Shown: piece after piece, positions 1 through 64,000 of the stretch
Layout of the letters: every line of letters starts with the position of its first letter
Position numbering within the stretch: position 1 is the stretch's first letter
Assembly: GCA_028554795.2 (NCBI GenBank)
Contig: CM068825.1
Location: forward strand, 158,105,053 to 158,169,052
Length of the DNA stretch: 64,000 nt
Origin: Sinohyriopsis cumingii
Taxonomy: Eukaryota > Mollusca > Bivalvia > Unionida > Unionidae
Reading direction: 5' to 3'
The notes under the pieces: model-generated
Told to the model about the DNA's origin: nothing
The model's database searches: none
The model's input: only the letters and a program-made list of their open reading frames with translations
Program-made: the position numbers and the translations under genes

Positions 1-2010
1 ATAGATCAACTGGGCTGGAGTGTATTCCATTTGCAGATACAATTTGTGTCCTGTTGACCAAGTAGGACTTGAACCACAGTAAGGCTATATCATGAATACT
101 AAATACATGCTGGAGACGGTGAAGTAATATATCATAGTCTATTGTGTCAAATGCTGCAGACAAATCAAGGAGGGTGAGGACTGTAATCTTTCCGCTATCC
201 AACGCAGAGAGAATGTCATTAACTACTTTTAGAAGAGTAGTTTCAGTACTGTGGCAAGGGCAATATGCAGATTGTACATTGCTAAAAAGACTGACTGAAT
301 TCAGATGAGATACAAGCTGGGATAGAACAACCTTTTCTGAGATTTTTTATATGAATGGGAGATTAGAAACTGGGCGGTAGTTGTTTAAATCGTTATGGTC
401 TAGTGTTGGTTTCTTCAGCAGAGGCTTTACAATGGCAGTTTTGAAAAATGATGGGAATTCCCCTGATGAGAGAGAGAGAGGTATTAATAAGTTAGTGAAG
501 GCAATACTGGATCTAAGCACTCGAGCAGCAGTGATGTTGGAATTGGATCAAGTTCACATGACTTTGGTGCACTCTTCCTCAGGATTGTACATACGAAATC
601 CATAGAGACAGGTTCAAATGCTGCTAATGGTTGCCGCTCAAATTCTGTATCCCAACTGTAGGGTGACAACGAGTCACTTGAAATTGTGGTGTCAAGCTTA
701 TCTCTAATGGTTTGTACTTTGTCACGGAAGAAATTTGCAAACATGTCTGGAAGGTCGACTGGAGAGAAGGTAGTTGGAAGTGGTGTAGATTTGATCCTTG
801 ACATTAGCTTGTTAGTAATCTCGAAGAGCTCTTTGCAGCTGGAACTTTCCATGATCTTAGTAGTGTAGTGGGTTGATTTCGCTTCATGGACTATATTTGT
901 GACATTCCTCTTCACAGCTTCATAGATTTGCTTATGAATAGTGAGTCTGGTGGAAAGCCAAAACCTCTCAGCTTTACGTTGGTCTCTTTTAGCAGTGTGA
1001 AGCTGGTCCCTAACACTGCTATACCATGGAGAACACTTTTGAATTGATACTCTGCACTTGGTAGCTGGGGCATGTTTGTCGAGCAATGAACACAAGCAGT
1101 TATCGAGTTGTTCTGCTGTAGGAGGTAAGCAAGTTGTTAGGTTTGCTTGGATGTCGTGCATTAGTTTGGTTCTGTTTATCATTTGGACGTTTCTCTTAGT
1201 AGTAGATAAAGGCGGAGGGTTAGGGACTGATACATCAAGATGGCATATAATGCAGAGGTGATCTGATGTGAGGTCATGGGATACCAGGGAGGACCATAGA
1301 ATGTTATCATCAGGTCTATGAAGAATCCAGTCTAAAATGTGACCATGTTTATGGGTGGGTTGGTTAACTGACTGTTTGAGGTTGAAAACATTAATGGAAT
1401 CTATGAGTTTTGACATGTTTGGGTTTCCGGGACAGTCAGAGTGAAAGTTGAAATCTCCAAGAATAATCAGGTTGCCATCTATCGAATTTCCATACTCCAG
1501 GAGATTCGGAAACTGCTCCAAAAAGAGAGATTCAGCTAGCTTGTTTTTTCTACAAGGAGGAGGGCGGTATTGGCAGAAAAAATGGACTGACCTTTGCTCC
1601 AGTGTGAGTGTGGTTTGGGCTAGTTCAAACGATGTGTGGTTGAAGTTGAATGTTGTGGTGTGGTTAAGACGTTTGATCATGGAATTCTTTGTGATGACAG
1701 CAATTCCACCTCCTGCAAGTTACAGGGGAATGACTTGATGGAGTAACCAGTGGGTGTTAGACCCACACACTTGGGCTCATCGCCTGATGTTTTTAGCCAT
1801 GTTTATTGTCAGGAAAAAGATGTCAATATTCTGGTCGTTGATAAAATTAACTATTTCTGTACGCTTTTCCGGTGGTCTTACTGACTGGGCATGAACTAAA
1901 ACATGTTGCACTGTACATTTCTTGAAATTTTGACAACAATAAAGTCTTTTTGAAGTAGGTGTGAAAATTATGTTTCTCATGTGACTCGTAGGGATGAAAA
2001 TACACACATT
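1..2010 (-). mobile_element. CR1/L2-like non-LTR retrotransposon (LINE), broken, runs off left edge
   Basis: Read on the minus strand, this is the second ORF of a LINE. An apurinic-type endonuclease (EEP fold) lies at about 2007-900 and is followed by reverse transcriptase to the window edge. Visible endonuclease signatures include LGDFNFHSD and the terminal SDHLCI block. RT signatures include NNYRPVSN near 375 and LLDLSAAFDTID near 145, the latter being the catalytic motif A with its Asp. The reading frame breaks near 1690-1780 and again near 480-500, so the copy is dead. No 5' UTR or target duplication is seen at the right end, which suggests 5' truncation around 2010. The CR1/L2 assignment comes from the RT wording; Jockey- or Rex-like elements are alternatives. 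Confidence 0.85.
484..1680 (-). pseudogene. LINE endonuclease plus start of reverse transcriptase
   Basis: This is the longest uninterrupted open stretch of the LINE above, 398 codons. It covers the second half of the EEP endonuclease, including the Asp-Phe-Asn metal/phosphate-binding stretch LGDFNFHSD and the SDH motif with its catalytic His. A Lys/Arg-rich linker follows, and then the first RT block (KSCELDPIPTSLL). The methionine at 1680 is internal: the endonuclease N-terminus continues in other frames to about 2007, where residues 40-70 of the 1777-2007 frame (VNFINDQNIDIFFLT) match the first beta strand region. The frame ends at a stop at 484, and RT resumes one frame over. Coding potential is clear, but the gene is inactive. 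Confidence 0.8.
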
Positions 2011-5000
2011 TGTTTGCCCATTATAGACAGGGTGGGGACAGCTACTGCCTTCTGAATCTTTAAGGATAGTGATAGTTTTTCCACTGATTGTAGTTGAAGT
2101 TTATTTAAACTAAGTATTTCTTAACATGCTTTGATAAATGTTATCAAAACTTAAAATGAACATGCTTAAATTGGTTTTGTGCAAAATAAGATAAAAGAAG
2201 TTCTAAAATATTTTTTTTGTATAAAACCAATTTATAAGAGAAATATTTCATTTGCTAGACAGTGTTTATTTAATTAAATTTATTAATGCTCATATTTGTA
2301 TATCAACACTATAAGTACATGTACATGATGTGATATTATTTAGACTTTGCATTGCTGATCTCCATTTTCAATTCACTATAAAAAAAACATTCACCCAGCA
2401 GTAATAGCTTCATTTTGATATTTAGCACTTGATATCAGGAATGGTAATTCATCTGAAATGCATATTGTGGAAGGGGTCAATTGCAAAATGTCACATAGTA
2501 GGGGGAAATTGTTTTAGACCCATATACAGTACATACTTGTATATAAGGAGAAAATGGAGTAATTCCTTCGTTCCTGTTTTGGATTCTTATTTCATGCTGA
2601 TGTGTTAATATCAGTCTGAAGATGTGTTTAATGTTTTGTTTAGATGTAAGTTATACATTTGGATTATTTATTGGAATTGACAAAGTGCGAATTGGACTAA
2701 AATATTATTCTGGGACTATTGTGAGATTATTCAATGGGGTTCTGGACAATACTATTGTGATATATCAGATTGTTATCAGACCATTTCATTAAAGGATCTG
2801 AAAATTTTATTCTTTAGGACTTGTTATAGAACTTTGGGAATTATATTGGATTTAATTCATAATACTTTAAGTTCCTCTTAAAGTTTCATTTTATAACTTG
2901 CATCATTAAATTATTTTTTAGATTTTAAAAGACTTGTTTGATTTGCTTCCTTTTGTTACTTAGTTTATGAACATTGTCATAACAATGTATAGTTTGTGTG
3001 TTTGCCCATTAAATATATATATAGTACTAAGATGGAGAGCTTAACAATTTAAATGTTATGAGCCAGGTTCAGATTCACAACCCAGGGTCTGTGCTGGACA
3101 GGCGTCTAATTTTGTTTTCTCATGGCCTTCAAACCTGTATATTGTTACTGTATTGGCTGGGACCTTGACAGTTTCCAAATCATGACCCAAGAGCAAGTCT
3201 CCTTCCTCAGCGCCTGTACTGGAAATGTGTTTGATTTCTTCTCATGTCCTTCAACCAGTATATGGTTAGAAGCTACGGATCTATGACTCTAGGGCAAGTC
3301 CACAACCTAAGGGCCATGACCCACTGTCAGTATTAGATATAGAGGTATTTCTAGTTATGCCTCCTGGCCTTCACATCCATATATGGTTACTGACTATGGA
3401 TCTCCATAGTTTATAAATTGTGACACAGGGGAAACATACCCACATGGGGCAAGACCAGAGTGAGTAACCCAAACGCCTAATGCATGTCATAGCCCTGGCC
3501 TTGAAGATGACACAAACCAAATTTTAGATTTTTACCTTCAATACTTAAAATATTTAGATTTTTAGAAACAAAAAATAACCAAGATATTGGTCCCACCCCA
3601 TGAGTCCTAAAGTTTGGAAACCATCATGACATCTGAAGACTGACCCCAATTTTATTCAAAAATGTAAAGTCATTGTCTTTAATGGCATAGTAGACTGCAT
3701 TACTAATGGAGGAACTGATAGACAGAACATAATCCCAACCTTTTTAAAAGATATATGGGGATGAAAGTCTTTTTTTTATTATTTTATAACTTAAATATTT
3801 TGAGCCTCAGTGATAATTATGCAAAAAAATTAAACATTATTAAGCTTTTGAGAAAAAATATTTGTTTGACAGATTACACCTTTTATGAAAAAGATTTAAA
3901 TAAAACTAGAAACAAAACACAAATTTACATATTTTCATATTTGAATGTAATGATATAACTGAAAAAGCATACAATACTATTTCAGTAAGACTTTTATTTT
4001 AATTTTCATTATTTAGCATTCTTCTTTAACAACTTTAAACAGCAGAATCTCGGGGTAAAACATTATTTTCAATCTACCCTACTAATATGATGTTCCATTT
4101 GTCCTCAAATTTTTCATAAAATGTAAATTTCCGTTCATTTGTAATGACTATAGCATAGGTTGTGAGATACATATAAATAGTGAATTGGAAAAGTTAAACC
4201 TTAAATAACAACCAATGCTTATTATAGTTGAATATTTTTATTATTATTGTTATTTCTTCCAGTTTTATTATAAGAAAATAGCTTTTAAGGTCTGTTGTTA
4301 TAGTATCAAAATGTCTAGGTGACTCATGGTATTTGTGATAGCCGAGATCCTCAGATTACTAGATATTCAAAGTCTACTAATGTTAGCAGACGAGAAAATT
4401 TTACTTCTTTCTTTCTGATGATAATTTTAAGATACTAAAAATATTATCAATATTATGGACAGCAACATCATTTTACATGCAAATATTCATACAAAACATC
4501 ACTATATGGAAATACGCAATACCATGCAAGTATATGCACTTAATATTTTTCATTGATATTTTATTTTTTTGCTTAAGAGTTGGTTTGTGTTTTCCATCGT
4601 TTGTTATGACAAGTTTTTTTGTCACTACTGCTCTTCAGTTATTTGGAGGATTGCCTTGAAGCTTCAGACACATAATTATCCCATGATTTAGATGGTCCAT
4701 AATACGACATACAATAACCACCACAGTGGCCATCTTGAAAATCTTGTAATCACTACTCTTCATTGGATAGTCAAGTTCTCATTTAGGGTATCTGCTTAAA
4801 GACTAATGATGTCTAGATGGTCTTAAATAGAAATAATGCTGATCTGACGAAATCCAGTATGGCCACCATGGCAGCCAATCTCACCATTATAATTATTCAA
4901 AAATGAAAGTGTATCTGCACAATGAAAAGCAAAATTTTAGGATCATTAGCATCAGAGTGTGTGTGTATATTTATGTGGCACTGGTCCAATTATACCCTAC

Positions 5001-6796
5001 ATAACATTATATAGGCTGTATTGAAATTGGTGGATTGTGCTAGTTACCAGGCTAAATCAGTGTGATGCTCACTTTTTTGGATAGGTGTTATCCTTATTGA
5101 TGCATGGAAGGACACATGGCTATTTCTGTTGAGGGACATTCATTGTACCTTGTCAGATGCTTTAATCTTCTGGTTATTCTGTTAATACAACAAACAACCA
5201 TGAAAATTAATGCCATTCTATGTATTAATAGATTAATTTGATACAGAAATGTACCAGTAAACATTTCTTCAAAGGAAGATATGATCAACAACCATTTGCA
5301 AAAGGTCATAAGTCAGTTGTGGAATATAAGTATGTTGTGCTCAGTACAATATGTCAATTCTGATTCATCTCAAATTAATTAAGCACAAAATTTAACTGAG
5401 AAGATACAGAGTAACAGAGAACTTGTTTATTGATCTGTAAAGTATTTAAATAAAGCAATGGGAACAAGCTTGGAATGTTTTTTATGCTGATATATGTAAT
5501 CAGTGACTGAACATGCCATTGGGATAAATAAAATTAGCACAGAACTGGCAAGGAAGCAGATTTCAAACTGCACAAGTTCGTCACCTTGTGTGAATTTATT
5601 CTTTTTATAGAAGTTTGGTGGGTGTATTAATAGTTATTTTTTTCACTAACACAAACAAATTTCTATGGTGTGACAGTTGTTTTGCATCTGTAGGAAAATG
5701 TGATTTTGTTGGTATTAATCTCCACTCCAACACTTGGACTTGTTCTGTGTTAGATTTTCCTAGCATGAGAAAAACATTTCTTTTGTTTTGAATTTAATAC
5801 AGTAATGTTTTCCAAGTCTGAGTGAACACATGAAATGAAATTGATTGTAGGATGTTTTTCAAACATTCATGCAATGCAAAACGAATGGCATGATGACTTT
5901 AAAGATGAATCCTGCATATGATCAGATGGAGCAACCTGAAATGGCCTAAAAGGTTGAATAAACATCACCAACAACTGGTAATCTATTTGGAAGCATTTTT
6001 TTTTTCTTCCTATCATGGATCAGAATGGCGTATAAATAGATACTAAGTCCATGTCTTTCTGTAATTTGCCTACTGAAAATGCAGTCAGAATGTCAAACAT
6101 AAACGGGCACCACCTACCATTGAATTCCTTTTAAAGCTGAAAAGACCAACTTGATAATATGTGTCGATAATGGATTGTTTAATGCCTATCTGTTAATACC
6201 AAACCTAGACAAACAGACCTATATTTCACATTTTACTCTTTCATGCTGAGCTTGTTATGCATGACTCATAACAACATAGGCTTCTTAGTGTTATGTACCT
6301 ACTGCCATACAGGTCTGTTTTAGGAATCCAGTTTGCATGATTAGCATACATTTCTGTTAACAATTTGTGCCATAAAATCAATATGTAAAAATAGTGGGTT
6401 TTTTTCAAGCCATACCTTTATTTCTTCATTAAATCCCTCCTATATTCTGAATTGTTGTTATGTACATTTCTCAGGCATTGTTCATGCTAGAATCATTAAA
6501 TAATTGATAATATCCCTCTCTATTAGTATCACACCATTGCAACAGAATAAGAGATGATTCCAGTAGTGTAGTGAATGAGTGAAAAGTTAATTTTTGTAGC
6601 CCCATCTGAAGCAAATTATAACTCTGTGGATATATCTAATTCTAGATAATAAAATTTAGCCATTTTATCCAATGTTTCATTATATAGTCATTTGAATTTC
6701 TGGTGTGGAAGATTTTGCAATATTTGACAAACCTTCCAAGGTTACTATGTTATGTTGATCAATAATTGTTGTCACAGGGACTTGAATCACTCCTTT

Positions 6797-6800
<4 letters not shown>
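2011..6800. other. AT-rich gene-free stretch
   Basis: About 4.8 kb without an open frame that looks coding on either strand. The only frames above 60 codons (around 3755, 4477 and 5094) are low-complexity, Ile/Phe/Asn-rich and lack splice signals or motifs. It may be intron of the host gene whose last exon is at 8234, because that exon needs upstream exons further left. I could not pick any exon with confidence. Confidence 0.5.

Positions 6801-6863
<63 letters not shown>
6801..6863. repeat. (TA)n microsatellite
   Basis: An uninterrupted TA dinucleotide run of about 63 bp. Confidence 0.97.
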
Positions 6864-8401
<1,538 letters not shown>

Positions 8402-9767
8402 ATTCCATGTAAGGCAGTAGTCACAAGAGACTTGGTATAAGAGAGGTCATCAATTTGACAGACAATTCATGTAATTGACCTAGAGATGTTGTGTTCCTGA
8501 TTTGTGTGGAGAAGAGGCCACTAACAGGTCTGGTGCATCAACAGCTCTGGAGGGATAGCTTTGTGATAATGTGTATGTCATTTTCTTTAAGAAAAAACAT
8601 TGATGAATTTGGGGATTATTGTGCTCTGGATGTTTATGTATTTTTGTTATGTTTTCCTTGTCGGTGGCAAGCATGATGTGCCACACTAACTTCATGTCTC
8701 TATTATCATGCCACCCCCATTCTTCAGGAGAGTGAGGCAGTTAATATTTGTGCTATAAGTTTTTGACAATGTCATGCCTTCTTTCACCAGTTCATTTAGA
8801 TACCTCAAATTTTGGCCTTCCACCATCTTCAGAGGAAGAACAAGCAAGTGGATTCATGAACGATGGATATGTATGCATCACACTGTGTATTGGACCTGTA
8901 CTGTCCAAGTTACAGAGGTGTATACTAGACTGTGTGTCATACCTCTATACGCAGCACAATTTGAGATCTCATCTAAGATCATTTCTCAGGATTATTGATG
9001 TGAACTATTTAATCTGTCCATCAGTAGGCTTCTCCCTCGCTTTCACATTCGTTTATGTTATTGAGAACTTTTAGTCGTTAAAAATACAATTCACCTGCCA
9101 ACTGTTACAAGTTGGCTTGTCTTTTAAAGGTTGGTATTCACAGACAAGTCACTTACATGCACACGGATACAACCAACATGCAAATACACTTTTTATATGT
9201 CAGTTGTATTAACATCAAGATATACAAGCTTGTCATGCCTATGTCCTTATATAATGGCCATTTATCATGGAACAATATCAATTTTCATAGCTTATTGTAA
9301 TCAAGAACTGAATGCTTGTTGCAGCGAAATTTATTAAGATGTATTCAAGTATTTCTCTTGTAAATTCATGTGTATGTACATATGTTCTTTGTCATACAGA
9401 CATACATATTTGCTTGGTGTAAACTACTGATAATGATAACATTGATTGTAATGTTTGTAATAATTTACTGGAAAATTTCTTTTATAACAAGTTCTTTATT
9501 TTGTATAGTGATGTAGACTTGTTTTCATCTCGATTTTTTAGACAGAGTTGTCATTATTAGTATAATTTGTTCATTAAAAATGATATTTCAAGGGATATTT
9601 CTTTTTTTCCTTCTCCTTTAAGCGACTTTAGTACATACTAGTAATCAGTCCAGGAAATTAACTTTTTACTCTTGCATTACATACAGTCCAGCAAGTTCAG
9701 GATCCTTGCAGGTCTGATCAGTGTACCAGATTTGCATAAAGTTAAGTGAATAAGTGGAAGAAGCAGG
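8402..9767 (+). other. Probable 3' UTR and intergenic sequence
   Basis: No coding frame is convincing. Overlapping frames at 8491-9074 and 9112-9337 have no motif and conflict with one another. The start of this stretch should be 3' UTR of the exon ending at 8401. I could not assign a poly(A) site with confidence. Confidence 0.4.
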
Positions 9768-10221
9768 CCAGTGTGTTAGCATTTATTGCATGTAAAGGAA
9801 TCTTAAAGTATAAATGTGTGTTGGCATTTATTCCATGTAAAGGAATCTTAAAGTATAAATGTGTGTTAGCATTTATTTCATGTAAAGGAATCTTAAAGTA
9901 TAAATGTGTGTTAGCATTTATTCCATGTAAAGGAATCTTAAAGTATAAATGTGTGTTAGCATTTATTGCATGTAAAGGAATCTTAAAGTATAAATGTGTT
10001 GGCATTTATTCCATGTAAAGGAATCTTAAAGTATAAATGTGTGTTGGCATTTATTCCATGTAAAGGAATCTTAAAGTATAAATGTGTGTTAGCATTTATT
10101 CCATGTAAAGGAATCTTAAAGTATAAATGTATTAGCATATATTCCATGTAAAGGAATCTTAAAGTATAAATGTGTGTTAGCATTTATTCCATGTAAAGGA
10201 ATCTTAAAGTATAAATGTGTG
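9768..10221. repeat. 45-bp minisatellite, about 10 copies
   Basis: The unit carries GTTAGCATTTATTCCATGTA and CTTAAAGTATAAATGTGT. Copies are nearly identical, with TTCC/TTGC/TTTC variants, and two copies (around 9999 and 10131) are shortened to 43 bp. Because 45 is a multiple of three, the array gives 15-residue repeat peptides in both strands' frames. These are not genes. Confidence 0.97.
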
Positions 10222-11860
10222 CTCAGAAAGAAGGTTATCCAGGTAATGAAAGTACTTTATTATGAATGGATATTTAACAGAATTTACATTTTACTTGGAA
10301 TTACACATCGGTCATTTGTTTTGCATAAAATGTACCTATTTGCCGGTAAAAATGTTAGGTTGGTATTGGTTGGAAAAAAAGGTGCTGAAGTCACTTTTCT
10401 GGTGGCAGAAACTGTTAAACTTTTGGTGAGCTTGTTGTCCCTACCCTGAACTTTTTTATCGATAATGCAGAGATGTCAGTCATTCATGAATGTACAGAAT
10501 TATTACCAATTTTTTGTGAAAACTGCTTATTCCAAATTGAACAAATTCCAGAAAATAATGAGTTTTGCGGATACAAGTTTCTTATGTGGACAGAGGCAGA
10601 AAAGTTCTTCTTCATCTGTGTGATAGACCATTACATGGAAAACAGTTTATCAGTGCAACAGACAGATTATGCGGAGACAAAATATTGGATCAAAAGTTAC
10701 TGATGATTCATGAGAAAACTTGTTTATGAATATTGTTTTTGCTACCTATTTTCAATCTTCATGAATTAATGCAAAGGAAGCACTTTTACATCTATATGAT
10801 TGGACTTGTAGCTTGCAGAAATCTTAAGGGAATTCTGAGAATTTTATTTCTGAGTAGTGATTAAAAATGTTCCCAATTGGTCAAAATTTATCAACAATGA
10901 ATGCATTTGAAGGGTACATATTATCAGGGGAATTCACCAATACTTAGGAATTTGTCAATGTATTGAATAAGCTTATACAGACAGATGCAAACCATCGTAT
11001 CCATCTGGATAAAAATTTACCTATTCCTAATAAAAATGCTCATGGGCTGAGTTGTTAGAATCACCAAAATGATGTAATCAGAACGACTTGAAATTCTTCA
11101 TATTAGCAAGATATTTGTACTAAATATTATTTTTTGTATTAGACTATATAATCATAGACTTAAATATTTATAGGGAAATAAATTTGGGATAATGCTTGAT
11201 AGTTATTATTTTGTAAGGGAACAAATGTATTACTCATAATTCTTTTTCCCGAGATTTCAGTGAAGGTTCTGTGTCTGCAAAAACATTTTTTATGAATTTT
11301 TTTTAAGATGTATTTAAAACCAATTAATTTTTACAATGTATTTTTTGTCTTTAGGTGGTTATTTGGCTCGATAAATATATTTTTTATTTACTGCATAGCC
11401 TTCATTGCCTAGATCGGTGATTATACAGTGTAATACTGAATGCAAGTATCTTGTGTGTAACCATTCTTGTGATTGCCTCCATCCCGTGATCCATCAACTG
11501 TAATGCATAGTCACTTTTCTTGATGACCGACCGTTGGATTTGGTAAGTGGAATAAAGGGCCTTTAGGTTTACCCCATCTCGGTATTTAAACATCCATATT
11601 TTCATGGTTCTGCATCTCTTAGTTGAAAACCTAGAGTAATCATCATCTCTGTCCACCAGGTCACACTTTTCTGTAACCATCAAAGCTTAGCAACCCTGAC
11701 AAAATTGAATGCCATTTGCAAAGTTCCCACAATACTGGCAATTCAGGGGGAAAAATAGTGAACGAATGGGTTTTTATTTTTTCATACTGAGCAAAGCCAT
11801 TTAGTTTTGTAAATATTTAACAAAGTTTGTGAAAAATGGGGATTTTTCATCCATCACTTA
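10222..11860. other. Gene-free stretch
   Basis: AT-rich. The frame at 11402-11683 (minus, 93 codons) has fairly balanced composition and could be decayed retroelement, but I see no motif in it. Nothing else is supportable. Confidence 0.4.
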
Positions 11861-12155
11861 TGTAACGACGCCCTCTTATAAAGAGGGGTGGTTAATTGGG
11901 TTTTGGTTTCGTTATCCAGAGGATGACCTCCCTCGATATTATAGCCCGGCGGGAGTGAAAGAAGAATGGAATTTCAACAGAACTGAGCGAGAATGCTGGT
12001 AAGAAATAAACAATACGAGCCCCCTTTGACAAGAAAATAACAAATTTAATCAGAACAAATTAAAACGGTAATTCAAATTCAAGGTAGATTACATAAGTAG
12101 AATTTAACAGGTGTGTCCAATTTGGATTTATCACATCATCATAACTAGAGGCTGT
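11861..12155 (-). repeat. 3' LTR remnant of the Ty3-like element
   Basis: Starts TGTAACGACGCCCTC on the plus strand and matches 14178-14470 with scattered substitutions, including the stretch around TTATAGCCCGGCGGGA. The similarity breaks off at the junction with the protease remnant. Confidence 0.85.
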
Positions 12156-12223
12156 GGCAACACATGCCTACATCCTAGAATTACGTCGTGCGACAATCCA
12201 GACAAGCACGCTGCTTGAATTCG

Positions 12224-13605
12224 TCATTTCACATACGGCGAATCAAGGTCGATGTAGACAACTGGGAGAGAATGTTTAGTCCTATTAGCAAACTGGACTT
12301 CCGCTGTCTCGCCTGTATAATATGCAGATTTGACAAATTTGCTATCCACCAAGGCTGGATAACTACATCTGGTGTCATACAACACAGTAGCCTTCGTTCC
12401 ATTTACCGTATCTGGTGTATTAGACCATTCTACTTGTTTACACCTTCTACCAGTGCTTGATGTCACTGCATTTATCGTGGGACGATATTTCCTGCAGTTT
12501 TTGAGAATATGGCCGGGTTTGTTGCAGCCGAAGCATACCACTTCAGCTTTCTTAGTAGGGATACCCTTATCTACCGCGTGGGTCTTTCCTGTGCCACGGA
12601 ATTGATCACGACTGGGATTATCAGCCCCTGGCTTCCCACCATTTTGACTATTCAGCTTATGAGTTGTCAAACCATTAGCTTTCCTAAGGTCAGTGGCGCT
12701 GGGTCGATCGCTGCCACCCCAGTTGGTGGATGAGACTGTGCACTCTCACATCGCTCTGGCATCACACCGATATCTTCTAAGGTAGCGAAATCACGCTCCG
12801 CTAAGAATACGATCAGGTCTTTCCTATACATACTGAGTACATGTTCTTTCAAGATCTCTTCCCGTATACCTTCATAAGTGAGCGTGGTGCCTGTCATTTT
12901 AATCCATTTATCGAAAAGCACGCTTACGCGAGTATGAAATTGCGCGTGGGTCTCCGTTGTTCGCTTAGACGACTCTCTGAAAAGTTTAAGAAAACTTTCA
13001 GCCGACAGCTCGTAGTGCCTTAACAGCGCTTTCTTGAGAGCGTCGTAATCATCTACTTCAGTCAGTGCCATATTATGATAGACATCCTTGGCAGCTCCTT
13101 GCAAAAATGCAGAGATATTAGTGGCCCACTGGTCTTTGGGTATATGATGGATTAAAGCTAACTTTTCAAACTGAGTTAAAAAGTTATCGATGATTTCGTC
13201 TCTGTCGTTAAACATCGGCATTGTTATCTGAACAATGCGTCTGTCCTCTGATCCTTTGCGTGTGGGTCCTGAATGTTCATTCAGTTCTTCACCCCTCATA
13301 GATTCCGCTTCGATCCATAGTCTCTCCATGGCTAACGTATGTTCTCTCTCCCTGGCTCTTTCTTAGGCCTGCAATCTGGCTAACTCGATTCTGTCTCTCT
13401 CCTCAGCTTGTCTGATTCTTTCTCTCAGCTCGGCTTGTCTGTTCTTTTCTCTCTCCTCGGCTTGTCTGTTCTTTTCTGCCGTCTGTTGTTCTCTCCATTC
13501 CCTGAGACTCCACTCTACAAATTCCGCTAATTGGGTCCCTTCATGCCCTAATTCTTCTCTACCAAGAGATTTAAACTCTTTGACAAACTGCCTATCAGTT
13601 GTCAT
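12224..13605 (-). pseudogene. gag-protease remnant of the Ty3-like LTR element
   Basis: The frame opens at 13605 with a Glu/Arg/Gln-rich coiled coil (repeated ERxRQAEER units). An in-frame TAA at 13363-13365 interrupts it, and it continues as a capsid-like region from 13329 to 12667 (FEKLALIHHIPKDQWA, then FLQGAAKDVYHN), resembling the Ty3/SCAN-type capsid fold. A frameshift near 12680 leads into the nucleocapsid, with CCHC knuckle CFGCNKPGHILKNC. The start of an aspartic protease follows, where the Asp-Thr-Gly active site now reads YDTRCS. The series ends at 12224 without pol. Two lesions plus the changed active site make it inactive. Confidence 0.8.
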
Positions 13606-14177
13606 TTTAGTATACCACCTGTACCACCAACCAGTTTACTTATCTCAAGTATCTACTAACTCTTACTGCCTTACAAGAAACAGCTTCCTTAAGAATACTT
13701 ACCCGTATTCTCCCAAATAAAGTCTTAACTTACGGACTTACTTAAATTACACTAATGCAGCCTAACAGCGTTTGGCAGTACCAAATTCAAAATTTCTCCC
13801 TAAATTCAGCTTGCTCGCACCAACAACGTGCAATTGCTCCCTCTGGACTTCCCTAATTATCTCTTCTCGCAAGAGTAACTAAAGGCAATATTTCTTTCTG
13901 AATTACTTTTAATTCAGACAACGACCACGCTATCACAGCGATTTAGGTACGGAATCTTAATTTCTTACAATGTCATAACATACATTAAAGAAATATAAAA
14001 CAATCGCATGCACTAACTACAAAACGCATAGCTATTGACTCAATTCACTCTCGTAATTTCTTGCTTAAACAATAACCAAATTTAACACTGTTACGGTACT
14101 TCAATTTCTATCCAATATCCTACTCAGTCTCTGTCACTCACACCGTTCAAAATAATCCCGGACGATAGAGCCCACTT

Positions 14178-14475
14178 TGTAACGTCGCCCTCTTATAAAG
14201 AGGGGTGGTTAATTGGTTTTTGGCTTCATTATCCAGAGGATGACCTCCCTCGATATTATAGCCCGGCGGGAATGAAAGAAGAATGTAATTTCAACAGAGA
14301 ACTGAGCGAGAATGCTGGTAAGAAATAAACAATACGAGCCCCCTTTGACAAGAAAATAACAAATTTAATCAGAACAAATTAAAACGGTAATTCAAATTCA
14401 AGTTAGATTCCATAAGTAGAATTTAACAGGTGTGTCCAATTTGGATTCATCACATCATCGTAACGAGAGGTGAAA
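14178..14475 (-). repeat. 5' LTR of the Ty3-like element (matched part)
   Basis: This is the direct-repeat partner of 11861-12155. The outer end of this LTR is not fixed by the repeat and may lie several hundred bases further right. No clear target duplication was found. Confidence 0.8.
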
Positions 14476-16681
14476 ACGCGCAACATCCACGATTGATTGC
14501 ATCACCTTCATTCACTTTGACCGTATATCGACGTCTCCTAGTTCATCCTTCCAAACTCTAGGTTCTGCCCCTTCATGGACTTCCTGGTCCCTTTTACTCT
14601 GACCTCGTCCTTCTTTCTTTCTTTTCCCGTACTCCGGTCTTCGGACTGTCTCGTCCTTCTCTCCGAAAGCTGTTCCTCGTCGCTGCTTTTCTTTCAGGAC
14701 TTCCGCGTCCTAGCACTAAACATGCCTTTCCTTTCATACAACGAACACTGGTCCCTTTCTTGTTTCACGAGGAAAGTACTAATCTTTAGGCTTCCACGGA
14801 GTCGAGACAAAGTTTCCTCGTAGGAAATTTCCAGACTAAAGAATTTACACTAGTCAAAGTCAGATTGCTCTAAAGTGTACGCCCTAATTTATTCTACCCA
14901 ATCGTAGGCAAGGGTCCCTAATCTTTCCTAAAGAAATAATTCTTTCATCAGATTTAGACAGCTCAGAATCTGTGTACGACAGTGCTTGACAATTTTCCCT
15001 TTGAAAATATGATAAGTGGACATAGGTTCCTACCAAGCGGTTAGGGTCGGTAGCTCAAATGTTTACTATTAACGACTGTTTAAGATATACCGGTCAATTT
15101 CACTGGTTCGGAAATATTGTTCCTAAGAAGTTTACTCTGACATAGGGTGAGATGATCGACGAAAGTTCAGAGTGACCCTTCACAAAGACTTTCCTGGCTT
15201 AACTGCGATAACTTTAATTGCTAAATGCATTCAACTTTAAATTTTCTGTACTTCAAAATTCGACACTTCACAATTTAATACCAGAAAAATATAATTAAGA
15301 TGAAGTTGAACTTAGCACAAGTTAAAATTTACTTGGGTTCCAGTATACAGGTTCAAATTTAGCACAGGGATTAATTCTTAAGGAATTTTTTTCCAAGTTT
15401 TACTTCCTGGTTACCTAAGCTATTTATTTAAAAAAAAGACCCCGTATATTGTTAAAATAACATTGTATTCCCCTTATTTTGGTGTGTAAATGATTGGTAT
15501 AATTTTATAGAGTATGCAGCTTGATCTCACTTGAGAGGTGCACATCTCAAAAGACTGACTTTACGAGGTCATTTTCACCTCATTGACTTTGATGTGAATC
15601 GCAACAAAACACTAGCTGATAACCTTTTTAATATTTAATAAATCATTTATTGCTGTTTCAGACATTAGTATTGGCTACTTTAGCAAAATTCATTGTACCT
15701 GTTTTAATAACTGTAAATGTCAGGAGTCCTTTAGACTAGTTCAAGTTCGTGTCTCGAGCACATGGGATCGGTCATTTTGATCAGCTGTTTGCTGTAGATG
15801 GTACAATGTGTACAGTATAAAGAAATTTGTATCAGGACATGAAAGTAGTATAAAGGTATTCCAACATGCTATTCATTGCACTTGTTGCAAATGCACATAT
15901 CTTCAGCTTATACGTGTCCGGTCTTCAGATGGACTTAATTGTAGAGTGGAACCTTAGTTCTTACCAGATTTTTTTTTAAGTTTGCAGAACATTTCAGTCT
16001 GTTGAGGGTTCTTGCCATAATCATTTTTTATAGGCATTCCAAGCATTCATAGAGCAGATTGGTTAGGATGGCTGGTAATCGTGAAGACAGCTCATAGATA
16101 TGTATCTTTACTTGTCTTGCTTTAAGATGACCATGACATCACTCACTGGTTTGGCTTGTGTGAGTATGCAAGTGGCTGATTAGAACACAACTGTCTGTGG
16201 CACACTTGACAGAAGATGCCACTTGTGTTTGCTTAAATAATAGAGGACGTCCTGCAGTTCAGATATGTAGCTGTTAACAACTGCAATGCCTCTGCAATTC
16301 TTCTCCTTTCAAAGTCCATAACTCCAGTATGGACGAGATTCTTTGAGAGATCTTTCCAAGACCCAGGGTCAATGTTGAAGTGTTCAATCTGATTAAAATT
16401 ATATTTTCACCATCCTACGTGAGGATCCGACAGCAACATTTAGGGGTCATGTTCTGGTATTATTATCATAATTGCTAATTATATCAGCCAATCAGATGAA
16501 GTCATATCCACATTTGGGAGACTGAACAGTGTGGCTGAATCAATGTGTGCCAAATGATGTGATTCACACTTTAAGATTCTGAAATTTGCATTTCCATTGG
16601 CTATTTCAAAGGTCATCAGAACATGACCTTTAGGCGGTCACTGTCAGATCTTCACATCAGACAGTGGAGATCTGATTTTAA
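14476..16681. other. Remaining LTR sequence and gene-free DNA
   Basis: The first several hundred bases, with repeated GACTTCC/TCGTCC-like motifs at 14570-14700, are probably U3/R sequence of the LTR above. From about 15300 onward I see only AT-rich DNA with no supportable gene. Confidence 0.4.
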
Positions 16682-17165
16682 TCAGATTGGAGGTGTCTCA
16701 GGGATGACTTGAGGGAATCTTCGATGCGTTTCGTCTGACCACCCTGAGATCGCTTTCCCTCCTTCAGTTGCCATAGAAGATCTTTGGTAGTGGCTCTGAT
16801 GACATGGCCTGCCCATCTCAATTGTGATTTTATCAGTAGAGCGTGGATGCCTGGAATGTCTGCTCATGTTAGAACCTCCGTGTCTGGGACCCTGTCCTGT
16901 CAATTTCCTCAGGCAGCACACGTGAAAATAATCAACATCTTGGCATGGTGTCTGTACACCATCCATCATATGTATAGTAGTGTCGGCAACACAATGGTTT
17001 TGTAGATCTTAGTTATGTTTGTAGGCTAATTCTCTAAGCTTAAACACATGAGCATATTTGCACGTATTGTACCAATGGCAACACTTGCTTTAGCAAAAAT
17101 CTGGCACTGACATTGCCAACATTGTGCTGCTGAGATAGGTGAAATTGTCTATTTACTGTGATAGT
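16682..17165 (-). mobile_element. Degraded RTE-like LINE 3' coding fragment
   Basis: Minus-strand translation gives, across stops, the conserved C-terminal region of invertebrate LINE ORFs: a CLRKLTGQ block followed by MGRPCHQSHYQRSS and the WSDETHRRF stretch near the end. Several in-frame stops separate the blocks, so this is a fossil. The family call rests on pattern memory of that C-terminus and would need a profile search. Confidence 0.6.
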
Positions 17166-17859
17166 AGGCTCTTCGCAAGGCTCTCCTTGTACTGGTCGGT
17201 TCTGTATACTTCTTAATGACCACTAGGCCTATAGCATCCCACAATACTGTAACTCACGATCAGAATATCTACTGCCCTTCCGATTGAGAAAAAGTCTCGA
17301 TGTAATTTGTTGCCATTGAGAACTATATTCTGAACTACTTTCGTTCACATGGACCGATATAAAATAAGTTTTATTAAACTATGAAATGTTTTAAAATAAC
17401 AATTCAACATGAGCTCTACTGAGCTTCTGTTTACCAACATTACATAAAACTAATGAGTCATTAAAACAAGCATTGTTTGGAAGACATACCAACACATCAT
17501 GGTACAAAGATACAGTTGGACAAAACACACAGCACACAACTTGAAACATGAACAAGCATTTTAAAAGGCAGTGACTAGAAGTAAATTAAGTATCTGGATA
17601 GGTTAAAACCACAATTTAAGATAATTTCAACCAAATAAAAAATAATTATTGGTAAAAACTGAAATTGAAATTAAATGTAGAAGCAGCACATTAGAGATGA
17701 ACAGCGTGCTGAAGTTCAGTTTACATCTTACTTAAAAAGAAAGTAGCTACTGTAAGGCACTAGACAGTACGTAACATAAGGGCAGATAAACAAAAACGCT
17801 GACACAAACATAAGCTATCATCATCGTGATGAGGCAGGGGTATTATTTGTATATATTAC
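17166..17859. other. Gene-free stretch
   Basis: I see no coding frame or structured repeat here. Confidence 0.4.
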
Positions 17860-18070
17860 ATTTGCTGACATTACCATTCAGGGAAAGAACAAATTATTTA
17901 AATGAATTAAATTTGATTGCTCTCTAAAATGATTTGGTAGCTCATTCCTTAGACTGGCAGCTGCATATCTAAACGATTTCTTGGAGAAAGGAGACTAAGT
18001 CACAATCTGAATATTGTCGGCCTTTGCTGTTGAGACATATATGTTGCACACATCCAGAGTTGAATCACCA
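17860..18070 (-). mobile_element. CR1-like LINE C-terminal fragment
   Basis: On the minus strand, KKSFRYAAASLRNELPNHFR around 17900-17985 is the well-known C-terminal block of CR1/L2-type reverse transcriptase ORFs. It is followed by a short Asn/Leu-rich tail. Only this end is recognisable. Confidence 0.65.
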
Positions 18071-18167
18071 AACGTATAAGAAATAATCTATTCAAAAAAA
18101 AAAACATTACATCCGCGGTTATTTGTGGACTTTGACGGAAAAGGCCGAGGCCATTCCGATTGTGTCT

Positions 18168-18230
18168 CATCTTCGCTAGCCAAGATTCCGATAACCCTAA
18201 GTAGATAGGGAACCTTGGCTAGCGAAGATG
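18168..18230. repeat. Perfect 17-bp inverted repeat (hairpin)
   Basis: CATCTTCGCTAGCCAAG at 18168-18184 is repeated as its exact complement at 18214-18230, with a 29-base spacer. It lies 44 bases outside the TIR element that begins at 18274. Confidence 0.9.
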
Positions 18231-18390
18231 ATTTTGTCGACGCTGACTGATTTCGCTCTGCGATGCTACTTATCACAGGTGCTCGACGCGAGCTTGATGT
18301 TGAAAAAAAACAACAACAACAAAAAAAAAAAAACAAACTGAAGGGGGAAAAAATTATACCTTGTGACAAAATTGCTCCAGATTACCCTTA

Positions 18391-18595
18391 GGACCCGGTC
18401 TGACATAGCACCCTTTCAATCGTACTATGTAAGAGTTACCCCGGCCCTAGTATGACCCGTTCTGACAAAGCACCCTTTCAATCGTACTATGTAAGAGTTA
18501 TCCCGGCCCAAGTATGACCCGTTCTGATATAGCACCCTTTCAATCGTACTATGTAAGAGTTACCCCTGCCCTTGTATGACCCGTTCTGACATAGG
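18391..18595. repeat. 62-bp tandem repeat, about 3.3 copies
   Basis: The unit includes TATGACCCGTTCTGACA, then CACCCTTTCAATCGTACTAT and GTAAGAGTTA. It is built from the subterminal sequence of the enclosing TIR element, so the array probably grew from its end. Confidence 0.9.
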
Positions 18596-18644
18596 ATGAC
18601 CCTGTCTGTCATACTATAGGCCTAAAAGAGTCTCTTCTATTGCA

Positions 18645-18962
18645 CGATAGTGTGTGTGTGTGATTTTGGCTTTTTTAACGTAGCTTTTCTTAAAACTTCA
18701 GTCATATCGCTACGATGTCTGCAGTGTGACAGTTCATTCTGATGTCTAGCACGCAGACATGTAGCATCATGTCCCACCCAGTCACATTATCCCGACACCA
18801 GGCCGACCAGTCCTAACACTAACATCTTAATGCTGAGCGCCAAACGAGGCAGCTGCTTGTACCACTTTTATAAGTCTTTGTTATGACTCGACCGGGGTTT
18901 GAACCAGCGACCTCGCGCATTCGAGGCGGACACTCTAACCACTAGGCCACCGGACCGGTCTA
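18645..18962 (-). mobile_element. tRNA-derived SINE (family A), nested in the TIR element
   Basis: On the minus strand the head reads GTGGCCTAGTGGTTAGAGTG (A box) and GGTTCAAACCCCGGTCGA (B box). It is followed by a conserved body with GACTGGTCGGCCTGGTGTCG and a GTGACTGGGTGGGACATGAT stretch. The same body recurs at 46213-46510 (plus), and the head recurs at 26630-26725 (minus). It is a Pol III-type retroposon, not a tRNA gene. Confidence 0.85.
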
Positions 18963-19104
18963 TTTTACGATAGACTGAGCCTATGTCAGAACGGGTCATA
19001 GGGGTTATCTGAGGTAATTTTGTCACTCGGTATGATTGTTATTCCATCAGATTATTGCTAATTTTCAACATCAAGCTCGCGTCGAGCACCTGTGCTACAT
19101 ATTA

Positions 19105-19363
19105 CGTCGGGGCCCCGAGTGGCCGAGTAGTCTAAAGCGAACACAGTTACGAATCACTGCCATCTCACCTCTGTCTGCGTGAGTTCGAATCTCAGCCTCG
19201 GCTAACGTTGGTACGTGAGAAATCCTGTCAGTAGCTTCTTGTTGGTCGGTGGTTCTTCCCGGGGTTTTCCAGAGTTATTCTTCCACCAATTATACTGGCC
19301 GCCGTGTATAGCCTATCTTGTGCTTAAAAAAATGGCGTTAAACCCTACAACGACAACAACATA
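19105..19363 (+). mobile_element. tRNA-derived SINE (family B) with ACA/ACG tail
   Basis: The head CCCCGAGTGGCCGAGTAGTC and B-box-like GAGTTCGAATCTC are followed by a body with GGTGGTTCTTCCCGGGGTTTT and CTCCAC-like motifs. A tail AAAATGGCGTTAAACCC then runs into an ACGACAACAAC repeat. This tail is what I recall for metazoan Meta-domain SINEs common in molluscs. The family name is an inference. Confidence 0.75.
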
Positions 19364-19759
19364 TTACGACCTTTTTGCAGCACGCAGCGTCAGTCATCAC
19401 AACAAGACTTAAAATGTGCCCGTAAGATTTAACAGTTGCGACTAATATTTGAGATAACGAATTTCAGCGTTTTTTTGGGGGGGGGGGGGGGGTTGGGTTG
19501 TTGTTGTTGACATTTTAACAAAATTTCATATGATAAGTTTAATCAAACAAAAATAAAGCTATTTTCTCACAGTTCCCTTTTGATTTATGTTCACGAAAAT
19601 TTTTTGTTATACGCCTTTGCTTTTTATTTGGTAGATCGTAACGGAAACTATACCGTCATTATCATTAAACGTTATCGTCAGTAGTAACCTTCAACACCAC
19701 TCTTACCTCCAACTCGCATTTGTGTTGAATTTTACTATAATCAGACCTTGCTAAATACG
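19364..19759. other. Short gene-free stretch with poly-G tract
   Basis: AT-rich sequence with an unusual T7G17-like tract around 19469-19493 followed by TTGTTGTTG. No gene is seen. Confidence 0.5.
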
Positions 19760-19767
19760 CAGAAAAC

Positions 19768-20159
19768 CAGTGGCGTCGCTAGGGGGGTACGGGGGGTGCG
19801 GACCGCACCGGGTGACACCATCTCAGAGGGGTGACACCAAAATGAAAAATTGCAAATTTTACAGAGCACACACTGCTCGGTCTAGTCGGATTTCATAAGC
19901 GGATAACTGATCATAGTTAAATACATGACTAGCAGGCACAGGGTGCCACCATGCAGTCTGCAGAGCGTCTGGTGCTTAGTTGCAGTGGCGTCGCTAGGGG
20001 GATGCGGGGGGTGCGGACTGCACCGGGTGACACCATTAGAGGGGGGGACACCAAAATGACATTACTAAGGATTCTGTATGGTCTGTTACGGAAGGAGGAC
20101 CATGGGGGTGACACCATGAGCTACCGCACTGGGTGACACCAACCCGAGTGACGCCACTG
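19768..20159. mobile_element. 392-bp hAT-like MITE with perfect 8-bp target duplications
   Basis: The left end reads CAGTGGCGTCGCT and the right end is its near-complement (AGTGACGCCACTG), giving TIRs of about 12 bp. The flanks carry an exact 8-bp duplication, CAGAAAAC, at 19760-19767 and 20160-20167, which is the hallmark of hAT-type insertion. The 5' terminus is repeated inside at 19983 together with the following GTGACACC motif, so the element is internally duplicated or is one copy nested in another. It has no transposase. Confidence 0.85.
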
Positions 20160-20227
20160 CAGAAAACTGAAGACTGCTAGGTTAGTTTTCAGAGCAGAAT
20201 TCAACGCTAAATAGTTCCGGGGGTACT

Positions 20228-20475
20228 TGACAATGTTTGCATTGAATATCCAGTCCCTGGTCCGTACTGCTACAATGAATATACAGTCCCTGGTACGTAC
20301 TGCTGCATTGGATATATACAGTCCCATGTCCGTACTACTGCATTGAATATCGTCCCTGGTTCGTACTACTGCATTGAATATAGTCCCTGTTCCGTACAGC
20401 TGCATTGAATATAAGTCCCTGGTTCGTACTACTGAATTGAATATACAGTCCCTGGACCGTACTGCTGCAATGAAA
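20228..20475. repeat. About 33-bp tandem repeat, roughly 7-8 copies
   Basis: Units contain GCATTGAATATACAGTCCCTGG and CCGTACTGCT with length variants of 31-35 bp. The frame over it on the minus strand is an artefact of the repeat. Confidence 0.9.
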
Positions 20476-20698
20476 TGAGATGTAGGGCACCCACGGAACA
20501 TAAGTGTTTTTTTTTTTGTTTTTTTTTTAAAGAAGAGAATAAATTCAATCCTCCTTTTCGTGTAAAGGAGTATATTTGTTGTGGACTTTTTTGTCAAAAT
20601 TCGAAACAATCCTTTTTCTAAAACATAAAAATAAAACTTTCAGCATAGAAACATATGCGTTAAGCATGCAGAATTAACGTTTTTATTCCTTAATATAA

Positions 20699-21155
20699 TT
20701 GCATCTCAATAGCTAATCGTCTTTATAGTGGTTCAGTACATGGTGACATCTCAATAAACTGTACGTCTTTATAGTGGTTCAGTACATGGTGTCATCTCAA
20801 TAGCTGTACGTCTTTCTAGTGGTTCAGTACATGGTGACATCGCAATAGCTGTACGTCTTTATAGTGGTTCAGTACATGGTGACATCTCATTAAACTGTAC
20901 GTCTTTATAGTGGCAGAACATGGTGACATCTCAATAGCTATACGTCTTTATAGTGGTTCAGTACATGGTGACATCTCAATAGCTATACGTCTTTATAGTG
21001 GTTCAGTACATGGTGACATCTCAATAAACTGTACGTCTTTATAGTGGCACAACATGGTGACATCTCAATAGCTGTACGTCTTTATAGTGGCAGAACATGG
21101 TGACATCTCAATAGCTGTACGTCTTCATAGTGATTCAGTACATGGCGACATCTCA
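20699..21155. repeat. 45-bp minisatellite, about 10 copies
   Basis: The unit contains ACATCTCAATAGCTGTACGT, CTTTATAGTGGTTCAGTACA and TGGTG. Some copies carry AATAAACTG, and some have the shortened GTGGCAGAACATGG. Confidence 0.95.
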
Positions 21156-22052
21156 TATTTACCTGTAATGGGAAAGTCTCAAAATAGAGACTGCTCTAGA
21201 TTTACGCACGTTTTCTGTGCCAATGTATTGTTGATTCGGTTTAGAAATAGTCGTAAGTAAACCCTGCAAATTTCAATTTAATACAGAAAAAATATCTGGA
21301 AACTTTTGTTTCAAAACGTGTGGGGACCCTTTGTTTGAATGTCATTTGTCTATCAGATGAAGATGTGCAGTTTAGGTGGAATTAATGCCCCTTTAATTAA
21401 TTTTAAATCTCCACTGCAACAGGTCCTTGTAAATAGCATATATCGGGAACAGTTCAACATATTCTTAAGCAATTAGTTGTGTACATGTCTCATATAGTTA
21501 TTCCATTTGTGAGTTTGTCTCCTCAGCTCCATTTGGGGTAGGGCATCGGCCTCTGACAGTATACTTCATACCCTCAAAGAAGGTTGCTTTTAACTTGCTT
21601 AGCTCAAGAACCATTCCACGTGTCAGCATCCTGATGCTGTTAGATATTAGCTCAGACAGGAAGCGCCTTTTACAGAATGTCTTCAAACCCCTTTTGCATA
21701 GAGTTAGGGACCGACCATTTGTGTTCTTTTTTTTTTGGGGGGGGGGGGCGGATTTTCTTTTGAGCAGGGATATTACAATCCTTGTTTTTAAAATTTGTTG
21801 GCTCAAGATAGATACTTTTTGCAAAACAAAATAAAAGATATAATGATTGCTTTTCTTCTTGTTGTTTTGCTATAAATCAAGCACAGAATATATTTTTAAG
21901 CTATTTTCTCTGAAATTCCCAAGCACCATCCACCAACTCTAGAATATGAAATGGTCGGTTCCTTAGGGCCCTTGACAGTTAACTTCATATCTTTGTAACA
22001 GCTTAAGAATCAGTCAACATAGTTCGATGCAATTTTCTGTGGCTATTATCTA

Positions 22053-22107
<55 letters not shown>

Positions 22108-22635
22108 CTCCTTGCAAACCAAGACAGCTGAAAGTTGGTTACACTTATCTACTTGCCTTACACTAACTAATGAGTTTATTATTCTCAGCTTTTGTAGACA
22201 ATGGGGGAGGGGGTGGGTCGGGATTTAATTGGGCCTGTCTCTCTTTCTGCCCTCTAGACCGTCCGTCCTTTCTACTGTCAATCCCACTTTTTTTGCATAT
22301 TAACTTCCTTAATCATTAGTTCATATCCTCCAAATATAGCACGCAGCTTGATATTGGTGAGATCCAGTCAGAGTAATTGTCTCCGTTCTGCATCATTGCT
22401 TATTGGAATTATAGCCCCTGATAATTCGACTAACCCGTTTTCGTTCTCACGCAGTAACTTCCGTAATTTGTTTAAATTCCGGGTATAGAGGTGACATTGA
22501 TGAATTGTTAGATTAGTCTGATTGACAGTATTTTGCGTAATAGTTTTAACAGATTTAAAACCCTCCCATCCCACGATTACTGGACTCGCCCACCTTCGTT
22601 TCTTGCTCATTGAATAAATTTAACAACATTTGTTG
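21156..22635. other. Gene-free stretch with microsatellites
   Basis: Contains a T10G12-type homopolymer junction near 21727-21748 and a (TG)n run of about 42 bp at 22061-22102 preceded by (TATC)n. No coding frame is supported. Confidence 0.5.
22061..22102. repeat. (TG)n microsatellite
   Basis: A pure TG run directly after a short CTAT tetranucleotide run. Confidence 0.97.
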
Positions 22636-22852
22636 TTACTTAATGCCTTGGTTGACTTCGATTGTCTTACTTAATGCCTTGGTTAACTTCGATTGTCTTA
22701 CTTAATGCCTTGGTTGACTTCGATTGTCTTACTTAATACCTTGGTTAACTTCGATTGTCTTGCTTAACACCTTGGTTGACTTCGATTGTCTTACTTAATA
22801 CCTTGGTTGAATTCGATTGTCTTACTTAACACTTTGGTTGACTTCGATTATC
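22636..22852. repeat. 31-bp minisatellite, 7 copies
   Basis: The unit contains TTACTTAATGCCTTGGTTGA and CTTCGATTGTC, with GCC/ACC and GTTGA/GTTAA alternation between neighbouring copies. This suggests a two-unit higher-order period. Confidence 0.95.
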
Positions 22853-23489
22853 AGTATTATACGCCGTTATTTAGAGGTGTTATAGTCCTAAGTTGTCGAG
22901 TCCATTCACTTTCATGTCACCCAACAACTACTCGTAATTCATTCTCGATATCAACTGAATTTGGTATGTTGCGCGATAAGACCACGGCTGAGTTCACTTG
23001 TTTGCATGCTGTATTATCATTAAGCCGTGATACGGACCCTGGTTTTCAGACCTACTTACTTTTATTTCTACCCAGTAACACGTGTACTTATTAAATTTCA
23101 AGCAAATGTTATAGATAGTTTTGCAATGATGATACGTCGACTAAGTTCGATTGTTAGAGGTTCTGAGTTGGATCTTCTGTAACTTAATCTTTTTATCGAG
23201 GTATGATCCATTAGTGTCGCACTCACCCACCTTTCTTTTTTCACGCAATAATGCCCATAATTATTACTGGATTTCATCCAACTAAGATACACTATTTTAT
23301 ATTGATGATACCTTAGTTGTGTTTGTTTTTCATCATTTTGCGTCACATTTACAGTTAGTGTCTTATTTTTGCTAAATGTATTTGTTTTAATTTACTGTGT
23401 CCCCATCGTCACATATCCTTTCTTCTACAAACTCACACAGCCCTGTTTGCAACGAAAGGCGGAGGGGGTGGGGGAGATGTTGTTTATTC

Positions 23490-24690
23490 TATGAGGCGCC
23501 GTAGCGGACAAAAGCTGGTCCAATCAGAAAGTTACCGTTGAAATATTAATGTCATATGTTCAGAATTCCAATTTCACGTGTTGTATATATTTTTAAAAAA
23601 TGCTTGTCCTTAAAATTCCATTTTCTAGGTCGAGATTTTATATTGTATCTCTTCAATTAAACAGTAGTGGTTGAAAGTTATATTTTCTACGTTGAGGTTT
23701 TAGATCGTGTCGTTAGAATTATACGACCGGGGTTGAAATTTCAATGTCATACATCGAGAATTTCTTATTTACGTATTGGTTCAAAGAGCTTATGTTGAAA
23801 GTTCCATTTCATATGCCGAGTATTTAGATTTCATCTGTTGAATTACACACCGCTGGTTTGAAAATGCAGTGTCCAATATCGAGTTTTTAGATTGTATCTT
23901 CTGAATTACACGGCTGTTGTTGAAATGTCATATGTCGAGCGTTTCAGTTTTACATGTTGAATCGTATTTATTGTGCTGAAAGTTCCATTTCGTATGTTGA
24001 GTTTTTAGATCGTATCTGTTGAATTACACAGCGGTGGTCGGACATTTTATTGTACTTGTCAGAATTGCTACTTTTTTCTGGTGAAATGTTGTGTTGGTGT
24101 TAAAATCAAAATTACACAATGTCCACTTTAACAATTCAAAATAAAGTCGAGTATTAAGATACATCATTCGTGTATTTAATTATGAGGCGCCATTACATTT
24201 CATGCATTTACAGTTTGAAAGTTACCATTCACAGGTCGAGAATTACTATGAATTTTGTCGCTAGAGGTCGGTCTCGTGAACGGACCGAGTTATTTTTAAA
24301 CAAGGAGGCTGCTTCTCGTTGCTGTGAAATCCAACAGATGAAATCTAAATACTCGCCATATGAAATGGAACTTTCATCACAAACAGTTACATGTACATTC
24401 AACGTGTGAATTTGGGATTCTCGACATATGATATTGAAATTTCAACCACCGCTGTGTAATTCAAAATATATACTGTAAAACGTCGACATAGGAAACACAA
24501 CTTTAAACCACCACTGTATAATTCAACATATAAAATCTAAAACCTCGATCATAAAATGGAACTTTAAGGACATGCAATTTGATCCATCATGTGATATTGG
24601 ATTTCTCGACATACGACATCGAAATTTCAACTGCAACTTTCTCATTGGACCAACTTTTGTCCGCTACGGCACTTCAATTTATTCCTGGAA
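23490..24690. mobile_element. Foldback-type element with long imperfect inverted arms
   Basis: The left end (GCCGTAGCGGACAAAAGCTG, from about 23500) is complemented at the right end (CAACTTTTGTCCGCTACGGC, ending about 24680). The flanking TGGTCCAAT and AGAAAGTT are conserved on both arms. Inward, both arms carry a degenerate internal repeat (TTGAAAGTTCCATTTC, then CGAG.TTTTAGATCGTATC, then GAATTACACAGC) in opposite orientation. GAGGCGCC occurs at the left end and again near the centre (24183). No transposase frame is seen. Confidence 0.65.
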
Positions 24691-24699
24691 TTATCACCT

Positions 24700-26050
24700 C
24701 GTTTACGGACTAGCAACAATGTTAAGTTGTTTCTTACTGGCAAGTCTCCAGCTGTAGGTAAGCTGCCTCTATGGAACGTGAGATGCACCTTACATCATTA
24801 TAAACAACCTCACGCAAAAGTAGGTCATTAACCTACTTTTCTTATACAAATGAGTATGTTATCTACATGTTAAACCAGAGTAACAGTTATGTCACCGTAA
24901 AGGCATGGTTTGTTTTTGGAATTGGCGACAATGTTCTTTGCCGTATTGCCCTACATCCCCAAGAGAAAGCAGGTTACGTTGACTTAGATTTCTTATTTTT
25001 TTTTTCTTTCGGGTATGGGGCTGTTCAATAACGTTCATAAAATTAGATAGATTATGCCTCACCTGGCCAAGAGATTTATTTGAATTATAACAGTACGTTT
25101 TCATATATTTGTAATCAGTGGAGTTATACCTTTGATTTACTTATGCACGTTGTTAAGCAGCTTTTAAAACAACAACAACAAATAAATTAACTGAAATGAA
25201 AGACTTTAACTTTACCCAATGGTTATTATCAGAGGTGGAGGATGTGTGATCTCTGACTCCTCACTCATGGTGGTTTGGTTATCGTTATCTAGGAGATGAT
25301 CGACCACGTAGTACTAATATTAGTACCCTTACTTGTACCTCGTGGACAGGGTACTAACATGAGCATATACGTGTTAATGGAGCAACCGGGTGTGATTCAC
25401 ACCCGGCGCTCTTTTAGCCTAATAATAACACTTTAAACATATTCCTTGCATATAATCCAATAAATTGAGTAGTCCTCTTATTTAATACCGGAAGTATCGA
25501 AAATCTTTGTAGAAATAGTTGTAAAATCTCGTTTACTTTTTTAGTCGATATTTTCGTTTAGATCGTCCGCCATGTTATTTCAAATAATGATTACTTCCGT
25601 TCTCAGCCTCGTTTGTTTGTGTGCCATATAAGGACATTGACGCCTTATTTGGAAATGTAAACAAATCGTAGTAAAATTTTGGCGCCGTTTGGGTCAGAAA
25701 TTCTGCGCATTAAAAGTACATACGGTTTATCGGCAACTTTGAAATTCCACCAAGAAGCGATTATTCGCACTTGATTGATAATAATATAGCGTAGAATATA
25801 AAAAATATGGTCTCGCAAGCTTTACGTAGAAAATGGGTCACGGCGAGAGTCTCGCTTTATCTGTCATGGCGGACAGGATAAGGTTAGAGTAACCATGCCA
25901 ATTTATTTCATCTTGTAAAGGCTTAATAAATTCAAAATAAGCCAAACTTCTTTCACAGCATGATTATACTTATGTAGTTGATTTGTACACTGTTTGTTTT
26001 TCTTACTTTAGTGATGATTTTTTTGGCTCCATTACATGATATGGGATCAG
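24700..26050. other. Gene-free stretch
   Basis: No convincing coding frame. A CpG-richer segment (25560-25880) contains TTCCGGTTT-like and GCCATGTT motifs on both strands and could be promoter-like, but I cannot support a start site. Confidence 0.35.
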
Positions 26051-26052
26051 TT

Positions 26053-26089
26053 CGTAGCCTCAACCACAACAAATCAAGTTGAGGCTACG
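26053..26089. repeat. 12-bp inverted repeat (hairpin)
   Basis: CGTAGCCTCAAC at 26053-26064 is complemented by GTTGAGGCTACG at 26078-26089 with a 13-base loop. A further CATCGTAGC follows. Confidence 0.8.
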
Positions 26090-26132
26090 ACATCGTAGCT
26101 AATCGACCACGGTGTTTTTGTCCGGATCGAGT

Positions 26133-26262
26133 TAGTCCGAGTTTCCTCTGACCCTTGTCACCCCATTGTTGATATTTGGACATTTATGTTGGGGTGTAGG
26201 GTCAGAGTCCATTCCCTGTCGAAAAGTTGAAATTCGCCGATACAGTTTGGTGTCGGCATGGG
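26133..26262 (-). pseudogene. Dispersed repeat carrying a conserved peptide frame (copy 1)
   Basis: On the minus strand this reads FQLFDREWTLTLHPNINVQI in one open frame. The same peptide, with mostly synonymous base changes, is encoded on the plus strand at about 43670-43782. The two copies are about 90% alike over about 110 bp. The family is unknown. It borders the TIR copy at 26273, so it may be cargo of that element. Confidence 0.55.
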
Positions 26263-26272
26263 GTAGCCGCTT

Positions 26273-26420
26273 ACACAGGTGCTCGACGCGAGCTTGATTG
26301 TTGAGAAGAAAAAAAAACAAAACAATAATCTAAAGGAAAAAATCATACAGAGTGACAAAAAAAAAAACTTAGATTACCCCCACGACCCGTTCTGACATAG
26401 GACCCTCTCTATCATAATAT
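26273..26420. mobile_element. Single terminus of the 18274-type TIR element
   Basis: Repeats CACAGGTGCTCGACGCGAGC, the A-rich stretch, GTGACAAA, AGATTACCC and GACCCGTTCTGACATAGGA in the same order as 18274-18420. No opposite terminus is seen nearby, so it is a truncated copy. Confidence 0.7.
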
Positions 26421-26629
26421 ATAAGAGAGAATGTACGGATCTTCCAAATACTTCGTTCCACCCATGACCCTCGATTTCCTTCTGCTATTTCCGTCTTTTA
26501 AGGCACATGTCCAGACTTATGGCTTGTTTTACTCCTGAGATATTTTTCTATCCATCAAGCCATATTGACTTTTCTGCGTTGTACCAAACTGAAGTTACGG
26601 GCTCTGAAACGTGCGATTTTCGCGAATTT

Positions 26630-26725
26630 TTTGTAAGTCTTTGGTATGACTCGACCGGGGTTCAAACCCACGACCTCCCGCATCCGAGGCGGACGCTCAA
26701 ACCACTAGGCCACCGGAGCGGTAAT
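26630..26725 (-). mobile_element. SINE family A head fragment
   Basis: On the minus strand this has GGTGGCCTAGTGGTTTGAGC and GTGGGTTTGAACCCCGGTCG. The A and B boxes match the SINE at 18645-18962, but the body beyond the tRNA head is not clearly preserved. Confidence 0.75.
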
Positions 26726-26729
26726 AATA

Positions 26730-27047
26730 TATGAAATTAATGGATTGGATAACAGAGATATGGGCAGAGATATCGAATAGGACCATATGCCCCCCCCCAT
26801 GTAAAATATAACAACTTAATCACTTACATAAACAAAATGGAATTGAGCATGATATTTGACCTATTCACGTTCTCTTAGAACTAAAATTACAGAATCTACG
26901 CAAAATTCAAGTAGCCTTCTCTAACACATAGAAAACAAATTTAATTTAATCGAGTGACTGATCAAACTCAAATTGTCAGCACGACAGTATCACATGGTTG
27001 ATCCCGGACCTGTACACATCCCTATTGGTGATATGCTGGCGTTATAG

Positions 27048-27088
<41 letters not shown>

Positions 27089-28079
27089 GGTCGTAGACTG
27101 CCCTCTTTTCCTCTGTCGGTACAGGTATGAAGCTATTTTTCCTTTAACTAAAGATAATTCCCAACCTTGATATGTGTCGGTTTTTTTCTTCTCCTGGGAT
27201 CAAATAATTCGCATTCTTTATCAATATATATCGTCCATGGAAATTCTACAGAACTAAGCTATGGTCATTTCGCAACCTGTTGCTGGTACACAAACAACCT
27301 ATTAACGTGAATTTATGTATGTCCTATCGGCTACTCGGATTCTTAACTGGAACTATGATTAGTTATCCCTCTTAGATAAACAATCACACCCGCTGTTGCT
27401 ATGCATTACTAGCTGAAATATCAGTCGACACACGTTCCTAATGCTAACACCTTCGATTCTCGGTTGAAAAGAATTCACAACTTAATTACACAAATTAATT
27501 AATGGACTTCACTCCTTGTCACAACTATGTTACTCTGCTAATTAGCGATTCGTTGACATACACATAGAGAAGTAAATTCTAAGCATACATGATACAAATA
27601 ATTTAAGACAAATAATTAATTTCGCACAATTAGTTACAGAAGAAATGTGTGATATTCTTAAAATACATTATTTCTATCAAGTATGAACCAGGCAATTCTA
27701 ACAAAGTAAGATAATATCTGAGTTATATAACATTTGACACAAAGGGTCGCAAACCCTTAGCTTTTGAACTCAAGGAAAATTGATGTATGAATTTAAAATT
27801 AAGAAGTTCGGCAAATAATTACAAGCTAGCATAAATGAACATATGGTATGCAATTGAGACTAACCTTGTGCTTTATAGTATCAGATCATGACAACCATTA
27901 TTAGTGGTAGAATTAGCTGGCCTTTGGAATATGTCCGTTTGTAACAGCTAAAGTTGTTGCCAAAAAAAAACCCTAGAGGAAACGTTTACTGCAATTACAC
28001 TACCGTTTCTTTGGGAACACTGTTTGAATCAATCATCAGAAAACAGAGAGATCACCACCAACGAAAACGTCATTGGCAA
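26730..28079. other. Gene-free stretch with (TC)n microsatellite
   Basis: AT-rich with a (TC)n run of 36 bp at 27051-27086. No coding frame is supported. Confidence 0.5.
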
Positions 28080-28625
28080 TAATATTTGTATCCAGGTCAT
28101 AAGCGGTTTTAGATACAGTATGTGGCAATGATATTTGTATCTAGGTCATAAACGATTTCAGATGGAGTCAAGGCCGGATTAAGGCCTTTGGGGGCCCTCG
28201 GCACAGCTAACAGAGGGGCCCATAGGGATCCTGCCTTGTCCATAGATATTGTTACAGTACTATTAACAACACTGCCTGTGAAATCAGATGATAATATACG
28301 GGGCCCCTTGAGCCTCAGGGGGGCCCTGCCTGTGAAATCAGGCTAAATATATACTGGGCGCGCCTCGGGGCCCTGGGCACGTTGCCCACTTTGCCATATG
28401 GATCATCTGGCCGTGGATGTAGTCATTGACAATCATATTTGTATCCAGGTCATAAACGGTTTTAGATATAGTCTTTGGCAATGATATTGGTACCTAGGTC
28501 ATGGACAGTTTCAGATATAATCATTGGCAATTATATTTGTCTCCAGGTCATGGACGATTTCAGATATATTTATTAGCAATGATATTTGTATCCAGGTCGT
28601 ACACGGTTTCGGATATAGTCCTGGT
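28080..28625. repeat. About 49-bp tandem repeat split by a GC-rich insertion
   Basis: Units with ATTGGCAATGATATTTGTAT, CCAGGTCATAAACGGTTT and CAGATATAGTC occur at 28080-28167 and again at 28425-28625. Between them lies a 260-bp GC-rich block (GGCCGGATTAAGGCCTTTGG at its left, CATCTGGCCGTG at its right) with repeated GGGGCCC motifs. That block looks like a small DNA transposon inserted into the array. Confidence 0.75.
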
Positions 28626-29849
28626 GGATACAGATTAGCACATAATAAAGTGTTTGTTTAGGAATTCAAATGTTTCTTTGTCAGAGACGTAGACAAGAAG
28701 CCATTCTTATGTCACTTGTTTAGGCTCGAATATACAGTAGCACAAGAAAGATTGAAAACAAGAAGCTTTGAAAAAATACAATAATTTATTTCCCTGGAAA
28801 AATTCTGTAAAAATGAAATTTTTTCTATGAACTTACGGTTTTATAGAATCAAATCCAAAAATAATCCGAGAATAAAATTTTAGCATCCTAATAACAAAAT
28901 GTTATACTGATTTCACGTTCGAATCCCGACGAGAATCCAAGATGGAAGACGACGTTTCTGCAATCTGTAGTGTTGAAGTCTACAGTTCCTTGTAGAAACA
29001 AGAATTATCACTCCGGTTTCTGATAGCTGAATAAAATTTTATAAAATCTGTCCTTGTTCCACAATATTACATGAGCACACGTATTTTCCAGAAAAATAAC
29101 AGAACTAATCCTTTTGAATCCAAGTAATTTGAAATAATTCCAAACCAAGTAATTTGAAATAACTATAAACAGCACAACATACAACAGTTTAACAGTCCAA
29201 CTTAAATTGATTATATCTCCAAAACATGGGTTATATGGGCTTTCTAAAACATAAACAAGGGCCACATGACCATCTTCTGTAAGTTTATAGAAGCAAGTAC
29301 TTGTTATAGGTCACGTTTACCCAGTGTAACCCTGACGAAAACCAATCATTTTTACTCTTGGAAATAAAAAATTAAAAAAATCTTAAAGACATAGTGACAT
29401 TCGAAACAACCAATCATTTTAAAATAAAATAGAACTTGTTTACGAAGGTTGCTACAAATTCTGAAACAAAGTCAGGATTTAGATCAACACCTGGTGTTTA
29501 TAAACTAACAGTCAAGGTCAAACTATTTGTAAAAAAAATGTATCATCTCTAGTGAATAAATTTACATTATAATAGCACATAATAGAATACAAAATTTTAA
29601 ACTGACAAACAATTAAATTTTAAAAAAATATTAATCAAATCAGATATACGTAAGACCATAGTATTATCTTCTGCAAATATTATCTGGTGTAGAGGTCTCT
29701 ATGGTTGCTTCGTACTGATTGTTTAGCGATTTCTTTAAAGTGCTCACTAGAATAAATGGGATTTTGCTTGGATTACGACAGAAAATATCACACTAGATAC
29801 CCTATATACATGAAAGAGCCAGTGGTCATTTGCATCGTAGGAGCATTGG
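28626..29849. other. Gene-free stretch
   Basis: AT-rich. The frame 29008-29265 (minus) is hydrophobic but motif-free, and I do not call it a gene. Confidence 0.4.
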
Positions 29850-30122
29850 TTGATGAAGACGACCTTATTGACCAGGGCTAATCGCCGAAGCAGATTTAAT
29901 CAGTTTCTGAAGAAGAAAAAAAACTTACAGAGTGAACACAACTGCATTATTGTTGACACTGCAAACCAGCCTGAAAGCATATCTGATGTTGTTGACGCCA
30001 CCAGCAGCAAATATCCAGACAAAAACCTGGTTGCGTTCTTTCCGTGGAAAATATGTAAGATCACTTACAATTACGTAGCCCACGAACCAGGCTATGACAA
30101 GACATTTCAGAACGTCGTATAA
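29850..30122 (+). pseudogene. Unrecognised coding remnant
   Basis: A 90-codon frame with balanced composition (NCIIVDTANQPESISDVV, then NLVAFFPWKI), bordered by stops in all frames. I do not recognise it. It lies upstream of the fragmented Maverick-like genes and could be part of that element. Confidence 0.3.
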
Positions 30123-30129
30123 AAAGCAA

Positions 30130-32140
30130 GACAACTTGTATCGGCATTTAAGCAAAACAATCATGCATAATCGTGTACTACTTTGACTCAAAGTGAATAA
30201 TAACTTAATACAAAAACGCCGATGGACCCCTGATAAACATTCCGCCAGACTGGTATCTACAAAACGTCATCGAAATGATAGCATATATCAAATATTTTAA
30301 TAATCCATACCAACTGTTTTTCAGGAAAGCTCTCAAGATGTTACCTGACCTCAAATGAAAATACAAAGCACTTTAATGTTTATGCAGACTATTGCTACAT
30401 AATTAGAACGCAGTAATCGCATGCTAGGAGAAAACTATAAGAATGTTGGTCGCAAAAAAGTATCTCTACGATTATATATAGCAGTTTAGTCTGATTTGCA
30501 CTGTTAAAACCAGATTTGTATGGCAGTCACTGTCAAAACTAATTTGATGGCAGTTTTTAAGCAAACAGTGGATATAATGATGCAGCCGCGAAGAAGCTAT
30601 ATGTGTTTGGTTTTCACCTGAACTCAGTTATTATGTCTTAAGAAAACCGATGACAGTGACTTTCGCATACAGATTTGCGATAAATACCCATAACATCGCC
30701 AGGAAAGTAGCAGTAAAAAATAAGGTGCACTTTTTCTATAACGCTAAAATAGCCATCGAGCTCTTAGTTTCACGGAGGAAGAATACGACCGACTAGATGA
30801 TGAGGTGCTGTTTGCTTCAGTCAGATTTTAACACCAGCGACATAATATACAATGATCACCGTTTTCTTTTTTTTTTTGTTATTTTTAAAACTTTGCTTCT
30901 GATATTTTGTCTTGGCAAACATTTTCTCATAGCATGAAACCATCATACATGCGTCTACCACGCGCAGTTTCTTAATAAAATCATCAATACAGTAAGTGGT
31001 TCTGCGCAGACAATCAATACCCTAATTAAGAATTTGTATGTATGTTATGTATGCATGCCTGCACATATCCTTTTTGTTCTGAACGTTTGGCACGAGGTTT
31101 CTGAAACAAGCCCGACTTGTAATTCCAACGCAAGAAATAATTGGTACAAATGGATTCAACATCATGCAACTTGCTGTCGACACAAAGAGAACTGTCGCCT
31201 GAAAAAATAAAAGGCGGCTATAATACATGAAAGACCGTTTCAAACAATGGGCACGCTTGTGACGATGCTTGTTAATGGAATGTAACTTTCAAACTCTTTC
31301 GGCTGCAGGTCTTTGCTAATGTGATTGAAGTTTATGATATCCTTCGACGTATACAATAAAATTATTTGATCATGTCTTCCTCCTCTGGCTGATCTAACTA
31401 TGGTTGCTGGTATGCAATTTTATCTATTATTTTCTTATAAAACGCGCTGCGTATGTATAAAGAGATAGCCCTGTATGTCGCATCGTGCGTATATGTGCAC
31501 TAACTTGTGTCTGCTGTTCATTTGTAAGCTCTCGTGCTCTAGCTAAGTAGCAAGTGGATATTTCTGAGATGCTGTTTAGCATCTATATGTTCGGCAAGTT
31601 CAACTTCTTCGAAAAGAACATCGGTGTCATATATTCGTAACTTTTACACGTCTGACTATAAGGTAACACGTATATGCTAGCCTTTGCTATTTTATTTTTA
31701 TCAGAGTAAGCAGCGCACTTGCATGTTTTTGCAGATAGTCATCATGAGGCGTCATATCGAACATGAGTTTGTTAAATTGAAACTAGTCCATTTAGTGTTG
31801 CCAGGGTAATCTTCGAACACTGTCTTCCATATTGATGTCACCATCCATGATACCACTCTTTAGTGACAGGAAGGCGAGCTGAATAATCATGTGTTGCAAA
31901 GTAGAGTGAGCGCCAGTATTAAGAACGATTGTTGCAGAACATATGTCATCTACGTCATTCTTTGTGATCTACGTAATTCTTTGTGATCTACGTAATTCTT
32001 TATCCGAGGCATCTTTATTCATCATCCGGCCCAGCCTCGTTTCTGATCATTTGCAAAGATAAGTTTAGCAGTCTAGACATAGTAGCCAGATTTTAGCATT
32101 GGCTTGGTAACCAGATGCAGTAAAACCTCATCTGCTGAAG
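30130..32140. other. Decayed sequence without supportable gene
   Basis: Short minus-strand peptide stretches with coding-like composition occur at 31022-31243 (PFVPIISCVGITSRACF) and 31600-31960 (LRIYDTDVLFEEVELAEHI; VLNTGAHSTLQHMIIQLAFL). They are broken by stops, and I cannot assign them. An 18-24-bp direct repeat (GATCTACGTAATTCTTTGT) lies at 31950-32003. Confidence 0.35.
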
Positions 32141-32147
32141 GGCTCTG

Positions 32148-32813
32148 ATGCCAGCAAGCAGTATGGAGGGTGAAACGACCTTTTATAAGAGAGTCCATTC
32201 GCGAAAAATAAAACCACCTACGAAAAATGAAAATACTTTCGTTGACGTTGCAAGTAGGAATAAAGAAGGAGAACTACTATCAACTAGAGCAGCAACTGAA
32301 GTTGCATCTGCGTTTGAACGAATTTATCAACAAGAACCCTTGCGATGGCCACATTTACTACAGGTTGAATTTCTTGGTGCGGTAACATCTCTGATGAACA
32401 GAACAACATAACATCAAAATCAGACGAGGATATTCCCCAGTTCATCGCGATTTAATCTAACACTTGCTGAGAGATTGTTTGGGTATCAGTATGCGAAGGA
32501 AATAATTCAGAAAGACAAGAGATCTCGTGATTGGGTTGCAAGACTACCAAGTGTAATAGCTGCGATAAAAAATGAAATTACTCATGCAGTTTCTATGAAA
32601 CCTACCAATGCGATCGTAAAAAATCATATACCAATACAACGACATGACTTTTCAAAACAACCAGTACTAGCGACTGATCCTATTTTCAGTGTGACGACAC
32701 ATACAATTACCATTGTGGTAATATATATGGATAGACCTGCAATCTACATATTAGATTCAACTGCTCCTCAACGTGGATTTGCACGTGAACAGTTACAAGT
32801 AATTCTTGAATAA
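32148..32813 (+). pseudogene. Integrase fragment (Maverick-like, lineage 1)
   Basis: Two frames make up the second half of a retroviral-type integrase. At 32148-32411 the end of the catalytic core is visible (TRAATEVASAFERIYQQE, LLQVEFLGAVTSLM). A stop and frameshift at about 32409-32474 remove the region that should hold the catalytic Glu. At 32475-32813 follow the last core helices (RDWVARLPSVIAAIKNEITH) and the small C-terminal domain (PAIYILDSTAPQRGFAREQL). No chromodomain is present, unlike the integrase at 58228. It is clearly inactive. Confidence 0.7.
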
Positions 32814-32819
32814 ACACAA

Positions 32820-34860
32820 TAACCACCGCATTCACTTTTGCGAACTAGCGCCTCGACGTTGATTACATTCAAGACAAGTCAGCCACAACGTTTATGTGTT
32901 ACAGCTCGTACGATGATTATTCTGTCGTTGTTTCAGCGTCATGATAAATTCAGCGTCGAGATCAAAGTAGAGCTTTTTTCTCACACTGCTTATAACCAGT
33001 TATTTTTTTCTTACTGTATTATCTCCATTACTAACAGTTTGATTATTATTTTCTGTGAAGTCTATAATAACCCTCTACAGCTGAGATATTTTTCTGTCTC
33101 AAGACACTGCGAGATAAACTAATTTGACCATTCAATATGATCATCAACAATCCAAATACTGGTATCAGAAATAGTTAATCCTTATGACGAATGAATCGTT
33201 GTAGCATATCCTAGCGTCCATGGACATTTCTCCATCGTTAGCGCGCCCTCAACAACGTTGACAGTAACTAAAACAATATAATTTAGTACAAGATGTTGTT
33301 TCCTTGACTCTGTCAAGGAACCTGGAATTTCAACGTCGATATTTTGCCGTCGAGAATCTGCTAAGCGATAACACAATGGTACAGGTAGGTTTGACATTTT
33401 TTCTTTATTTAAGAGAAATAATTGTTGTTGAAGTGTATCACGAATTATTTTTTTCTACTTGTTATTATCAAATCATCTGGTTTCCATAAGTTCCAAAAAT
33501 TGTTCATAGTGTCACAGAATAAGGTAAGAAATAACTTTGTTTTGCCTTAGAACAATTTGACCATCTTTCATTGTACATGCGTACAACGTTACCTAGGGTG
33601 AATAATTGTTTTTCCACGTAAGCGACTGTACTAGCATGTATCTCGTCGAAAATTACTTGCGACGAAAGACATTAAAACCACGATATGCACATGTATTTTA
33701 GCCTGACTAATACTCACTCTCCTATGGATTTAAGGTAGATTCCATTTCTAACCGACACTGGTCGTTTTGGATCTTGTCAAGGAGCGAACGTTCTCCATTG
33801 TGTTCTCCAGCTATAAGGGTAAGTGTTAAATTCATATTTTATTTGATATGTGAAGCTTATTCAGGTTTTAATGTCATATCGTGTAATGATGCATTTACTA
33901 CTACGCAGATTTGAAACTTTGTGAACATTGAATTACAAGTTGCTATTATGAGTTTAATTTATTAGCATGTATCTAAAAGATTTTTCAGAACCCATTATTA
34001 TGACCAGTTTGGTTGTATTGTAGCTGTTCAGGGCTGTTTAGAGCTGACTGAAGAAGTGTAGGGCTGACGGTAGCTGTTTAGGACTGACTGTAGTTATTTA
34101 GTGATGCGTGCTGTCTATACGTATGTATATACGTGTGTCTGTACATGTGGTGGAGCCACAAATGTAGACGTAGCCAATACAAGGGTGCTGTATGCTGTCT
34201 GTACGTATGAGTATACGTATGTCTTGTACACGTGGTGGATCCGTGAAGGGTGTGAGCGGCCGATAAAAGTGTGGGCCAGCCCAAGGACTCGGTGCAACTG
34301 TGTGGTTCATCAGTTTATGAATCATACGACTGTACAAGTGTAAAGAGGCACATGTTTGTTCCAATTGATGTTTCAGTTGAGTACATTTTCAATTACATGA
34401 GATTATTTTGCATCTTTTGCATCTTATTTGTATTCCAGGAGATTATGTGAATCTCGCTTGCAGCGCATAATATTATTTGAAACATATTTGAATTCCTTGA
34501 GATTATTCGAATCTTAATCGTATTCCATACGTGACATTATGTGAATCTCTCTTATATTGCATAATATTATTTGAAACGTATTTGCAGTCCATTAGGTTAT
34601 TTGAATCTCACTTTCCATGCGTAAGATTACATGAATCGTATTTTCGTTTTTCGATTTGTGAATGTTTGTGTAGAATGATTGGATCAATCGTATGTTGAGA
34701 GCGTGAGAGAATCATTGTCTTTATACACCATATATTTTTCTTCTTTATTAATTCATTTTATAAATTTCCATCGTCCATCACATTGTGTTTGCGTTATTCA
34801 TTTAATCCAAAATCCACTCGGTTACAATTCTGTTACACATAGGAGTTTCTGAAATTGTTT
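32820..34860. other. Gene-free stretch with degenerate repeats
   Basis: No coding frame is supported. Imperfect repeats include a 60-75-bp unit with ACGTATGTATATACGTGTGT at 34090-34240 and an approximately 110-bp unit with CGCATAATATTATTTGAAAC and ATTATGTGAATCTC at 34430-34640. Confidence 0.45.
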
Positions 34861-34871
34861 CGCGCATTATT

Positions 34872-35340
34872 TCACACTGAATTTTTTTTTTCTAGTTGCA
34901 GCTTGAATAATTTCTTACGCTCTCTTAATTTTGGATCAAGCGCTCTATGATCATAATCTACAAAATTATTTAGCCATTCATGTGGAGACAATCCAACAAA
35001 AGGTGGCGGTTGACCATGATCGCCACACATTGTTACAGCAGTATTTTTCGTCAACAACCAATCAAGAAATATTTTTAACGTTTCTAATGCAATGGTACAT
35101 ATTTCATCACAGATAATAATCCTTGGAATATATTTTTCACCCATTCGTTCAGGAGTCCATTTATCACCCTTCCACCGTAAGAAACTATGATATGTATAAG
35201 AGTTCACCCCTCGCTCTTTCATTTCCTGGCGAATCTATTTGTAGGTGTTAATACGACCATATCAAGTCCACGAAATTATTCGAACACGCGTGTTGTTTTA
35301 CCAGAACGACCCGGTCCGTTTAGATAATCTGTTTTATGTC
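34872..35340 (-). pseudogene. Superfamily 1 helicase fragment (lineage 1)
   Basis: Minus-strand translation shows a Walker A loop (NGPGRSGKTTRVFE, near 35290-35320). After a frame change come a nucleotide-binding strand with PRIIICDEICTIAL (Walker B, Asp-Glu) and motif III, MCGDHGQPPPFVG. The order and spacing match RecD/Pif1-type SF1 helicases, which unwind DNA during replication. Helicase motifs IV-VI are not found downstream, and stops break the frame. It lies directly after the polymerase fragment on the same strand, as expected for replication genes or a polymerase-helicase fusion. Confidence 0.7.
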
Positions 35341-35464
35341 TGGCAACATGATCATATACCGATGGTGATGATGATACTGTCTGGACTATTTTCACAATAA
35401 GCATTTTTACACTCGACATCAGCTGTTTCATCATAACCGTGTAGCTCTTTTTTCTCCATCCACC

Positions 35465-35940
35465 CTATGGTGATTCATTACCGATATTTAGCTGTTTTAA
35501 CAAATCTGCATGTTTCTTATCGATATAAAATGAATCCGTCGCTACTCCAACGTCTAATTTAGGGAATATGTTTACCACCATCGACAACAGATTTATTGTA
35601 ACATACGCGAGCATTGAAGATCTTAAACGAATATACTGTGGCGAGTCGCCATCAGTGTAACTCACAATTGTACCTAATTTTGTTCCGTTTGACAAGAAAG
35701 CTCTTTCTCGGCTAATATATATAATTATATATTCTTATTTAGTGTATCGGCGATGATACAATCTAATTCGGTAGCTTCAATAACTAATATACAACAGCGT
35801 TGTTTATGTTTATATAACCCACCTTGCGTAAACTTTGTACCGAGATCCTCAGCTTATTTATTTTCATAATCAATCTTAACTTCATCCTCAAATGGATCCA
35901 AAGATTGTTTTCTTTCTTCTGGTAACCAACTTGTTTTTAT
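35465..35940 (-). pseudogene. DNA polymerase B palm fragment (lineage 1)
   Basis: The minus-strand frame 35465-35695 carries polymerase motif C as VATDSFYI, where the second metal-binding Asp survives but the first is changed. It is preceded by a helix with SSMLAYVTINLLSMV. Upstream on the same strand (35700-35940) other frames give coding-like text (DPFEDEVKIDYENK; CCILVIEATELDCII). Motifs A and B are missing or unrecognisable. It fits the protein-primed polymerase of Maverick-like elements but is dead. Confidence 0.6.
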
Positions 35941-35943
35941 GGA

Positions 35944-35945
<2 letters not shown>

Positions 35946-35998
<53 letters not shown>
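35946..35998. repeat. (TA)n microsatellite
   Basis: A pure TA run of about 53 bp inside the decayed element. Confidence 0.97.
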
Positions 35999-36001
<3 letters not shown>

Positions 36002-36299
36002 GATGGTTCGATTTCATCAATAAAATCACCACCAGCAGGTCCAGCTCAAAGATTGCCACTGGAGGCAATCATCATTTCAGCAAATATTTTATTGATATCA
36101 TTGAGATCAGACGCAATATAGTTTAGATGTTGTATTGTTTCAATGATCTGTTTTATATCTTCGGAATAAAAGTGTATTGTACAAGAAAATAAATTTCGTA
36201 GATCACCAAGTACCCTCGCAAGTTCAGATTTAATTTTATTGGAAAATAATAAAATTTTTATCGATAAATGCTTTATTTTTTCGTCGGTAACAAATGAAC

Positions 36300-36780
36300 A
36301 TCTTTTACCATCCTAGAAAGTGTTTTACCATCAGATGCAGTAAAATAAGCTCTCTCATAACCTATATAATAACTGAAGTAAATCCATGGATATTCCTTTT
36401 GATATTGTGGAACATTTATATATAAGATTTCGTTAGTAGAAAAATCATCTCGTTTTGGTTCAAGTGGTCCTTTATATTCCGGTGGAATTTCTGGTCATCA
36501 TAATGCGGTTCTTATCGACGACTGATATATATCTAGGGCGTAATTTAGCGAGTTTCTATCTATCGCTGCTGATAATGTTGGTTCGTGAACAGTGATAGCA
36601 ATTTTAGATTCTTTTTCTGTGATAGCTTTATTCTGCTCTGAAATTCATCGTTGATTTGTTCAATCTGATAATTACCTGTGGGAATACTGACAAATCGCCA
36701 ATCGGGAGTTTCATCTGGTTTATTTTTATACGAAAACCAAAGAATTATTTGCTGGTAATCCACGAAATGATTTTGATCTA
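36300..36780 (-). pseudogene. Minor-capsid-like structural protein remnant (lineage 1)
   Basis: Minus-strand text across two frames reads YQQIILWFSYKNKP, VSIPTGNYQIEQINDEFQSR, ITVHEPTLSAAIDRNSLNYA and further stretches to PWIYFSYYIGYERAYF. The IPTGNYQIEQIN block resembles the jelly-roll minor capsid proteins I associate with invertebrate Maverick-like elements. The assignment is by pattern memory only. Stops and a frameshift make it inactive. Confidence 0.4.
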
Positions 36781-36829
36781 ATATATACCGGTAACCTCAG
36801 CATGATGTTTAATGAATTTATTGAGTGGT

Positions 36830-37290
36830 GACCATAATGCTTGTCCAGACGCTACTGTATACACTGAACTGTCGGTAATATTTTTACGTCTGAAAGTTTA
36901 ATACCGGTAACTACTGGCTTTCCAAACAAGTCATCAATTCCATTTACTCATTTGCGAAAATTAAAAGATGTGTTCACATGAGTATTATAATCAGATGTGG
37001 TCATTTCATTATTAATTGAAACTAGCGAGTTCATCATTGGAATGTTCCTTTTGTCGATGTACTTCTTCGTTACAACGTCATTGTCTGATCCTGGGTCTCC
37101 AAGACCAGTAATTTTATTATTAGACATATTGAGAGAACCAGTTATTGTATCACCCGATTTTTGTACTCGACCACGAATATTATCTGATATCATTGACATA
37201 ATAATACCAGACTTAATTTTTCCATTACTATCAAACACAGCTATGCTATTTTCAGTTACTTCGATAATTCTAACGATAATATCTTAAGAT
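36830..37290 (-). pseudogene. Fibre-like repeat protein remnant (lineage 1)
   Basis: The minus-strand frame 36948-37238 includes VQKSGDTITGSLNMSNNKIT and DNDVVTKKYIDKR. These are the beta-structured repeat and trimerisation-type motif typical of phage and viral tail-fibre proteins. Downstream in another frame, ALWSPLNKFIKHHAEVTG continues coding-like. The likely role was a virion fibre or attachment protein. It is truncated and shifted. Confidence 0.6.
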
Positions 37291-37472
37291 TACTTGCTTT
37301 TAATGTTGCTTGCTTACCTTGAAATACAACCACGTCGTTTGGATTTACATTTGCAAGATTAATAATTCAGCTATTTCATCACTAATCTGTTTATTCACAT
37401 TTTGATGAGTTATTCCGTTAGTTTTTTTTTTTGTTTTTTCTTTTTTGTTTTTGTGAAGATCTTCCGTAAATA

Positions 37473-37850
37473 TCAACCATTATACTTTAAGAGCTGTTTA
37501 AAACGACGATGGATGATTATACCGTTTACTTGTATACTCGTGCACGAGTTATGAGGTGGTATTGTTGATGGTGACACAGCGTCGAGTAAAGCAATTACTT
37601 CACGGCCACATATTGGCGGATCAATTTTTCTTTGTGTTGGCAATGTTGAATACCAGACGGGAGTGTTTTGAAAACGAGTCCTTGGCACTCTGCCGACATA
37701 TTTTAATAATTCTTTTGATGGTGCCAACCCATACAAATCAAAATAAACAATTCCACGTGGATTAATTGCGTATGCATCCCAATGTATACCTGGACCAGAA
37801 CATTTATCCAGATTACTGACATCGGTTTCAACACGGTTTGGTTGTTTTGG
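37473..37850 (-). pseudogene. Adenain-like protease remnant 1 (lineage 1)
   Basis: On the minus strand, CSGPGIHWDAYAINPRG and GIVYFDLYGLAPSKELLKYV carry the catalytic His and the acidic partner position of adenovirus-type cysteine proteases. The expected Gln and catalytic Cys block is not recognisable further along the 37473-37736 frame, which drifts into unrelated text. It would have matured capsid proteins, but it is dead now. Confidence 0.6.
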
Positions 37851-37979
37851 TTATTAATCACGCATACAAACACCTCTGAAATTTTTTATATTTAATTTTG
37901 TAGCAGCATCAAGTAAATCAAAATAGAACATGTGAAGAATCAGCGAAGTGTTCCTGGAAGTCTCAGACCTTTTCCGTAA

Positions 37980-38415
37980 CATTGAGGGGTTCCTGTAAGT
38001 CTTAAAACCTTTCCTTTTCTTTCCTTTTTCTTAGAAGTCTTTATTCCTTTTCCTGTTGCTTTCTTTAGTGCCAAACCAGCAGCAGTTCCAACAGCACCAA
38101 GTAAAGCTGCTTTTGCAACAGCTGGGGCTTCAGCGGCTATTAAAGCTGGTATAGCTGCAAGAAGTGGAAAAAACCACCCGTCTTGACTGCGTCTTTAATA
38201 GCATCCGCAGAAAGATTCAGTCTAATACCGGTATTTGATCTTTTGGCGTCATTGAAGTGCCTGAGTTGACGTTTGGACAATTATCGTTAGTTCTGACAAT
38301 CCGTGATCTGATCATTTTAGTGATATTTTTATTCCACAGTTCCATTTTGTTACTGATTGTAGCTTTTTAATCTGACCAGGAGTCAGCCTGACACTAACAT
38401 GATGATATGACATAA
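37980..38415 (-). pseudogene. Basic/hydrophobic capsid-associated protein remnant (lineage 1)
   Basis: The minus strand starts at about 38415 with MSYHHVSVRLTPGQIKKLQS. After frame changes it continues as WFFPLLAAIPALIAAEAPAV and KAALLGAVGTAAGLALKK, ending in a Lys-rich tail. A basic N-terminal LTxGQxxKL motif followed by a Gly/Ala-rich hydrophobic stretch is a recurrent small protein of Maverick/adintovirus-like elements, probably a core or membrane-active minor virion protein. The role is inferred. Confidence 0.55.
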
Positions 38416-38439
38416 TATCATGAGCGATTTAATTACATG

Positions 38440-38645
38440 TTTTCCACTGGGGCATCAATGACTCTCATTCGTCTTCCAACACCTTCAAGCAACATTGTTT
38501 TGTCTGAGGGAATAACTGCAATTGTTCTATAACCACAAGGAATAACTGGTGGACCAGGTATTCTTGGTGGTGATCGTGCTACACTAGCTCGGAAGTGTAT
38601 ATCAACGACAGGTTGCCTGAGTAAGTCTAAATGCTTAGCAACGGG
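38440..38645 (-). pseudogene. Unrecognised coding remnant
   Basis: One minus-strand frame reads open for about 65 codons (FRASVARSPPRIPGPPVIPC, then TMLLEGVGRRMRVIDAPVEN). Composition is protein-like and it abuts the previous remnant. No family is recognised. Confidence 0.4.
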
Positions 38646-38649
38646 GTTA

Positions 38650-39590
38650 ATTTACGACATCGTGATCGTTTACAAGCTAAATTCTAGTCAAGACAAATAC
38701 AGAAAGAATTTGACGAGGCAATTTGCGACGTGTCTGCAATATCAGAGCCAGACGAAAATTGACATGAAAAAAATCAAAGAATGGTTTTCACTGTCGCGAA
38801 AAAGCGCTGTCTACCTGGCATAATCTTAGTAGTGCAGGAATTGTGTCGTATCGTTTTCGCAAGCAAAATGAGCGAACAAGACTTTCAGCGAGATGTAGCA
38901 AAGAAACTATTTTATCCAGTAACAGTAAATATGGAACAAGCTGGGACAGCACGATGTTAAACTAGATGGGTTTATCAAAATTATGAAAGAACAGAAAGAA
39001 AATTAGTCGAGGGTCTAACAGATAGGGATGATGAAAACTCTGGCTACTCAACGAAATGAAAAAAGTCAAGCTGAGGACTTGATAATAGCTATATGAGAAC
39101 TGAATCCATGCCACCAACTAGTATACTGTAGTGGTGCAGAATGCAAGAAAAGAATGAACCAGGTTCAAAAGAATAGATACGGGACAATCAGGATGGCATA
39201 TCTATCACATAAAGAACTCTCTCTCTCTCTGAATCACAACTAAAAACATTTTGCTGACTGCATCATCTGGTTTTCTGTTGTAGATAAAGCTGATATCAAT
39301 GCAAATGTCTTCTGGCTGTGACAAGCTCATTTTGACAAAACGACAACACGACCAGGTGCAAAAACAAGAAGCTGTCGGATAAGGTGCTGTACTTGATTTG
39401 CCTGCGGCGCAAATTAAGAAGTAAGGTTGAGGTTTGCCACTTTTGCCACTGCTTTCTGCAGGAGATGCTGGTACAATGCTTCCAGGAACTCCGAGCAAGT
39501 TTTTTTGGATGCGGTATGAGCAAAAACAAAAAAGAGAGCGCGAGATCTCAATATCCTGAAATAACGCAGCGCTAAGCAATGTTAAGACTG
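38650..39590 (+). other. Decayed plus-strand coding-like stretches
   Basis: Short plus-strand peptides such as GIILVVQELCRIVFASKMS and FQRDVAKKLFYPVTVNMEQA (38820-38940) look coding but are broken by stops. They may belong to the plus-strand element represented by the protease at 39590. Confidence 0.35.
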
Positions 39591-39901
39591 AATCAACACT
39601 CAAAAGCATACAGTCATTTCGCAGTGTTGTTTCCATATATAAGCTACCAAAAATTAAGAATGCCGAAATCTGCGTCATAAACATCGAAAACTATTTGGGA
39701 GGTGCTGCAATGCAATGGGTTGAAATTGTCAACAAACCAGATAGTGATGCTGTCGAATACTTTGAATCGTTTTGTCTGCCGCCTTGCGAAGGCATCAAAA
39801 ACATGTTCCTCGTGCAGGGTGCAGTTGTTTTTATAACTCAACAGAGTCAACATATGGGTAACTCAGATTGCGGTCTTTACTGTGTTTATTCTATCAGATA
39901 A
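39590..39901 (+). pseudogene. Adenain-like protease remnant 2
   Basis: The plus-strand frame 39695-39901 contains AAMQWVEIVNKPDSDAVEYF, with the Trp of the catalytic His-Trp block retained but the His replaced by Gln. It then has ESFCLPPCEG, and QQSQHMGNSDCGLYCVYSI with the Gln and Cys of the active site. This is a different protease from the one at 37473 and lies on the opposite strand, so it derives from another element or another arm. The loss of the catalytic His and the lack of an N-terminus make it non-functional. Confidence 0.65.
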
Positions 39902-40204
39902 TGATATAAAGGAAAACCCGCATAAGACATCTTTCTAAAATTCAACGTTATTCCGACTTTAGCAGACAAGCTGCTTTTTAAGTACTTTTGTGCAAACACT
40001 AAGCATACTATCTTTTTAGTGTTGCTTATTATGCAGAAAGAATCCCGATAGTCTGAAGGAGTCACAATCTTCACAAAAACAAAATGAACGTACTGTAACA
40101 AAATCGCTGTTTAACGTTTGCTGCAAAACCAAAAACTAGGTTCGTCAAGGCCATTCAGGCCGTTGCATGAAAACCTGTAATAAACAGCCAGCTGGCTTAT
40201 ACAC

Positions 40205-41838
40205 ATAAAGTGTTTACACATAAGATTGTATGCCTGCCGAATATTATACACATAAAGTGTTTACACATAAGATTGTATGCCTGCCGAATATTATACACAC
40301 AAAGTGTTTGCACATAAGATTTTATGCCTGCCGAATATTATACACATAAAGTGTTTGCACATACGATTGTATGCCTGCCGAATATTATACACATAAAGTG
40401 TTTGCACGTAAGATTTTATGCCTGCCGAATATTATACACATAAAGTGTTTGCACATACGATTTTATGCCTGCCGAATATTATACACATAAAGTGTTTGCA
40501 CGTAAGATTTTATGCCTGCCGAATATTATACACATAAAGTGTTTACACGTAAGATTTTATGCCTGCCGAATATTATACACATAAACTGCTTGCACATAAG
40601 ATTGTATGCCTGCCGAATATTATGCACATAAAGTTTTTACACGTAAGATTTTATGCCTGCCGAATATTATACACATAAACTGCTTGCACATAAGATTGTA
40701 TGCCTGCCGAATATTATGCACATAAAGTGTTTACACGTAAGATTTTATGCCTGCCGAATATTATACACATAAACTGTTTGCACATAAGATTTTATGCCTG
40801 CCGAATATTATACACATAAACTGCTTGCACATAAGATTGTATGCCTGCCGAATATTATGCACATAAAGTGTTTACACGTAAGATTTTATGCCTGCCGAAT
40901 ATTATACACATAAACTGCTTGCACATAAGATTGTATGCCTGCCGAATATTATACACATAAACTGCTTGCACATAAGATTTTATGCCTGCCGAATATTATG
41001 CACATAAACTGCTTGCACATAAGATTTTATGCCTGCCGAATATTATGCACATAAACTGCTTGCACATAAGATTTTATGCCTGCCGAATATTATGCACATA
41101 AACTGCTTGCACATAAGATTTTATGCCTGCCGAATATTATGCACATAAACTGCTTGCACATAAGATTGTATGCCAGCCGAATATTATGCACATAAAGTGT
41201 TTACACGTAAGATTTTATGCCTACCGAATATTATACACATAAAGTGTTTGCACGTAACATGTTATGCCTACCGAATATTATACACATAAGGTGTTTGCAC
41301 GTAAAATTTTATGCCTGCCAAATATTATACACACAAAGTGTTTGCACATACGATTTTATGCCTGCCGAATATTATACACATACGGTGTTTGCACGTAAGA
41401 TTTTATGCCTGCCGAATATTATACACACAAAGTGTTTGCACGTAAGATTTTATGCCTGCCGAATATTTTATACATAAGGTGTTTGCACGTAAGATTTTAT
41501 GTCTGCCTAATATTATACACATAAAGTGTTTGCACGTAAGATTTTATGCCTGCCGAATATTATACACACAAAGTGTTTGCACGTAAGATTTTATGCCTGC
41601 CGAATATTATACACACAAGGTGTTTACACGTAAGATTTTATGCCTGCCGAATATTATACACACAAGGTGTTTGCACGTAAGATTTTATGCCTGCCGAATA
41701 TTATACGCATAAAGTATTTGCACATAAGATTTTTTGTCTTCCGAATATTATACATATAAAGTGTTTGCACATAAGATTTTTTGTCTGCCGAATATTATAC
41801 ACATAAAGTGTTTGCACATAATATTTTATGCCGGCTGA
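40205..41838. repeat. 47-bp satellite array, about 35 copies
   Basis: The unit contains ATGCCTGCCGAATATTATAC, ACATAAAGTGTTTGCACATA and AGATTTT. Variants (AAAGTG/AAACTGCTT, CACATA/CACGTA, TACAC/TGCAC) occur in blocks, which shows local homogenisation. Both strands give artefactual open frames. Confidence 0.97.
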
Positions 41839-42084
41839 ATATGCTTGTTCTGACTGTTTTCGTATGCACGACAATAGTTGTATATTGTACTGTCTGCAAA
41901 CATCGTAAAATCTATGGCGGAGCCATTGATCGACAAATGCTAACCGGAAAGCTTCAAACGCCAAAACGTGGCAGACTTTGCCAAGATACAAGTATACAGG
42001 TTCATATAATCCTCTGCATCAGCAATTTGATGCAGATGATCAAAAGCTGCTTGGTCAAGAGCCATATAATAGGGCCGATGCTAC

Positions 42085-42800
42085 AGCAATTGGCTTGACA
42101 TCTGCCACAGTAGTAGATGCTACAGTAACGTGGCATGATATTTGCTACAGTAGTAGATGCTACAGTAATGTGGCATGACATTTGCTACAGTAGTAGATGT
42201 TACAGTAATATGGCATGACATTTGCTACAGTAGTAGATGCTACAGTAATGTGGCATGACATTTGCCACAGTAGTAGATGCTACAGTAATGTGGCATGACA
42301 TTTGCTACAGTAGTAGATGCTACATTAATGTGGCATGACATATGCCACAGTAGTAGATGCTACAGTAATATGGCATGACATTTGCTACAGTAGTAGATGT
42401 TACAGTAATATGGCATGACATTTGCTACAGTAGTAGATGCTACAGTAATGTGGCATGACATTTGCTACAGTAGTAGATGCTACATTAATGTGGCATGACA
42501 TATGCTACAGTAGTAGATGCTACAGTAAGTGGCATGACATTTGCTACATTAGTAGTTGCTACAGTAAGTGGCATGACATTTGCTACAGTAGTAGTTCCTA
42601 CAGTAATTGGCATGACATGTTACAGTAGTAGATGCTACAGTAATGTGGCATGACATTTGCTACAGTAGTTGACGCTATAGTAATTGGCATGACATTTGCT
42701 ACAGTAGTAGATGCTATAGTAATAGGCATGACATTTGCTACAGTAATTGGCAAGACATTTGCTACAGTAGTAGATTCTACAGTAATTGGCATGACATTTG
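42085..42800. repeat. 40-bp satellite array, about 18 copies
   Basis: The unit contains TAGTAGATGCTACAGTAATG and TGGCATGACATTTGCTACAG. The right end decays into shorter units of 36-38 bp (from about 42590). Confidence 0.97.
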
Positions 42801-43440
42801 CAAGACAGATTTAGATGTGTTGAAAACAATCTTGTATCGAATCGCCGATCTTCGTGACGAACCTGTTTCAGGATTTTTGTACGAGCTTGAGTTACATTGA
42901 TAGAGAAAATGTTTTATAGAATGGTGCCTGTGATTCAGACTCGCGGAAACAAGTCACTTGTAAAATGGAGGGTCTATTCTGATGGTTTGATGGTTTTGAT
43001 TCTTGTTTTCAATGGCATGTATCAAGAAATAATTACGTCGTACTCCGCTTTTTGTTGGATACAGGTTTGCGCATGGCAGCTTATTTAAGCAAACCTATGT
43101 GCAGAAATATATATTTCAATACGTATTATAACTTGATAAGTTTCTTCTTACTGGCATGTCTAGCGTAGAAAGCCTCAAAGTCTTCGGTAAAATCAATCAA
43201 TTTCTTCTTGGCATGTTTAGCGTAGAAAGCCTCAAAGTCTTCGGTAAAATCGAGCAATTTCTTCATACAGCAGCCCGAAACTCTGCTGAACGAACGTTAA
43301 CTAAAATCCTAAGACGCAGATTTTTCTTACTGACAAGCAGCGAAAGCTCTTGAATGAACTTGCTGGAATTAATAGTTGCTACAATAATGACATGTTAGTT
43401 CGCCACAACGTTGCTTGCATCAAGCCGCATATTCTCCTGG
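42800..43440 (+). pseudogene. Unrecognised coding-like remnant with a 59-bp duplication
   Basis: Plus-strand peptides DLDVLKTILYRIADLRDEP, RMAAYLSKPMCRNIYF and KLLNELAGINSYNNDMLVRH are separated by stops. Inside, a 59-bp block with AGCGTAGAAAGCCTCAAAGT is tandemly duplicated at 43156-43270. The composition is protein-like, but I cannot name it. It may be another viral-element gene. Confidence 0.35.
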
Positions 43441-43664
43441 CAATAGTTAGAACACGCAATTAAACATGTGGATATGATTATATAGTATGAGTGTAATCAC
43501 AAGTTTCACTCAACGCAAACAGAAACTGGCACGGAAACTAAAGCACCCTTTATTAGCAAGCCGGTTATAACATTTGACATATAGGCATTAACGTAGACAT
43601 CAAAGGCGTCTTCGAATCACTTGGAAATGACGTAAACACGTAAACAGTTTCTTACGTGAAGATT

Positions 43665-43782
43665 CTGGATGTCGGCAAATTCCAACTTTTCGATAGGGAG
43701 TGGACTCTGACCCTACACCCAAACATCAATGTCCAAATATCAAAAATGCGATGGCAAGGGTCAAAGGAAACTCGGACTCTCT
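43665..43782 (+). pseudogene. Dispersed repeat carrying a conserved peptide frame (copy 2)
   Basis: Encodes FQLFDREWTLTLHPNINVQI on the plus strand, matching the minus-strand copy at 26133-26262. Most base differences between the copies are synonymous (GAC/GAT, GAA/GAG, ATA/ATC). The copy ends at a (TC)n run. Confidence 0.55.
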
Positions 43783-43816
43783 CTCTCTCTCTTTCTCTCT
43801 CTCTCTAATTTTGCAG

Positions 43817-43861
<45 letters not shown>
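43783..43861. repeat. (TC)n and (TA)n microsatellites
   Basis: TC run at about 43783-43806, then a TA run at 43818-43861. Confidence 0.95.
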
Positions 43862-43864
<3 letters not shown>

Positions 43865-45756
43865 GCTGCAAAAAGTAATTATGTTCAGTTAAAAGATTTT
43901 TTTCCCGTCTCAAAAGACCACACACACACTTAAAATTAAATTGTCAATTTCTAAAGAGCATTTTGAGACACACCTGGTGTTCAAATATTTAATCAGCTCT
44001 ATTTTAGATTCTTTTACAGTTCATGGTCTTCACTATAAATAGCTAGGGAGTGTATAACTATTACTGATGAATGAGTCATTCGACGCTCTCCCTACCTGAT
44101 TATATTGTTGATTTGTACTGATTTGCTGGACTGCATGCAGTTAGTGCACATGTTGTCACACTCAGACGTGCACTAGTCATATCATAGGCCAAGACTGATC
44201 ATTTTAGTTTGTATTCCCGGAAAGAAATTTGCAATGTACAACAGTTGAATTTCGTACTGACATCCTGTTTAGGTCTGAACTTGCTGCAATGTTTACGATT
44301 TAAAAAATGTGCCCTCTATTTGTTTAAATTTGTTTTATGTTTTTAAAAATTTAATTTGATTTTGTAAAGTAATCAGATCGTAAGATCTCTCAGCCAGCAA
44401 CCAATGCTACATTGTGCAGTGTGTCAGACCCAGCGTCATACATGCATACATACATACATACATACATACATAGTTGATTGCTGTCAGGCTTAACACTATT
44501 TTATCAATTGTAACACAGTTCAGACACTGGTATTTCGCTTAATTTTTTTTAAAAATTTGGTTTGTTGTTTTTGTTGTTTTATTTGTGTTTTGCCTGACTT
44601 TTGTTATTCGTTGTATGTTTTTTGTACATAATACATTTCGCCGAGGGGGGAGGGGTTCCTTTTCTTGTTTTCACTGACGAAACGTCAGATTCACGTGCTA
44701 TTAATATACCAAGTAACTTGGCTCTGTGGCCATCTTTACTTGATGAATTTACCACATAAAACTTTAACCCTGAGGTTAATCTATGACATAAGCGGACGAA
44801 CGGACAAGCATACGGACGGGAAAGTGATTGCTGCATCAAGCTTCTGAAAAGGCGGGTTTGACAAAAATTAATGGCACTGAGGCAGTGTTTACACAATATT
44901 AGTAATCAATCACCGGCAATATGGTACTAATTCAGATGGACTAATTATGTGTCCGTTGATAGCATATGAATCATTTTGTATATGTGTGTGTGTGTGTGGG
45001 GGGGGGGGTGCTTTTGTAAGGAATTAAGATACGGGGCACAAAACGTTATTTCTCACTATTATTGCACATATAATTCTGTTAGGCGTCCCTAATTTGCTTG
45101 AAAATCTGTGCCAGGTTTTCTGTCTAAAATATTTTGAGGTAAGAAGTTGACTTTTATTTCAGAGACATGGTTTAAAATGTTTCTTTGGCGGTCTGCCTTA
45201 AAAACGGATCACTACACTGTCTACTTTCAGATGTTTAATCCCGTCTTTGTAACAACTGAAATTTATGTAATGTACTGATATCCTTTACGACTACATGAGG
45301 GTTTGAAAATACATTTAGCATCACCTAATATTTCCTGACAATGTCACATTCTTAACATCAAGGTTAACGAAATGTGGCTACGTATAAATATTTCCGAAAT
45401 TGGCATAAGCGACGTTACAAAGAAAACCTGCCAGATGAAAATAGTATTTTAAATACACGAAAACCTGTATTTGCAAACTCTGTCTCAATGCCTCGTGTGC
45501 TGAATTTTACATTAAAAACACCCCTCCAAATTCAAGCATTAGTAAGTAAACAATTGGGTTAGCACGTAATCTACGGTATTTATCTCACAATGTACAATCT
45601 TTAAACATTAATGGAATGATTGTTTTAGCAAAGAGTTGTCACATAAACCGATCGCATGAACAAACAGCCTATTTTCATATTAAGATCGTTCGAGTTGTTT
45701 TCTCAAATTATTTCAGCACAAAGAAAATTAAACCCACTGTTAGAGTGACTTCCATT
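43862..45756. other. Gene-free stretch
   Basis: No supportable gene. It contains a (CATA)n run at about 44447-44472 and a G-rich tract near 44999. Short frames around 44579-44896 and 45374-45562 have no motif. Confidence 0.45.
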
Positions 45757-45917
45757 TGCAGAAGTTATTGTCCTTACCCAAACACGTTGGTTTATAGCTG
45801 AAGTTACTGTCCTTACCCAAACACGTTGGTTTATAGCTGAAGTTACTGTCCTTACTCAAACACGTTGGTTTATAGCTGAAGTTACTGTCCTTCCCCAAAC
45901 ACATTGGTTTATAGCTT
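45757..45917. repeat. 39-bp minisatellite, 4 copies
   Basis: The unit contains GAAGTTACTGTCCTTACCCA and AACACGTTGGTTTATAGCT. The period of 39 keeps frame, giving a 13-residue repeat peptide on the minus strand that is an artefact. Confidence 0.95.
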
Positions 45918-46212
45918 TTCATTCTGTCCATATACTGATAAATCAGACGTTAATCTGAATACCTTCAACGACGAACTGAAGCGGAAGTTTTTGTCAAAGG
46001 TTATCCGTTTTTTTTTTATTTTGTTGGTTGTAATTTTTGAAAGGCTGGACTGTACAAAGCAACATGCAATGGGTCACATATTTCACTTCCGAATCCGCAT
46101 CAGTGACACATTTACTCACTGTGCGCTGTCAGCTAAATACACAGACAACCACATCATGCTCTTATTCCTAATAATAATCATGATAATTACTTTAATACCA
46201 AGAATGCCTCTA

Positions 46213-46510
46213 CCACTCGGGTGGCCTAAGTGGTTAGAGCGTCGTCCTCGGATCCGGGAGGTCGCGGGTTTGGATTCTGGTCGACTCATGCCAAAGACTT
46301 TTAAAAGTGGTACTAGAAGCTGCCTTGCTTGGAACTCGGGATTAAGAGGTTAGAGCTAGGACTGATTGGCCTGGTATCAGGATAATGTGAATGGGCGGGA
46401 CATTATGCTACATGTCTTCAGCATGCTGCCACAGTGCTAGACATCACTATAAACTGCCACACTGCAGACATCATAGCAATATGACTGAAGAATTGTTAAA
46501 GCTACGTAAG
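46213..46510 (+). mobile_element. tRNA-derived SINE (family A), full-length copy
   Basis: A box GGTGGCCTAAGTGGTTAGAG and a decayed B box (GGTTTGGATTCTGG) are followed by the same body as 18645-18962: GACTGATTGGCCTGGTATCA, GTGAATGGGCGGGACATTAT, and the end CATAGCAATATGACTGAAG. It lies just left of the virus-like element. Confidence 0.85.
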
Positions 46511-46520
46511 TAGTAAGGTG

Positions 46521-46690
46521 GGTCACCCTAGCCTCAATGGGAATTATCATTACAGAGACCCCTGGGTCACTCTAGCCTCAGTGGAAATTTAACATGGAGA
46601 AAAATCGTGGGTCACTCTAGGCTCAAGGGGAATTTAACATGGGAAAAAGTTTTGGGTCACTCTAGCCTCAAGGGGAATTGAACATGGGAT
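46521..46690. repeat. About 45-bp tandem repeat, 4 copies
   Basis: Each unit starts GGGTCACTCTAGCCTCA and continues with GGGGAATTTAACATGGG before an A/T-rich spacer. It sits between the host SINE and the A/T-rich left border of the virus-like element. Confidence 0.85.
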
Positions 46691-46768
46691 TTTTTTTTTT
46701 TAATTTTTTTTTTTAAATTTAAATCTAAATTTAAATTTAAAAAAAGGGGTAGGCAATTGAAAAGTCAT

Positions 46769-46806
46769 TCTCTTTTCGAGAAATATGGCTGGCCCTGAAA
46801 AGGGCC
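46769..46806 (-). terminator. Histone-type mRNA 3' stem-loop and downstream element (minus strand)
   Basis: On the minus strand, CCCAAA is followed by a perfect 6-bp stem with a 4-base UUUC loop (GGCCCTTTTCAGGGCC, 46791-46806), then AGCCA (46786-46790). A purine-rich AAAAGAGA lies 14 bases downstream (46769-46776). This is the arrangement of metazoan replication-dependent histone genes: SLBP binds the stem-loop and U7 snRNP pairs with the downstream element. It lies 24 bases past the stop codon of the 77-codon gene. Confidence 0.85.
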
Positions 46807-46830
46807 TTTGGGTTTATGTTAATGTATTCA

Positions 46831-47064
46831 TTAACATAAAGGGCACCGCATTGGTCTTCTTCTTGTCCTTAGGCTGCGTCTCACTGTTGGTCCGTAAATC
46901 AGCACTCTTTTCAGGCATCCTTGTCTCTCTACGTAGATCCTACGTATCCACAGACTGGTGTTTGTCCTGTGGACAACGGTCCACTTGGATCGGACATACA
47001 TGAGCATGTCCGTCCGGAACATCATGGAAGACACAAGCGTAGAAGAGTGCACATCGATCCACAT
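46831..47064 (-). CDS. Small basic protein of the divergent pair, unknown function
   Basis: A 77-residue protein, start ATG at 47064 and stop at 46831, with about 30 bases of leader after the probable cap site and a short 3' UTR ending in a histone-type stem-loop. The sequence is Arg-rich in its second half (WIRRIYVERQGCLKRV, then RRSLRTRRRPMRC) and has several Met and Val in the first half (VHSSTLVSSMMFRTDMLMYV). I do not recognise the family. A vague resemblance of the VHSSTLVSS stretch to the first loop of H2B is too weak to call. The gene is supported mainly by its flanking TATA box and 3' signal. Its small size and unusual composition leave open that the real product differs. Confidence 0.5.
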   Translation of the reverse strand: MWIDVHSSTLVSSMMFRTDMLMYVRSKWTVVHRTNTSLWIRRIYVERQGCLKRVLIYGPTVRRSLRTRRRPMRCPLC

Positions 47065-47108
47065 CTTGAAGCGACGAGAACAGGTGAATCAATGCACTGA
47101 ACTGCGCT

Positions 47109-47236
47109 TATTTATAGGTAGAGGTAGGATTGAAACGGATTGAGTTCATTCACCAATCCAAACACGCGTTACAAAATTCAGTCAGCCCGCATCCAATCCG
47201 AAGAGAGCAGTCTGTGACGTCAGTTGGTCTATATAG
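47109..47236. promoter_or_regulatory. Bidirectional promoter with two CCAAT boxes, CRE and two TATA boxes
   Basis: On the minus side, CTATAAATA (47109-47117) sits about 45 bases from the ATG at 47064. On the plus side, CTATATAG (47229-47236) sits about 48 bases from the ATG at 47284. Between them are CCAAT at 47153-47157 and 47193-47197 and a full palindromic CRE, TGACGTCA, at 47215-47222. Divergent genes sharing CCAAT boxes is the layout of H2A-H2B gene pairs. Confidence 0.75.
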
Positions 47237-47283
47237 ATTCGTTAGCGCTTGTGTGCAGTCAATCTATGCGACAGTGATTCAAC

Positions 47284-47865
47284 ATGACGGAAATTCAGAA
47301 AACGATCCATTGGGGTGCACCAACAGGGGAGACTGCCCAAGGGAACCCGGACTTACTTTCAGAAGAGGTGAATTGGGATTTTGTGGATTTTCTCTCCTCG
47401 CAAGAATTTGTTGCGGAACCTTCGTTACCTTCTTCATTACCGCAAGTGGAGAATTTTAGACAGAGACAGAAAGAAGAATTGGAGAAATTTATACAACGAC
47501 AAAAGGAAGCGGAACAAGCATTTCTCCTACAGCAACAGCAGCAAGAAGAAGAGGTAAGAAAAAAACAACAGCAACAACAGCAAGAAGAAGAAGTAGCAGC
47601 AAAGAAACAAGAGGGTGAAAATCAAACGATCACGGTACTGTTGGACATTTTAGCGGAGTTAAGAAGTCTGAAACAAATGTATCAGACTTCTTTATTACGA
47701 CCGAAGAGAATACGACCTTCCCGAGCTAAACACGTCAACCCTGTGACTAAGCCTACCGTACCACCCTTAGTGATTTCAACCCAATCATCATTATCAACAT
47801 TACGCAGTCCAGAAGTAGGCCTTGGCCGTGGCAAAGGCTTAAGACAGTTAAAGTTGATTGCTTAA
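47284..47865 (+). CDS. Gln/Glu-rich coiled-coil protein with histone-type 3' end, unknown function
   Basis: A 193-residue intact frame with ATG 31 bases or so after the probable cap site. Residues 1-55 are acidic with aromatic residues (EEVNWDFVDFLSS). Residues 55-110 form a strong Gln/Glu/Lys coiled coil (ELEKFIQRQKEAEQAF, Q-runs). Residues 113-130 are a Leu-rich helix (ITVLLDILAELRSLKQMY). The C-terminus is basic and Ser/Pro-rich (LLRPKRIRPSRAKHV). There is no signal peptide or membrane segment. It could be a structural, scaffold or nucleoprotein component, but I do not recognise it. It is the plus-strand partner of the divergent pair and is followed 28 bases after its stop by a histone stem-loop, with no poly(A) signal seen. 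Confidence 0.7.
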   Translation: MTEIQKTIHWGAPTGETAQGNPDLLSEEVNWDFVDFLSSQEFVAEPSLPSSLPQVENFRQRQKEELEKFIQRQKEAEQAFLLQQQQQEEEVRKKQQQQQQEEEVAAKKQEGENQTITVLLDILAELRSLKQMYQTSLLRPKRIRPSRAKHVNPVTKPTVPPLVISTQSSLSTLRSPEVGLGRGKGLRQLKLIA

Positions 47866-47892
47866 ACTCACCCCTACACCATAAAGAAAAAA

Positions 47893-47930
47893 GGCCCTTT
47901 TCAGGGCCACCCACATTTCTCGAAAAGAGA
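47893..47930 (+). terminator. Histone-type mRNA 3' stem-loop and downstream element (plus strand)
   Basis: AAA precedes a perfect GGCCCT-TTTC-AGGGCC stem-loop (47893-47908), followed by ACCCA (47909-47913), the canonical cleavage-site flank. AAAAGAGA (47923-47930) lies 14 bases downstream and is complementary to the CUCUUU core of metazoan U7 snRNA. It matches the replication-dependent histone consensus at essentially every conserved base. Confidence 0.9.
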
Positions 47931-48156
47931 TAGCCTTTCAATTTGCCAATAACTCAAAAAAACCCCCACCCATTTTACCCTTATAGTACGTGTCTGTGTA
48001 TGAGTGCGTGAGTGTAGCTTCTTATTTTAAAATCAAAACTCAAAGACACTTACCTTATATCATTAATTTATTCTTTTATCCATTGTTACAATCCAATTCA
48101 CAATTCACAACACAACACTTTAATTAAAAGTTCATTGACTTCTTCTGTCTCCTTGT
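47931..48156. other. Short intergenic segment with minus-strand poly(A) signal
   Basis: Non-coding sequence between the convergent ends of the coiled-coil gene and the zinc-knuckle gene. It contains AATAAA on the minus strand at 48067-48072, 85 bases past the minus-strand stop at 48157. Confidence 0.7.
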
Positions 48157-48611
48157 TTAGTCTCTCTGTTTTTTGAATTTTTTCACCGTCACACTCTTTT
48201 CCTCTTCTTCTTCCTCCTCCTCGCTTTCTTCCCTTCTTCTTTTTCTCTCCTGTTTCTTTTTCTTCACCTGTCTTCTTTCTTCCTCAGAAGAATCCCTCTC
48301 TTCTTCTGAAGAATTCCTTTTTTCTTCTGATTCCTCTTGTTTCTTTTTTGGGCAATCTGGAGACCAATGTCCTTTTTCTTTACAATAATAACAGGTATCT
48401 TGACTTCTGTCTTTTTTAGTCCCTGTTTTTTTCTTTTTTGACGGTCTGGACACTCTGAAGACCAATGCCCTTTCTTCTGACAGATATAGCAAGTATCTTG
48501 ACTTTTATCTCGAAAGGAAGGAGAGTAGTCCGTGGGCTGGTCTGAAGAGAATTTTCTAATGACCCCTCGCAAAGCTCTGACGAAACGTTCGATTTGGTTA
48601 GTCTCCTCCAT
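48157..48611 (-). pseudogene. Two-knuckle CCHC zinc-finger protein, frameshifted
   Basis: The start ATG at 48611 is chosen because TATA (48666-48676, minus) lies about 60 bases upstream; the in-frame ATG at 48659 would fall in front of or at the cap site. The first frame gives a short helical N-terminus (EETNQIERFVRALRGVIRKF) and knuckle one, CYICQKKGHWSSEC. A 1-base shift in the A-rich run near 48425-48435 moves coding to the other frame. That frame holds knuckle two, CYYCKEKGHWSPDC, then a Ser/Glu-rich acidic stretch and a Lys-rich tail. CCHC knuckles bind single-stranded nucleic acid. The two repeats around the knuckles are near-identical, so one arose by duplication. The homopolymer shift could be an assembly error. 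Confidence 0.7.
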
Positions 48612-48665
48612 CGTTGTGCTCGGCTTGAGAGTGAAATGAATAGTGAAAGGACAAGACACACACCC

Positions 48666-48700
48666 TTTTTATATACGCTGGTCTGCCATGACTATAAATT
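48666..48700. promoter_or_regulatory. Divergent TATA promoters for zinc-knuckle gene and polymerase
   Basis: On the minus strand GTATATAAAAA spans 48666-48676. On the plus strand CTATAAATT spans 48692-48700, 47 bases before the polymerase ATG at 48747. The two TATA boxes are only 15 bases apart. Confidence 0.7.
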
Positions 48701-48746
48701 AGTCTATGGTGTTTAAACTTGAGTCATTTGACGTTTTGCACTCAAG

Positions 48747-51700
48747 ATGAAACGATCCTATTCATTCGAGAAGAAAGAAGAAGAAGAAAGTAAGAGGCAG
48801 AAACGTGATCTATCGCCTCGTACCAGGGCTGAAATCTTGGCACAAATTCATGCCAGTGATTTTGAAGAGGACATGAGTGAACCAGAATTTGAAACCTCTA
48901 AACCAAGTTCGCCACCCTTAGTCAACCCTGAAAAATACTATTCCATTCGAGAGACGGAAAAGCGCTCCTCTAGAAAATTTAGAACCACGGCTTACACCTA
49001 CACGGTGAAGTTTAAAGATTTCAAGGCCGACGTACCCTTGGAGAAAGCAGAAGGGTTTATCACCGAGATGTGGGATTCTTTGCTCACCGCACTCAAGCGA
49101 CAATGTCAACCCAAAGAAGACGATCGCTTGACACTATCCATAGATCACGACGGTTTGAAATCCCCTGTTTGGATCGAGTTTAGCAGACCCGCAGAACTAA
49201 CCCCTTCCAAAGTCATGGACAAGATTCAACACGTACAACAATCTAATGACCAGTTTGACATCACTGATGGTAAAGCCACACTGAAAATGGCCCACGTCTC
49301 TCCTCCTCAAGGGACTGGACGCAAAAAGATGTTATTGGTGGACGACCTTCGCAACACCAAAACAAGTCTCGTCCGAATTAACAACCCTCAAGACCAGATG
49401 TTTAGCTCGAGCCATCGTGGTGGGACGAACCTATGCCAACAAGAACGACACGACAGAATGGAAAAGAGCCTGGAAAACTATTCAACAATCGGACCGAGCC
49501 AAACAATGAAACGAAGCAGAACTCCTGTTGCAACAAGCTGGTCTGTCCAAAGACACACCCTGTGGCATTCCTGAGATGCAAAAATTGCAAGATGCCCTAG
49601 CTCCACGCTACACCTTGAAAGTGCACCCTCAAGAAATGCGCGGGCCTCTGTTGTTTCGAGGCCAAGAATTTAAGGACGGAAAATACATTCACCTTTATCA
49701 TCACGATGAACATTTTGATACCATTACCAGTATCACTGGATTCCTGGGATATGTTTATTATTGTGAGAAATGTGACTATGGTTATAATAATCGAGAGCAA
49801 CACAAACATTGTGGATGGAAATGCCCAGGATGTTTGGCCTCTCCACCCTGTCTGAGCGAAGAACCAGTGCCTTGTTCAACTTGTCTGCGCACGTTTGTTA
49901 GCTCTACCTGTTACCAACAACATTTGAAAACACAAGGTTCACAGAAGAAATGTGCTTGTCAACACCTGAGATTGTGCCCTACGTGTGGACAAGGCATACT
50001 TACCAATAATGCCAAGGCACACGTATGTCGAGGAAAGAAAAAATGTCACATTTGTCACCACATCGTGGACTTGGAACACCAATGCTACGTGCAAAAATAC
50101 CAACCCCCACGAGAGAAAGAGGACGGTCACAAGAAGAAAGGCAATTTCATCTTTTTCGATTTCGAATGCATGCAAGAGACCGGCATTCACATTCCTAATT
50201 TTTGCGTGGCTCATCGAGCGTGCGAGAAGTGCATTCAAGAACCTATCTTCAGTCATTGCCCTCACTGCAGCAAGATTCCTGGAGGGCGTGAAAAAATCTT
50301 TCGGGGACCAAACACGTTAGCCGATTTTGCCCGATGGGTTTTAGACCCCATCGACAAGACGTGGAGCCAAGAGGACATCGAACGTTATGGAGATTGTCAT
50401 CGTCATGCCACGGTGATGGCTCACAATTTCTCCGGATACGATGGACAGTTTCTTCTCAGATACTATACGGAACAAGGCACCGAACGTCCTAAAGTGACTT
50501 TGAACTGAGCCAAAATCATTCTCATGCAAGTGGGACAAGTGCAGTTTAAAGATTCGATGAGCTATTTGGCCATGCCTTTGAGTCGAATGCCTAAAACGTT
50601 TGGAATGACAGAAATGGCTAAAGGGTACTTTCCACACTTTTTCAATACGGAAGCCAATCAACACGCCGTTCTACCCCATTTACCTGAGGCTCACTATTAC
50701 GACCCCGACAACATGCGTACCGAACAACGAGAAGCTTTCTACGCTTGGTACCAGGCTCATGCCTCTGACCCCTTCGACTTTCAGGAAGAAATGTTAAAGT
50801 ATTGTCGTTCCGACGTGGACATTTTACGACGTTGCTGTGGAAAATTTCGAGAACTGTTCATGGAACACGGAGGGGTCGATCCTTTGAAAGAAGCTTGCAC
50901 CATTGCCAAAGCGTGTTCCTTAGTGTATCGCCAACGATTCATGCCTGAAAACACCGTGGCTGTCATCAGTCCTCAAACGACCCACTATGTCAAGCGTCAA
51001 TACTCGGTCAAAGCCCTACGTTGGTTACATTACTTGTGCGACAAGGAAGATAAATGGATTCAGCATGCCCGCAACGGAGGAGGCGAAAAGACCATTGGAA
51101 CGTATTCGGTCGATGGCTGGGACTTAGAAAACCCCAAGATCGTGTACGAGTTTAACGGTTGCTTATTTCACGGATGTCCCGTCTGCTACCCTGACCGTGA
51201 CACTAAAAATCAGTTTTTACAACGGACCATGGAAGACCTGTACCATCACACTTGTCAGCGACGCCTAAAGTTGGAACAGGAAGGATACCAAGTGGTGGAA
51301 ATGTGGCAACACGAGTACGATCACCGTATGAAAACCGATCCCGAGTTTAAACGCCTCGTGGAAAGTTACCAGTTCATGGACCCGCTGAACCCGAGGGATA
51401 GTTTGTACGGAGGAAGGACCAATGCCACCTGTTTGCTGTACCAAGCCGACGAAGAGAAAGGAGAAGAAATCAAATACTTGGACGTGTGTTCGCTGTATCC
51501 CTACGTGTGCAAATATTGTCGCTTTCCCGTAGGGCACCCGCAATTGCTGACGGAACACATCGACCTGAAAAACATTCGACAATACGAAGGCTTGATCAAG
51601 TGTAAAGTTTTGCCTCCCACGAACCTATACCATCCCGTCTTACCTCAACATTGTCAAGGCAAACTGATGTTTCCATTGTGCCGTACTTGTGCCGAAACGT

Positions 51701-52796
51701 GCAACCATGACCAACCTTGTCAGCACACCCAGGAAGAACGTGCCTTGACGGGAACCTGGGTCAGCGTAGAATTGTTCAAAGCTCTGGACATGGGATACCA
51801 ACTGTTAGAAGTGTACGAAATTTGCCACTTTCCCAAGACACAACAATACCACAAGGGTGACCCAGTCAGAAAGGCATTTTCGCTGACTACGTGGATGCCT
51901 TTTTGAAACTGAAGCAAGAAGCCAGCAGCTATCCTTCCTGGTGTCACACTCCCGAAGACCAAATACAATTCAAAGAGAAATACTACGAACAAGAAGGCGC
52001 CTCTTTAGACCACATCGAAAAAAACGAAGGCAGGCGATCGTTTGCCAAAGTGATGTTAAATTGCTTGTGGGGTAAAATGGCACAACGACCGTGTTTACCC
52101 AAGACGGAATATTTGACAGAACCTTCCCGCTACTTCCAGATGATTCACGACAAAACCAAATACATGAAACACGTGGACGTCGCTCGCGAGGATTTAATCT
52201 TGGTCAATTACGAAGACGATCTGGACTTTGTACAAGACGACCCTTTTGGAAATGTCATCATTGCGGCTTACGTGACAGCCCATGCTCGCTTAAAATTGTA
52301 CGAAGCTTTAGAACTGTTAGAAGAACGCGTCCTGTACTTTGACACGGACAGTTGCATTTACATCCATCACCCGATTCAACATCACCCTGACATCGAAGGA
52401 GACCGTTTAGGAGCCTGGACAGACGAGCATCCCGACGACAAGATTCTAAGTTTCGTCAGTGGCGGTCCCAAAAATTACGGCTACGAATACCGTGACAAAC
52501 AAGGAGAAGTGCACACGACGTGCAAAGTGAAAGGACTGACTCTGAATCATCGTACCAGTCGAGTGGTCAACTTTGGGGTATTGAAAGAAGCCTTGCAATC
52601 GGGAGAGGATGCAAACTTTAAAGTGACCACTTACCAACCGAACAAGATTGTACGTTTACCCACTCACCACATCGTCAGTCGGCCCTTGGAAAAAGTCTAT
52701 CAAATCGTGCACCAGAAGCGAGTGAGACTTCCCAATCACTTTACGTTGCCGTACGGTCACGTCGGTATTGGTCTGTATATAAAAAAGGAACCCTAG
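48747..52796 (+). pseudogene. polB: Protein-primed DNA polymerase B of the Maverick-like element, four lesions
   Basis: A polymerase of roughly 1,350 codons that replicates the element from a protein primer. The N-terminal ~230 residues are Lys/Glu-rich, then a conserved block (WIEFSRPAELTPSKV). Next comes a Cys/His-rich segment with many CxxC pairs (49750-50100), probably zinc-binding. The exonuclease follows: FIFFDFECM (Exo I), AHNFSGYDGQFLL (Exo II) and YCRSDVDIL (Exo III, 50803-50829). The palm has motif A YLDVCSLYP, motif B AKVMLNCLWGK and motif C YFDTDSCIYI, all with catalytic residues present. Lesions are a frameshift near 49395-49402, TGA at 49507, TGA at 50506 and a frameshift near 51870-51890. 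With these, no full-length protein is possible from this copy. Confidence 0.93.
52776..52786 (+). promoter_or_regulatory. TATA box for the BIR gene, inside the polymerase 3' end
   Basis: TATATAAAAAA overlaps the last codons of the polymerase (stop 52794-52796) and lies 56-66 bases before the next ATG at 52842. Confidence 0.75.
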
Positions 52797-52841
52797 GCAA
52801 GATCGATAGTTCATTGTGACTACCAAGACCGAGCGAACAAG

Positions 52842-53487
52842 ATGAATACTTTCAGAGAAACACAAAACAAGTTGTTTAGAAAGGCACAATTCAAGTGTGG
52901 GGCTTCGGAAGTGGAATGCGATTGTGAGCCTTGTGATGGATACGATGCTGTACCTTGTGACCTGAGCGATGCCGTAAAGCATCATGGGAACTTTAGTGTC
53001 ACTACCCCTATCATGGAAAGTGATGCTGTGCGTGTCAAACCTGAGGGATGCGAAAGGGATGCCGCTCGTCCTCTTGGACATTTTACTGGGTTTCGTTTTA
53101 AAGGGGAATGTTCACCTTCACGTCTACCCCCCCCCCCCCTACGGATGTCATCCAGCCCTGAGCAAACTTCTGTTCCTGTCACCCAACCCTTATCGAAACG
53201 AACCTGTGAAAGACGAATATTCGTTTCCTGTGCGTTTGTCGGAATACTGCGACTTTGAAAATCGTCTTCAATCGTTCAAAGGAAAATGGCCTAAGTATCT
53301 GGGAGGACCGACTCCCGAAGAATTAGCCAGAGCCGGATTTTTCTACTTGGGCGAAGGAGATAAAGTCAAGTGCTTCAGTTGCGGTGTGTCACTTCACCAC
53401 TGGGAACCGCAAGATTCAGCCTACGTAGAACATGCTCGATGGTCACCGAATTGTCATTACTTACTCTTAGTGGGACCGAGACATTGA
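52842..53487 (+). pseudogene. BIR-domain (IAP-like) protein, frameshifted in a poly-C run
   Basis: A start ATG at 52842 fits the TATA box at 52776. The first ~95 codons (Cys-rich DCEPCDGYD, then Val/Pro-rich) end in a run of 13 C at 53127-53139. Coding continues in the other frame to 53487 with one complete baculovirus IAP repeat: FENRLQSFKGKWPKYL, then the zinc-binding Cys-x2-Cys (KCFSCG), His (VEHARWSPNC) and final Cys with normal spacing. BIR proteins bind caspases or other apoptotic partners; here the inferred role is blocking host cell death. There is no RING finger. The frame change sits exactly on the homopolymer, so it may be real slippage or a base-calling error. Confidence 0.8.
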
Positions 53488-53513
53488 AGTAACTTTACCA
53501 TAATAATCTGTTC

Positions 53514-53969
53514 ATGAATACTTTACAAGAGAACATTCGTGCTTTGCCTGTGGAGTTGAGAGAACGCATTTACCGAGAGCTGGTCAAAATACAAGTGAAA
53601 CGTAAAGAACAATTGCATCCGTTACGTCACCGGTGTTTGAACCACTGGTACCTGAAGGCTATACAAAGACTGATTCAATTGAAAGTGTTCCATCGGACAG
53701 ACATTGATGAACGATCCTATAGTTTTAAAAAGGATTGGTTTGTTATGGACGATTCTACCTACATCATTGTAAACTTACTGCAACGAATTCCAGAGGAAGA
53801 GTTAACGAATTACCAACATCTTGAACACAATGTCAACTTAGTGAAAGAGGAAACTTCTGAACGAATTGTAATGTGTAAATTAGTGACTAAACGATTTAAA
53901 TTCGACACTGAAGTAAAACCATGTTTGTGCAAACAGTACATTTCTTGTGTCAGACCAAAGAGAATTTAG
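53514..53969 (+). CDS. Small protein with LPVELRERIY motif, paralogue 1
   Basis: An intact 151-residue frame starting at ATG 53514, 27 bases after the BIR gene. It starts NTLQENIRALPVELRERIYR, a helical motif reminiscent of F-box or BC-box type adaptor segments (Leu-Pro-x-Glu-Leu/Ile). It continues as HRCLNHWYLKAIQRLIQLKV and a more hydrophilic C-terminus with NVNLVKEETSERIVMCKLV. There is no membrane segment. A broken tandem paralogue follows. If the F-box-like reading is right, it could recruit host ubiquitin ligase machinery, but this is speculative. Confidence 0.65.
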   Translation: MNTLQENIRALPVELRERIYRELVKIQVKRKEQLHPLRHRCLNHWYLKAIQRLIQLKVFHRTDIDERSYSFKKDWFVMDDSTYIIVNLLQRIPEEELTNYQHLEHNVNLVKEETSERIVMCKLVTKRFKFDTEVKPCLCKQYISCVRPKRI

Positions 53970-53981
53970 TATGACCTATTC

Positions 53982-54501
53982 ATGGATACTTTGCTAGAGA
54001 ACATTCGTACCTTGCCTGTGGAGTTGAGAGAAAGGATTTACCGAGAGCTGGTGAAAATACAAGTGAAACGTTTAAGAACAATTGCATCTGTTACGTCACC
54101 AGATTTTTAACCACTGGTACCTGAATGGTATAAAAGAACTGATTCGTCAGAAATTGTTTCAGTGGTCAGACCTTGTTCAATACTTCCAGGCCCCCGATGA
54201 TCCACGTGTTGATCATTTTGGTTACTTCGAGATTCACCTAGTACAACACATTGAGGAAGACAAGGTAAAGGATTACAGACATATTTTACGTGGAATCTAC
54301 TTAGCGGAAGAGGAAACTTCTAAACGAAGTCTGACGTTTCAGTTACAGTATGTAACATTTAAATTCCCTACTGGAGAACGAACGTGTTTGGTTAGAAATT
54401 ACCTTTATTGCTTCCGAAACAAAGACACTATAAAATCAAGTTGCCATGCCACGGATTATGTCACATATCATTCAACAGATTCCGTGGAAGGTACTCAATG
54501 A
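53982..54501 (+). pseudogene. Paralogue 2 of the LPVELRERIY protein, frameshifted
   Basis: The ATG at 53982 opens DTLLENIRTLPVELRERIYR, about 80% identical to the previous gene. After KVKR a 1-base shift near 54070 sends the frame to a stop, while the homologous text continues in the other frame to 54501 (IFNHWYLNGIKELIRQKLF; GIYLAEEETSKRSLTFQL). The nucleotide identity between the two copies is highest in the first 90 bases. A TATA-like CTATAAAATC at 54429 lies inside its 3' part. Confidence 0.7.
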
Positions 54502-54670
54502 CCATATTCAAACCGTGGATCAATACCATCGATTATTACAAGAATTTTATTCATTCAATTTGGGACGACAAGTGGTGTGTGTCTTAGTGACTTGTTTTCT
54601 GGGATTTCGTTTACCAGCCGATTCTTTGTGGACTCTTTACGATCAGTACTTACCACCTCAATGGCCTTAA
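54446..54670 (+). CDS. Short protein related to the paralogue cluster
   Basis: A 74-residue frame, ATG 54446, overlapping the end of paralogue 2 in another frame. The sequence IIQQIPWKVLNDHIQTVDQY resembles the middle segment of the two preceding proteins, followed by a hydrophobic stretch VVCVLVTCFLGFRLP. Its stop overlaps the start of the next gene (ATGGCCTTAA at 54661). It may be a truncated third paralogue. Confidence 0.45.
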   Translation: MPRIMSHIIQQIPWKVLNDHIQTVDQYHRLLQEFYSFNLGRQVVCVLVTCFLGFRLPADSLWTLYDQYLPPQWP

Positions 54671-55171
54671 ATGGTCACGAAAAACTCCTTTTGCTCAAAG
54701 CCTTGCGTTTTCATCTGGATACTTCTCGACCTCAACAGGAAAAAAAGATTCGTCAACTTTTAGCTACCCAAGACGTGTATGACGATGTGTGTGTAGCTTG
54801 TGACTTACATCCCCATTGGACAGATGTCCGTGCCTGGAAAGAATGGGGTTTTGAGGCTTGGACCCAAGAAGTGGCCCAGTATGCACGAGAGTTGTTCAAG
54901 GAAAAAAGTTACTTTTCAACCCGTGTTAGTGACGGTGCCAGAAGAACCCGTCACCCAGGACAGGACTGTCGTGGACAGGCCTGAAAGACCCTTTCGGGAG
55001 GACACTTGTGTGACCTTACCCCCTACTATAGAACTGGTTAGAACATTACCCAAAACATGTTGTTGTACAGACACTTGTTTTTATTCCACGTTAATAGTTA
55101 TCATGTGCCTTTTATCCTTGTACTTAAGCCTTTGGCTTTTATGTATTTTTGTCTTTCGTATTCATGTTTGA
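54661..55171 (+). pseudogene. C-terminally membrane-anchored protein, frameshifted
   Basis: Starts ATGGCC at 54661. The first frame (to 54984) is soluble and Trp/His-rich (HPHWTDVRAWKEWGFEAW). At the A6 run near 54902-54907 the coding-like text moves to the frame ending at 55171. That frame has a Pro/Thr/Arg linker (VPEEPVTQDRTVVD), a Cys cluster (TCCCTDTCF) and one strong C-terminal membrane helix (STLIVIMCLLSLYLSLWLL). This is the layout of a tail-anchored or type II-like membrane protein, with AATAAA at 55185. No homologue is recognised. The homopolymer shift may be an error. Confidence 0.6.
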
Positions 55172-55184
55172 AAAAAAAACATTC

Positions 55185-55190
55185 AATAAA
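55185..55190 (+). terminator. Poly(A) signal AATAAA after the membrane protein
   Basis: AATAAA 14 bases after the stop at 55171, followed by GTGTTCTG. It closes the 52.8-55.2 kb gene cluster. Confidence 0.75.
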
Positions 55191-55207
55191 CGTGTTCTGA
55201 AAAAAGT

Positions 55208-55215
55208 ATATAAAC
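55208..55215 (+). promoter_or_regulatory. TATA box for the packaging ATPase
   Basis: TATATAAA 46 bases before the ATPase ATG at 55261, directly after the preceding poly(A) signal. Confidence 0.8.
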
Positions 55216-55260
55216 TCTTGTCTTGTTTGTTTTCGTGTCACAAGTGACATTTCTGACACA

Positions 55261-56004
55261 ATGGCTACCTCTGCTGTCTCTGCTCCCTCTTCCTTTACTG
55301 TCAAAGTCATCGACGAACACTTAGATCGTGCCAGTTGGGAGGCTTTGTATCTTCGCCATCCCTTTAACATGCTCATTCCTGGACCTAGCGGTTCAGGCAA
55401 AACCGAATTCGTCAAACGTTTGATCGAACATAAACATCATTTGATCGATCGGCCACCTCAACGGATCGTGTGGTGTTACAAAGAGTGGCAATCGGCGTAC
55501 AACCTCTTGCGAGAAAGTCAAGGCGATTCCATCGTGTTTGTGGAAGGCATTCCTAAAGAAGACGACGGCATCGTCTCTGACTCCCGTCTAACCCATTTGG
55601 TCATTTTTGACGACATGTTAGGAGAAGACGAAGAAGAAATTAAACTGTGGTTCACGCGCAAAGGGCATCACCGTAATGCCAGTGTCGTTTACATCACCCA
55701 AAATTTGTTTCAACAAAGTAAAGCCCATCGCACCATCAGTCTCAATGCGCATTACGTGGTCTTGTTTAAAAGCCCTCGAGATAAATCGCAAGTGCAAGTC
55801 TTAGCCAAACAGTTAGGAACGCCTTGGCTGACTCAGGCGTACGACGATGCCACTCAAACTCCACACGCCTATTTACTCGTCGATTTCAAACCTACTACCC
55901 CCGAGGATTTGCGATTTCGTACCCACTTGTTTCACCACTGGTGCCAAGACGGAGGGCCTGTCCTGTACACGTCTCCGTCCTCGACTTCATTTCACTCCCC
56001 ATAA
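55261..56004 (+). CDS. Genome-packaging ATPase (FtsK/HerA type, A32-like)
   Basis: An intact 247-residue frame. This ATPase pumps the DNA genome into the preformed capsid. The Walker A P-loop GPSGSGKT lies at residues 41-48. Walker B is the hydrophobic strand LVIFDDML at about 113-120 with its Asp pair. A sensor-like strand VVYITQNLF lies at about 142-150 with the Gln/Asn typical of this family, and SLNAHYVVLFKSPRDK follows. The length fits Maverick and adintovirus ATPases (about 220-260). It has its own TATA box, and its stop is followed after eight bases by the next TATA box. There are no lesions. Confidence 0.92.
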   Translation: MATSAVSAPSSFTVKVIDEHLDRASWEALYLRHPFNMLIPGPSGSGKTEFVKRLIEHKHHLIDRPPQRIVWCYKEWQSAYNLLRESQGDSIVFVEGIPKEDDGIVSDSRLTHLVIFDDMLGEDEEEIKLWFTRKGHHRNASVVYITQNLFQQSKAHRTISLNAHYVVLFKSPRDKSQVQVLAKQLGTPWLTQAYDDATQTPHAYLLVDFKPTTPEDLRFRTHLFHHWCQDGGPVLYTSPSSTSFHSP

Positions 56005-56011
56005 AAAAATC

Positions 56012-56018
56012 TATAAAA
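56012..56018 (+). promoter_or_regulatory. TATA box for the first basic protein
   Basis: TATAAAA just after the ATPase stop, 45 bases before the ATG at 56057. Confidence 0.75.
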
Positions 56019-56056
56019 ACCTCAGACCCTTTTCGTCTGTCTCACACAGTGTAAAC

Positions 56057-57001
56057 ATGACGTCCCTTCAGTCGCATCTTCCCGTCAAATTGATTCGTGC
56101 CTTGTATGGCATCAGTCGAGAAAAAAATCCACAAACACGAACTCGTGTCTTAGAAGCTAGTCTCAAAGAAGTCTTACGATGGTTCACGGTGACGGCACGT
56201 CAAATACTCCAAGGAATCATTCAGATTCCTCATCAAACCAAACGCTTTTTCGATCGAAACAAAGTCGCTTTGGTCCAACTGGCCGATCCCCGCATCGACA
56301 CTCAAACCAAAAAACAAATCATTTTGAAACCTGGAGGGAGCGGTACTCTAGGAGGCGTCATCATTCGCTCACTCTTAAGATGGGATCCTAATGCCCCCAA
56401 AGTTATCCCCAAGGAAAAAGTCCAACGAAGCCCCAAGAAGAAAAAGACCAAGTCCCCAAGGAGAACTTCTCCAGTGGCGGGACCCTCCTCTGACCAGACA
56501 CCACCCCGGAAAAAGAAAAGAAGCCCCCAGAAAAAGAAACAGAGAAAAAGTCCCCAGAAAAAGAAAAGTCCACAGAAGAAAACTAGTCGCAAGAGAGGCA
56601 CTTCGGCCAGGACGCAACCTTACACTCGCAAACCACGACCTGCCATGTCGGTGACTGTGTCTCCGGCAGCCTCACGTTTATCCACTTCTCCGTTGATGAC
56701 ACCAGGAACTGAAGAGTACTTGGAGACGTTGATCACACCAAGAACTTCTCCGTTGATGACCCCCAAAAGAACTTCCCCAGTGGCAGGACCCTCCAATTTT
56801 GTGGCAGTGGCTGCTGCTCACAAAGTACCTTCTCACAAAATCAAAGTCCATGAAAGATCGGACATGTTAGAAAGTTTATTGGATTTGTCCAAGCAAGAAC
56901 TGGCTCGATTTAGTCCGTTGCGTACACCTGCACGACGTGTCATGCCTGTCCTCAAACTGATACGACGTAAAGACAATCAGTGGCGACGCGTTCCAGTATA
57001 A
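56057..57001 (+). CDS. Large basic protein (core/nucleoprotein-like), paralogue of the next gene
   Basis: Intact, 314 residues from ATG 56057; the upstream in-frame extension to 55847 overlaps the ATPase and precedes the TATA box, so I reject it. Residues 40-105 (SLKEVLRWFTVTARQILQGI, then LADPRIDTQTKKQIILKPGG) align in pattern with residues 45-105 of the following gene. Residues 125-195 are extremely Lys/Arg/Pro/Ser-rich, like histone H1 tails or adenovirus core proteins. The repeats TSPVAGPS and SPLMTP occur twice each. The C-terminal 40 residues are again structured (MLESLLDLSKQELARF). It probably condenses genomic DNA in the virion. The SP/TP motifs suggest phosphorylation. The function is inferred. 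Confidence 0.75.
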   Translation: MTSLQSHLPVKLIRALYGISREKNPQTRTRVLEASLKEVLRWFTVTARQILQGIIQIPHQTKRFFDRNKVALVQLADPRIDTQTKKQIILKPGGSGTLGGVIIRSLLRWDPNAPKVIPKEKVQRSPKKKKTKSPRRTSPVAGPSSDQTPPRKKKRSPQKKKQRKSPQKKKSPQKKTSRKRGTSARTQPYTRKPRPAMSVTVSPAASRLSTSPLMTPGTEEYLETLITPRTSPLMTPKRTSPVAGPSNFVAVAAAHKVPSHKIKVHERSDMLESLLDLSKQELARFSPLRTPARRVMPVLKLIRRKDNQWRRVPV

Positions 57002-57006
57002 AAAAA
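56997..57006 (+). promoter_or_regulatory. TATA box overlapping the upstream stop codon
   Basis: TATAAAAAAA includes the TAA stop (56999-57001) of the previous gene and lies 58-67 bases before the ATG at 57064. Confidence 0.75.
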
Positions 57007-57063
57007 GGTGTGTGACCAAGTCGGGGGTATCAGTGTTTTTTTGGTGCTCCTGAAGACTCAAAG

Positions 57064-57519
57064 ATGTCACCCTCCAGAAAACCCCAAGGAAAGAAAAGGA
57101 AAGGACTACCACCACGTTTAGTCAAACATGGGGACATGTTATCTGTCCTGTCCAAAGCTTCTTCACCTCTACGAAAAAAACTCATTCAATCGGCCTCCAA
57201 AGAGGTCATCGATACCGTGTGCGAATGTTGTTTGAATGTTTTGAAAGGCACGATCCCTTTGTCCAAACACCAGAAACAATGCTTAAGCAAACATCGTCAC
57301 GTTCTTCGCCAAATGGTTCGAAAGAAAATTCCCATTCGTCAAAAGAAGAAGATGTTAGTGCAACATGGAGGCATTTTTCCCTCTCTTGTTAGGCCCCATA
57401 CTGAAAGGAGTCTTGGGAACCATGTTGGGAGGTCTGGTGGGAGCAAGATAAAAAGGCCCTCGGAAGTCCCAAGATCTCAGAATCGACCCCTGACAACCCC
57501 ATGGAAGGACAAAAACTAG
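57064..57519 (+). pseudogene. Small basic capsid-core protein, C-terminus frameshifted
   Basis: ATG 57064. The Lys/Arg-rich N-terminus is followed by the conserved core SKEVIDTVCECCLNVLKGTI and KHRHVLRQMVRKKIPIRQKK, ending HGGIFPSL. This block (basic helices closing in a Gly-Gly and hydrophobic Gly-rich tail) recurs in Maverick/adintovirus-like elements. From about 57385 the frame runs into unrelated text to 57519. The expected Gly/Leu-rich tail (GPILKGVLGTMLGGLVG) is read in the neighbouring frame, ending at a stop near 57450. So there is a 1-base lesion and the open frame's last 40 codons are spurious. It is probably a DNA-binding or membrane-active core protein. Confidence 0.7.
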
Positions 57520-58214
57520 CTTTAGTGCCTTACAAACGATGGATGGAATACCATCGGTGGCAAGAACAACGCATCCCGCATTTACCTCCCAATCCCAATT
57601 TGAGCGAGATGTCCCAGTTACAACACGAATTGCAGTCCTTGATGGATCGCCAAGATTTGTCCGAAACAGAAAAATCGCAAAAGTACGGTCAACTCTTGCA
57701 ACGACTGCAACTCTTTCACCAGAAAGCTTTAGACGAAACAGCTCTACCCACTTTGAAAGATCTTAAGACCTTGATTAAAAGTCCAGCACCATCATTATTA
57801 CTACCACCACCACCACCACCACCACTATCATCCCCAGGGGTCACCAGAGATGCTACCCCACGAAGACCTGAGGAAGAAGAGATGCGAGAAGTGTTTCAAA
57901 CACCGTCAGCAGCTCCCATTTCAAGTAAGATTGCAGCATCCTTGTTGACACCGTCCCCCACACCCCAACGAGAAGAAATGAAAGCTTGGGTTAAAAAGAT
58001 GATGTCCACTCCTCCTTCGACAGAAGTGAAAAAGAAAGAAGGGAAACCAGAAGCGAAAAAAGAAAAGAAAACCAAAGCCATTCCATTGCCACCTCCACCT
58101 CCACCACTACCTTCGACTTCTACTCCCGTAGCCCATCGGACACGTAAATCCGTTTCTAAACCACCCTTTCGTCCCACCCAAAGTAGCATCACCGAAGAGT
58201 GGGTGACTTATTAA
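57501..58214 (+). CDS. Proline-rich structural-type protein with LVPYKRW N-terminus
   Basis: An intact 237-residue frame from ATG 57501. The N-terminal 90 residues are helical (LALVPYKRWMEYHRWQEQ, then LQHELQSLMDRQDLSETEKS) and match, by pattern, a recurrent Maverick-like minor virion protein with a LVPY/E start. The rest is disordered, with two polyproline tracts (P8-9 near residues 102-110 and 197-206), a Lys/Glu-rich linker and a Ser/Thr-rich end. Polyproline may bind SH3/WW/EVH1-type host partners. It is followed within 13 bases by the integrase ATG. Function is unknown. Confidence 0.65.
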   Translation: MEGQKLALVPYKRWMEYHRWQEQRIPHLPPNPNLSEMSQLQHELQSLMDRQDLSETEKSQKYGQLLQRLQLFHQKALDETALPTLKDLKTLIKSPAPSLLLPPPPPPPLSSPGVTRDATPRRPEEEEMREVFQTPSAAPISSKIAASLLTPSPTPQREEMKAWVKKMMSTPPSTEVKKKEGKPEAKKEKKTKAIPLPPPPPPLPSTSTPVAHRTRKSVSKPPFRPTQSSITEEWVTY

Positions 58215-58227
58215 CACACAAAAAAAA

Positions 58228-59338
58228 ATGGAAAAAGTCTTAGCCAGCATTTATTACGATCCCTCCCATCCTGCAGGTTACGCAGGAGTTCAAAAATTGT
58301 ATCGTGCTGCCAAAACTCGACTGAAAAGTCTCCGTTTACCTCAAGTGCAGCGATGGTTACAAGAACAAGCTACCTACACTTTACACAAACCCATTCTACG
58401 CAAGTTTGCCAGAAGTCGCACCCGAGTGGAAGGCATCGATCATCAATGGCAAGCCGATTTAGCCGATGTCTCTCATTTGGCCAGCTACAATCGTGGCTAC
58501 AAATATGTTTTGTGTCATCGACGTCTTTTCCAAATTTGCCTGGGTCGTGCCCTTGACTTCCAAATCCAGCAGCGAGTTAGTACGAGCCCTGCAACGGGTG
58601 TTGAAACAAAGCGGTCGTCACCCTCTTCGATGGCAAACGGACAAAGGCACCGAATTTCTGAACCAAGCTTTCCAAAAAGAATTAAAGAAACGTGACATTC
58701 ATTTTTTTACCACCGAGAATCCCGAAACCAAAGCCAGCATCGTGGAACGTTTTCAACGCACTTTGAAAGAACGCATGTGGAAATATTTTACGCATCACCA
58801 CACTCTGAAGTACATCGACATCTTACCGCACCTGGTGCAAGCGTACAACCAATCTTACCATCGAAGCATCGGACGTGCCCCACAAGACGTGATTCCCGAC
58901 AACGAAGTGTTGGTATTTGAGCGAATGTTTGGTACGTCCCCGACGAGGGCTGTCCCCAAGAAAAGTGGAGAGTTGGCCGTAGGAGATTGGGTGCGCATTG
59001 GCAAAACCAAACGCACTTTCGACAAAGGTTACTTACCTAACTGGACGACCGAATTGTTTCGCGTCACTGGACGAGTGCATGGCCGTCATCCTGCCGTCTA
59101 TAAATTGGAAGACATGAACGGAGAAGTGCTCAAAGGAACGTTTTATTTGCCCGAGTTACAACGTGTCACCAAAAAAGAAGACGACGTGTACGACATCGAA
59201 AGCATTCTCGAACGCAGAACCCGTAAAGTGGGCAAACGACGTGTCAAAGAAGTCAAAGTACGTTGGAAAGGATATCCACCCAGTTTCGATTCTTGGATCG
59301 ACGCTTTGCAAGTCATCGACTATAAAAAGAAGAAGTGA
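58228..59338 (+). pseudogene. Retroviral-type integrase with C-terminal chromodomain, one frameshift
   Basis: ATG 58228 follows an A9 run. The N-terminal helical domain (YYDPSHPAGYAGVQKLYRAA) lacks a clear HHCC zinc finger. The catalytic core has Asp in HQWQADLADV, Asp in RWQTDKGTEF and Glu in SIVERFQRTL, the DDE triad with normal spacing. A C-terminal beta domain follows, then a chromodomain (YDIESILERR, KVRWKGYPPSFDSWID) that could target integration to modified chromatin. A frameshift near 58510-58520, between the first Asp block and the VIDVFSKFAW strand, splits the gene into 58228-58695 and 58466-59338. It integrates the element into host DNA; this copy cannot make the full enzyme. Confidence 0.92.
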
Positions 59339-59343
59339 CCATC

Positions 59344-59766
59344 ATGCCCTTTCACACAGCAGACGCAGCTACGTCGACCACTCCTCCTTCACCTAGTTCT
59401 TCTGTGCAAGATTTACAAAAACAACCTTTGTGGGTGTGGTGACGAGAAAGTGTGCCTAAAACGCAAATCGTCTTTTTCTGCCAAATCTTCGTGGTGTATT
59501 GTGTCATCGGGGCAACCATCGCCAATTTGAGTTTGCAACAAGGAGACAAACAATTGTGGACCATTTTATTGAGCAGTTGCATCGGTTACCTGCTTCCCAA
59601 TCCCTCCCTGAAATTCTCCTCGAACGGGAACCACGGGAACCTTGTGTCCAGTGCCAGTGCCAGTTACCACTCCAACAACAACCACAATCAGAACCCCATT
59701 TTGGGCGGAGACACTCCTCTGACTTCCAGTAACCCCTCGGAAAGCCACAGAACTCTGGAATTATGA
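59344..59766 (+). pseudogene. Small two-segment membrane protein with in-frame stop
   Basis: The ATG at 59344 opens 32 codons rich in Ser/Thr/Pro (TSTTPPSPSSSV). A TGA at 59440-59442 follows, and the same frame continues to 59766. Downstream it has two hydrophobic segments, IVFFCQIFVVYCVIGATIA and LWTILLSSCIGYLLPNPSL, then an Asn/Ser/His-rich tail. The second segment with its GYLLPNP end is a recurrent small membrane protein of Maverick/adintovirus-like elements. The function is unknown, possibly virion membrane or entry-related. Its stop overlaps the next start (ATGA at 59763). Confidence 0.7.
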
Positions 59767-60694
59767 GTCACGAAAACCAATTTTACTTAACCTTACCCAG
59801 TGACAGTTCCATGGAGGTGTTTCCCCACAACACGTTGTGCTGTTACACGGCCAAATTACCTCAGGTCATTCCCTTAGATCACGAAGCCCATTGGGAAGTG
59901 GCTTTGGTAGAAATCATTCACCCAACCCAAGTGCTCAATGTCCTTCCCAATCAAAATGTTTTTGATGTGGAAGTTCATGACGAACAATTGCAACAGTACT
60001 TGGATACCTATGGCAAATATGACAAGAAAACCCCTAGCACAAAAAGTCAAAAGTACACCACCTATCACTTGTTCATTCCTCCAGGCTATTATTTTAGTGG
60101 TCAACATTTGGTCAGCACCATAACCTCCAGGTTTAATGTCGTGTTTCGTAAAGCTTTGGAAAGTGTCAAAAAAGTGTCACCATGGAGTACCACAAAGCAG
60201 CTCGTCGCTTCTTGATGAAATTTGACGGGAGTAAAATCCTGTCCATTTTATTTTGTCCTGAATTGTTTGACATGTTGGGCGGAGATATGGACATGAGAAT
60301 GGCCATCATCAAGAAAAAGGAATTACCCATCGTTTACGACAACGAGTCTTTTAGCAAGTTATTTCGTGCTCCGGTAGAACTGAACCAAGGACTGAATTTA
60401 ATGTTTGTGTATTCCGATGTGGTGGAGTACAACGTGGTGGGACACACCTCCGTACCGTTACTGCGTGTCATTCCTTTCAAAGTGGATTCTGCCACGAACG
60501 CTGACGAGGAAGGTGGAAACACTTACCACGTCCACCGCGAATTTGTCCATCCTCACTATTTGCCTGTCAGCAAGTCGTATTTGGACACGGTCAACATTGC
60601 TATAAAAGGAGATTTGGGACAAAATATTTCATTCACCAAAGGAAAAGTCACGGTGAAACTCCATTTTCGAAAACGGTTCTCTCACGACTCGTAA
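59763..60694 (+). pseudogene. Penton-like minor capsid protein, one frameshift
   Basis: The frame from ATG 59763 starts MSHENQFYLTLPSDSSMEVF and NTLCCYTAKLPQVIP, then HWEVALVEIIHPTQVL and YTTYHLFIPPGYYFSGQHLV, to a stop at 60215. From about 60180 homologous text runs in another frame to 60694 (LIYSDVVEYNVVG-like: NLMFVYSDVVEYNVVGHTSV, then LLRVIPFKVDS). The total length of about 310 residues and the N-terminal wording fit the jelly-roll minor capsid (penton base) of this virus group, which forms capsid vertices. The single shift near 60175-60195 inactivates it. Confidence 0.75.
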
Positions 60695-60697
60695 GTC

Positions 60698-61115
60698 ATG
60701 TATCCAGTGTACCGAGGGGTTTGCTCGACAGCGAGGACACGGTTTAGGAGATATGTTAAAATCGGCCTTTCGTTCGGTGGCCTCAGTGTTGAAACCGATG
60801 GTGACACGCGGATTGCACGCCTTGAAAGATGCGGAACTGACGCAAGGCAAAGAATTTCTCCAAAATGTCATCATCGACAAACAAAACCCTAAAGAAGCTT
60901 TCATGAGGGCTGGCAAAAATGTCTTGCTGCAAACGGGCAAAGACATTTTAGGCCGACGAGACACATCTATAAATGCCCTGCACGCTACCGAGTCAGGCAT
61001 TCAGCAAGGACAAGGCAGAAAGAGACGACGAAGAAAACACCCTTTCACCAGACTTCAAGCGAGAAAAGCCAAGAAAAGAAGAACCGTTCGAGACTTAGAC
61101 GTTTTCGATTATTGA
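60698..61115 (+). pseudogene. Small basic virion protein (pX/pVI-like), one frameshift
   Basis: The likely start MYPVYRG at ATG 60698 follows the penton stop by three bases, with TATAAAAGG at 60601. The frame is lost near 60712-60730. The downstream open frame 60753-61115 carries MLKSAFRSVASVLKPMVTRG, QNVIIDKQNPKEAFMRAGKN and a Lys/Arg-rich end (GRKRRRRKHPFTRLQARKAK). A Gly/Arg N-terminus, an amphipathic helix and a basic tail are typical of adenovirus-pX/pVI-like minor core proteins. The family role is inferred. If translation used ATG 60753, a shortened protein would still be open. Confidence 0.65.
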
Positions 61116-61128
61116 AACACAGAAAAAA

Positions 61129-62451
61129 ATGATGCACCGAGAGTCTTGCGCTTGTTCCAAGTCGGAACTGGATCTGTTTGCCATGCCACCCACCATGATG
61201 ACCATGCAAGAATCCCAATGGGTGGAATTTCATCCCGTCTCCTCATTGACGGATTCCGCTCCCATCGAGTTTGAAATCAAAGGACAGCCCGAAGATTACA
61301 TCGATCTGAATAGCAGTTACTTGTACTTGAAAGTGAAAGTGATCAAAACGGACAACACCAATCCAGGAGGCGATGCTAGAGTAGCTCCTGTCAACAATTT
61401 CATGCATTCCTTGTTCAGCGAAGTGGACTTGTACTTGAATAACAAACTGGTCAGTAGCAGCATGGATACTTACCCATATCGTGCCTACTTGGAAAATCTC
61501 TTGACGTACGGAAAAGAAGCCAAGAATACTCATCTGGATGCTTGCGTGGTATGGAAACCTGACACGGCAGGTGAGAACACGTTTAGCGATACGGCCCTGA
61601 CAGTAGATGACAATCCTCACAATGTGGGGTTTAACGACCGTCGTAAAAAAATTCTGCAAGGGCGAAGTTTAGAACTGATGGATCGTTTGCATTTGGACAT
61701 GTGGTTACAAGAAAAGTATTTGCTGAACAGGGTGGATATCCGTCTGAGACTGAATCGTAGCAGTGCCAATTTCCATTTGATGGCCAATGACAACGAATAC
61801 AAAACTATCATTCAAGAAGCCCTACTTTACGTGCATCGTGTGGAATTGTTACCTAAAGTGGGAAACGACGTCAGTCAGACGTTGAGCAGAACGACTGCCA
61901 AGTATCCGATACGACGCGTAGAAGTGAAAACCTTCACCATTCCTGCTGGACAGCGATCCATGATCGAAGATCATCTGTTCCAAGGACAGCTACCCAAACG
62001 TTTAATCCTTGGTATCGTCAAGAATTCAGCCTTCAGCGGAACCCACAATCAAAATCTTTTTGAGCTTCAACATTACAATGTGTCCAAGATTGAAGTCAGT
62101 CGTGATGGCAAGACCTTGTGTACCCGACCCTTTGAGCCCAACTTTACCCAGAAGAATTATTTGAGATCGTACTTGTCCCTGTACGACGCCACGGGACAGT
62201 TAGGAACCAACACCAGTCACGGCATTACGTAAGAGGATTATGCAGGAGGCTATGCTTTGTGGGGTTTTGATTTCACTCCTGACCAAGGCAGCGACGAGGG
62301 ACATTTCCATCCTATAAAATCCGGGCAGATTCGTGTGGAACTTCAGTTTGCAAATCCACCTCCAGATCACACAGTGAACGTCATCCTGTATGCAGAATTC
62401 GATAATACCATAGAAATCAACAGTTTGAGAGAAGTTATTCTAGATTACTAG
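61129..62451 (+). pseudogene. Major capsid protein (double jelly roll), one in-frame stop
   Basis: ATG 61129, total span 440 codons, matching the Maverick/adintovirus major capsid, which trimerises into pseudo-hexameric capsomers. Typical first-barrel text is IEFEIKGQPEDYIDLNSSYL, LYLKVKV and PVNNFMHSLFSEVDLYLNNK. Later come GRSLELMDRLHLDMWLQEKY, the second-barrel start LLNRVDIRLRLNRS, KTFTIPAGQ and RPFEPNFTQKNYLRSYLSLY. TAA at 62230-62232 stops the frame, which then continues unshifted to 62451 (GYALWGFDFTPDQGSDEGHF; YAEFDNTIEINSLREV). Only this one nonsense codon breaks it. As read, the product lacks the last ~72 residues of the second barrel. Confidence 0.92.
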
Positions 62452-62456
62452 AAGCC

Positions 62457-62942
62457 ATGGAAGACTGTTATCCCTCTTTATCTAGTGGAGAAACTTTGGA
62501 CATGAAATGTGAGGAGACCGTGGAAAAAGAAGAAGTGTTCATGATGAAGTCAAGATGGCCAGAACATGAAGCCCATTTAGTCTCCTGTTTTGCCAAACAC
62601 TTGGTGGAAAAAATGACGGAATTGATCAAGAAAAATTGTTATGGATGTCAAAACGATCATCCCAGTCAAATTCAACACGATAAATGCCTGATGCTGAGTC
62701 AAGAAGAAAAATTGGACGAGTATCTGGACGAGGCTTGGAGTCTCATCTCGGACAAAGACGTGTTGCACCAGTGGTATAAAGACTTGCGTGAACATTCTTG
62801 TCCACCATTAACCACTCACGAGATCCATCGTATCGAAGCTCTCCTGAATCAGAGTGAGGAAACAGAACGAATAACCGTTTATTCGTCAGACATTTTCAAG
62901 CAAAAAGTCAGGATCGAATTGACAACGTATTATTACCTGTGA
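62457..62942 (+). CDS. Conserved Cys/His protein of Maverick-like elements, unknown function
   Basis: An intact 161-residue frame, ATG 62457, five bases after the capsid stop. The middle contains KKNCYGCQNDHPSQIQHDKC, a compact Cys-x2-Cys-x3-His...His-x2-Cys arrangement that suggests a zinc site. It is flanked by acidic helices (LSQEEKLDEYLDEAWSLISD). I recall this CYGCQxxHPSQ signature in Maverick-like loci of invertebrates, where the protein has no assigned role. A TATAAAA at 62313 within the capsid gene could drive it. Confidence 0.75.
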   Translation: MEDCYPSLSSGETLDMKCEETVEKEEVFMMKSRWPEHEAHLVSCFAKHLVEKMTELIKKNCYGCQNDHPSQIQHDKCLMLSQEEKLDEYLDEAWSLISDKDVLHQWYKDLREHSCPPLTTHEIHRIEALLNQSEETERITVYSSDIFKQKVRIELTTYYYL

Positions 62943-62971
62943 AGAAGAAGAAAAAAAACACACACAAATCA

Positions 62972-63532
62972 ATGGATACCTGGGAACTTTATTACCTTTT
63001 GAACCACAGTTCGTATACGGCTTCTTGGAATCCTGTCGTCTGTGCTAAAGATGAACTCCCTCATCGCAAACCTAAAGACCATCAAGCTTACGTGATCAAC
63101 ACGGACGACAGTCATCTCCCAGGAACCCACTGGGTAGCCGTCTACTTTCCTCAAGAAGGATGTGTGGAATATTTCGATTCGTACGGATTGCCCCCTTTGG
63201 AAGACGATATCATTGAATTTATGAGAAGAAATGCTCAGACCATCCGATTCAATAATGTGAAATTACAAGGCATAGATTCCTTGGTGTGTGGACAGTACTG
63301 TGTGTATTTTCTGCATCATCGCAGCCTGGGCTATTCCTTAGAACATTTAGTGACTCATTTTGATCCTCGTTCTTCTACTAGAAACGATGTGAAAGTAGAT
63401 CGATGGTTTTGTGACCATTATGCTTATCTTTTGTCTCAAGCTAGGAAACGTAGTGTCCATCAATGGCCTAATGATTTCCAACAGTGGAAATCACAATTTA
63501 ATTCACAACGTTGTCAGCCCTGTTTAAAGTAG
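62972..63532 (+). CDS. Adenain-like cysteine protease (maturation protease)
   Basis: An intact 186-residue frame from ATG 62972; the in-frame upstream GTG at 62939 overlaps the previous stop and an A-rich leader, so ATG is preferred. It cleaves capsid and core precursors during virion maturation. The catalytic His is at residue 53 (GTHWVAVYF), the acidic partner Asp at about 69 (VEYFDSYGLPP), the oxyanion Gln at about 99 (KLQG) and the nucleophile Cys at 110 (VCGQYCVYFL). All are present and correctly spaced. The length matches adenovirus and Maverick proteases (about 180-205). An AATAAA follows at 63643. Confidence 0.92.
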   Translation: MDTWELYYLLNHSSYTASWNPVVCAKDELPHRKPKDHQAYVINTDDSHLPGTHWVAVYFPQEGCVEYFDSYGLPPLEDDIIEFMRRNAQTIRFNNVKLQGIDSLVCGQYCVYFLHHRSLGYSLEHLVTHFDPRSSTRNDVKVDRWFCDHYAYLLSQARKRSVHQWPNDFQQWKSQFNSQRCQPCLK

Positions 63533-63642
63533 ATTGTCAATTGAGAAAAAAATGTTTGTGATTTGAAAAAATTGTTTGATGTTATAGTGTTGGATTATTG
63601 TTAAAAATGTTAGAGTTGTTGTTTAGTGTTAAGTGATTTTTG

Positions 63643-63648
63643 AATAAA
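63643..63648 (+). terminator. Poly(A) signal AATAAA after the protease
   Basis: AATAAA 110 bases after the protease stop, followed by a TGTTGTGTTT-type downstream element. Confidence 0.7.
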
Positions 63649-63740
63649 AAATGTTGTGTTTTGAAAAAAAAATGCCTTTGTCTTTTGTTTAGCTATAAGA
63701 ATGTTGGATTGATGCTCTTTCATTTCTTACTATCTCTCTC

Positions 63741-63984
63741 ATGACACTCACTGAACGTTGCGGCTCGAAAACCGTGTGGGGATGTTTTCCTTCACGTCCG
63801 CGCTTTGACTTTAAGAATCGGGGGTTGTTTCCAGTCTAACCATCCATTGTCGACTCATCCTCCTAAGAAGATGTGTTCCAAACTAGCTAAGCTCAACGAA
63901 GCCTACGTGAATTTGCATAGGGTCAGACAGTCTGATACCGAAGCCAGAAGAAATAGAGAATGTGAGAATGTTAAAAGTCACTGA
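63741..63984 (+). CDS. Possible further small gene at the right edge, two short frames
   Basis: CTATAAGA at 63701 could be a weak TATA box. ATG 63741 opens 32 codons (TLTERCGSKTVWGC) and stops at 63839. ATG 63871 in another frame opens 37 codons, helical and charged (SKLAKLNEAYVNLHRVRQSD), and stops at 63984. They may be two halves of one frameshifted gene or two tiny ORFs. No family is recognised. The element clearly continues past the window. Confidence 0.3.
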
Positions 63985-64000
63985 AGACCTGATAGAAGAG

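Follow-up and report, generated by a model that had tools for sequence, protein, structure and literature searches.

The window, which is the whole stretch of 64,000 nucleotides of Sinohyriopsis cumingii DNA analyzed here, contains a divergent gene pair whose two ends resemble those of replication-dependent histone mRNAs. This raises the question of whether a virus-like element can carry the gene signals of histones, and for which of its genes. To our knowledge, the poly(A)-free mRNA endings of histone type are considered exclusive to histone genes in animals. The U7 of the host pairs with an element downstream of the histone stem-loop. In a histone pre-mRNA, cleavage takes place between two elements, namely the stem-loop and, downstream of it, a purine-rich element, and a loss of SLBP leads to polyadenylated, mis-timed histone mRNA (PMC2781718).

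Both genes of the pair, ORF77 and P193, had been described in an earlier note as ending in the same stem-loop, and GGCCCTTTTCAGGGCC was found exactly at both ends (Table 1), along with the A-rich 5' flank, the ACCCA/AGCCA 3' flank, and the AAAAGAGA starting after 14 nt that the note had listed. Elsewhere in the 64 kb, no match to GGCCCTTTTCAGGGCC with two or fewer mismatches was observed, and 100 shuffles gave no match either; the two stem-loops are far above chance. The covariance search proposed at the time was carried out with the Rfam model RF00032 (gathering score 34), which yielded 41.8 bits at 47888-47933 on the forward strand for P193 and 33.9 bits at 46766-46811 on the reverse strand for ORF77, the latter being 0.1 below the gathering score with an E-value of 1.4e-7 in a 1.7-kb search. 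The two gene ends also form a 58-nt inverted repeat that is 86% complementary.

The histone genes of the host provided the reference for these signals. H4 had 114 matches in the host, most of them belonging to units of about 8.27-8.29 kb arranged in tandem, and one such unit (L086) included H4, H2B, H2A, H1, and H3, all on the same strand. All five end in GGYCCUUUUNAGGRCC (RF00032 scores of 35.0-39.4 bits), and the H2B end is the exact 16-mer of the element. The AAAAG follows the stem after 14 nt in H4, H2B, and H3 and after 15 nt in H2A and H1, where the H4 distance was read by eye from a second AAAAG, as the script had reported an earlier one at 3 nt. In the element the distance is 14 nt (13 nt in two copies, for which a shortened stem was read), and the purine-rich downstream element is hence located at the host spacing of 14-15 nt. 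The stem-loop begins 27-35 nt after the stop codon in the four host core histones and 20-27 nt after it in the four intact frames of the element. A search for the host U7 with its Rfam model gave no match among the 65 of 801,960 candidates scored, where no control gave a match either.

The six-bp stem, the UUUC loop, the A-rich flank, the ACCCA, the downstream AAAAGA element at host spacing, and the short 3' UTR are thus shared with metazoan replication-dependent histone genes, while the coding regions differ in that they are non-histone and reside on a dispersed virus-like element. No histone match was found in Pfam for ORF77, P193, g102, or P0142, a homologue of g200 (the last two genes are described below), and LxCxE motifs were absent from ORF77, P193, the CCHC frames, polN, g102, and g200. 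ORF77 looks to be under purifying selection (pN/pS of 0.18 against 52 copies, eight with frame-shifting gaps, with 15 stop changes), and P193 less clearly so (0.55 against 51 copies, 14 with frame-shifting gaps, with 15 stop changes). Public protein data contained 20 homologues of P193 (E<=0.001), all on short contigs, and one of these (P0020) continues into a stretch that, judged by eye, is like the pol-upstream protein of the element.

A Polinton/Maverick-type element around the pair

The stem-loop pair sits within an element of about 19.9 kb that extends from position 46509 of the window to position 2409 of L039, the genome stretch to the right of the window (from G000:C2:158169053 onward). 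When the terminal inverted repeats (TIRs) and the 6-bp target duplication were aligned, 305 of 313 positions (97%) were identical. Only for the window copy were both sides of the duplication, TACGTA, read, and since this sequence is palindromic, its border with the TIR could be drawn only by comparing other copies of the element. Among the 51 of 75 loci of this family for which the alignment reached the end, the element terminated in AGTAGT in 49, and the bases just outside varied.

Table 1. Features of the element in the window and in the adjoining stretch L039
Feature	Position	Strand	Basis or remark
Target-site duplication TACGTA, left copy	46503..46508		TIR alignment; right copy L039:2410-2415, beyond the window
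Left TIR, 308 nt, 5'-AGTAGTAAGG...	46509..46816		blastn, left against right flank
Histone-downstream-like element AAAAGAGA of ORF77	46769..46776	-	begins after 14 nt
Stem-loop GGCCCUUUUCAGGGCC ending ORF77	46791..46806	-	RF00032; TIR inner border
ORF77, 77-aa Arg-rich protein, left terminal gene	46831..47064	-	stop to stem-loop 24 nt
Bidirectional promoter of ORF77/P193	47065..47283		91-98% identical among 18 copies compared
P193, 193-aa glutamine/glutamate-rich protein	47284..47865	+	stop to stem-loop 27 nt
Histone-type stem-loop ending P193	47893..47908	+	RF00032
Histone-downstream-like element AAAAGAGA of P193	47923..47930	+	begins after 14 nt
Zinc-knuckle (CCHC) protein gene, two overlapping frames	48157..48659	-	AATAAA, no stem-loop (contrast gene)
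Pol-upstream gene (polN)	48747..49574	+	adjoins the pair at other loci
Family B DNA polymerase, several broken frames	50524..52796	+	PF03175
Packaging ATPase (A32/FtsK type)	55261..56004	+	PF04665, E 3.9e-7
Retroviral-type integrase with chromodomain	58466..59338	+	PF00665, E 2.7e-10; PF00385, E 5.1e-7
Presumed major capsid protein (F54H12.2-like)	61129..62232	+	homologues; frame stops early, 367 aa
Cysteine protease, ASFV S273R/adenovirus type	62939..63532	+	E 7e-5 to S273R; AATAAA at 63643
Host-histone promoter element GATGTTTTCCTTCACGTCCGCGCT upstream of R1	63781..63804	+	23/24 as in the host H2B promoter
R1, start, in-frame stop in window copy	63871..64000	+	stem-loop L039:275-290
g102	L039:753-1061		stem-loop L039:1089-1104
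g200	L039:1491-2093		stem-loop L039:2114-2129
Right TIR, 305 nt	L039:2105-2409		blastn, left against right flank

Polintons/Mavericks and adintoviruses are defined by features that recur here, namely a family B polymerase, an rve integrase with a chromodomain, a packaging ATPase, an adenovirus/ASFV-type protease, an F54H12.2-like protein, TIRs, a 6-bp target duplication, and a length of about 20 kb. The polymerase matched PF03175 with an E-value of 3.6e-30 over 50524-51906 and of 9.1e-4, under the Pfam cut-off, over 51891-52796. The protease was recognized by a weak match to S273R; the other two matches had E-values of about 0.09, and no Pfam match was found. For the F54H12.2-like protein, which may correspond to the double jelly-roll capsid protein of such elements, 1,749 homologues were identified, while Pfam gave no match and the PDB none that was credible; among the matches listed, most of 120 relatives were 420-475 aa long, and the named F54H12.2-like relatives came from bivalves with the exception of one symbiont metagenome bin. 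The element is, as judged from its gene content and termini, of the Polinton/Maverick type and adintovirus-like, and what sets it apart from the known members is the presence of 3' ends and a promoter element of histone type. In the window, the copy is degraded, with the polymerase in several frames, a short capsid-like frame, and an in-frame stop in R1.

AATAAA was noted behind the middle genes and the protease. The three AATAAA that the earlier note had attributed to other genes of the element were located where it had placed them, at 48072-48067 on the minus strand (the CCHC gene) and at 55185 and 63643 on the plus strand. AATAAA or ATTAAA also occurred within the right-end stretch (L039:446, 857, and 1881).

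A scan of IMG/VR for AAAGGCCCTTTTCAGGGCC gave eight stretches, none of which attained the gathering score of the Rfam Histone3 model. These were taken as chance or terminator hairpins, and the 16-mer alone was rejected as a diagnostic. No relatives of the element were confirmed in IMG/VR or among prokaryote genome contigs.

Right-end genes and a promoter element of host histone genes

Beyond the earlier note, the present analysis revealed the location of the left stem-loop in the TIR, three more genes with histone-type ends past the right edge of the window, and a host histone promoter element upstream of these genes. The three genes are R1, g102 (102 aa), and g200 (200 aa), so that the histone-type ends belong to five genes: the two outward-facing terminal genes, P193, and two more genes of the right end. 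The stems are AGCCCU-AGGGCU in both R1 and g102 and GGCUCU-AGGGCC in g200, and their RF00032 scores at a permissive setting were 29.3, 31.1, and 27.9 bits, respectively, all below the gathering score with E-values of 3.5e-5 or better in 2.4 kb. Six other right-end loci scored 30.2-31.6 bits (below gathering) for the A-U type and 43.8-44.5 bits for the terminal type, and the terminal stem-loops of 23 right-end loci exceeded the gathering score. Four homologues of g200 were found in public protein data, all on short contigs. The coding genes at the right terminus belong to two or more unrelated families, one of the g200 type and another that starts with MASNHLDKM, which have the promoter element and the stem-loop in common, and the terminal frame is broken in several right-end loci.

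The promoter element, GATGTTTTCCWTCACGTCCGCGCT, was identified upstream of R1 and g200 (23 of 24 positions as in host H2B) and of g102 (22/24). Within the host unit it occurs in the promoters of H2B and H1 (23/24) and, on the reverse strand, upstream of H2A (20/24), and a 21-mer, TTTCTTTTAGGTCCGCGCGTT, is identical between L039:583-603 and the host H4 promoter. The right-end genes of the element hence share a promoter element with the host histone unit. Among the 23 right-end loci, the exact H2B 24-mer was present in 10, a 23/24 match in 11, and a 22/24 match in one, while the single locus without it was L042, in which the frame of the protease continues into g200. Only one of 52 left-end loci contained the 24-mer, and this locus (L080) also holds a g200 match. 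Control searches reached at best 15/24 in positions 1-46500 of the window, 16/24 in its positions 46501-63532 (the element itself), 15 and 14 of 24 in the flanking genome, and no more than 16/24 in 200 shuffles. The middle of the motif lies 73-83 nt from the start codon in the right-end genes, 93-95 nt in H2B and H1, and 71 nt in the H4 variant.

Local alignments of the regions upstream of R1, g102, and g200 with the host H4, H2B, H2A, and H1 promoters scored above all 100 shuffles, where the score for R1 against H4 was 24 compared to 23 for the shuffles. Against the host H3 promoter, the same three regions did not exceed 100 shuffles, and neither the promoter of the left pair, the CCHC/polN intergenic stretch, nor a control stretch exceeded shuffles against the host histone promoters. 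That the 24-mer is shared suggests that it is regulatory in the promoters of host H2B and H1, and related sequence is present at H2A and H4. Its GTCCG presumably resembles the core of the site bound by the vertebrate H4 activator HINFP/MIZF; a literature search on the HINFP/MIZF site gave nothing.

These results favor the reading, to which we assign a probability of about 0.85, that the element took over host histone-gene signals for its terminal accessory genes and dressed them as replication-dependent histone genes. The next best account, considered unlikely, accepts the ends as real histone ends that serve only as compact terminators, which would hold the transcripts within the element or leave them without poly(A) (for example, to evade a shut-off of polyadenylated mRNA), with S-phase timing being incidental. 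While this would suit the two outward terminal genes, which both end within the TIR, and a left pair that has no histone promoter element, the signal is also borne by internal genes, and the right-end genes additionally have the histone promoter element, which a mere terminator would not need.

Far less probable is that the stem-loop serves the terminal repeat as DNA, for instance as an integrase or packaging signal or a hairpin end, and is histone-like by accident. The leftmost and rightmost of the five stem-loops do mark the inner borders of the TIRs, but the other three are internal, outside the TIRs and 27-28 nt past gene ends (the R1 distance being read by eye), and the downstream element at host spacing and the host histone promoter element accompanying the right-end genes also argue against an accident. 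The two terminal stem-loops, which are also part of the TIR, may have a role at the DNA level.

Conservation of the gene ends across the host genome

A search of the 2.9-Gb host genome with RF00032 scored 75 of 589,472 first-look candidates, a non-random sample from which the counts are a lower bound. All 75 loci were ends of the present element family, comprising 52 left and 23 right ends. ORF77 and/or P193 were found in 52 of the loci and g102 and/or g200 in 22, and the remaining locus (L065) contained the protease and the terminal repeat. No core histone was detected by tblastn within 1.5 kb at any of the 75 element-end loci, where the queries were core histones only and H1 was left out. 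No two loci were identical, the most similar pair named being L057 and L058 (99.8% alike). The model also gave a sub-cut-off match in one control genome (Lactococcus lactis).

Two observations that the earlier note had named as counting against its claim were addressed by this survey. The first was the lack of a stem-loop in homologous elements, which was tested in the same genome, and the stem-loop was present at all 75 loci and with six pairs at 43 of 50 unselected ends. The second was a separate host insertion of the pair, which failed as an explanation since the pair lies inside the boundaries set by the TIRs and the target duplication and is adjoined by polN in 25 of the 52 left-end loci (within the 3 kb fetched).

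The unselected ends were the other ends of the left-end loci, which had not been chosen by the Rfam model and for which at least 100 nt of gene body was required; they are not fully independent, as the loci were recruited via their other end. A six-pair stem was observed in 23 of 24 ORF77 and 20 of 26 P193 partner ends, and an exact AAAAG in 21 of 24 and 26 of 26, respectively, leaving 10 of the 50 ends in which the stem falls short of six pairs or the AAAAG is not exact. The identity to the window copy for the ORF77 and P193 partner ends, respectively, was 0.996 and 0.978 in the AAA and stem-loop and 0.979 and 0.990 in AAAAGAGA, compared to 0.873 and 0.788 in the adjacent 3' UTR, 0.907 and 0.849 in the spacer, and 0.845 and 0.860 in the last 100 coding nt. 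Past AAAAGAGA it was 0.834 for ORF77 and 0.951 for P193, and the conservation at the P193 ends thus has no sharp stop beyond the downstream element.

An alignment of 60 distinct stem-loops from the window, L009-L038, and L039 was also evaluated. It was derived from 70 matches, 66 of them distinct (L041-L085 being outside this set), after leaving out three look-alikes (L018, L019, and L038), two antisense readings (L032 and L039), and L010:1496-1551, where the stem is perfect and the downstream element is lost. Pairing was maintained in 98.3% of the cells. The outer stem pair was kept through a change from G-C to A-U in 13 of the 60 sequences, which probably represents one event, since the covariation is limited to a single pair in one class of ends (R1/g102). 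Counts of covarying pairs and of pair types in the 60 sequences were not above shuffles, as 493 of 500 shuffles reached them.

This conservation bears on passive hitch-hiking, in which a past recombination with the histone cluster left the signals as functionless remnants. Such an origin might be read from the near-identity to host sequences, including the 21-mer of the H4 promoter, and from the damaged signals in some copies, but it is highly improbable given that copies in which the identity of the ORF77 region falls as low as 76% conserve the stem-loop and AAAAGAGA better than the 3' UTR next to them, and that the same signals accompany unrelated coding genes.

Predicted expression with host DNA replication

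The proposed takeover of histone signals by the element suggests that it makes these genes run with host DNA replication. During S phase, the histone transcription factors of the host would switch on the right-end genes, and host SLBP and U7 snRNP would cut the transcripts of all five genes just past the stem-loop, resulting in mRNAs without poly(A) that would last only during DNA replication. Since the host marks all five of its histones in this way, element transcripts that have the stem-loop and the downstream element spaced as in the host would be expected to follow the same route. The polymerase, packaging, and capsid genes would apparently use their ordinary poly(A) signals.

While the signals, their conservation above that of the neighboring 3' UTR, their similarity to those of the host, and their location at gene ends are established here, we infer processing by the host histone machinery, S-phase timing, and a benefit to the element. 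The histone promoter element of the right-end genes independently supports both processing and timing, while the promoter of the left pair shows no such similarity. The simplest account would be that the terminal accessory genes are expressed in S phase from mRNA that lacks poly(A). It can be speculated that the accessory proteins prepare the cell for replication of the element, or package its DNA.

A broader formulation, which we regard as probable, is that a lineage of animal DNA viruses made counterfeit histone genes, in which both the promoter element and the SLBP/U7 3' end were copied, and which the S-phase machinery, perhaps including the histone locus body, would express only during replication. 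They would constitute the first known case of non-histone genes with a complete histone program. The genes of the element would work like histone genes, but they are not histone genes.

In the open-access literature searched, histone-type ends were not reported for any virus or transposon. The 'Histoid' genes of adomaviruses and tailtomaviruses provide another link between animal DNA viruses and histones, and one of these viruses, obtained in a clam dataset, has proteins that resemble virion proteins of adintoviruses (PMC11071296). Histoid genes encode histone-like proteins, whereas here the regulatory signals, and not histone proteins, are held in common (PMC11071296).

If the reading is true, a virus-like mobile element has copied both the on-switch and the ending of histone genes, which would mean that the pathway can be hijacked. 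The element would then constitute a natural test of what the histone signals suffice for, and it would suggest how Polinton-like viruses could time their expression to host DNA replication.

Surroundings and gene content of the element

Immediately outside the Polinton/Maverick-type element lies a 39-bp tandem repeat, and a tRNA-like sequence, recognized by eye and perhaps representing a SINE, was also found to flank the insertion. About 14 kb to the right of the element, a second virus-like gene group was observed (G000:C2, near 158.186 Mb), which includes a 142-aa protein and a protein of at least 245 aa that appears capsid-like by eye. Within the element, one gene encodes a BIR (inhibitor of apoptosis) domain (E 3.4e-24), and gene blocks occur in duplicate with 79-89% similarity.

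Positions of the features described
Feature	Sequence	Positions
Tandem repeat	window	45758-45952
tRNA-like sequence	window	46220-46330
ORF77 to P193	window	46831-47865
BIR domain gene	window	52984-53487
Duplicated gene blocks	window	53503-54180
Second virus-like group	L040	7824-9003
Type II hammerhead ribozyme	L008	13-80
Type II hammerhead ribozyme	L008	5897-5960

Unusual arrangements elsewhere

At another right end of this family (L042), the protease and the terminal gene g200 were fused in a single 332-aa open frame, and the promoter element was absent. At L080, a g200 match adjoined an element's left end. The IMG/VR contig L008, which also carries the 16-mer stem-loop sequence, contains two type II hammerhead ribozymes.

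Divergence of the left-end pair

Among copies, pS reached 0.40 in ORF77 and only 0.065 in the adjacent P193, and the promoter separating them retained 91-98% identity. This contrast, together with the conserved promoter, may reflect either a mosaic history or strong constraint.
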